From a virus: DNA of 35,054 nucleotides. Made by a program: the position numbers and the translations under genes. The notes under the pieces are model-generated. The model did no database searches and was not told the origin of the DNA. It saw only the letters and a list, made by a program, of their open reading frames with translations. Of the stretch, positions 1 to 35,054 are shown piece after piece (position 1 is the first letter of the stretch; every line of letters starts with the position of its first letter). The DNA lies in the IMG/VR virus record IMGVR_UViG_3300030061_003485, positions 2,980 through 38,033 of that record. One strand, 5' to 3'.

Positions 1-1
1 A

Positions 2-451
2 CCATCAAAGAAAGATGTCGCTGTTCACGCTAAGTATATTTTAGAGGAAGAGAATATCTCTTTTGATTTGGATGACTTGGCTCTTGTGGTAACTGCTGGT
101 TATCCTGACTTGAGAAAGGTTATCAATGACCTACAGAGACAGGCAATTGATGGTCAGTTAAAGATTGATAAAGATGGGATGTTACATAACGAGTTTAAAA
201 TTCAATTCTTGGATATGATAAAACAAGGCCTTGATTTGAGAACTATTCGTAAGTTTGTGGCTGACAGTAACTTTACAGATTATACAGAACTGTATCGTTT
301 CTTATATGATGAAGTAGAGAATATTTCTGTAGAGAAACTACCAGAGATTATCGTTGATATATCAAATGGTTCATATCAAGATGTGTTGGTCGTAGATAAA
401 GAAATAAACTTTATGGCTACCATCTCTAACATACTTAGGAGATTACAATGA
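2..451 (+). CDS. 44: Sliding-clamp loader ATPase large subunit (T4 gp44-like), C-terminal part only
   Basis: The frame is open from base 2, so the gene starts upstream of the window and only its last 149 codons are present. This is the C-terminal part of an RFC/gp44-type AAA+ clamp-loader ATPase, which with gp62 loads the sliding clamp onto primer-template DNA. The sequence YPDLRKVIN (bases 101-127) is the sensor-2 motif of clamp loaders, with its conserved Arg; the helical collar domain follows. The Walker motifs would lie upstream and cannot be seen. The TTG at base 68 is an internal Leu codon, not a start. The gp62-like gene two positions downstream supports the assignment. Confidence in the family is good, although only the less conserved half is visible. 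Confidence 0.85.
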   Translation, partial: PSKKDVAVHAKYILEEENISFDLDDLALVVTAGYPDLRKVINDLQRQAIDGQLKIDKDGMLHNEFKIQFLDMIKQGLDLRTIRKFVADSNFTDYTELYRFLYDEVENISVEKLPEIIVDISNGSYQDVLVVDKEINFMATISNILRRLQ

Positions 452-687
452 GTACAAAACCAATGAAACCACTTCCTAAACAACAAGTTCAAGTTGATAT
501 AGGTGATGCGGATACAATGAAATGTCAAGCATGTGGTAATCATGTTTTTATACAAGGTTATATAATAAAGAAAATATCTGCTATCGTTTCACCTACTGGT
601 AAAGAAGTTATCGCTCCAATTCAAGTTTTCAATTGTGGAAATTGTGGAGAGATGTTACCACTAAAAGAATTAGATGAACTTATTTAA
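448..687 (+). CDS. Small zinc-ribbon protein between the clamp-loader genes
   Basis: This protein of 79 residues overlaps the gp44 stop codon by 4 bases (ATGA). Two CxxC knuckles, Cys26/Cys29 (KCQACG) and Cys63/Cys66 (NCGNCG), flank a predicted beta-rich segment, which is the layout of a small zinc ribbon. I do not recognise a specific family. Its place between the two clamp-loader genes suggests co-expression with the replication proteins, but nothing in the sequence shows a contact with them. It could be a DNA- or protein-binding accessory factor. Confidence 0.75.
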   Translation: MSTKPMKPLPKQQVQVDIGDADTMKCQACGNHVFIQGYIIKKISAIVSPTGKEVIAPIQVFNCGNCGEMLPLKELDELI

Positions 688-1093
688 GTGGATAGACGAA
701 CTATTTACCAAGAAAAGACCTTGGGATAGTTTTTCGGAAGAGGAACAAAAGAAGTTTAGTCCGTTTATGGTTAATCGTTATTTAAGTATGAATAATGATT
801 TCTTACCTATTGTTAATCACTTTCAGAGACTAACAATTGAAGTAATGCCATTATCTGCTGTTTATAAGTTCTATTGTTCTTTACTTCCAAATAAGAAAAC
901 ATATCTGAGATATCTTAGTGGGAAGAAAACAAAGGTCAACGAAAAGGTTGTTCCTTTTATTCAAGAATACTTTGAAGTTAGTAAGATACAAGCTGGTGAG
1001 TATTATAACTTAATGACAACAGATGAGTTAAAGTCTTTACTTACTAAGTATGGTAAGACGGAAAAAGAGATAAAAAAGATGGGTGTAAAATGA
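674..1093 (+). CDS. 62: Clamp-loader small subunit (T4 gp62-like)
   Basis: A protein of 139 residues that I read as the divergent gp62 subunit of the phage clamp loader; in T4 one gp62 joins four gp44 subunits. Support comes from the order directly after gp44 and from the N-terminal FMVNRYLSMNNDFLPIVN...FQR segment, a pattern seen in gp62 homologues of marine T4-like phages, followed by a YKFYCSLLP segment. It is shorter than T4 gp62 (187 residues). The start ATG at 674 lies 14 bases inside the zinc-ribbon gene, so the two are translationally coupled. gp62 is poorly conserved, so the call rests on context and partial motif memory. Confidence 0.65.
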   Translation: MNLFKWIDELFTKKRPWDSFSEEEQKKFSPFMVNRYLSMNNDFLPIVNHFQRLTIEVMPLSAVYKFYCSLLPNKKTYLRYLSGKKTKVNEKVVPFIQEYFEVSKIQAGEYYNLMTTDELKSLLTKYGKTEKEIKKMGVK

Positions 1094-1434
1094 ATAAGTT
1101 ATATTGGGGAGTATTGTTATCAATAATAGGAAATATCATAGCTTGGTTTCATATGCAAGGACAATTCAAGTATGAATGGGCAAAATCACAATGGTGGGTT
1201 TTACTCGGTGGTATACCAATTAGTTTTTGTTTTTATTATAGCACTAGATGGTTCTATGAATATTTTGGTAATTATTGGTATGTTAGACCTGTTGGATTTG
1301 GAATGGCTACAATAACATTTGGTATATTGACATGGACATTATTAAATGAATTACCGGATACAAGGACAATTATTTCCTTGTTTTTATCAGTTATTATTAT
1401 TATATTACAGTTATCACATTTAATCATAAAATAG
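1090..1434 (+). CDS. Small multi-pass membrane protein, unknown function
   Basis: The 114 residues are strongly hydrophobic, with four likely membrane segments at roughly residues 5-20, 34-52, 68-87 and 93-112, separated by short aromatic loops (KSQWWVLLGG; FYEYFGNYWYVRP). The size and four-helix plan resemble small EmrE-like or DMT-like transporters, but I see no conserved membrane Glu near the N terminus, so no transport function is assigned. The start overlaps the gp62-like gene by 4 bases (ATGA), so both should be expressed together. Confidence 0.7.
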   Translation: MNKLYWGVLLSIIGNIIAWFHMQGQFKYEWAKSQWWVLLGGIPISFCFYYSTRWFYEYFGNYWYVRPVGFGMATITFGILTWTLLNELPDTRTIISLFLSVIIIILQLSHLIIK

Positions 1435-1445
1435 AGGTTATAATG
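1434..1445 (+). promoter_or_regulatory. Recurrent junction motif GAGGTTATAATG (copy 1)
   Basis: Directly after the TAG stop of the membrane-protein gene comes AGGTTATA and then the ATG of the next gene. The AGG part acts as the ribosome-binding site. The same 12-mer recurs at 11401 and 31339, and a close variant lies at 4150. The TATAAT within it equals the sigma-70 -10 consensus, which may be chance. Confidence 0.5.
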
Positions 1446-1823
1446 CAAATAAAAGAAAGAGAACTTGGAGTAGTTGAAGATACTCATCCAGTTGTAGAAC
1501 AAATGGAAAAAGAGTGGCCAATTATGACTAAAGAGTTCAAAAGGTTACAGAGACAACAATATGAGTTGTTCCTTAAGAAACAACACGATTACGGTCCTGG
1601 TAATATATCGGTTGGTACTACATTACAAACCGATGAAGAAGTACATCTATCACTTACTGGCTTATGGTTTAGGATGAATGATAAGATACAGAGACTTAAG
1701 ACTTTACTAATGAGTGGTAGAGATAATGCGGTACAAGGTGAACCTATGGAAGATGCTTACTTAGATGTATCTAACTATGGTATTATGGCAACAATCGTTA
1801 AAAATGGTAAATGGGGTAAGTAA
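1443..1823 (+). CDS. DUF1599 / nucleotide-modification-associated domain 1 (Nmad1) protein
   Basis: A protein of 126 residues, mostly helical, with the DUF1599 signature blocks in order: KKQHDYGPGNIS near residue 46, GLWFRMNDKIQRLKTLL in the middle, and EPMEDAYLDVSNYGIMA near the C terminus. DUF1599 was named Nmad1 because it occurs beside nucleotide- and DNA-modification genes, especially in phages. Its reaction is not established. The start uses the GAGGTTATAATG junction. The stop TAA shares its last base with the ATG of the ClpP-like gene. Confidence 0.8.
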   Translation: MQIKERELGVVEDTHPVVEQMEKEWPIMTKEFKRLQRQQYELFLKKQHDYGPGNISVGTTLQTDEEVHLSLTGLWFRMNDKIQRLKTLLMSGRDNAVQGEPMEDAYLDVSNYGIMATIVKNGKWGK

Positions 1824-2422
1824 TGGAAAGACATTGGGGAGAAAAACAAAAACAATCACCAAGAAAAACTGGTGGTGAAGCTAGTGAAAAACACATATCA
1901 GTACAAGATAATAAGATTTACTTTTATTCTGGTGTCAATAGAAATGCTTGTTGTGAGTTAAATAAAAAGATTAGTGAATTGGAATCAAAAGCTATTACTT
2001 TATCACAAAATCTTGATACACCAGCACCACCTATTAAATTATACATAAACTCAGGTGGTGGGAGTATAGTAAGTGGCATTGCTTCTATGGATACAATATT
2101 GAGAAGTAAAGTTGATGTACACACATACATAGATGGATTCTCGGCTAGTGCCGCTACTTTTCTTTCAGTAGTTGGAACAAAAAGATATATGAGTAGAAAC
2201 TCTTATATGTTAGTTCATCAATTATCTTCAACATTTTGGGGAACATACTCAAACTTTGAGGATGAGAAGCAGAACTTAGATTTGATGATGAAGAACATTA
2301 AGAGTATATATAAAGAATACACTAAAATTCCTATGAAAAAACTTAATGAAATTCTAAAACATGACTTGATGTGGGATGCTAACACTTGTTTAGAATATGG
2401 AATGATTGACGAGATTATTTAA
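1823..2422 (+). CDS. clpP: ClpP-like serine protease
   Basis: A protein of 199 residues of the ClpP/crotonase fold. Seen in order: the strand LYINSGGGS (about residues 73-81), the nucleophile region GFSASAATF with Ser109, MLVHQLS with His132, and KHDLMWDANTCLEYGMIDEI, in which Asp181 is the likely third catalytic residue. All three triad positions are kept, so it is probably active. The first 25 or so residues are polar and unlike ClpP propeptides. Phage ClpP-like proteins serve as prohead proteases or as free proteases; no capsid genes lie nearby, so the second is more likely. No Clp ATPase is seen in the window, so it may use the host's. It overlaps both neighbours by one base. Confidence 0.88.
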   Translation: MERHWGEKQKQSPRKTGGEASEKHISVQDNKIYFYSGVNRNACCELNKKISELESKAITLSQNLDTPAPPIKLYINSGGGSIVSGIASMDTILRSKVDVHTYIDGFSASAATFLSVVGTKRYMSRNSYMLVHQLSSTFWGTYSNFEDEKQNLDLMMKNIKSIYKEYTKIPMKKLNEILKHDLMWDANTCLEYGMIDEII

Positions 2423-3285
2423 TGGCACATATATCACATAGTCAGTTTACCACTTATAACGATTGTAACCTTAAATGGAAACTTCGTTATATAGATAAGT
2501 TAGGAACTTTTGTTGGTAACATACATACTCTTTTTGGAACAGCAATGCACACCGTGATACAAGAATACCTTTCGGTAATGTATAACAAATCTATCGTTGC
2601 TGCTGATAAACTTAACATGGAGTCTCGATTAAAAGAAGAGATGGTTACAGAGTTTACCAAGATAAAAGAAGGCAAAGGTGTTTTACCTTGTACTCAAGAT
2701 GAGATGATGGAGTTTTATCAAGATGGTGTTGCTATAATACAACATTTCAGAAAGTATCGTAATAAATACTTTATGAAACAGAATTGGGAATTAGTTGGTA
2801 TAGAAGTTCCAATCTTGAAAGATGTCCAAGAGGGTGTAGAAATGATGGGATATTTGGATGTTGTTATAAGAAACAAGATATCTGGTAAGATAGTAATCAT
2901 TGACCTTAAAACTGCTACTCGTGGTTGGACAGATTTTCAAAAGAAAGACTTTAACAAGAAATCTCAGTTGTTGATTTACAAAAAGTTTTATTCTGAACTA
3001 TTTGATGTTCCATTAGATAAGATTGATGTAATGTTTCTTATATTAAAAAGAAAGATAGCAAAGAACTCTGATTTTCTTATAACTAGATTACAGAAGTTTG
3101 AACCAGCAAATGGTGTACCAAGTATTAATAAAACAATACAGAAGTTAGAAGAGTTTAGAAAAGGTGTTTTCGATGATAAGGGAAACTATCTGTTAGAAAG
3201 AAATTATGTGGCTAAACCAGGTAAACCTTGTAAATTTTGTGAATTTTATAACACGGAGCATTGTGAATGGGGAAAAATTCTATAA
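2422..3285 (+). CDS. PD-(D/E)XK nuclease with a possible Fe-S cluster (RecB/Cas4-like)
   Basis: A protein of 287 residues with the RecB-family nuclease core: GTAMHTVIQEYL near residues 39-50 (GxxxH), GYLDVVIR with Asp146, IVIIDLKTA with Asp161 and Lys163, and the KKSQLLIY motif around Gln182. Four cysteines sit where AddB and Cas4 bind an iron-sulfur cluster: one at the N terminus (Cys15) and three at the C terminus (Cys270, Cys273, Cys281 in CKFCEFYNTEHC). It probably acts in phage DNA replication or recombination, or in host DNA degradation, as a 5'-exonuclease-like enzyme. There is no helicase domain and no cas1/cas2 nearby, so it is not CRISPR-linked. Confidence 0.85.
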   Translation: MAHISHSQFTTYNDCNLKWKLRYIDKLGTFVGNIHTLFGTAMHTVIQEYLSVMYNKSIVAADKLNMESRLKEEMVTEFTKIKEGKGVLPCTQDEMMEFYQDGVAIIQHFRKYRNKYFMKQNWELVGIEVPILKDVQEGVEMMGYLDVVIRNKISGKIVIIDLKTATRGWTDFQKKDFNKKSQLLIYKKFYSELFDVPLDKIDVMFLILKRKIAKNSDFLITRLQKFEPANGVPSINKTIQKLEEFRKGVFDDKGNYLLERNYVAKPGKPCKFCEFYNTEHCEWGKIL

Positions 3286-3683
3286 GGGTAGGAATAGTAG
3301 GAAGTCGTAAATACGAGAACCGACAGAAAATAAAAGAGTTTATCTTTAAGTTAAAAACGGATAAAGGTTCTGATACTATAATAGTTAGTGGTGGATGTAA
3401 AACAGGTGCTGATAATTACGCTAAAAAATATGCTCTTGAATTAGGATTACAATATCAAGAGTTTCCACCATTCCATGAGAATTGGAATATATATTGCCCT
3501 AAGAATAAAGGAGATTACGGAAAACCATATAACGTTAAAAATTATTATGCTAGAAATAAAATAATAGCTGCGTACTCTGATTATATAGTTGCTTTTATAC
3601 CAAGAGGTGTTGAGTCAAAAGGTTCTATGTCAACTGTAAATTATGCTAAAAAATTTGGAAAAAAACACCTTGTTATTAATTGA
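3267..3683 (+). CDS. DUF2493 / SLOG-superfamily (YspA-like) protein
   Basis: A protein of 138 residues with a Rossmann-like fold: RVGIVGSRKY at the N terminus, then IIVSGGCKTGADNYAKKYA, typical of DUF2493/SLOG proteins that are thought to bind nucleotides or ADP-ribose derivatives. It is common in phages near DNA metabolism genes, but the ligand is unknown. It starts 19 bases inside the nuclease gene with an upstream CGGAG ribosome site. The overlap suggests joint expression with the nuclease. Confidence 0.82.
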   Translation: MGKNSIRVGIVGSRKYENRQKIKEFIFKLKTDKGSDTIIVSGGCKTGADNYAKKYALELGLQYQEFPPFHENWNIYCPKNKGDYGKPYNVKNYYARNKIIAAYSDYIVAFIPRGVESKGSMSTVNYAKKFGKKHLVIN

Positions 3684-3727
3684 TTTATATATTTATATAT
3701 ACTAGTTATAAACAATAGGAATAGGTT
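3684..3727 (+). promoter_or_regulatory. 44-base gap with weak promoter-like sequence
   Basis: One of only two gaps above 20 bases in the window. The AT-rich stretch holds TATATA at 3694-3699, 18 bases after TTGTTA (3670-3675, inside the preceding gene), a weak sigma-70-like pair. It also holds TATAAACA at 3707-3714, one mismatch from the T4 late-promoter box, although that would put the transcript start almost on the ribosome-binding site. In such AT-rich DNA these matches carry little weight. Confidence 0.3.
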
Positions 3728-3931
3728 ATGAAAAAAGATACTTTAACAAAGTTGACCTCGGTAAAAATAATTAAATCTCTATATGAACAATTTAAGTTTA
3801 AGACCGTCAACTCATCAATGAATTTACAAAAATTGGTTAATCGTTCTATCGATCAATACATACATGATAATGCTATACAAGAACAAATAGAAACATATGA
3901 CAATCTTCATATAAGTGGGAGTCAATTTTAA
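3728..3931 (+). CDS. Small ribbon-helix-helix-like protein
   Basis: A protein of 67 residues. The pattern KLTSVKIIKSLYEQFKFKTVNSSMNLQKLVNRSIDQYI, one short strand followed by two helices, looks like a ribbon-helix-helix DNA-binding or antitoxin-like fold, with a polar tail. No toxin-like partner is apparent, and a phage regulator is more likely. It is the first gene after the 44-base gap and has an AGGAATAGGTT ribosome site. The function is inferred from the fold pattern only. Confidence 0.6.
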   Translation: MKKDTLTKLTSVKIIKSLYEQFKFKTVNSSMNLQKLVNRSIDQYIHDNAIQEQIETYDNLHISGSQF

Positions 3932-4167
3932 TGAGGCGTGATTTGATAAAAGCAAGTGAATTACACTTTAAAGCACATATTGAAAAACATAGAATTAATA
4001 TAGAAAATCTTTTAGAAAAAGGCGTTGGTGTTGCAGAACATCCAGATATTATGGATACGATAGAAAAAGAGTTAGAAGTTCTTTCAGAATATCACGATAA
4101 ATTAGAAGTTCTTAAAAAATATTTTCCATTAAAAAGTAGTAGTAATAAAGAGGTTATAAATGGCTAA
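3931..4167 (+). CDS. Small helical protein, unknown function
   Basis: A protein of 78 residues, charged and almost entirely helical, with heptad-like Leu/Ile spacing in the stretches IENLLEKGVGVAEHP and ELEVLSEYHDKLEVLKKYF that suggests a short coiled-coil hairpin. I recognise no family. It shares one base with the preceding stop (TAATG), and its 3' end contains the ribosome site of the first glycosyltransferase, so it is the last small gene before the sugar cluster. Confidence 0.6.
   Translation: MRRDLIKASELHFKAHIEKHRINIENLLEKGVGVAEHPDIMDTIEKELEVLSEYHDKLEVLKKYFPLKSSSNKEVING
4150..4162 (+). promoter_or_regulatory. Variant of the recurrent junction motif (GAGGTTATAAATG)
   Basis: This is the same AGAGGTTATA element as at 1434, 11401 and 31339, with one extra A before the ATG. 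It lies inside the last codons of the preceding gene and supplies the ribosome-binding site for the first glycosyltransferase of the sugar cluster. Confidence 0.45.
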
Positions 4168-5521
4168 GAAAAAAATATTGTTAATGTCCGATGACTTACG
4201 AATGCATAGTGGAGTAGCTACTGTATCTAAAGACATCGTGTTTGAGACATTACATGAATATGATTGGGTTCAGATAGGTGGTGCTATAAAACATCCTGAA
4301 AAAGGTAAAATCATTGATATGTCTAAAGGTCTTGAAAAAGATTTTGGTATTAAAGATGGATATTTAAAAGTATATCCAGTTGATGGGTATGGTAATGAAG
4401 ATATACTCAGAGAAGTAATTGCTATGGAAAAACCAGATGCTATACTTCATTATACAGATCCTCGTTTTTGGATTTGGTTTTATAATATGGAAGCAGAAAT
4501 TCGTAGAGACATTCCTATTTTTTATTATAACATTTGGGATGATTTACCAGATCCACAATACAATACGAACTACTACAAGAGTTCTGATTTATTGATGGGT
4601 ATATCAAAACAAACTTATGGAATTAATAAAAGATTATTACCTCACTATGAAGACTGGCAGATAACTTATGTACCACATGGTATATCAGATAGAAGATTTC
4701 ATAAGGTTGAAGATGATGATGTATCATTAATAGATTTTGATTCTAAACATGGAATATCAAATAAGAAGTTTAAGATACTTTATAGTAATAGAAACATCAG
4801 AAGAAAACAACCTGGTGATGTTTTATTGGCATATAAATATTTTATGGATGAGTTAACACCTGAACAACAAAGAGAATGTGTTCTCGTTTACCATTGTCAA
4901 CCAGTAGATGAAAATGGTACGGATTTACCTAGAGTTCATAGACATCTGTGTCCTGATTATGATGTTTGTTTTACATATGAAACAGATGGAAGACCTTTTG
5001 ATGATAAGGAAATGAATTTATTGTTTAACTCTGCTGATGTTTATATTAACCTTGCTAGTAACGAAGGATTTGGATTAGGTAGTGCTGAAGCACTTACTGT
5101 TGGTACACCAATCATTGTTAATGTTACAGGTGGATTACAAGACCAATGTGGATTCAAGAAAGATGGTGAGTTCTTAACACCTGATGATTATGTTGAGTTG
5201 GGTTCTAATCATTTAGGTACTTATACTGAACATGGTGAATGGGTATTTCCTGTTTATCCATCTAATAGGTCTTTACAAGGTTCACCAGCTACACCTTATA
5301 TTTGGGATGATAGATGTAAACCTGAAGATACTGCTGTTCAGTTAAGAAAACTATATGATATCGGTAGAGAAGAAAGAAAAAGACTTGGTTCGTTAGGAAT
5401 AGAGTTTTGTAAAGAAAATCAAATGACATCAAAAGCAATGGGACAAAACTTTATTGATTCTATGAATGGTGCTTTTGATAATTGGAAACCACAACCTAAA
5501 TATCATATGGAGGAAGTATGA
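4160..5521 (+). CDS. GT-B glycosyltransferase (GT1/GT4-like)
   Basis: A protein of 453 residues with a two-Rossmann GT-B plan. The N terminus KKILLMSDDLRMHSGVA has the Gly-containing first loop typical of GT4 enzymes. The donor-binding half has NEGFGLGSAEAL near residue 300, the E-x7-E motif, followed by VGTPIIVNVTGG. It transfers a sugar from a nucleotide-sugar donor; donor and acceptor cannot be read from the sequence. It overlaps the next gene by 4 bases (ATGA), and that gene is also a GT-B enzyme, so the two probably act in sequence on one glycan. Confidence 0.85.
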   Translation: MAKKKILLMSDDLRMHSGVATVSKDIVFETLHEYDWVQIGGAIKHPEKGKIIDMSKGLEKDFGIKDGYLKVYPVDGYGNEDILREVIAMEKPDAILHYTDPRFWIWFYNMEAEIRRDIPIFYYNIWDDLPDPQYNTNYYKSSDLLMGISKQTYGINKRLLPHYEDWQITYVPHGISDRRFHKVEDDDVSLIDFDSKHGISNKKFKILYSNRNIRRKQPGDVLLAYKYFMDELTPEQQRECVLVYHCQPVDENGTDLPRVHRHLCPDYDVCFTYETDGRPFDDKEMNLLFNSADVYINLASNEGFGLGSAEALTVGTPIIVNVTGGLQDQCGFKKDGEFLTPDDYVELGSNHLGTYTEHGEWVFPVYPSNRSLQGSPATPYIWDDRCKPEDTAVQLRKLYDIGREERKRLGSLGIEFCKENQMTSKAMGQNFIDSMNGAFDNWKPQPKYHMEEV

Positions 5522-6873
5522 AACGCTCAGTAGTTATGATTGCACCTTTTAATACTCGTAGTGGTTATGGTGACCATGCTCGTTCTCTTTTTTATTCTAT
5601 TATGGATAGAGAAGATTTAGACATTAAATGTATAGATACTAAATGGGGAAATACACCACGAAATCACTTAAGGTTAGATGTTCCACGACATAAAAAGTTA
5701 TTAGACACTTTTATAGGTCAAGAACAGATACAAGGTCAACCAGATGTACTTATCGATATCAGAATACCTAATGAATTTGCTACAGGTGCTAAAATTAATG
5801 TGGGTATAACTGCTGGTGTTGAAACTGATGTTGTATCTCCTGAATTTTTAGATGGCATGAATCGTATGAATTTTAATATAGTTCCATCTAATTTTACGGC
5901 AGCAACATTCAATCGATGCACTTACGATAAAATGGAAGATCAACCTAATGGTCAGAAACAAAAAGTTGGTGCTTTAAAAAATGAAAAACCTATTTCAGTT
6001 TTATTTGAAGGTGTTGATACTGATGTGTATTATCCAAAGGATAAATATCAGTTAGAAAAAGGTTTAACCAAAGAGTTAAATGAACTTATTAAAGAGGACT
6101 TTGCTTATCTTCATGTTGGACAATGGGGACAACAAGGTTTTGGGGAAGATAGAAAAAACATTGGAGTATTGATAAAGTCTTTCTTAAAAGCTTTTTCTAA
6201 CATTCCTAATCCACCAGCACTTGTCCTTAAAACTAATGGAGCTAACTTTAGTGTTCTCGATAGAGTTCAAATTAAGAAAAGAATACAGTCAGTAAAGGAT
6301 ATGTTTAAGGGAGTAGACTTACCTAATATTTATCTAATACATGGTGACTTTACTATTGAAGAGATGTCAACACTTTACAACCATCCAAAGATTGGTGCTT
6401 TTATTACTTGTACTCATGGTGAAGGTTTTGGACGACCAATGTTAGAAGCTAGTTGTTGTGACTTACCTGTAATTGCTAGTAAATGGAGTGGTCATATGGA
6501 TTTCTTAACAGATTCAGAGTCTATGTTGATTGATGGATTTTTAAAAGAAGTTCCTAAGTCTGTTCTTTGGAAATCTATTATTGTAGAACCATCAAAGTGG
6601 TTTAGTGTAAATGAAGCTGATGTGGTTAGGAAGATTAGGACTTTTCATAAGAAAAGAAAGCTGATACAAAAGAAAGCTGTTCGTTTGGGTAAAAAGAATA
6701 GGAGAAAATTTTCTTTGAAAGCTATGGCTATAGAATTTAACAAAATCATAGATGAATTGTTAAATAGTGTACCACAATCTGTTAGTTTAAAATTACCTAA
6801 ATTAAATAAAGTTGGTGAAAAAAAACCTAAACCTGCAACGATAAAGTTACCTAAACTTAAGAAAGTGACTTAA
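5518..6873 (+). CDS. GT-B glycosyltransferase with a basic repeated tail
   Basis: A protein of 451 residues. The N terminus MIAPFNTRSGYGDHARSL resembles the acceptor loop of GT4 enzymes, and HGEGFGRPMLEASCCDLPVIAS near residue 300 carries the E-x7-E donor motif. A very basic region (KKRKLIQKKAVRLGKKNRRK) follows the catalytic core. The last 30 or so residues contain KLPKLNKV (425-432) and KLPKLKKV (443-450), a duplicated Lys/Pro-rich motif that is not part of the GT fold. The tail may bind nucleic acid, membrane or a partner protein, but that is inference. It overlaps neighbours by 4 bases and 1 base. Confidence 0.85.
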   Translation: MKRSVVMIAPFNTRSGYGDHARSLFYSIMDREDLDIKCIDTKWGNTPRNHLRLDVPRHKKLLDTFIGQEQIQGQPDVLIDIRIPNEFATGAKINVGITAGVETDVVSPEFLDGMNRMNFNIVPSNFTAATFNRCTYDKMEDQPNGQKQKVGALKNEKPISVLFEGVDTDVYYPKDKYQLEKGLTKELNELIKEDFAYLHVGQWGQQGFGEDRKNIGVLIKSFLKAFSNIPNPPALVLKTNGANFSVLDRVQIKKRIQSVKDMFKGVDLPNIYLIHGDFTIEEMSTLYNHPKIGAFITCTHGEGFGRPMLEASCCDLPVIASKWSGHMDFLTDSESMLIDGFLKEVPKSVLWKSIIVEPSKWFSVNEADVVRKIRTFHKKRKLIQKKAVRLGKKNRRKFSLKAMAIEFNKIIDELLNSVPQSVSLKLPKLNKVGEKKPKPATIKLPKLKKVT

Positions 6874-7289
6874 TGGAAGATTTTATCCTAAGAGTAAAAT
6901 GTCCTGTCTGTATGAAAAATGATGGAGAAGATAATACAGGTGATAATCTTGTATTGCTAGGTGATGAACAGCAGAATATGCAGTGTTTAGGATGTGGGTA
7001 TGGTTCTAATAATAATATGAAATCACATATAAGTGATAATCCCTTTCCACAAGAGTTTAAAGATGTGTGTGAGAAAATGGGAGACAGATTTTGGGCACCA
7101 TCTGTTTTTACTACGAAAAACTACCAAGTAGTTCCAATGGTAGAAAAAAAAGAACTGAAGTGGAGAGTTTTTGCCCATCAAGATCCTGAAACAGAAGTTG
7201 TAGTTCCAACATTCACAGATGCTTATACAATGGTAGAAAAAATGGAGAAGATAATTGGCGACCAGATACAACAACAAACGAATAGTTAA
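6873..7289 (+). CDS. Zinc-ribbon phage protein, unknown function
   Basis: A protein of 138 residues. The N-terminal half holds two Cys pairs, KCPVC and QCLGC, about 30 residues apart, forming a likely zinc ribbon. The C-terminal half (FWAPSVFTTKNYQVVPMVEKKELKWRVFAH) is a mixed alpha/beta segment that I cannot assign. It lies among glycosyltransferases but looks like a phage housekeeping protein rather than a sugar enzyme. Confidence 0.65.
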   Translation: MEDFILRVKCPVCMKNDGEDNTGDNLVLLGDEQQNMQCLGCGYGSNNNMKSHISDNPFPQEFKDVCEKMGDRFWAPSVFTTKNYQVVPMVEKKELKWRVFAHQDPETEVVVPTFTDAYTMVEKMEKIIGDQIQQQTNS

Positions 7290-7713
7290 ATCTATTCAAA
7301 CAATAGGTGTCGGTAGGTTAATACCTGGCATGATACTTACCTTTAATTATTCTGAACAAGGTGTTAAAGATCCTAGACCTATCTTACTTTATTTAAATAC
7401 AAATAAGGTAACTAAAAATATAGAGGGATTGAATATGAACTACCTCAATGCCACTAAACTAAAAAAGTTATTTGCTGTCGCTGATTTTAAAAAAACTAAA
7501 GTAGATGAACAAGAGGGTTTAATTAATTTAAAAGAAGATTACTTTCGAATACAGATATCTAATCCAAAGAAAAGAAGTGCTATGACAACTCAAAGATTTT
7601 ATAGTGATGTTATATCAGCTGATAAGTATTTTAAAGAATCATATAGGTCATATAAACTTACTAAGTTGACCTCACTAAAGGTTACACAAATAAACATGGA
7701 GTTCATCAAGTGA
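7255..7713 (+). CDS. Conserved-looking phage protein, unknown function
   Basis: A protein of 152 residues. The core pattern is RLIPGMILTFNY, DPRPILLYLN and IEGLNMNYLN, which reminds me of short virion or DNA-associated proteins of T4-like marine phages; I cannot name it safely. The best start is TTG at 7255, preceded by GGAGAAG at a normal distance, giving a 35-base overlap with the upstream gene, the largest in the window. A start at a later Met would lose part of the conserved core. The neighbouring zinc-ribbon gene probably travels with it. Confidence 0.6.
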   Translation: MATRYNNKRIVKSIQTIGVGRLIPGMILTFNYSEQGVKDPRPILLYLNTNKVTKNIEGLNMNYLNATKLKKLFAVADFKKTKVDEQEGLINLKEDYFRIQISNPKKRSAMTTQRFYSDVISADKYFKESYRSYKLTKLTSLKVTQINMEFIK

Positions 7714-8351
7714 AAATTAGTTATTCTATATTATGTCACAATGAAGATAAAACTCTTGAGAAGTTAATACAAACTTTATTATCATATAAACAACCTCAAG
7801 ATGAGATTGTGGTTCTTGATGACTATTCTGATAATACAAAGACGAAAGCTATATTAGATTATTATTCATCTACTTGTGATATAAAGTTAGACTCAAGACA
7901 TTTATTGAAAGATTTTGCTAGTCAAAAAAATTATCTAAAAGGTATGTGTACTGGTGATTATAGTTTTAACTTAGATGCTGATGAAATGATATCTCATTGG
8001 TTCATGAAAGATATACATGATATACTTGAAGGTAACGAAGTTGATTTGATTTATGTCCCAAGAATAAATACAGTAGATGGGATAACAGAACAACATTGTA
8101 GGATGTATGGATATGTAATGGATGAAAAAGGATGGATAAACTATCCTGATTGGCAAGGTCGTATATTTCGTAACCGACCAAATATTATTTGGGAAAAACC
8201 TGTGCATGAACAACTCAGAGGATTTCAGACTTATGCTCACTTACCAATGGAACAAAAATATTCCATCATACATCATAAAACAATAGAGAGACAAGTGAAA
8301 CAAAATAAATTTTATAATGAAGAAATAACTGCAAAACTTAGGGGAATTTAA
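7710..8351 (+). CDS. GT2-family glycosyltransferase
   Basis: A protein of 213 residues with the GT-A fold of family GT2: SYSILCHNEDKTLEKLI at the N terminus, DEIVVLDDYSDN (residues 31-42), and FNLDADEMI with the metal-binding DAD at 89-91, then the acceptor-side segment WQGRIFRNRPNIIWEKPVHE. These short GT2 enzymes (WaaE/KdtX-like) often act on lipopolysaccharide core sugars. The start is GTG at 7710, overlapping the TGA of the preceding gene, with GGAG upstream. The donor is unknown. Confidence 0.88.
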   Translation: MKISYSILCHNEDKTLEKLIQTLLSYKQPQDEIVVLDDYSDNTKTKAILDYYSSTCDIKLDSRHLLKDFASQKNYLKGMCTGDYSFNLDADEMISHWFMKDIHDILEGNEVDLIYVPRINTVDGITEQHCRMYGYVMDEKGWINYPDWQGRIFRNRPNIIWEKPVHEQLRGFQTYAHLPMEQKYSIIHHKTIERQVKQNKFYNEEITAKLRGI

Positions 8352-9248
8352 ATGAAAATATTAGTAACAGGCGGTGTCGGATTTGTCGGTACAAATTTAA
8401 TAAAAAGATTGTTGAATGATGGTCACGATGTAACTTCATTAGACAATTATTCTACGGGTAAAAAAGAAAACGAACAAGAAGGTTGTACATATATAGATGT
8501 AGATATTTCAAATCAGTCTACATTAGAAGCAAAGTTATATTGGGCTTATAAAGATGAAAAACCAGATATAATTTATCATATGGCAGCTCTTGCTAGAATA
8601 CAACCATCGATTAAAAATCCAGTTAAATCTGTTGGGAATAATTTTAATAGTACACTTAACGTATTAGATTGGGCTAAAACAAATAAAAATATTGCAGTAG
8701 TGTTTGCTGGTTCAAGTTCTTTTCATCATGGTTTGTGGGGAAGTCCATACGCTTGGTCAAAACATGCTGGTGAACAATTATGTAAACTATATGATAATGT
8801 TTATAATTTACCAGTTGCTACATGTAGATTTTATAATGTTTACGGACCAAATCAACTTGAAGATGGTGCTTATGCTACAGTATTGGGTATTTTTATGAAA
8901 CAATATCGTGAGGGTAAACCATTAACAATAACTGGTGATGGGAAACAGAGAAGAGATTTTACTCATGTTGATGATATAGTCGATGGTTTAGTAAAATGTG
9001 GTGATTCTTTATTGATTCCAAACGCTTATAACGCTAAAGTTAGTGGGGAAATATTTGAATTGGGTAGGGGAGAAAATCACTCTGTAAATGAAGTTGCTGA
9101 AATGTTTGGTGGAAATTATCCAACTGAATATATTCCAGCAAGAAAAGGTGAGTATGATGTTACCCTAGCAGATTATTCTAAGGCACAGAAAATGTTAGGT
9201 TGGAAACCATTTATAGATTTAAAGGACTATGTAAATGAAATTTGCTGA
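8352..9248 (+). CDS. NAD-dependent epimerase/dehydratase (extended SDR, GalE-like)
   Basis: A protein of 298 residues. The N terminus has the NAD-binding VTGGVGFVGTNL loop, the SLDNYSTG strand end that grips the adenosine ribose, the Ser cluster at 121-123 and the catalytic pair Tyr133/Lys137 (YAWSK), then CRFYNVYGP and the GDGKQRRDFTHVDD substrate-side motif. It belongs to the UDP-hexose 4-epimerase/4,6-dehydratase group. The loop between the Ser strand and the Tyr is about 10 residues shorter than in GalE, so the substrate pocket differs. It abuts the upstream GT2 gene exactly and overlaps the next gene by 14 bases. Confidence 0.88.
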   Translation: MKILVTGGVGFVGTNLIKRLLNDGHDVTSLDNYSTGKKENEQEGCTYIDVDISNQSTLEAKLYWAYKDEKPDIIYHMAALARIQPSIKNPVKSVGNNFNSTLNVLDWAKTNKNIAVVFAGSSSFHHGLWGSPYAWSKHAGEQLCKLYDNVYNLPVATCRFYNVYGPNQLEDGAYATVLGIFMKQYREGKPLTITGDGKQRRDFTHVDDIVDGLVKCGDSLLIPNAYNAKVSGEIFELGRGENHSVNEVAEMFGGNYPTEYIPARKGEYDVTLADYSKAQKMLGWKPFIDLKDYVNEIC

Positions 9249-10302
9249 AGTTTGGGATTACACATATAATGTAAAGTCATTTTATCTTGATGGTGGTGTA
9301 GCAAAATCATTCGAGACTAACGAACCTTACATGTATAAACACTCAATAGCACCTGATTGTTTTTTACAAGGACCAGTTTATCCTTGGCTTTGGGAAGATT
9401 CTTACTACATAAACTTAGCAGAATATGATGGAGTTGCTCCATATGATCCTAGTGTTGACATGGTTCTTTATGTCAACGAAAGAGTTGGGTTAATGAATGA
9501 GAACTACGAAAAATATTCTGTTGATAGTATAAGAAAATCATTTCCAAATGCCGTAATAGTTGGTGAGATTAAAGAGGTAGAACCAAATTTTAATTCAGGA
9601 CCTCATGTTTTATCGCCTGGTGAAGCGGTACATAGACAAGTTAGACCAGAAAGACCAATAAATAGAATTAAATTATTTAACGATTGTGATTTTGTTAATT
9701 TACCAGCTATTCCAAATGGAATTTATTCAACCATACCATATGTTATTGAATTACAAAATAATATTAATAAAGAAATAATTTATACGCCAGGTCCCACAAA
9801 TACTGAGTATGTTTTTGATCATTATTATAGTGATGAAAAGTTAAATTCTATATTTGCTTATACTCCACATCAACATCATAGAAGGGGTAATACACTAGAA
9901 TTTGCTAATTACTTAGGTAATAAATATAATCTACCAGTTCATCATAAACCACTTTATCATGATAAACCTTTTGATTATATGAGTAGTCACGATTTTGTTA
10001 GTTTATGGAGTCCCCATTTATATCATATAAATTTAGATGATATGAAAACTCAACCAGGTCAACAATGTAAACAAGTTGCATGTGTTGGTTCTATTAATAT
10101 GGGTGGAGTAAATGACTCGCATAAATTTTTATATCCAGAAACAGCAACTTGTGATACAAACAAATTAGAAGAAGTTTTTGTAAGTTATCTTGATGATGAA
10201 AATAAAAGATTCGAAACGATTAAATATGCTTGGGAAAAGGTTAACGAAATTTGTGGATTTGATACGGTCAGAAAAGTTTTTGAAGAGGAGTTTTTATCAT
10301 GA
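9235..10302 (+). CDS. Unassigned protein of the sugar cluster, possibly a GT-B-like transferase
   Basis: A protein of 355 residues with no motif I recognise with certainty. Visible features are an aromatic-rich N terminus (KSFYLDGGVAKSF; GPVYPWLWEDSYYIN), alternating strands and helices, a His cluster (PHQHHRRGN), and a C-terminal part with VACVGSINMGGVNDSHKFLYPE, which could match the donor half of a GT-B fold. It overlaps the SDR by 14 bases and the RmlC-like gene by 4, so it is expressed with them. A glycosyltransferase or glycan-linked role is inferred from place and rough fold only. Confidence 0.5.
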   Translation: MKFAEVWDYTYNVKSFYLDGGVAKSFETNEPYMYKHSIAPDCFLQGPVYPWLWEDSYYINLAEYDGVAPYDPSVDMVLYVNERVGLMNENYEKYSVDSIRKSFPNAVIVGEIKEVEPNFNSGPHVLSPGEAVHRQVRPERPINRIKLFNDCDFVNLPAIPNGIYSTIPYVIELQNNINKEIIYTPGPTNTEYVFDHYYSDEKLNSIFAYTPHQHHRRGNTLEFANYLGNKYNLPVHHKPLYHDKPFDYMSSHDFVSLWSPHLYHINLDDMKTQPGQQCKQVACVGSINMGGVNDSHKFLYPETATCDTNKLEEVFVSYLDDENKRFETIKYAWEKVNEICGFDTVRKVFEEEFLS

Positions 10303-10772
10303 TAAATGGTGTTGTAGTTAGAGAACAAGATGCTTTTACAGATTACAGAGGTGACCTTTATACTGTTTGGAAAGATGATGATTTTGATTTAAATTTTAAT
10401 CATGATAAAGTATCTACATCAAGAAAGCATGTTTTGCGTGGTATACATGGTGATAACAAATCTTGGAAGTTAGTTACTTGTTTGTATGGGGAAATTTATT
10501 TTGTTATAGTGGATAACAGAGAATCATCGGATACTTTTTTACAATGGGAATTTATGATGTTAACTGATAGAAATAGAAAACAAGTATTGATTCCACCAGG
10601 AGTTGGAAATGGTTTTTTAGTGATGAGTCATCGTTCTGTCTTTCATTATAAATGGTCGTATGAAGGTGAGTATCCTGATGTAGACCAACAATTTACAATT
10701 AAATGGAATGATCCTATAGTCGGTGTTGACTGGCCTATAGATAATCCTATATTATCAAAGAGGGATAAATAA
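10299..10772 (+). CDS. RmlC-like cupin (dTDP-4-keto-6-deoxyhexose 3,5-epimerase family)
   Basis: A protein of 157 residues in the RmlC fold: DYRGDLYTVW, then HVLRGIHGDNKSWKLVTCLYGEIYFVIVD with the catalytic His50, IPPGVGNGFLVMS, Tyr117 in FHYKWS, and WNDPIVGVDWP, the classical RmlC ending. It epimerises C3 and/or C5 of a 4-keto-6-deoxy sugar nucleotide. It is about 25 residues shorter than typical RmlC, as in single-centre epimerases. No RmlA or RmlB is visible, so the substrate may come from the host or be a GDP-sugar from the gmd product, as in the 6-deoxyheptose pathways. Confidence 0.85.
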   Translation: MINGVVVREQDAFTDYRGDLYTVWKDDDFDLNFNHDKVSTSRKHVLRGIHGDNKSWKLVTCLYGEIYFVIVDNRESSDTFLQWEFMMLTDRNRKQVLIPPGVGNGFLVMSHRSVFHYKWSYEGEYPDVDQQFTIKWNDPIVGVDWPIDNPILSKRDK

Positions 10773-11401
10773 TGTTACAAATACCAAGTCATTTGGAAAA
10801 ACAAAAAGAAGTTACAATTACAAAAGAAGAAATGATTTCTTTTGAGACTGAAATAAAAGAAAAATATGAAGATGGTAAGATACCAGCACCGATTCATTTG
10901 TCAAAAGATAATGAAGACGAGTTGATTGAAATATTTCAATATATAAATGAAGATGATTGGATTGTTTCAGCTTGGAGAAATCATTATCATGCTCTTTTAC
11001 ATGGGTTTGATAAACAAGAATTAATGGATAGTGTAGTTGAAGGTAGAAGTATGGCTACTAGTAGTGATGTCCATAAGTTTTATTCTTCAGCCATAGTAGG
11101 TGGGATAATACCAATTGCGTTAGGTCTTTCTATGGCTTTAGGTAAAGAAGATTCTAATAGACGAGTGTGGTGTTTCATTGGAGATATGACTTTTGAAACT
11201 GGTGTTTTTCATGAGGCATATAAATACTCAAGAAACTTTGAGTTACCACTAGAGTTTGTGGTAGAAGATAATAATCTAAGTGTACATACTCCAACAGATG
11301 CTGCTTGGGGAGTTAGACAAGAAATACCAAATGATATAGTTTATTACAAATATGAAAACGGATATCCACACCATGGCACTGGTGCATGGGTTAACTTTTA
11401 G
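10772..11401 (+). CDS. Reduced E1-alpha-like thiamine diphosphate enzyme subunit
   Basis: A protein of 209 residues that matches the core of 2-oxo acid dehydrogenase E1-alpha: SAWRNHYHALLHGFD resembles the YRDHGHALARG block, followed by GGIIPIALGLSMALG and the thiamine diphosphate motif from GD at 137-138 (GDM instead of the usual GDG) to Asn167-Asn168 (VEDNN). Normal E1-alpha has some 320-400 residues; here the chain ends about 40 residues after the motif. The E1-beta-like partner follows after 8 bases. No E2 or E3 gene is present, so a dehydrogenase complex is unlikely. Transfer of a C2 unit to a keto-sugar is the better inference. Confidence 0.8.
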   Translation: MLQIPSHLEKQKEVTITKEEMISFETEIKEKYEDGKIPAPIHLSKDNEDELIEIFQYINEDDWIVSAWRNHYHALLHGFDKQELMDSVVEGRSMATSSDVHKFYSSAIVGGIIPIALGLSMALGKEDSNRRVWCFIGDMTFETGVFHEAYKYSRNFELPLEFVVEDNNLSVHTPTDAAWGVRQEIPNDIVYYKYENGYPHHGTGAWVNF

Positions 11402-11412
11402 AGGTTATAATG
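11401..11412 (+). promoter_or_regulatory. Recurrent junction motif GAGGTTATAATG (copy 2)
   Basis: The TAG stop of the E1-alpha-like gene runs into AGGTTATA and the ATG of the E1-beta-like gene, identical over 14 bases (TAGAGGTTATAATG) to the junction at 1432-1445. It serves as a ribosome-binding site and ensures translation of the second subunit. Confidence 0.5.
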
Positions 11413-11940
11413 AAATATAAAGAAGAGTTAATAAGGTCAATGAAATGGCTTGGAGAGAAAGAAAATACATTATTTTTAGGACAAGCCACATCTTTTAGTG
11501 GTCATGCTATCTCAGGAACTTTAACAGAAGTACCAAAAGAAAAACTGATTGAATTACCAGTTATGGAAGAAGTACAAATGGGAATGTGTGCTGGTCTTTC
11601 GTTAGAAGGATATGTTCCCATATCAATTTATCCTAGATTTAATTTCATGATGTTGGCTATAAATCAGTTAGTAAATCATATCGATACGATGAGAAAAATG
11701 ACTAAGGGTATGTTAGTACCAAGAGTTATAACTAGAGTTGCTGTTGGTGCTAAAAAACCACTTGATGGTGGGGAACAACACACTCAAGATTTTACTGAGT
11801 CTTTAAAAAGTATGTTAACTGATACTGTGGTTGTAGAGTTAGAAGAACCAAATGAAATATTTTCAGCGTTTCAACGAGCATATAATAGACACGGTTCTAC
11901 AGTTCTTATCGAGTGGGGGGATTATTATAGTGAAAAGTGA
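11410..11940 (+). CDS. Reduced E1-beta-like subunit (transketolase pyrimidine-binding domain only)
   Basis: A protein of 176 residues corresponding to the pyrimidine-binding domain of E1-beta/transketolase: LFLGQATSFSG, ELPVMEEVQMGMCAGLSLEGYVPI with Glu53, the likely cofactor-activating Glu, FNFMMLAINQLVNHIDTMR, and VPRVITRVAVG...GGEQHTQDF. The C-terminal transketolase domain (about 130 residues) that normally follows is absent. With the E1-alpha-like protein just upstream it can form the split active site of a thiamine diphosphate enzyme. The last 11 bases overlap the next gene. Confidence 0.8.
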   Translation: MKYKEELIRSMKWLGEKENTLFLGQATSFSGHAISGTLTEVPKEKLIELPVMEEVQMGMCAGLSLEGYVPISIYPRFNFMMLAINQLVNHIDTMRKMTKGMLVPRVITRVAVGAKKPLDGGEQHTQDFTESLKSMLTDTVVVELEEPNEIFSAFQRAYNRHGSTVLIEWGDYYSEK

Positions 11941-12505
11941 GGGAATGGAAATAGTTGATGATTTTTTACCTAAAGATGTGGTTAATAATTTAGAAAGACT
12001 GTATTCTGAGGAACAAGATTGGGAACTTTTAGACCAAGTACGAGAAAATCATTATAGACATGTTTTTAAAAACAACTCTGATTATTTTCCAAATGAAGAT
12101 GAACACTACTTAGCCAAGTTTAATAGGTCTACTAATCTAGAAAATAAAATCAATGATGTTTTTGAAAAATACTTTAAGCCAAAATTAATTGAATTTTCTC
12201 AAAAAAAACTCTTGGAATTTGATGTAAGATGTTATAAATTAGGACATGGAAATTTTTATAGAACACATGTCGATGATTACGCTGGTACTGTGGGTTGTGT
12301 TTTTTATCTCACAAAAAGATGGTGTTGGGATTGGGGTGGAATACTTCACATTGGTGAAAGAGATGGAGAGTTGACATCTATATTTCCAAAATTTAATCGA
12401 ATAGTAATTCATGATATGAAAAAATTTAGGTTCAATCATTTTATAAGTCCTGTAACGGAATATGCTAAAGAATCAAGATATTCAATTGTGTCATTTAACA
12501 AGTAG
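11930..12505 (+). CDS. 2-oxoglutarate/Fe(II) dioxygenase (prolyl-4-hydroxylase-like)
   Basis: A protein of 191 residues. The iron ligands are His113 and Asp115 (RTHVDDYAG) and His170 (FNHFISPV), with Arg183 (SRYSIVSF) as the 2-oxoglutarate anchor; the strand WDWGGILHI between them is typical of P4H-like oxygenases. I place the start at GTG 11930, which follows a GGGGGG ribosome site and overlaps the E1-beta gene by 11 bases. A longer open frame from 11852 gives an N-terminal extension unrelated to the family, and ATG 11945 has a GAGGG too close to it. The substrate is likely a sugar or glycan precursor, by context only. Confidence 0.82.
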   Translation: MKSEGMEIVDDFLPKDVVNNLERLYSEEQDWELLDQVRENHYRHVFKNNSDYFPNEDEHYLAKFNRSTNLENKINDVFEKYFKPKLIEFSQKKLLEFDVRCYKLGHGNFYRTHVDDYAGTVGCVFYLTKRWCWDWGGILHIGERDGELTSIFPKFNRIVIHDMKKFRFNHFISPVTEYAKESRYSIVSFNK

Positions 12506-12513
12506 GAGAAAAA

Positions 12514-13416
12514 GTGTTTAAAGATAAGAATATACTAGTAACTGGTGGTAATGGTATGGTTGGTCGTACTTTAGTTAAGTTACTTAAAAAAGAGTTACCA
12601 AAAAATATAACTATTGCTGATTTACCAACTTATGATTTAAGAGATAGAGATGTTTGTGAAAATATTTGTTTTAATCAGGATATCATATTTCATGTCGCTG
12701 GAATCAAAGGCTCACCTCAAAGATGTATGGAATCACCAGCATCATTTAGTGTCCCTATGATTCAATTTAATGCTAATATGATTGAAGCTGCTTATAATGC
12801 TAAAGTGGAGTGGTTTTTATACACAAGTTCAGTTGGTGTATACCACCCAGCAGATGTATTTGTAGAAGATGATGTATGGGGAACATTTCCATCCGAAAAT
12901 GATTGGTATGCTGGTTGGGCTAAAAGAGTTGGTGAAATGAATGTTGAAGCTTATATGAAACAACATGATTGGAATAAGTGTTCTATTGTTAGACCTGCTA
13001 ATATTTACGGAGCAAATGATAATTTTGGTCAATGGTCTATGGTTGTTCCATCATTAATTAAGAAGGCAGTAGAGTCAAAGGATGGTAAACTTAAAGTATG
13101 GGGTGACGGTTCACCAATAAGAGATTTAATCTATGCTGAAGATGTTGCTCGTGGTATGATGCACATGGTACAAAATAAAGTAACAGAACCAGTAAATCTT
13201 GGTAGTGGTACGGGAGTTACAATTAAAAAAGTAGCAGAAATAGTAGCTAGTAATTTTGATTTGGAAATAGAATGGGAAGCAGATAAACCAATGGGTGATT
13301 CAAAAAGAGTTATGGACACTAGCCGTGCTGAATCACATGGATTTAAAGCTGATACTAGTTTTGAAGATGGTATTAAAGAGACAATTAAATGGTATAAGGA
13401 GAACAAAAATGTTTAA
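12514..13416 (+). CDS. NAD-dependent epimerase/reductase (extended SDR) with a shifted Tyr
   Basis: A protein of 300 residues starting at GTG 12514 behind GGAGAA. The nucleotide-binding loop VTGGNGMVGRTL, Ser105/Ser106 (YTSSVGVY), RPANIYG and GDGSPIRDLIYAEDVA place it in the extended SDR group near GDP-fucose synthase (WcaG). In the catalytic region, WYAGWAKR, Tyr132 and Lys137 are five residues apart instead of four; Ala133 stands where Tyr is expected. The enzyme may tolerate the shift or use another acid. The next gene is a close relative with a different change at the same site. Confidence 0.85.
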   Translation: MFKDKNILVTGGNGMVGRTLVKLLKKELPKNITIADLPTYDLRDRDVCENICFNQDIIFHVAGIKGSPQRCMESPASFSVPMIQFNANMIEAAYNAKVEWFLYTSSVGVYHPADVFVEDDVWGTFPSENDWYAGWAKRVGEMNVEAYMKQHDWNKCSIVRPANIYGANDNFGQWSMVVPSLIKKAVESKDGKLKVWGDGSPIRDLIYAEDVARGMMHMVQNKVTEPVNLGSGTGVTIKKVAEIVASNFDLEIEWEADKPMGDSKRVMDTSRAESHGFKADTSFEDGIKETIKWYKENKNV

Positions 13417-14356
13417 AGATGCTAAAGTAGTAGTTACTGGTGGTAGTGGTTTTATTGGAACACATTTCATAAATGAGTTGTTATCAAGAGGTGCTAACGT
13501 TAGGACACATACACATGTAAATCCTCTAAAAATTTATGATGATAGAATTGAAGTAATAGATAACATAGATTTAGAAAAAATTGAGGATGCTATCACACTA
13601 ATAGATGGAGCTGATTATGTAGTTCATACTGCTGGATACATTGGTCATCCATCTAGTATTGCTACGGATTTTCAAATAGGACTAAATCAGATAGTGACTG
13701 CTACAAATGTAATTGAAGCTTGTGTTAAAACAGGTGTCAAGGGTTTTGTAGATTTAAATAGTTCTACTGGTTATCCAGACAGAAGACATCCTATAAAAGA
13801 AGAAGAGTATTGGGATGAAGAACCATATATTTCTTATTATGGTTACGGATGGATGAGAAGGTATAGAGAAAAAGTATTTGAACACGCTTCTCATTTAACT
13901 GATATGAAAATAGGAATAGCCAGAGGTACTGCTATCTTCGGTCCTTATGATAATTTTGATTTAAATACTTGTCATGTAGTTCCAGCACTTATCAAAAGAG
14001 TATTAAGTGACGAGAATCCTTTTATAGCTTGGGGTAGTCCTGATGTCGTTAGAGATTTTCTTTATGTTAAAGATGTAGTTAATGGTTGTTTATTGGTTTT
14101 AGAAAAGGGAGAATCAATGAGTCCTTACAATGTTGGTATGGGAGAACCAATTACTATTGGGGAGATACTAAATTGTATACTCATGGTAACAGGAAAAACT
14201 CCAGTTGTAGAGTGGGATAATTCAAAGCCAACTACGATACCATTTAGGATGGTCAGTACGGATAAGATTAAAGATGAGTTAGGATTTAAACCACAATATA
14301 CTTTTGAAGATGGTATAAGAGAAACTATAGAATGGTTTAAGGAGAATGATAAATGA
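13409..14356 (+). CDS. NAD-dependent epimerase/reductase (extended SDR) with Arg for catalytic Lys
   Basis: A protein of 315 residues from ATG 13409, which follows AAGGAG; an upstream in-frame start at 13295 lies deep in the preceding gene and is rejected. It has VTGGSGFIGTHF, the Ser-rich strand DLNSSTGY, then YYGYGWMRRYREK, in which Tyr146 is in place but position 150 is Arg, so the YxxxK signature reads YxxxR. ARGTAIFGPYDNF and the GSPDVVRDFLYVKDVV segment follow. It is a paralogue of the gene before it, overlapping by 8 bases. An epimerase or reductase on a GDP- or CDP-linked sugar is likely. The altered Lys makes the exact chemistry uncertain. Confidence 0.84.
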   Translation: MFKDAKVVVTGGSGFIGTHFINELLSRGANVRTHTHVNPLKIYDDRIEVIDNIDLEKIEDAITLIDGADYVVHTAGYIGHPSSIATDFQIGLNQIVTATNVIEACVKTGVKGFVDLNSSTGYPDRRHPIKEEEYWDEEPYISYYGYGWMRRYREKVFEHASHLTDMKIGIARGTAIFGPYDNFDLNTCHVVPALIKRVLSDENPFIAWGSPDVVRDFLYVKDVVNGCLLVLEKGESMSPYNVGMGEPITIGEILNCILMVTGKTPVVEWDNSKPTTIPFRMVSTDKIKDELGFKPQYTFEDGIRETIEWFKENDK

Positions 14357-15531
14357 AAAAATTAACTCTACCATTGATGTCAGACAATATTAGTAGAGAA
14401 GATGTTGATTGTTTGATTGATTTTTTAAAACAAAATCCAGTACCAAGATTAACTAATGGAGATAAAGTTATAAAGTTTGAAAAAGCTTGGTCAGAATGGT
14501 TAGGTGTAAAACATAGTGTATTCGTTAACTCAGGAACTGCTGCTAATGAGTTGTCTATGTTGGCATTAAAACATTTTTATCCAAAAGGTGGTGAGATAAT
14601 AATACCACCACTTACTTGGATATCGGATGTTAACTCAGTTTTATTTGCTGGTTTCGATCCTGTTTTTGTAGATATAAACTTAAATAATCTATCATTTGAT
14701 TTAGATAAATTAGAGAATAGTATTACCGATAAAACAAGAGCTATATTTGTAACTCATGTTTTGGGGTTGAACGCTATATCTGATAGGTTGTTAAAAATAT
14801 GTGAAGATAATAATATCTTGTTAATTGAAGATGTATGTGAGTCTCATGGTGCTACATATAACAACACTAAATTAGGTTCAATTGGATTTGCTAGTAACTT
14901 TAGTTTTTACTTTGCTCACCATATGAGCACTATAGAGGGTGGAATGATATCAACTAATGATGACCACTTTTATCAGTTATGTAGGTCGTTAAGGTCACAT
15001 GGTATGGTTAGAGAATTTACAGATGATAATTTGATAAAAAAATACACCGAAGATTACTCAGATTTAAATAAAGATTTTATTTTTATAGGTCCTGCACATA
15101 ATTTTAGAAGTACAGAAATAAATGCTGTTCTAGGATTGTGTCAGTTGGATAGATTAGATTCTAATAATGAAAAAAGAATCGAAAATTATAAATACTTTAT
15201 TGATAACTTAGATTCAAAAAAATATCATACTGATTTTGAGATGAATGGTCAATGTAACTATGCTTTTACCGTGGTTATGAAAAATTCTGATTTTGATTTG
15301 AGAGATAGAATTGAAGAAATGTTAAAAGATAATGGAATAGAGTTTAGGAGAGGAATGTCAGGTGGTGGTAATCAGATGAGACAACCTTATTTTAGAGATA
15401 AAGATTTAGAGTTAGTCGATTTTCCTGTTATAGAACATGTTCATAATTTTAGTTGGTACATTGGTAATTATCCAACTTTAGAACGAGATAAAATAGATAA
15501 TTTAATAAGGTTACTGAATGAAGTTAAGTGA
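14353..15531 (+). CDS. ColD-like PLP-dependent sugar 3-dehydratase (DegT fold, His for Lys)
   Basis: A protein of 392 residues of the DegT/DnrJ/EryC1/StrS fold: VNSGTAANELSMLAL, IIIPPLTWISDVNSV and LLIEDVCESHGA, in which the Asp binds the PLP ring. The residue that would hold PLP as a Schiff base is His189 (SFYFAHHMSTIEGG) instead of Lys. The same swap is found in ColD (GDP-4-keto-6-deoxymannose 3-dehydratase) and RfbH/E1 and marks dehydratases, not aminotransferases. There is no cysteine cluster for the [2Fe-2S] centre of RfbH, and the length equals that of ColD. Gmd (32355) would supply the ColD substrate. It overlaps the preceding SDR by 4 bases. Confidence 0.85.
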   Translation: MKKLTLPLMSDNISREDVDCLIDFLKQNPVPRLTNGDKVIKFEKAWSEWLGVKHSVFVNSGTAANELSMLALKHFYPKGGEIIIPPLTWISDVNSVLFAGFDPVFVDINLNNLSFDLDKLENSITDKTRAIFVTHVLGLNAISDRLLKICEDNNILLIEDVCESHGATYNNTKLGSIGFASNFSFYFAHHMSTIEGGMISTNDDHFYQLCRSLRSHGMVREFTDDNLIKKYTEDYSDLNKDFIFIGPAHNFRSTEINAVLGLCQLDRLDSNNEKRIENYKYFIDNLDSKKYHTDFEMNGQCNYAFTVVMKNSDFDLRDRIEEMLKDNGIEFRRGMSGGGNQMRQPYFRDKDLELVDFPVIEHVHNFSWYIGNYPTLERDKIDNLIRLLNEVK

Positions 15532-15811
15532 TTATTATAAGGGTTATCTGAAGTTACATAGACACCCAAAGACTAGATTATTACATTTCATAGGACAATG
15601 GTTTACATTATTTTTTGCTGGTTTTGTATTCTATAATTGGTATTGGTATTTAATTCCATTTATCCCTTTTGTAATTTATCCGTTTGCTTGGAGTGGTCAT
15701 TATTTTTTTGAGAAGAATGAACCAGCAGCTTTTACCGATCCAGTAAAAGCAAAGTTATCGGATTGGATTATGTTTAAAGATATATTATTAGGAAGATTAA
15801 AAATATGGTAA
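15518..15811 (+). CDS. Mpo1/DUF962-like membrane protein
   Basis: A protein of 97 residues with the DUF962 signature: YYKGYLKLHRHPKTRLLHFIGQW at the N terminus (His14, His16, His23), two membrane segments (about 26-58), then WSGHYFFEKNEPAAF with His61. Yeast Mpo1 of this family is an Fe(II)-dependent dioxygenase that shortens 2-hydroxy fatty acids, and these histidines are the likely metal ligands. The protein is at the short end of the family. It overlaps the dehydratase gene by 14 bases and the next SDR by 7. A lipid-linked role in glycan assembly is possible but not shown. Confidence 0.8.
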   Translation: MKLSDYYKGYLKLHRHPKTRLLHFIGQWFTLFFAGFVFYNWYWYLIPFIPFVIYPFAWSGHYFFEKNEPAAFTDPVKAKLSDWIMFKDILLGRLKIW

Positions 15812-16743
15812 GAGTATTAATAACAGGTGGGGCTGGATATTTAGGTTCAACCTTAACTCAACATTTATTAGACAACTTTTACAAGGTTGATGTATTAGAT
15901 AATTTAATGTACAAACAGACATCTCTATTACATTTATGTTCACATAAAAACTTTAATTTTATCAAACATGATGTAACCGACTTTGATTATTTATCAGAAA
16001 TAGTATCTAACTATGATGTTATAATACCTCTGGCTGCTATAGTTGGTGCTCCAGCATGTGATGAGAACAAGGAGTTAGCAACAAAGATAAACTTTGAACA
16101 GATAAAATGTATTGTTGATAATCTTAGAGATGACCAAAAACTAATCATGCCAAATACAAATAGTCAGTATGGAAGTTCTAAAGATGTTATAACAGAGAAG
16201 AGTCCATTTAATCCACTTTCACATTATGCTGTAACAAAGTGTGATGCTGAAGATTATATAATGGAGAGTGAAAAGGGAATTTGTTTAAGGTTAGCAACTG
16301 TATTTGGTGCCTCATCAAGAATGAGAACAGATTTGCTGGTTAATGATTTCGTACATAAAGCGATTGTGGATGGTTACATAGTTCTATTTGAATCACATTT
16401 CAAAAGAAATTACATTCATGTGAAAGATATTGCTCGAACATTCGAGTTCTGTATTGATAATTGGAACAAGATGAAGGGTGATGTGTTCAATGTAGGTTTA
16501 TCAGACTCTAATCTTAGTAAGTTAGAGTTGGCACAAAAGATAAAAACACAGATACCCAACTTTGTTATCAAAGAAGATGATTATAAAACTGATTTTGATA
16601 ATAGAGATTATATAGTATCTAATGAAAAACTTGAATCTTATGGATGGAAACCTTATTTCAGTATAGGTTTTGGTATAAGAGAATTGATTAATGCATATAA
16701 AATGATTATTAAACATAACGATAGGAATTTTACAAACTTATGA
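15805..16743 (+). CDS. NAD-dependent epimerase/dehydratase (extended SDR)
   Basis: A protein of 312 residues with LITGGAGYLGSTL, VDVLDNLMY, IPLAAIVGAPACDEN, the strand PNTNSQYG (Asn/Ser instead of SSSxxYG), the catalytic YAVTK (Tyr and Lys both in place), CLRLATVFG and FKRNYIHVKDIA. This is the group of bacterial SDRs annotated as UDP-glucose 4-epimerases or dTDP-4-keto reductases within O-antigen clusters; the exact substrate is unclear. It overlaps both neighbours (7 and 4 bases). Confidence 0.85.
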   Translation: MVRVLITGGAGYLGSTLTQHLLDNFYKVDVLDNLMYKQTSLLHLCSHKNFNFIKHDVTDFDYLSEIVSNYDVIIPLAAIVGAPACDENKELATKINFEQIKCIVDNLRDDQKLIMPNTNSQYGSSKDVITEKSPFNPLSHYAVTKCDAEDYIMESEKGICLRLATVFGASSRMRTDLLVNDFVHKAIVDGYIVLFESHFKRNYIHVKDIARTFEFCIDNWNKMKGDVFNVGLSDSNLSKLELAQKIKTQIPNFVIKEDDYKTDFDNRDYIVSNEKLESYGWKPYFSIGFGIRELINAYKMIIKHNDRNFTNL

Positions 16744-17150
16744 GTAAGAAAAAAGAAAGAAAGTGGTTACCCACACTAAATGAATTAGTAGATAGGTTAA
16801 GTATTCACCAGTTGAAAGAGGTCTTTATACCAGAAAATAAAGATAACTATGCAAAAGAAATAAAAGACATGATGCACGACATAGACTTGATACTAGAAGA
16901 AATGGATGGGAAGGTTACTGCTGAAACCATTCGTGCTATTATAGTGTTAGCACAAATGAATACTCATATTTGGTATAATGAAACTAAGGTTCGTAATGGA
17001 GATGGTGATGGTGATTTACATTTAACACATGGATTAAATGGTCTGCGTAATATTGCTGGTAATAAAATCGCTGAGTGTGTGGGTGGTAGAAAAGATTATA
17101 AGATAGATTGTTTAGCTTCAGAATTTGAAGATTGGGAGGTGAGTTGGTGA
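16740..17150 (+). CDS. Helical phage protein, unknown function
   Basis: A protein of 136 residues, helical and charged. The N-terminal block WLPTLNELVDRLSIHQLKEVF reminds me of small proteins found beside sugar genes in T4-like marine phages. The middle (DKVRNGDGDGDLHLTHGLNGLRN-type region, around residues 80-105) contains an acidic Gly-Asp run and two histidines, which could bind metal. I know of no function. It ends 4 bases into the kinase gene and begins with ATGA overlap, so it is expressed with its neighbours. Confidence 0.55.
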   Translation: MSKKKERKWLPTLNELVDRLSIHQLKEVFIPENKDNYAKEIKDMMHDIDLILEEMDGKVTAETIRAIIVLAQMNTHIWYNETKVRNGDGDGDLHLTHGLNGLRNIAGNKIAECVGGRKDYKIDCLASEFEDWEVSW

Positions 17151-17914
17151 AGATATTAGTTGTAGGAGATAGTTGTAAGGATGTATTCATTTATGGTGAT
17201 ATCACCAGATTAACACCTGAAGCTCCTGTTCCTGTTTTTAATCCTTTAAGGGAGACGGAGAACTATGGTATGGCTCGTAATGTGTCTAGTAATGTAGAAG
17301 CCTTAAAGGTAGATATTCATACAATAACTAATCCTAATAGTATAAAAAAGGTTAGATATGTTGACGATAAATCTAATCAACTAGTGTTACGAGTTGACGA
17401 ACACGATTATTGTGATAGAATAGATGATATGATATTATCAATGATACAGGATAATGAATGCTATATACCAATGTCAGGTAAGGTTAAGGTTGATGCTATA
17501 ATCATATCAGATTATTGTAAAGGATTTTTATGGGAAGAGGATATTAAATTTATTTGTGAGAATAATGATAATGTTTTTGTTGATACAAAAAAGAAGTTGG
17601 GTGAGTGGGTAGAAAATTGTACTTACTTAAAAATAAATTCATTAGAGTATGAAAGTAATGAAGAATTTTTAAATGAATATTATGGTATCATGGATAAAAC
17701 CATAGTGACAAAGGGTAGAAAAGGATGTCTGTTTCGAGATGAGATTTATTCAACCGATGATGTTCCTGTAAAAGATATATCCGGCGCTGGAGATACCTTT
17801 CTCGCTGGGTTAGTTGTCAGGTATGTTCAAACTGGTGATATAATAGAATCTATAAGTTTTGCTCAAGATTGTACTAAGAGGGTTGTGCAAAAACATGGGG
17901 TATCCACTATATGA
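17147..17914 (+). CDS. PfkB-family sugar kinase (RfaE/HldE kinase-domain-like)
   Basis: A protein of 255 residues of the ribokinase fold. The N terminus ILVVGDSCKDVFIYG and RLTPEAPVPVF are the hallmark of the heptose-7-phosphate kinase domain of HldE/RfaE. The C-terminal DISGAGDTF carries the anion hole and the catalytic Asp216. The start is GTG 17147, six bases after GGAGGT. It is about 60 residues shorter than the HldE kinase domain and lacks the nucleotidyltransferase half. It probably phosphorylates a heptose or a related sugar for nucleotide-sugar synthesis. No gmhA, gmhB or hddC is seen in the window. Confidence 0.82.
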   Translation: MKILVVGDSCKDVFIYGDITRLTPEAPVPVFNPLRETENYGMARNVSSNVEALKVDIHTITNPNSIKKVRYVDDKSNQLVLRVDEHDYCDRIDDMILSMIQDNECYIPMSGKVKVDAIIISDYCKGFLWEEDIKFICENNDNVFVDTKKKLGEWVENCTYLKINSLEYESNEEFLNEYYGIMDKTIVTKGRKGCLFRDEIYSTDDVPVKDISGAGDTFLAGLVVRYVQTGDIIESISFAQDCTKRVVQKHGVSTI

Positions 17915-19290
17915 AAAATATAGTTGTCATACCAGCAGTTAAACCAAAAGATAAAAATTTAGATAAGTTTGGTGGTTGGGGTTGGATGTCTTATTCAATT
18001 GACGCTTGGAAGTTTTGGTGTCAGAAACATGGTTATGAACTTGTCGTTTATGATAAGACTTCCATAGAGGATACTACTAAGTACAGAGTTACGGTTCAAA
18101 GGTGGTTTGATATTTTTAACTTCTTAGATGATAAGGGAATTAAGTATGACCAAATTTGTATGACGGATGCTTCATACATACCAAGATGGGATATGCCAGA
18201 TATATTTAAAATGACAGATGGTAAGTTTACAACGACTCATGAGTATGACAATTTTAAATGGGTTTATGAAAGTATTGAAGGGTATAAAGAATTTTTTAAT
18301 AACTATGATTTAAATATTTTTGATTACTTTAATACTGGCTTAGTTATATTTAATCAATCTCATAGAGATGTATTTGAAAAATTTAAAAAGGTTTACACCG
18401 AAAATGTAGATTATTTTGTCGATAAACAATTGACCTTGAGAAGAGGTACAGATCAAACTCCTTTCAATTATGTATTGAGAATGAATGATATTGATATAAA
18501 GTTTTTATCACCACATTACAGAATGTCTCATCTACCAAGAAAAGATTTATTATCTCATAATTGGCAGTTAAATGAAGATAAGACTCCATTTTTTATAAAG
18601 TATGGTTTGTTATGGGGGTTTAGCGGTTTTGATAAAACTCAAAGAAATAAATTGATGGAAGATGTATGGGGTTTAATAAAACACAATTATGTTAAAGAAC
18701 CTACAATAGAATCTTTGATTGAAAGTATCAACGAAGATAAACATACAAATCCAACTACAACATCAAATAAATTTAAAACTGATGTGTGGGATTTTTTCAA
18801 GGATTTTAAAGATAAAGTTTGTGTTGAATTTGGAACACATAAAGGACAGACTACAAAAATATTATCATATTGTTTCAAACATGTATTTACAATTAATAAA
18901 GACTTACAATCTTTTGATAATGCTAAAATGTTAAATGTTGGTATAGATAACATCACTTATGTTCCATTTGATTTATACTCAAATGGTGAGTTGGAAATTC
19001 AAGAAGCATCTGTTGCTTTAATTGATGCAGGTCATCAATATGACCAAGTAGTTTCGGATATCAAAAGATGTATGTCGGTTGATAAAATAAGAGGTGAAGA
19101 TTTTTACATCGTATTTGATGATTATGGGATGAATATACATAAAGACCATGTTAAAAAAGCTGTCGATGAATATATTAGTAATGGTTATATCGAAGTTGTT
19201 AAAAAAATAGGGTGTGAACCAGGACATGTTTTTGATGGTAATAAAGTATTAAATGATTACGAGGGTTTAATCTGTAAGGTGGTAGAATGA
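17911..19290 (+). CDS. Glycosyltransferase fused to a SAM methyltransferase
   Basis: A protein of 459 residues in two domains. Residues 1-260 are a GT-A-like transferase with YDQICMTDASYI (Asp86; DxS where DxD is usual), FDYFNTGLVIFNQSH and RRGTDQTPFNYVLR, similar over its length to the next gene. Residues 295-459 are a class I methyltransferase: VCVEFGTHKGQTTKIL (302-316) is the SAM-binding loop, and VALIDAGHQYDQVVSDIKR (Asp372, His375) is the mark of Methyltransf_24-type enzymes. The protein would add a sugar and methylate it or a neighbouring residue. It overlaps the kinase gene and the next gene by 4 bases each. Confidence 0.82.
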   Translation: MKNIVVIPAVKPKDKNLDKFGGWGWMSYSIDAWKFWCQKHGYELVVYDKTSIEDTTKYRVTVQRWFDIFNFLDDKGIKYDQICMTDASYIPRWDMPDIFKMTDGKFTTTHEYDNFKWVYESIEGYKEFFNNYDLNIFDYFNTGLVIFNQSHRDVFEKFKKVYTENVDYFVDKQLTLRRGTDQTPFNYVLRMNDIDIKFLSPHYRMSHLPRKDLLSHNWQLNEDKTPFFIKYGLLWGFSGFDKTQRNKLMEDVWGLIKHNYVKEPTIESLIESINEDKHTNPTTTSNKFKTDVWDFFKDFKDKVCVEFGTHKGQTTKILSYCFKHVFTINKDLQSFDNAKMLNVGIDNITYVPFDLYSNGELEIQEASVALIDAGHQYDQVVSDIKRCMSVDKIRGEDFYIVFDDYGMNIHKDHVKKAVDEYISNGYIEVVKKIGCEPGHVFDGNKVLNDYEGLICKVVE

Positions 19291-20021
19291 AGAACGTAGT
19301 TTTTATTGTAAATTTACCAGAAAGTAAAAAACAAGGGAGAAACACACCTTATCATCATTCAGTTAACAGTTGGAAAAAATGGTGTGATAAAAATGATTAT
19401 TTACTTTTTGTATTGGAACAACGGATACATGAAGAAGATTTTATGAATGCCAATTGGCATAAGATTTATGCTTTAGAGTTGTTAGATGCTAATAAAATAG
19501 ACTACGACCAAGTTCTGATAGCAGATGCAGACACAATAATTCATCCAAATGCTCCAAACGTATTCGATTTGTCTGAGAATAAATTTTGTGCTGTTCACGG
19601 GTTTGGTAGTTATGATTGGGAAAGTAGAAGTATTGAGAACTATAAAAAATATGTTTTTCCTAATGTTGATGTGGATTTATTTGATTATTTTAACTCAGGT
19701 ATTATTATATGTAATAGAAAACATAAGAATTTCTACTCTAAAGTCGTAGATTTTTATAATCAAAATCATGAATTACTTCGTGAGATGCAAGAAAAGTTTA
19801 GTGTTGGAACAGACCAACCAGTTTTAAATTTCATGGTACAATCTGAAAATGTAGATTACAAACAATTGGGTTATGAATGGAATATGCAAGATTTAAATAG
19901 ATTTGAATTATTAGATGAAGAGTTGACTTTTACTAAAGTAGGTTGGATTTATCATTTCAATGGAATTGATGATAATATAAGGAATTATATCATGGAAAAA
20001 ACGGCAAAGGCTATACTGTGA
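19287..20021 (+). CDS. GT-A-like glycosyltransferase, paralogue of the preceding N-terminal domain
   Basis: A protein of 244 residues. VVFIVNLPESKKQGRNTPYHHSVNSWKKWC, YDQVLIADADTII with the metal-binding DAD at 80-82, FDYFNSGIIICNRKH and VGTDQPVLNFM match the same blocks of the preceding fusion protein, so the two are paralogues. This copy has no methyltransferase domain but has the proper DxD. It resembles family GT34/GT8-type transferases in plan. ATGA overlaps on both sides. Confidence 0.8.
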   Translation: MKNVVFIVNLPESKKQGRNTPYHHSVNSWKKWCDKNDYLLFVLEQRIHEEDFMNANWHKIYALELLDANKIDYDQVLIADADTIIHPNAPNVFDLSENKFCAVHGFGSYDWESRSIENYKKYVFPNVDVDLFDYFNSGIIICNRKHKNFYSKVVDFYNQNHELLREMQEKFSVGTDQPVLNFMVQSENVDYKQLGYEWNMQDLNRFELLDEELTFTKVGWIYHFNGIDDNIRNYIMEKTAKAIL

Positions 20022-20827
20022 CAATAGAACAACAGGCTCAATCACTTAAAGAATATGGAGTACTTGTATTAGAGAATGCACTATCCGAAGATTATGTAGA
20101 GAGGTGTAAGAATGATATTTTCGATTATTTCAGTAACCTTGATAACATTTCAAAGGGATATAGGGATTCTAATCAAACTATAAAATCAGATGGTTTTAAT
20201 TATGTTGGTTTAGAGACTTGTGCTGAAATAGTTGAAAATTCAGATGTCATTGATATTATGCGTGAAGTAACTAATAATTCTATTAGGTGGGTTCATCATA
20301 GTGATGTTCATATAAATTTTTCAGGTGCTAAACAATTTCATACTGATGAACAAGCAAGGTTATGGCCATCTGAAACTCTAAATAACGTTAGTTATAAAGA
20401 TAAAGAATATGAAGTCTATAGATTGGCTACTTACTTGACAGAACATACGGAAGAAGATGGAGCTCCATTTTTTGTAAAACCAAAATCACACACTAGTTCT
20501 TATACAGGTATAAGTTATCCTGATGCTTATGAAGTAAATGCTAAACCAGGTGATGTAGTTCTATTTCATGCTAGGTTAAGGCATCAAGGTGGTAACATGA
20601 AAGGTGATAGAGCTGCTATGTTTTGGGCTTTTGGTGATGATAACTTACATAGTAAATATCATTCTATGGCTGCTATTAAAAGACAAATGAATCAAAACTT
20701 TCAAGATGAGTATGTTTTAAGTAAGACTCTATCGGATATGCTTGATAAACATAACATAGTCTATGACATAGATAAGGATGATTTAAAACATTTTATGGAA
20801 ATAAGCCCAAATTTGGACTCGTACTAA
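20018..20827 (+). CDS. PhyH-family 2OG/Fe(II) dioxygenase
   Basis: A protein of 269 residues from GTG 20018, overlapping the preceding TGA, with AAAGG upstream. The N-terminal LKEYGVLVLENALSEDYVERCK is the typical start of phytanoyl-CoA dioxygenase-like proteins. The iron ligands are His108 and Asp110 (QFHTDEQ) and His189 (RLRHQGG), with Arg198 for 2-oxoglutarate; PGDVVLFHARLRH is the conserved strand. Phage and bacterial PhyH proteins hydroxylate small molecules or sugars. The place just before the NeuB fusion suggests a sugar or glycan substrate. Confidence 0.85.
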   Translation: MTIEQQAQSLKEYGVLVLENALSEDYVERCKNDIFDYFSNLDNISKGYRDSNQTIKSDGFNYVGLETCAEIVENSDVIDIMREVTNNSIRWVHHSDVHINFSGAKQFHTDEQARLWPSETLNNVSYKDKEYEVYRLATYLTEHTEEDGAPFFVKPKSHTSSYTGISYPDAYEVNAKPGDVVLFHARLRHQGGNMKGDRAAMFWAFGDDNLHSKYHSMAAIKRQMNQNFQDEYVLSKTLSDMLDKHNIVYDIDKDDLKHFMEISPNLDSY

Positions 20828-22737
20828 TGAATAAGTTAAAACAAATAGTAAAAGGTAACTTGGATTCAACTTACATTATTTCAGAAATTGGTATAAATCA
20901 TAATGGTTCATTAGATACTGCTTTAAATTTGATTTATAAATCTAAAGAAGCTGGTGTAGATGCTGTTAAATTTCAAAAAAGAAATTTAAATACTATTTAT
21001 GGTGAAAAACTTTTAGAAGATTCAAATAGTCAAGAATGGAGTTTTGAATATCTCATACCAATATTAAAAGAAGTAGAGTTATCAAGAAAAGATTACTTGT
21101 CAATAAAAAGAACTTGTAAGAAATTAGACTTAGATTTAATTATTACACCAATGGATGAAGACTCTGTAGATTTTATTTCGGATTTAGGAGTTAGTGGTAT
21201 AAAAATTGCTTCGGCTGATATGACTAATTTTTCTTTAATAGAAAAATGTTCTAAACTCAATTTACCTTTTATAATTTCAACTGGTATGTGGACTGAGGAT
21301 GATATAAAAAATTGTACTAATCATTATAAACAAATTGAAATTGATTATTGTTTACTCTTAGCAAATTCTACATACCCATCACCATTTGAAGATTTAAATG
21401 TTAATTTTATTACTAAGTTAAGTAAATATTCAAAATCAGTAGGTTACTCTGGTCACGAAAGAGGTATATTTATACCAATATCAGCAGTTACTTTGGGTGC
21501 TAGAGTAATTGAAAAACATATTACTCTCGATAGAAATCAAAAAGGTCCTGACCATAAAGCATCAATGTTACCATCCGAGTGGAAATCAATGGTAGATAAT
21601 ATTCGTAACTTGGAATTAGCATTTGGAAATACAAAACAAGTCAATCAAGCCGAATTATTAAATAAAGAAGTGTTTGCTAAATCTGCTTATTCTACGAGTG
21701 AATTAAAAAATGGACATGTATTACAGAAAAATGATGTTTATTTTAGGTCACCTGGTAAAGGTATATTTGAACATGAGTTATCTAATTTTCTAGGTAGGTC
21801 TTTAAAAGGTGATGTAGATAAGGAAAAATGTATATCTAAAGAGGATTTTGAAACTATAACCAAAATTGTTAATTGGAGAAAATTTGATTTTGAAAAAAAA
21901 TGGGGTGTAAAATGTAGATTTCATGACTATGAAAAATACAAAGTTTTAAAAGCTCCTGTTATGGAATTTCATTGTTCCGAGTCCGATTTGGATATGGACT
22001 TTGATGTAAAAAACATAGACTCAGAATTAATCATACATGCTCCTGAAATAGTTGAAAGAGAAATAGTTGATATATGTTCTAACGATGAAAGGCTAGTTGG
22101 TAAGTCAATAGATATATTACAAAGAACTATAGATAAAACAATAAAGATGTCGTCTAATTGGCCACTTGCAAAACCTAAAATGGTTGTTCACTTAGGTGGT
22201 ATGTCCTTAGATAAAGTAGAAGAAAAAAAATATAAAGTCAATAGTCTGTCTACACATGAAGAAATGATATCAATTGCTATTGAAAACTTTAAACGATTAG
22301 ATTATTCAAAAGATGATATAGACATTTTACCTGAAAATTTACCACCAAGACCTTGGTATTTAGGGGGTGAGTGGTTTCAATATGGATACGGGCCAAGTTC
22401 CGATATGATTAGATTTTGTGAAGAGTTTGATTTGAAGATGACATTTGATTTATCACATGCTCAACTTTGGTGTAATTTAGAGGGTATCACATTGAGACAG
22501 TACGCTGAAGAAGTAATGCCATATGTTGCACATGTACATATTTCAGATGCTGTAGGATTGAATGGTGAGGGAGTTCAAATAAACGAGGGTGATATAGATT
22601 TTAATTCTATCATGTCTCTTTTCAAATCATATGATTTTTCTTGGGTAACTGAAATTTGGAGTGGTCACTTACATGAGGGATGTGGTACATATAAAGCGAT
22701 GTGTGATTTGAACGATAATTTTAGGAGTTCGTTATGA
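20827..22737 (+). CDS. NeuB-type nonulosonate synthase fused to a xylose-isomerase-like barrel
   Basis: A protein of 636 residues. Residues 1-270 are a NeuB barrel: SEIGINHNGSLD, VKFQKRN, IKIASADMTN, YSGHERG (His210), EKHITLD (His231) and GPDHKASM. Residues 280-345 are the SAF (antifreeze-like) domain, ending in RSPGKGI...FLGRSLKGDV. Residues 375-636 form a second TIM barrel of the AP-endonuclease-2/xylose isomerase type with candidate metal ligands Glu503 (LPEN), Asp541 and His544 (FDLSHAQ), His571 (HVHISD) and Glu609. NeuB condenses phosphoenolpyruvate with an N-acyl hexosamine. The second barrel may isomerise or epimerise the sugar. No separate start is seen at the domain border. Confidence 0.87.
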   Translation: MNKLKQIVKGNLDSTYIISEIGINHNGSLDTALNLIYKSKEAGVDAVKFQKRNLNTIYGEKLLEDSNSQEWSFEYLIPILKEVELSRKDYLSIKRTCKKLDLDLIITPMDEDSVDFISDLGVSGIKIASADMTNFSLIEKCSKLNLPFIISTGMWTEDDIKNCTNHYKQIEIDYCLLLANSTYPSPFEDLNVNFITKLSKYSKSVGYSGHERGIFIPISAVTLGARVIEKHITLDRNQKGPDHKASMLPSEWKSMVDNIRNLELAFGNTKQVNQAELLNKEVFAKSAYSTSELKNGHVLQKNDVYFRSPGKGIFEHELSNFLGRSLKGDVDKEKCISKEDFETITKIVNWRKFDFEKKWGVKCRFHDYEKYKVLKAPVMEFHCSESDLDMDFDVKNIDSELIIHAPEIVEREIVDICSNDERLVGKSIDILQRTIDKTIKMSSNWPLAKPKMVVHLGGMSLDKVEEKKYKVNSLSTHEEMISIAIENFKRLDYSKDDIDILPENLPPRPWYLGGEWFQYGYGPSSDMIRFCEEFDLKMTFDLSHAQLWCNLEGITLRQYAEEVMPYVAHVHISDAVGLNGEGVQINEGDIDFNSIMSLFKSYDFSWVTEIWSGHLHEGCGTYKAMCDLNDNFRSSL

Positions 22738-23384
22738 AAATAGTATCGGTTATACCGGCTCGTGGTGGTAGTAAAGGGATACCTAAAAAAAATATAATAG
22801 ATGTTAATGGAAAACCATTAATTTATTATTCGATAAATGCTTCATTACAGTCAACTGTTGATGAGACTTGGGTTACAACTGATTCGGAAGAAATTGCTGA
22901 TGTTTCCAAAGAACATGGAGCAAAGGTATTAATTAGACCAGATGAATTAGCAGATGATATTATAATGCCTGATGACTCGTTAATTCATTTTGCCGACAAT
23001 CAAAACTTCGATATATTGGTTTTTATACAACCAACTTCTCCGATGATAAAGAAGGAATACATTGATGGTGCTATAAGTATGTTACTTACAGATGGTTATG
23101 ATTCTATTTTTACTGCTCATAAATATCATTGGTTACCAGAGTGGTTATGTGCTAATAATACTTGTGCAAGTGTAGGTTGGGATGTCAATGCTAGACCTAG
23201 AAGACAAGATGTAGGTCAAAATATTTACATAGAAAATGGAATGTTTTATATTACCACTAGAGAATCTTTATTGAAAACAAAATTAAGATATGGTGGGAAG
23301 ATAGGTATGTTTGAGATTTCATTGTTAGATAGTTTTGGTGTAGACACTTATGATGATTTAGATTTAGTTAGAAAGATAATATGA
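22734..23384 (+). CDS. neuA: NeuA-like CMP-nonulosonate synthetase (acylneuraminate cytidylyltransferase)
   Basis: A protein of 216 residues, the usual length for the family. The nucleotide-binding loop PARGGSKGIPKKNI lies at residues 8-21, followed by TTDSEEIADVSKEHGAKVLIRP, FIQPTSPMIKKEYI and NIYIENGMFYITTRESL, the conserved order of NeuA/LegF-type enzymes. It links CTP to the nonulosonate made by the NeuB domain and releases CMP-sugar, the donor for the GT29 protein downstream. The ATGA overlap joins it to the NeuB gene. Confidence 0.88.
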   Translation: MKIVSVIPARGGSKGIPKKNIIDVNGKPLIYYSINASLQSTVDETWVTTDSEEIADVSKEHGAKVLIRPDELADDIIMPDDSLIHFADNQNFDILVFIQPTSPMIKKEYIDGAISMLLTDGYDSIFTAHKYHWLPEWLCANNTCASVGWDVNARPRRQDVGQNIYIENGMFYITTRESLLKTKLRYGGKIGMFEISLLDSFGVDTYDDLDLVRKII

Positions 23385-24142
23385 TTATAGCTGAAATAGG
23401 ATTAAATCATCAAGGTGATACATTATACTCTTTAGATTATTGTAAGAAATTGGTCAATACAAATGTAGACGCCGTAACTTATCAGATAAGAGAGAGAGAA
23501 TTTTATGAGAAAGATGAGTATAAAAAATTAGAGTTAACACTTGAACATTACCAAGAGGTGGGTGAATATTTGCACCGACATGATAAATTATTTGGAGTTG
23601 CTCTAGCAAATCATGATTTAGTTGATGATATGGAGAAGATTGGAGTAGACTTTTATAAGGTTTTAAGTTGGGATGTAAATTCATTTGATTTTATAACCAA
23701 ACTTGTTGCGATTAATAAACCAGTATTTGTTTCAACGGGCACTAGTTCTGTTAAACAACTTGATAAACTTTTACACAATCACCCATCCCTTTGTATAAGG
23801 TTAATACATACACAGTTACAATTTGAAATAGAAAATGTTAATTTAAAAGCAATAGATTTTTTAAAAAATAAATACCCATTTCCTGTAGCATTCGGTAATC
23901 ATTGTGAAAACCTAGATGTTTTATATACTTCCGTAGGATTTTCACCATCAGATATTTTTTTCTATGTAAAAACGGATAATGATATAGAACATATTGATGA
24001 GAAACATTCTGTAAGATTATCTAAGGTAGGTAAGTTAACAGACAGATTAAATGAATTATCAAAGTCTTTAGGTGTTGCTAATAAATTTGAAGTAGAAATA
24101 AAAGATAAATATTTAATACAAAATACAAAGGATAGTAAATGA
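23381..24142 (+). CDS. Reduced NeuB-like barrel protein
   Basis: A protein of 253 residues that follows the NeuB pattern in its first half: IIAEIGLNHQGDTLYSLDYCK, DAVTYQIRE where KFQ is usual, FYKVLSWDVNS and PVFVSTGTSSVKQL. The His of GYSDH is kept as FGNH, but the KHFTLD block with the second metal His is replaced by FYVKTDND, and the GPDHxAS loop is not clear. There is no SAF domain. It may be a different aldolase or a regulatory relative rather than a second synthase. It lies between neuA and the SDR with ATGA overlaps. Confidence 0.75.
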   Translation: MIIAEIGLNHQGDTLYSLDYCKKLVNTNVDAVTYQIREREFYEKDEYKKLELTLEHYQEVGEYLHRHDKLFGVALANHDLVDDMEKIGVDFYKVLSWDVNSFDFITKLVAINKPVFVSTGTSSVKQLDKLLHNHPSLCIRLIHTQLQFEIENVNLKAIDFLKNKYPFPVAFGNHCENLDVLYTSVGFSPSDIFFYVKTDNDIEHIDEKHSVRLSKVGKLTDRLNELSKSLGVANKFEVEIKDKYLIQNTKDSK

Positions 24143-24783
24143 AAGCAATAGTTTTAGCTGGTTCAAAGGGAATAGGTAAAGGTGTTTCCGATGATTTAAA
24201 AACAATATGTGATGATGTGATTAGTACATCATCAAGTGATTTAGATACTTCTAATATTAAAGAAGTAGCAAGATTTGCTGATGAGAATCCAAGTACAGAT
24301 ATATTAGTTCTGAATACAGGAGGTCCACCAGCAAAAGATTTCTTTGATATAACAGAAGAGGAGTGGTCTAAATATTACAATCAATTGTTTTATAGTTTTG
24401 TGTACTTACTACAGAACATAAAAATAAACGATGGTGGTTATATTTTCTTATTATCATCACATCAGATTACAGAACCAACGGAGAAAATGTCTTTGTCAGT
24501 TTCATTTAGAATTGCTTTCTCTAGTGTGTTTAAAATATTATCAAAACAATATGCTAAACGTAATGTGAGTTGTATAAATATAGCGTCAGGACCTATCAGA
24601 ACTGATAGGTTAGTTAGTTTAGTGGATAACATGGATGAATTTGAAAAAAGTTTACCGATGGGTAGAGTTGGTGAAGTTAAGGAATTAAGTTCATTTATCA
24701 AATCTATTATAGAGAATGAAATAAAATATCTTACAGGTGTTACAATTAATTTTGATGGGGGTATATCAAACTATGTCTTTTAA
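24139..24783 (+). CDS. Classical-type SDR oxidoreductase (no YxxxK)
   Basis: A protein of 214 residues. VLAGSKGIGKGV is the cofactor loop, LVLNTGGPPAKDFFDITEEEW replaces the usual NNAG segment, and IASGPIRTDRLVS, MGRVGEVKEL and LTGVTINFDGG end it. At the catalytic site it reads SVSFRIAFSSVFKIL, without Tyr and Lys. The same lack is seen in the bacterial SDR subfamily with NAGGPP and GxIRTDR motifs, so it is a family trait and not decay. It is the last gene before the 57-base gap. In the Leg/sialic cluster context it may reduce a keto-sugar. Confidence 0.8.
   Translation: MKAIVLAGSKGIGKGVSDDLKTICDDVISTSSSDLDTSNIKEVARFADENPSTDILVLNTGGPPAKDFFDITEEEWSKYYNQLFYSFVYLLQNIKINDGGYIFLLSSHQITEPTEKMSLSVSFRIAFSSVFKILSKQYAKRNVSCINIASGPIRTDRLVSLVDNMDEFEKSLPMGRVGEVKELSSFIKSIIENEIKYLTGVTINFDGGISNYVF
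24591..24610. other. Perfect 8-bp hairpin inside the SDR gene
   Basis: ACCTATCA and TGATAGGT pair perfectly around the loop GAAC, and TATAAATATA lies just upstream (24573-24582). The hairpin is followed by TAGTTAGTTTAG, which is not a clean T-run. It lies inside codons for GPIRTDRL, so it may be coincidence. An RNA processing or weak termination role is possible. Confidence 0.3.
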
Positions 24784-24840
24784 CGCTTGTAATTTAGTAA
24801 ATAATTTTGTATATTACAATAATTAAAAATAAGGTATATT
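24784..24840 (+). promoter_or_regulatory. 57-base intergenic gap with a sigma-70-like promoter and an inverted repeat
   Basis: The largest gap in the window. TTGTAA (24787-24792) and TATATT (24810-24815) stand 17 bases apart, a good match to a bacterial housekeeping promoter (4 of 6 and 5 of 6 positions). TTGTAAT (24787-24793) and ATTACAA (24813-24819) form a 7-base inverted repeat around the spacer, so a dimeric regulator could bind across it. An AAGG ribosome site precedes the ATG at 24841. It probably starts a second transcript for the right half of the sugar cluster. Confidence 0.5.
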
Positions 24841-26106
24841 ATGAATAAAGAACATTCAGTATATGATGCTATCCGAGATTATTTTGATGAAATATCTATT
24901 GAAGATATAAAACCTAATTCTTGGAAAGTGCCAATAGGTGGTGGTTTTTATGGAGCAGAAGAGGTTAATGCTGCTGTTGAGTGTTATCTCAATGGCTCTC
25001 TTTCTATTCAAGAACCAGTAATGGAGTTTGAGAAAAATTTTAGTAAGTACATTGGAACAAAATATGGAGTTGCTACTAATTCAGGTACGAGTGCTAATAT
25101 ATTAGCATTAGATGCTCTGATAAAAAAAGGTAAGTTAATCAAAGGTGATTATGTAGTAGTCCCATCAACAACATTTATATCTGTGGCAACACCTATACTT
25201 CAATTAGGTTTGATTCCACTTTATGTTGATGTTGATAGGTACACTCTTAATCTTGATTTAAATGAACTTGAAGGTGCTATAAAATCATATAAACCAAAGT
25301 GTATTATGGTAGTTCATACGTTAGGAAATCCATTGGATATGGATAGATTAATGAGTATCGTTGATGATACAGACATTCAAGTTATAGAAGATTGTTGTGA
25401 AGCTCATGGTGCTGAATGGAATGGTAAACGAATTGGTAGTTTTGGTGATATGTCAACTTGGAGTTTTTATGTAGCACATCATATAACTACTGCTGAAGGT
25501 GGTATGGTGTTAACTAATTCAGATGAGTTAGAAATTACTTTACGAGAACTAAGAGAGTTTGGTAGAGACAAATCTTATTCTGGTGAAAGATATGGTATAA
25601 CAAGTGGAAATTTAGTTAACTTTGATGAGAGATATACCTTTGATAAAGTAGGATGGAATTTTAGAATGGCTGATGCTCCAGCTGCTTTTGGAAATCAACA
25701 ATTAAAAAAACTAGATGTCATGATTGATATTAGACTTAGAAACGCTAAAAGGTTAATAGATGGGTTATCAGATTGTGATGGTATAGATACATTTCCACAT
25801 AATAATGATATTGTAAAAAATAGTTTTTATTCGTTTCCAATAACATGTGGTGACCATATTTCACGAAATGATATGGCTAGATTTTTAGAATCTAAAGGTA
25901 TCGAAACAAGGTCAATAATGTGTGGAACTTTATCAGACCAACCCGCTTTATGTGATGAACCAAAAGTTGAATATGGTGGTTTGGTAAATAGTAGAATGAT
26001 AAGAGATAAATCTTTCTTTGTTGGTTGTCATCCACTTTTAGGTGACGAGGAGATTGATTATGTAATTGATAATGTTAAAGAATATTTAAGGAGTCATAAT
26101 GAGTAA
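24841..26106 (+). CDS. RfbH-like PLP-dependent sugar 3-dehydratase lacking the Fe-S loop
   Basis: A protein of 421 residues of the DegT fold, closer to RfbH/E1 (CDP-4-keto-6-deoxyglucose 3-dehydrase) than the ColD-like gene at 14353. It has NSGTSANILALDAL, VIEDCCEAHGAEW, and WSFYVAHHITTAEGG with His213 in place of the PLP Lys, where RfbH reads a nearly identical block. RfbH then has a four-cysteine loop for a [2Fe-2S] cluster; here that stretch is GRDKSYSGERYG, about seven residues shorter and without Cys. It must therefore work without the cluster, as ColD does. The final product would be a 3-deoxy sugar nucleotide. First gene after the 57-base gap. Confidence 0.85.
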   Translation: MNKEHSVYDAIRDYFDEISIEDIKPNSWKVPIGGGFYGAEEVNAAVECYLNGSLSIQEPVMEFEKNFSKYIGTKYGVATNSGTSANILALDALIKKGKLIKGDYVVVPSTTFISVATPILQLGLIPLYVDVDRYTLNLDLNELEGAIKSYKPKCIMVVHTLGNPLDMDRLMSIVDDTDIQVIEDCCEAHGAEWNGKRIGSFGDMSTWSFYVAHHITTAEGGMVLTNSDELEITLRELREFGRDKSYSGERYGITSGNLVNFDERYTFDKVGWNFRMADAPAAFGNQQLKKLDVMIDIRLRNAKRLIDGLSDCDGIDTFPHNNDIVKNSFYSFPITCGDHISRNDMARFLESKGIETRSIMCGTLSDQPALCDEPKVEYGGLVNSRMIRDKSFFVGCHPLLGDEEIDYVIDNVKEYLRSHNE

Positions 26107-27082
26107 TATTTTGGTGACAGGTGGAGCGGGTGCTATAGGTTCAAATTTAGTTAAAAAACTAATTGAACTTGATAATAAAGTGGTTATTATAGATGATACT
26201 TCGTCCGGTAATCTAAATAATTTAGTTGATGTAGAGGATTCTATTTCTGTGGTACAAGGTAGTATAGTTAACGAAAGTTGTATTAATGAAGCTTTCTCAT
26301 ATGATATTGATGAGGTTTACCATTTAGCTGTTAATTTTGCTAATCAAAATTCTGTTGATAATCCTGAAAAAGATTTAATGACAAATGGGATAGGTACTGT
26401 AAAGATACTTGAAGCTTCAGTTCAACATAAAGTAAAAAAGTTTTTATTGAGTTCATCATCATGTGTATATAGACCAGCAGATAAACCATTTGCTGAAAAA
26501 GATGATATTGAACTTACCACTCCTTATGCTATAACAAAAATGTTATCCGAATATTATGTTTCATTTTTTAGTAAGTTTCATAACTTACCATCGGTTATGG
26601 TTAGGTATTTTAACAATTATGGTCCTGGTGATGTACCAGGTCAATTTAGAGGTGTCGTTCCTAACTTCATGTATAAGGCTATGAATAACGAACCCTTACC
26701 TATAACTGGCGATGGAAGTGAGACTAGACCATTTACTTTTGTTGATGATATAGTGAGTGGGACTATAAAAGCTATGGATAATGGTACAAGAATATCTCCA
26801 TCATTTTCCGGTCATCCACTTAAAAGTGATAATAACATCGTATATAATATAGGTAGTGATAAATCATATACGATATTAGAATTTGCTGAAACTCTTAACA
26901 AGGTATGTGGTAATTCTGCTGGTATAGAATTTTTACCAAAGAGGAATTGGGACATGTTTCCAAAAAGAGCTGTAAATAATGATAAAGCTCGAGAGGAGTT
27001 AGATTTTGATATAACACATGATTTGACTCAAGGTTTGACAATTACATATGATTGGTTTAAAAAACAAAACTTTAAGTTATAG
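26099..27082 (+). CDS. NAD-dependent epimerase/dehydratase (extended SDR, GalE/UXS-like)
   Basis: A protein of 327 residues with ILVTGGAGAIGSNL, VIIDDTSSGN, YHLAVNFANQNSVDNP, Ser119-121 (LLSSSSCVY), catalytic Tyr143/Lys147 (YAITK), VRYFNNYGPGD and GDGSETRPFTFVDDI. All core motifs are intact. The best comparison is with UDP-sugar 4-epimerases or decarboxylases. It overlaps the dehydratase gene by 8 bases and is followed by an 8-base gap. Confidence 0.87.
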   Translation: MSNILVTGGAGAIGSNLVKKLIELDNKVVIIDDTSSGNLNNLVDVEDSISVVQGSIVNESCINEAFSYDIDEVYHLAVNFANQNSVDNPEKDLMTNGIGTVKILEASVQHKVKKFLLSSSSCVYRPADKPFAEKDDIELTTPYAITKMLSEYYVSFFSKFHNLPSVMVRYFNNYGPGDVPGQFRGVVPNFMYKAMNNEPLPITGDGSETRPFTFVDDIVSGTIKAMDNGTRISPSFSGHPLKSDNNIVYNIGSDKSYTILEFAETLNKVCGNSAGIEFLPKRNWDMFPKRAVNNDKAREELDFDITHDLTQGLTITYDWFKKQNFKL

Positions 27083-27090
27083 GGTAACAA

Positions 27091-27639
27091 ATGATTTGGA
27101 ACGAAATTTTGTGTTTAGGAGACTCCCTAACATCAGGAGCTAGAGATCCATATGGTAGGTCATATCCAGCAGAGTTAGGTAGTATGATGACTTCTGAAAT
27201 GAATGAGTTTTATTATTGTCATAATTTTAGTATCAATGGTGAGACTAGTTCTGATTTACAGAAAAGAGCTTGGAGTAACATTAGTGCTGGAAAAAACTCT
27301 AAGATAATGATACTGATAATAGGAACTAATGATTCAGAAGCTAAAATACCAATGGATATTTACGAGGATAATATTCGTCAAATTGTAAATATTGCTAGAG
27401 TATTTGGGATGTATGTAATTCTTGGTACGATACCTAATATTAATTTTACACCATTGTATCTCAATCCTAAATATATTAAAGAATATAATCTTATAATTAA
27501 GAAGTTATCTAAAGAAATGAAATTTGACCTTGTTGATTTATCAAACATAGAGATGTCTGATGGTGTACATTTTACTCATGAGGGTAATGTAGAAGTAGCT
27601 ACTAGGTTTAAGAATCACATTTTGGGACTACAAAAATGA
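27091..27639 (+). CDS. SGNH/GDSL-family hydrolase
   Basis: A protein of 182 residues with all four SGNH blocks: LCLGDSLTSGA (Ser12), SINGETS (Gly50), IIGTND (Asn80) and SDGVHFTHEGN (Asp157, His160). There is no signal peptide, so it acts in the cytoplasm. Such enzymes deacylate sugars or transfer acyl groups; in sialic-type clusters they are often O-acetyl esterases. The substrate here is unknown. It overlaps the 2-epimerase gene by 4 bases. Confidence 0.87.
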   Translation: MIWNEILCLGDSLTSGARDPYGRSYPAELGSMMTSEMNEFYYCHNFSINGETSSDLQKRAWSNISAGKNSKIMILIIGTNDSEAKIPMDIYEDNIRQIVNIARVFGMYVILGTIPNINFTPLYLNPKYIKEYNLIIKKLSKEMKFDLVDLSNIEMSDGVHFTHEGNVEVATRFKNHILGLQK

Positions 27640-28709
27640 AAACAATAATTCATGTTTTAGGAGCAAGGCCTAATTTTATCAAAGCTGCCCCATTGATAAA
27701 AAATATCAATAGCAAACTTGATGTAAAAAATATAATTGTACATACAGGTCAACATTATGATAAGAACATGTCAGGTCAGTTCTTTGTTGACTTAAATATA
27801 CCTAAACCTGATGTTAACTTAGGATTGGGTGGTGGAAGTCACGCTACTCAAACTGCTGAAATAATGAAAGGATGTGAAAAAGTTTTCGAAGAACACAATC
27901 CTGATTTGATTATAGTTTATGGTGATGTTAATAGTTGTGTAGCGGCTGCTCTTGTTGCTTCTAAATTAAATATAAAGATAGCACACATCGAATCTGGTTT
28001 AAGGAGTGGTGATAGAACAATGCCCGAAGAAATAAACAGAATAGTTACCGATAATTTATCGGACTATCTGTTTGTAACTTGTGAAGACGCCGTATCTAAT
28101 TTAAAAGATGCTTATGGTGAGGTTTTTTTTGTAGGTAACACCATGATAGACTCTCTAGTTGAGTTTGACAAAAAGTTTGATGAGTCAACAATCCTTTCAA
28201 AACTAGATTTAAATAAAAAAGAATATGCTCTAACAACGATACATAGACCATTTACCGTTGATGATATATCAAGGTTGGGGGATATGATGGATTCTTTAGT
28301 AAATCTCTCAAGGGGAGTTGAATGTGTTTTACCAATTCATCCTAGAACAAAAAATGCCCTTATCAAAAATGATTTAAACCATTATTTTGAAAGTAAACTA
28401 AAAATAATAGAACCTCTTGGTTATTTAGATTTTATGTGTCTACAGAAGAATGCTAAATTTATAATAACGGATTCTGGTGGGGTGCAAGAAGAGTCTTCTT
28501 ATTTTAATGTCCCATGTCTAACTATCAGAGATAATACAGAAAGACCAATAACTTGTACCGATGGAACAAACAAGATGATTGGTACTAGTTACTCCAACAT
28601 ATTAGACGAAGTTATGATGATAGATTTTAATAAAAAAAGTACAATCAAACTATGGGACGGTAAATCATCTGATAGGATTGTTAAAATATTAAAGGAAGTT
28701 ATCTTATGA
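27636..28709 (+). CDS. wecB: UDP-N-acetylglucosamine 2-epimerase (WecB/NeuC family)
   Basis: A protein of 357 residues, normal for WecB, with VLGARPNFIKAAPL, VHTGQHYDKNMSGQFF, VYGDVNSCVAA, HIESGLRSGDRTMPEEINRIVTD and SGGVQEESSYFNVPCLTIRDNTERP, the conserved block order. It converts UDP-GlcNAc to UDP-ManNAc or, if of the NeuC hydrolysing type, to free ManNAc plus UDP. The second would feed the NeuB fusion. The motif spelling is nearer the non-hydrolysing type, so the link to NeuB is not certain. Confidence 0.9.
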   Translation: MKTIIHVLGARPNFIKAAPLIKNINSKLDVKNIIVHTGQHYDKNMSGQFFVDLNIPKPDVNLGLGGGSHATQTAEIMKGCEKVFEEHNPDLIIVYGDVNSCVAAALVASKLNIKIAHIESGLRSGDRTMPEEINRIVTDNLSDYLFVTCEDAVSNLKDAYGEVFFVGNTMIDSLVEFDKKFDESTILSKLDLNKKEYALTTIHRPFTVDDISRLGDMMDSLVNLSRGVECVLPIHPRTKNALIKNDLNHYFESKLKIIEPLGYLDFMCLQKNAKFIITDSGGVQEESSYFNVPCLTIRDNTERPITCTDGTNKMIGTSYSNILDEVMMIDFNKKSTIKLWDGKSSDRIVKILKEVIL

Positions 28710-29680
28710 GTAAATATAGATTTTCTGCCGTCTACATGACTAGAGATTATTATCCTATGTTTGATGGGTGTTTATATAAATACAGTAAAGCTAATTATAA
28801 TGATATAAATGTCATCAATATTGACATGAACTCAACAAAAGAAAATCTTGAGATTGGTAAAAAGACTTGTGACAATTTAGGAATATTAATGGCAGATGAA
28901 ATTGCTGACTCAATGGAAGATGGATTAAGAATTGCTGATGACTACATGACAAAAAATAACATTGAGTCTGATTGGATGATATGTTTTCAACATGATGTGT
29001 TTCCAATGACTGAAACATTTTGGGATGACTTACAAGACATAATCGATGAAATAGACGAAGATAAGGTTGGTATAATAGGTGGTAATAGTTTCAGTAATTA
29101 TGCTAATGCTGTTGAAGGTGTGATAAGTAAACAATATCTTGGTAAGACAAAAACTGGAAGAGGTATGTTACCTCGTGATATACTTGAGAATCCATATTCT
29201 GGTTGGTATAAAGATTTGCCAGATAAATACTACAAGTCAAAGTATTTTGTCGTAGAGTCACCATACTGGTCACAATTTATTATAAATCGTAAGTTATTTA
29301 GAGAACATATAGAAGTAGATTCTGAATTTGTATTTGAACTTTGGGGTGATGATTTAGCATATCAATTTTTATCTAAGGGTATAGTTAATATCTCTGTACC
29401 ACATTTACTTGTATGTCATGACCATGATTTAAAATCAGGTATAAAAATAAATTCCCAAAAATTAATCGAACCGAGACATGATTTTAATTCATCACAGATG
29501 AGATTTTGGGATAAATGGGGATTTCGTTGGGGTATTAGAAATTCAGATGTTCGTAAACAATTTAGTGAAACATCTAGTGAGATATACGATGAGAATGCTC
29601 TTCAACCTTTCTTTTTTAATATTAATATAAATGATGGACCTTTAGATATAGATTTAAAATCAGAGGCACCGATATTATGA
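28706..29680 (+). CDS. GT-A-like glycosyltransferase candidate
   Basis: A protein of 324 residues. MICFQHDVFPM near residue 95 stands where a GT-A enzyme has its metal-binding DxD, and YWSQFIINRKLFREHI then WGDDLAYQFLSKGI (acidic pair after Trp-Gly) resemble the second half of such enzymes, as does the terminal CHDHDLKSG. The family is not certain. It lies between the 2-epimerase and the sialyltransferase-like gene with ATGA overlaps, which supports a role in glycan assembly. Confidence 0.6.
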   Translation: MSKYRFSAVYMTRDYYPMFDGCLYKYSKANYNDINVINIDMNSTKENLEIGKKTCDNLGILMADEIADSMEDGLRIADDYMTKNNIESDWMICFQHDVFPMTETFWDDLQDIIDEIDEDKVGIIGGNSFSNYANAVEGVISKQYLGKTKTGRGMLPRDILENPYSGWYKDLPDKYYKSKYFVVESPYWSQFIINRKLFREHIEVDSEFVFELWGDDLAYQFLSKGIVNISVPHLLVCHDHDLKSGIKINSQKLIEPRHDFNSSQMRFWDKWGFRWGIRNSDVRKQFSETSSEIYDENALQPFFFNININDGPLDIDLKSEAPIL

Positions 29681-30429
29681 GTTTTGATAGAATATTAGCA
29701 ACAAAAGATTATGGTAAATTTATAATTGATAAATGTAATGAAACTGAATCATATAAGTTTTCTGAATTTAATTCTTCAGTAGAAGAATTAAAACAATTAA
29801 TAGATACTAGATATATAGACGAGAATATATACGATGGCAAAAGTTGTGTCGTTGTAGCTAGTGGTGGTTCTGTTTTACAAAAAGAATTTGGAGAAGTAAT
29901 AGATAAGTTTGATTTAGTTGTTAGAACTAATTTAGCTAAATTTGAGGGATTTGAAAAACATGTGGGTAGTAGAACTGATGTTAGGTTTCTATCCCATAAA
30001 ACATTTGGTAACACTTTACCAAAAGAAGATTTTTCAGCTTACGATACTAACTATGTACCAAACTCAAAATCACATCTCATCATCAGATCAGTTGGTAATG
30101 TTGGTTCTATGATTCCTGGATTTGCTTTAAATAAGGATGGTGAAAATAATTTTAGTATTTTGGACTTGGACTATAATACTTATTTAGACAGACAATTAAA
30201 TACAGGTCATTATTGTACTGTCGGTTTTTCTGCCGTGCATACAATGATGGATTTAGGTTGTGAGGTTTACATTTATGGTTTTGATTTCTACAATGAATCT
30301 ACACCATATCATTATTATGAAAAAGTTTCAAAGAAAGCTCAAACTGGTAGAGCTAATCATCCAATGAAAAGTGAAAAAGTTTATATTGATTATTTAGTCA
30401 ACGTTGAAAAGGTAAAAAGGTTATTGTGA
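29677..30429 (+). CDS. GT29 sialyltransferase-like protein
   Basis: A protein of 250 residues that shows all four sialylmotifs known from animal sialyltransferases. Motif L is at 56-104 (CVVVASGGSVLQKEFG...FDLVVRTNLA...VGSRTDVRF), motif S at 176-203 (TGHYCTVGFSAVH...CEVYIYGFDF), motif III at 211-215 (YHYYE) and motif VS as His228-x4-Glu233. The size is that of a soluble catalytic domain without a membrane anchor. GT29 transfers sialic acid from CMP-sialate to a glycan. With the NeuB fusion and NeuA in the same window this closes a pathway from precursor to transfer. Bacterial and phage GT29 may use other nonulosonates or related donors. Confidence 0.83.
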   Translation: MSFDRILATKDYGKFIIDKCNETESYKFSEFNSSVEELKQLIDTRYIDENIYDGKSCVVVASGGSVLQKEFGEVIDKFDLVVRTNLAKFEGFEKHVGSRTDVRFLSHKTFGNTLPKEDFSAYDTNYVPNSKSHLIIRSVGNVGSMIPGFALNKDGENNFSILDLDYNTYLDRQLNTGHYCTVGFSAVHTMMDLGCEVYIYGFDFYNESTPYHYYEKVSKKAQTGRANHPMKSEKVYIDYLVNVEKVKRLL

Positions 30430-31340
30430 ATATAAAAGATAGAGAAAAACTATACGATAAAATTCGTAATGAATGTAGGGTTTCTTTTGATGGTGGAATT
30501 TATCTTGAACTACCCATTCAAGAAAATGACATTAAAAAACTACAGAGACTTTTTGAGGATTATATCATAAAGACGCTAGAGTCTTATTATGCAATGGAAT
30601 TTAAAAGAGAAGACTTTTTAGTTAAGTATAAAGATAGAATTTTACAACTACCAAATAAAACACCAAACGGGATACTTTACCCTAAAGTTGAAAACGTAGA
30701 TGTGTATAATAAAATACAGAGTCATGTAAATGATATTCTAATTAATACTAATTTAGTAAATCAACTTGATTCATTTGATTTTGTTAATGTTAGGATAGTA
30801 GACGGCAAGATTACAGATATGGATTCGAGATTATCAGCCACATCAAGATTACATTCTGATGCTTGGGCTGGTCACACGGATGATGCCGTTTTAACAATAG
30901 GGGTATTGGGTGATCAAAAAACATCTTTGGAATTTAATAGGATTATTGGTGAGGTATCACCGGAGTTTTTTGAAACACAACCTGACTATGTTGTTGCTTT
31001 AGATACGCTTACAGATTATGAGCATATTAGCGATTTAAAATTTAATACTATTACTATATTTGACCACACTTGTTTACATAGAACAATTAAATCTGAAGGT
31101 GGGTTGAGATGTTCTATTGACATTGGGGTTAAATTAAAATCATCAAGTGGATTATTTAAACAGAGGAAATACGGTAGGGAAATAAAAACAATAGAAGTTA
31201 AAGATATTTTAAAGATAGGTAAAGAGACTTTTGTTGAAGCTACTGAAACATTAGAAGAATGTTATAATAGATTTGAAGGTCATAAGTATGATGATGTACC
31301 TATGTCTTCTATCCACGATACAATCAGAATAGGAAAGTGA
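30426..31340 (+). CDS. 2OG/Fe(II) dioxygenase of the sugar cluster
   Basis: A protein of 304 residues from GTG 30426. The iron site is His143-Ser-Asp145 (RLHSDAWAGHTDD) and His218 (FDHTCLHRT), with Arg228 (LRCSIDIGV) as the 2-oxoglutarate anchor. It is unlike the other two oxygenases of the window and resembles the 2OG-Fe(II) proteins reported in sporadic bacterial carbohydrate clusters. It follows the GT29 gene with an overlap of 4 bases, so hydroxylation of a sialic-type sugar or of the acceptor glycan is plausible. Confidence 0.75.
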   Translation: MNIKDREKLYDKIRNECRVSFDGGIYLELPIQENDIKKLQRLFEDYIIKTLESYYAMEFKREDFLVKYKDRILQLPNKTPNGILYPKVENVDVYNKIQSHVNDILINTNLVNQLDSFDFVNVRIVDGKITDMDSRLSATSRLHSDAWAGHTDDAVLTIGVLGDQKTSLEFNRIIGEVSPEFFETQPDYVVALDTLTDYEHISDLKFNTITIFDHTCLHRTIKSEGGLRCSIDIGVKLKSSSGLFKQRKYGREIKTIEVKDILKIGKETFVEATETLEECYNRFEGHKYDDVPMSSIHDTIRIGK

Positions 31341-31350
31341 GGTTATAATG
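31339..31350 (+). promoter_or_regulatory. Recurrent junction motif GAGGTTATAATG (copy 3)
   Basis: Follows the TGA stop of the oxygenase gene and includes the ATG of the next gene. It is identical over 12 bases with the copies at 1434 and 11401, which precede unrelated genes. Confidence 0.5.
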
Positions 31351-32358
31351 ATTAAATTAAAAAAGAAATATGTAATCGGAACACATGTGATGTGGTTTGA
31401 AATAGAAATGTTCAAGGATTTCATTGATGGTTTAATAAATTTACTTGAAACTGTTGAGAATAAAGAAAATGTAAAAGTTGATTTATGTTTTAATCTTAAT
31501 CAATCTTTAGAAAAAATAGATACTGAAAAAATTGATGATAAAGAATTGATATCTAAGTTTTCAAATGAAATTAGTAGATTACAAGATGTACATCCACAAG
31601 TTAATTGGGGAGTCCGTCATGAATTAGATGGAGATAAATTTTATTTTCACGCTGATTATAGAAGAGATTTGAACTACAATTACTGTAAAGAAGTTGATTA
31701 TATAATGTGGGGTGAAACAGATAGTTTTTTTCCACGAGAAGCATTTCATGTGGTAGAGACACTAGCAAAGTATACTGATGAACAAGATATTCATAAGTAT
31801 TTATTAAGTTTTTCAGATAGAAAAATGTGGGACTCTAGTTGGGATCCTTTGGTTCATGTTGATTATCAAGACCATGTGTTTGTTGATGATGAAAATGGAC
31901 ATTTAAATCCAAAACAAGCAAAGTCACAGATGCCTATTGAGGAGATGAATAGGATAAATTCTAAAGCTAAAGACTTTGATTTTGGTATGATTAATCAACC
32001 AAAGATAAGTGGGGCTTGTTTGGTACTATCAGCTGATTTAATAAAGTTTGGGGTTAATATACCATCTTGTTTATTATATAATGATGACGAGGGTTTGTCG
32101 ATAATGTCTCAAAAGTTATTAGGTCAAAATTTTAAACAATTTATATGTAAAAATGTTTTACATGTACATGCTAGAAGACATCCACAAAAGAGGATGTATG
32201 TAAAGGGTGAGGATAATCCATACTCTTTCATTAATAGGAAAAATTCTAACTTTCAAAAGTTGTTAAATTTTTCAAAAGAAAATATACAGAAACTGATAAC
32301 AGGTCATGGTAAATTTAAAGAGTACGATGATTTAAAAAATGAATTGGAGACAAAATGA
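31348..32358 (+). CDS. Probable glycosyltransferase (GT-A-like), unassigned family
   Basis: A protein of 336 residues. DYIMWGETDSFFPREAF (an ETD near residue 122) may be the metal site of a GT-A fold; GMINQPKISGACLVLSADLIKFG and LLYNDDEGLSIMSQKLLG resemble the acceptor half, with an acidic cluster where GT2 enzymes have ED. The final 60 residues are charged and helical. No family is recognised with certainty. Confidence 0.55.
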   Translation: MIKLKKKYVIGTHVMWFEIEMFKDFIDGLINLLETVENKENVKVDLCFNLNQSLEKIDTEKIDDKELISKFSNEISRLQDVHPQVNWGVRHELDGDKFYFHADYRRDLNYNYCKEVDYIMWGETDSFFPREAFHVVETLAKYTDEQDIHKYLLSFSDRKMWDSSWDPLVHVDYQDHVFVDDENGHLNPKQAKSQMPIEEMNRINSKAKDFDFGMINQPKISGACLVLSADLIKFGVNIPSCLLYNDDEGLSIMSQKLLGQNFKQFICKNVLHVHARRHPQKRMYVKGEDNPYSFINRKNSNFQKLLNFSKENIQKLITGHGKFKEYDDLKNELETK

Positions 32359-33314
32359 AGAAAGCACTAATTACAGGTATTAACGGAATGGATGGGAGCT
32401 ACCTAGCCGATTTACTTTTAACAAAAGATTATGAGGTGTATGGTATGGAACGCCGTTCATCGTCTAAGAATAGAACCAACACAGGTCATCTCGAAGGTAA
32501 AGTTACTTTCGTTAATGGTGATTTGACAGACCAAAACTCATTGGTTAGATGTCTAAGGGAATCCGATCCTGATGAGGTCTATAACTTAGGAGCACAATCT
32601 TTCGTTGGAGAAAGTTGGAACACACCCGAACAAACAAGTGATGTTACTGGTATGGGTTGTTTAAGAATGTTAGAAGCTATTAGAGAGTATGGTAAGGACA
32701 TAAAGTTTTATCAGGCGTCTACATCCGAAATGTTTGGTAAGATGGTAGAGAATCCAGCAAATGAAAACACACCTTTCTATCCTCGTTCACCATATGGAGT
32801 TGCTAAACTATATGCTCATTGGATGACAAAGAACTACAGAGAGTCTTACGATATGTTTAATGTTAGTGGTATTTTATTTAACCACGAATCAGAAAGACGA
32901 GGTATAGAATTTGTAACTCGTAAGATTACTGATGGTGTTGCTAAAGTGCACTTAGGATATGAAGACCACATAAGGTTAGGTAACTTAGATTCTAAGAGAG
33001 ATTGGGGTTATTCACCTGATTATGTCGAATGTATGTGGTTGATGTTACAACAAGATAAACCTGAAGACTTCGTAATAGCTACTGGAGTATCACATAGTAT
33101 CAGAGACTTTTTAGATGTCGCTTTTAATTGTGTTGGTATAGATGATTGGAGTAACTATGTAGTACAAGATGAGAGGTTCATGAGACCTGCTGAGATTGAT
33201 GTGTTATGTGGTGATTCTACTAAAGCTCGTGAGGTTTTAGGTTGGAAACCCAAAACTTCTTTTGAAGAAATGGTAAGACGAATGGTTACCAAAGATGTAG
33301 GATTATTATCTTGA
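32355..33314 (+). CDS. gmd: GDP-mannose 4,6-dehydratase
   Basis: A protein of 319 residues. ALITGINGMDGSYLADLLL is the GMD form of the NAD(P) loop, FYQASTSEMFG carries Thr123 and Glu125, and SPYGVAKLYAHW carries Tyr147 and Lys151; FNHESERRGIEFVTRKI and NLDSKRDWGYSPDYVE are the highly conserved GMD blocks. It makes GDP-4-keto-6-deoxymannose, the precursor of fucose, perosamine and colitose. The C terminus is shorter than in the roughly 345-370-residue bacterial enzymes. gmd is well known in marine T4-like phages, which makes it a likely long-term resident. Confidence 0.95.
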   Translation: MKKALITGINGMDGSYLADLLLTKDYEVYGMERRSSSKNRTNTGHLEGKVTFVNGDLTDQNSLVRCLRESDPDEVYNLGAQSFVGESWNTPEQTSDVTGMGCLRMLEAIREYGKDIKFYQASTSEMFGKMVENPANENTPFYPRSPYGVAKLYAHWMTKNYRESYDMFNVSGILFNHESERRGIEFVTRKITDGVAKVHLGYEDHIRLGNLDSKRDWGYSPDYVECMWLMLQQDKPEDFVIATGVSHSIRDFLDVAFNCVGIDDWSNYVVQDERFMRPAEIDVLCGDSTKAREVLGWKPKTSFEEMVRRMVTKDVGLLS

Positions 33315-34324
33315 TAAAAATAAAGTTATCCGATAACCAAAACATTAAATGTTTTAGTGGTCTTATTGTTGCGAGAGACATGTTAAGAGACTATAGCATA
33401 GACATAACCGATTCCGATGATTATGACTACGAGTTTGTAGATGCTAATCAGTTTTTAAAGTTATCTCTTCCGTTACAAGAGAGTATTGATTGGGGATTAG
33501 AAAATCTATCCAAAAAGTCAGGTGATTATTTTCTGTTTCATGGTGGTGATTCTACATCAATTATGGGGGCTTACGAAGTATTTGTAGAGTCAAATGCTAA
33601 ATACTTGTTTAAGAAACAATTATTATCTCAAGAAGACTACAAAGAAAAAACGACATTGAATAAATGGTTCTTCGGAACAGGTAGTCTCTTGGATAAAGGT
33701 TACGACATACCAAACGATGTGTATGATAGAATAAAACTTACCGGATATAATGTTGCTCACAACTGGCCTCAGTTACAGCAAATGCAGGTTAGTGATAAAG
33801 ATAGATTTGTAGATGTTTGTGCTATTTATCAAGGTATTTTAAACAATGGTAATATGGATCATGAAGTTAGAAGTGATGTTCTATATACTAATCATAGAAA
33901 TGGAGCTTGGAAAGAGTTAGAGAAACTAGATGATAAATATAATCTAGTCAAAGGTCAATCTACACCACAACAATTTATAGACATGATGAAAAAGTCAAGG
34001 GTAGGATTATCACCATTTGGAATGGGAGAATTATGTTACAGAGACTTGGAGTTAATTCAATGGGGGTGTTTGTTAGTTAAACCAGATATGAGTAAAGTTA
34101 TAACAGAGCCAGATTTCTTTAAACCGATGAAAACTTATGTGCCAGTGAAATCAGATTGGTCAGATTTAAATGAAACTTTAGAAAAAGTTCTTGACAATTA
34201 CAAAGATTATCAGTATATTATAGATAATGCTAGACAGAAAGTAGTAGAGATGTACTCATATGAAAATGTCTGTATGTATTGGTATAACTTTTTTTCTAAC
34301 ATGAGTGGTGTAGAGAATGCATAA
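33311..34324 (+). CDS. Probable GT-B glycosyltransferase
   Basis: A protein of 337 residues. The C-terminal half reads LSPFGMGELCYRDLELIQWGCLLVKPDMSKV, resembling the donor-binding domain of GT-B enzymes (a Gly-rich turn followed by acidic residues and WGCLLVKP), and ends in the helix VEMYSYENVCMYWYNFF. The only start fitting the junction is TTG at 33311, overlapping the gmd stop by 4 bases (TTGA). The family is not certain. Confidence 0.65.
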   Translation: MIKIKLSDNQNIKCFSGLIVARDMLRDYSIDITDSDDYDYEFVDANQFLKLSLPLQESIDWGLENLSKKSGDYFLFHGGDSTSIMGAYEVFVESNAKYLFKKQLLSQEDYKEKTTLNKWFFGTGSLLDKGYDIPNDVYDRIKLTGYNVAHNWPQLQQMQVSDKDRFVDVCAIYQGILNNGNMDHEVRSDVLYTNHRNGAWKELEKLDDKYNLVKGQSTPQQFIDMMKKSRVGLSPFGMGELCYRDLELIQWGCLLVKPDMSKVITEPDFFKPMKTYVPVKSDWSDLNETLEKVLDNYKDYQYIIDNARQKVVEMYSYENVCMYWYNFFSNMSGVENA

Positions 34325-35054
34325 AATAACATCAGTAATCCCAACTTATAATAACTTACCGTTTTTAAAACTAACTATTACATCGATTAGACAAAATTGT
34401 TATTATAATGATATGCCTATCTTTATCTTTGCTGAGAATTGTACGGATGGAACAAACGAATGGTTAGCAAAAAACGCTGACAAACTTAAATTAGATTATC
34501 ATATAGAAAATGATGGGGATAGAGAAAATCAACGAGGTATCGGTGGTGGTATTGATTATTGTGTGAGTAAGGTAAAGACAGAGTTTGTCAATATATTACA
34601 TTCAGACTTTTGGTTAGGACCTAATCAAGACATTGAGTTGTTAAAACTATACGATGATGTAAAACCAGGCGAGAGATTGATTGCTTCATCATTTAGGGTT
34701 CAACCAAATATATTTCCAAATGATCCATCTTATAGACCTGGTACGATATTCGTTCCATTTGAACAATTTGGTGTCCACGAGGATGATTTTGAACACAAAT
34801 ATTTTGATGATTGGGCTACTGAGTTTTCAGAAGACAATGATGTACGAGTAAGAAAAGCTGGTGGAGCTGGATACTTGTGTAGGGTTGAAGACCAAATAGC
34901 TATCGGTGGTAATGACCCGAGGTTTGAACCAATGTATTGGGAAGATAAAGATTTATTTATGAGAATGCAGATGGAAGACTATAAGTTTATAATGACAAGT
35001 AAATCTGTTATCTGGCATTTCACATCAAGGACATCAAGGTTTCCTGATGGTACG
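34317..35054 (+). CDS. GT2-family glycosyltransferase, cut by the window edge
   Basis: The open frame runs from ATG 34317 (8-base overlap with the preceding gene) to the last base, 246 codons without a stop. The start reads ITSVIPTYNNLPFLKLTITSIRQN, the GT2 N terminus, then FIFAENCTDGTNEWLAKNA, NILHSDFWLGPNQDIELL at the metal-binding position (HSDFW where DxD is expected), and FEPMYWEDKDLFMRMQMEDYKFIMTS with the ED catalytic base region. The C terminus lies outside the window. Confidence 0.85.
   Translation, partial: MHKITSVIPTYNNLPFLKLTITSIRQNCYYNDMPIFIFAENCTDGTNEWLAKNADKLKLDYHIENDGDRENQRGIGGGIDYCVSKVKTEFVNILHSDFWLGPNQDIELLKLYDDVKPGERLIASSFRVQPNIFPNDPSYRPGTIFVPFEQFGVHEDDFEHKYFDDWATEFSEDNDVRVRKAGGAGYLCRVEDQIAIGGNDPRFEPMYWEDKDLFMRMQMEDYKFIMTSKSVIWHFTSRTSRFPDGT

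Follow-up and report, generated by a model that had tools for sequence, protein, structure and literature searches.

A minimal E1-type thiamine enzyme pair, widespread in phages, is a candidate for C2 branching of nucleotide-activated keto-deoxy sugars

Within a 35,054-nucleotide stretch of viral DNA (hereafter, the window), two adjacent plus-strand genes encode a miniature E1-type thiamine enzyme. The first (10772-11401) begins with ATG and encodes an E1-alpha of 209 aa that comprises only the PP domain; the second (11410-11940), also with an ATG start, encodes an E1-beta of 176 aa that comprises only the PYR domain. As judged from sequence comparisons and structure models, the pair has E1 cores, conserved catalytic residues, a native truncation, and a conserved gene neighbourhood. 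The best explanation, which we consider reasonably probable, is that it acts as a minimal free-standing E1 that would transfer a C2 unit to a nucleotide-activated keto-deoxy sugar. We favour this function because E1 catalytic residues are found here together with neighbours that make 4-keto-(3-deoxy) sugars.

Domain searches placed both reading frames in the E1 family. The alpha frame matched PF00676 (E1_dh, 1.8e-12) and TIGR03182 (PDH E1-alpha, 1e-23), and the beta frame matched PF02779 (Transket_pyr, 1.7e-08) and PRK09212 (E1-beta, 1.2e-10). The only Pfam domains found for the pair were E1_dh, DXP_synthase_N as a second match, and Transket_pyr. An earlier note on this DNA had given the same coordinates and lengths and had described the products as cofactor-binding cores of a 2-oxo acid dehydrogenase E1; both points were borne out. 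Both chains also fall within a single phage profile of 405 positions, phrog_34187, which holds alpha and then beta in one family and carries no functional annotation: alpha aligned to positions 6-200 (2.2e-51) and beta to positions 237-405 (2.8e-27). In profile comparisons with hhalign, alpha matched E1-alpha through the ThDP motif, and beta covered residues 8-189 of the approximately 335 residues of E1-beta, stopping at the PYR boundary. Neither Transketolase_C (PF02780) nor the E2 catalytic domain PF00198 was found in the whole 38,033-base IMG/VR record, which may be a fragment, and no open reading frame of the window matched E2 or E3. These results agree with the earlier note, which had reported an E1-beta without its C-terminal domain and no E2/E3. 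The record comes from a T4-like phage, since a clamp-loader A match lies at window positions 674-1093 and the preceding 3 kb of the record hold genes that we take, from their sequence, to encode a DNA polymerase, a sliding clamp, and a clamp loader of T4 type.

We assessed conservation in dereplicated sets of 80 alphas and 66 betas with viral, bacterial, and archaeal members. Eight alpha residues (R69, H71, G137, D138, E165, N167, S170, and H200) were invariant in 80 of 80 rows; the window alpha carries the motifs R69/H71, GDM with Asp138, E165-D-N167, and a terminal YPH200H. On the beta side, His124 and Glu53, the latter described as kept in the earlier note, were invariant in all 66. The companion claim that the ThDP motif is kept held only in part: the Mg-ligand Asp and Asn (Asp138/Asn167) are retained in every alpha, but the motif in the window reads GDM rather than GDG, and the third residue across the set is Met in 65 alphas, whereas 13 have Gly and 2 have Ala. 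Family-wide, the length of beta is mostly 174-190 aa in the 66 members, and the following gene nearly always overlaps it or lies within a few bases. The uniformly short beta and the directly downstream gene rule out a decayed or truncated gene. On this comparative evidence, the truncated pair is a native conserved family, and it is probably catalytically active.

A first IMG/VR scan recovered 25 relatives, and a profile scan then gave at least 599 pattern matches, at least 509 of them confirmed, which rules out a chance open reading frame and shows that the pair, as the earlier note had suggested checking, recurs in other phages. Separate alpha and beta genes are also present in a 735-kb uncultured phage, and in a more distant phage group one to several genes lie between them. 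A fused form of 402 aa occurs in Synechococcus phage S-SM2, Prochlorococcus phage P-TIM68, and 20 IMG/VR loci. In the two named phages, it is annotated as a “transketolase central region-containing protein”, with no function. It shares the phrog_34187 family and both domains with the pair of the window, but is a single chain, has GDG, and is accompanied by a zinc alcohol dehydrogenase (ZnADH) and an HldE-like kinase, with no ColD or RmlC. Cellular members are few overall and belong to Verrucomicrobiota, Pelagibacterales, Omnitrophota, and archaea; GTDB genomes contributed nine loci. Within the wider taxa of three members they are rare as well: the order to which the Pelagibacteraceae member belongs has them in 4 of 162 genomes, the class that includes the Verrucomicrobiae member in 12 of 286, and the phylum that includes the Parcubacteria member in 1 of 287. 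In a phylogenetic tree, whose outgroup included some ordinary E1 enzymes from plasmids, the mini family separated from ordinary E1-alpha with 99/99 support, and the fused members (from phages, plus loci L035 and L038) formed their own branch, apart from the split phage members. The plasmid search itself returned ordinary E1 enzymes only. A match in Acinetobacter phage MD-2021a was discarded: it belongs to an acetoin-dehydrogenase operon that includes E2, lies among bacterial genes, and looks like host DNA.

Structure models, computed with AlphaFold2 for single chains only, were obtained for the window alpha (pLDDT 92.8, pTM 0.90) and for a fused homologue, L131 (pLDDT 92.2, pTM 0.93). The closest fold to the alpha model was human PDH E1-alpha (1ni4_A; Z 20.0, rmsd 2.5, 196 residues), in an alignment that extends to residue 270 of that chain, followed by branched-chain E1 (Z ~19), a split transketolase (14.8), and DXS (14.4). 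The fused model aligned best with transketolase monomers (Z ~21, 350 residues), as would be expected when one chain holds both PP and PYR. Sequence and the alpha model together favour a PP subunit of E1 type rather than transketolase type. Given its end-of-chain position in the fold alignment, alpha His200 may be the counterpart of PDH His263. The earlier note had named a model unable to form the split cofactor site as evidence against its reading; the halves, modelled as single chains, fold confidently as E1/transketolase and so gave no such evidence.

The pair lies among sugar genes, all on the plus strand. Directly upstream is an RmlC-like NDP-4-keto-sugar 3,5-epimerase (10299-10772; PF00908, 1.5e-40) with an RGxH50 motif whose H50 is invariant in 96 homologues. 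The gene following the pair encodes a 2-oxoglutarate/Fe(II) oxygenase (11930-12505; PF13640, 3.2e-09); its listed start is 11852, and the likelier start, judging by the sequence, is GTG at 11930 or ATG at 11945. Two short-chain dehydrogenases/reductases (SDRs) come next, one resembling Fcl (GDP-fucose synthase; 12514-13416; NF047922, 7.7e-49) and a second, Fcl-like NDP-sugar SDR (13409-14356; PF01370, 2.8e-40). Neither has a conserved Tyr at the canonical YxxxK position, so that the reaction of both is uncertain, and we set aside their treatment as proven reductases. Three genes downstream of the oxygenase is a ColD/RfbH-type PMP-dependent sugar 3-dehydratase (14353-15531), whose best PDB match is ColD (2gms, 2.8e-50). 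Its motif AHHMSTIEGG places His at the position of the PLP lysine, as do 64 of 64 ColD homologues of the loci, which rules out an aminotransferase. Enzymes of this kind, as established for ColD and DdhC, eliminate the hydroxyl group at C3 from 4-keto-6-deoxy sugars. Further along are an NDP-sugar SDR (15805-16743) and an HldE-domain-I-like heptose kinase (17132-17914; TIGR02198, 2.1e-31). Homologues of this SDR also occur within cellular E1 cassettes: it is 45-51% identical to SDRs adjoining E1-alpha/beta in L159, L160, L161, and L163, and 46% to one in L033. The kinase has a homologue directly after E1 in the fused clade, and ends the cassette in many phages. A GDP-mannose 4,6-dehydratase (GMD; 32355-33314; TIGR01472, 429.9 bits against a cut-off of 415), not adjacent to the pair, is a possible source of the 4-keto-6-deoxy sugar. 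The RmlC-, ColD-, Fcl-, and GMD-like neighbours uphold the description of the pair as lying inside a nucleotide-sugar cluster.

A set of such genes recurs across phages. We counted neighbours within 6 kb in 52 dereplicated split-type phage loci, where the recurring order is RmlC-like, E1-alpha, E1-beta, ColD-like, Fcl-like SDR, sometimes an RmlD-like gene, SDR, GMD-like, and HldE-like kinase. E1-beta and Fcl were each present in 47 loci, RmlC in 45, the SDR in 42, GMD-like genes in 29, ColD in 27, and a PfkB/HldE-like kinase in 18; a 2-oxoglutarate/Fe(II) oxygenase lay close to E1 in 12. ColD was not found within 6 kb in the other 25 loci, and 22 of these had none in the whole record (records may be fragments), ruling it out as an obligatory partner in phages. 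ColD homologues are otherwise scarce in phages: at 1e-30, they were found in 57 of 50,697 records, nearly all from Synechococcus phages, with ~40% identity in the rows listed. The fused clade differs, having ZnADH in 9 of 9 loci, as against 0 of 52 in the split type, and a PfkB/HldE-like kinase in 9 of 9; none of the nine contained ColD or RmlC.

In cells, a distinct cassette is found in Verrucomicrobiota and one Pelagibacterales genome. It consists of a GHMP kinase (HddA-like), E1-alpha, E1-beta, a ColD of the His type, and a B12-binding radical-SAM protein (loci L159-L163, L165-L167, and L169); frequent additions are a nucleotidyltransferase and a relative of the SDR at 15805 of the window. 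These cassettes are independent evidence for the link between E1 and ColD. A small protein that resembles a NUDIX hydrolase in sequence is encoded beside the cellular cassette in L160 (7844-8386) and L170 (6511-7098). Radical-SAM SPASM genes surround some other cellular members (L036, L037, and L039). The cluster that holds the mini-E1 also contains a separate split transketolase pair (~280 + 305 aa) in L031 (7277-9026) and in the phages L087 (11370-13117), L089, and L099. Overall, the neighbours point to keto-deoxysugar chemistry. Co-occurrence alone cannot assign a substrate, because these neighbourhoods are large glycan islands, and the acceptor may differ between clades, given the ColD-less loci, the context of the fused clade, the SPASM neighbours, and the second split transketolase.

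We propose the following route. The PP and PYR subunits would bind ThDP-Mg at the alpha/beta interface and decarboxylate a small 2-oxo acid, with pyruvate as the likeliest donor. The resulting two-carbon carbanion would then be passed to the carbonyl group of a keto-deoxy sugar in its nucleotide-activated form, giving a C2-branched sugar that the SDRs could reduce. In this phage, the acceptor would most likely be a GDP-4-keto-3,6-dideoxy hexose or heptose, produced through the GMD-like 4,6-dehydratase, the ColD-like 3-dehydratase, and the RmlC-like epimerase, and phage glycosyltransferases may use the product on host or virion glycans. With GHMP and HldE-like kinases among the neighbours, the backbone may be a heptose; a hexose is also possible, since the kinases score far below curated cut-offs and GMD scores above its own. 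We put forward only tentatively the wider idea that a minimal E1 ligase in hundreds of phages and in scattered bacteria and archaea builds C2-branched deoxy-sugars, possibly on heptose. If it is true, a heptose backbone would yield nine-carbon branched sugars, not yet described, within phage glycan islands.

Sugar branching by full-length E1 pairs is already known. AviB1/AviB2 (avilamycin), Pau11/Pau12 or Plm8/Plm9 (paulomycin), and KbDH-alpha/beta (kibdelomycin) are alpha-keto acid dehydrogenase 2 sugar-branching pairs, proposed or shown to add a pyruvate-derived C2 unit to keto-deoxysugars (PMC4425429, PMC4753412, PMC4802897, PMC12247030). The AviB1/AviB2 precedent cited in the earlier note is real, as is that of Pau11/Pau12 (PMC4425429, PMC12247030). 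Like the phage pair, these are E1-alpha/E1-beta-like duos inside a deoxysugar cluster; they differ in belonging to actinobacterial antibiotic clusters and in having a full-length beta of ~340 aa, against 209 + 176 aa and usually GDM in phages. Since Pau12 has 345 aa (and Pau11 325 aa; PMC4425429) and the phage beta 176 aa, the phage pair appears as a reduced variant. In yersiniose biosynthesis, YerE performs C2 addition on CDP-3,6-dideoxy-4-keto-glucose (PMC12247030). YerE resembles the pair, in the role proposed here, as a ThDP enzyme that puts an acetyl group on a 3,6-dideoxy-4-keto sugar, but it is a single flavoprotein (FAD) of the decarboxylase superfamily, outside the E1 family, acting on a CDP-sugar, whereas the phage pair consists of two E1-type chains. 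The YerE substrate is made with an E1/ColD-type dehydratase. Human PDH E1 (1ni4) shares with the pair the fold of both cores and the catalytic Glu and His; the phage differs in a record without a lipoyl E2, a beta without the C-terminal domain, and a shortened alpha.

Several other functions were weighed against sugar branching. A minimal transketolase- or DXS-like enzyme could supply a ketose or heptose precursor for a linked heptose pathway, and heptose genes do adjoin E1: HldE-kinase, HldE-nucleotidyltransferase, and an annotated phosphoheptose isomerase next to fused E1 genes and at some split loci, and HddA-like and HddC-like genes in Verrucomicrobiota and Omnitrophota. The DXP_synthase_N match and the alignment of the fused model with transketolase monomers fit this role as well. 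We nevertheless regard it as unlikely, as sequence and the alpha fold favour E1, four of the clusters already hold a separate split transketolase pair, hosts normally own a transketolase, and the presence of RmlC or ColD beside E1 would be left unexplained. The family might also divide its functions, with the RmlC/ColD-linked split form branching nucleotide keto-sugars and the fused ZnADH-E1-kinase form building or extending a sugar, free or phosphorylated, for later activation by the kinase and a nucleotidyltransferase. Both the separate branch of the fused members and the unmixed contexts are consistent with such a division, which we consider, as a whole, decidedly improbable, as the same residues are invariant in the two forms and a difference in acceptor alone could suffice. 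The fused clade is, all the same, where the earlier note's branched-sugar reading fits less well. That note had counted homologues clearly tied to another pathway against itself; the fused clade, which has ZnADH and an HldE-like kinase in place of ColD/RmlC, may be such a case. Elsewhere the gene context speaks strongly for the branched-sugar idea, with ColD flanking the pair in phages and, independently, in Verrucomicrobiota and Pelagibacterales, and with the RmlC-like epimerase, Fcl-like SDRs, and GMD-like dehydratase beside it in most phages.

The acceptor could lie outside sugar metabolism altogether, were the pair to work alone, decarboxylating a 2-oxo acid or donating an acyl group to a lipid, an amino group, or a peptide. 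The SPASM neighbours and the bare PP/PYR core left once the C-terminal domain is gone would suit such a role, which is very unlikely considering that nearly all phage loci are sugar-nucleotide clusters. As for a catalytically dead remnant, the GDM motif and the missing domain might suggest one, yet catalytic and metal residues are invariant across viral, bacterial, and archaeal members, the truncation is uniform, and the next gene overlaps or adjoins; we give this hardly any credence. C2 branching of a nucleotide-activated keto-deoxy sugar stays our preferred reading.

In openly licensed papers, we found no description of an E1 form with PP and PYR only, phage-widespread and linked to ColD, and nothing relevant on branched-chain sugars or E1 enzymes of phages. 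Our analysis proposes a testable function for phrog_34187, with its more than 500 environmental members, describes a putative E1-type carboligase architecture of PP and PYR only, and predicts a class of phage-made branched sugars. If active, the pair would also provide a compact C-C ligase, independent of lipoamide, with which to make tertiary alcohols.

The remainder of the sugar island in the window offers further observations. Between the ColD-like gene and the SDR, positions 15518-15811 encode a small Mpo1-like protein (2-hydroxy fatty acid dioxygenase family), and positions 16740-17150 encode a 136-aa protein with no Pfam match, which many related phages also have beside their E1 cassette, mostly at 63-73% conservation. 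Large open reading frames of the island at 9235-10302, 17911-19290, 28706-29680, and 30426-32358 likewise had no Pfam match. Finally, phage-encoded nonulosonic-acid genes occupy positions 20827-24142 and 29677-30429. They encode a fusion of NeuB with a xylose-isomerase-like domain, another NeuB that is short, a CMP-sugar transferase, and a glycosyltransferase of GT29, the sialyltransferase family.
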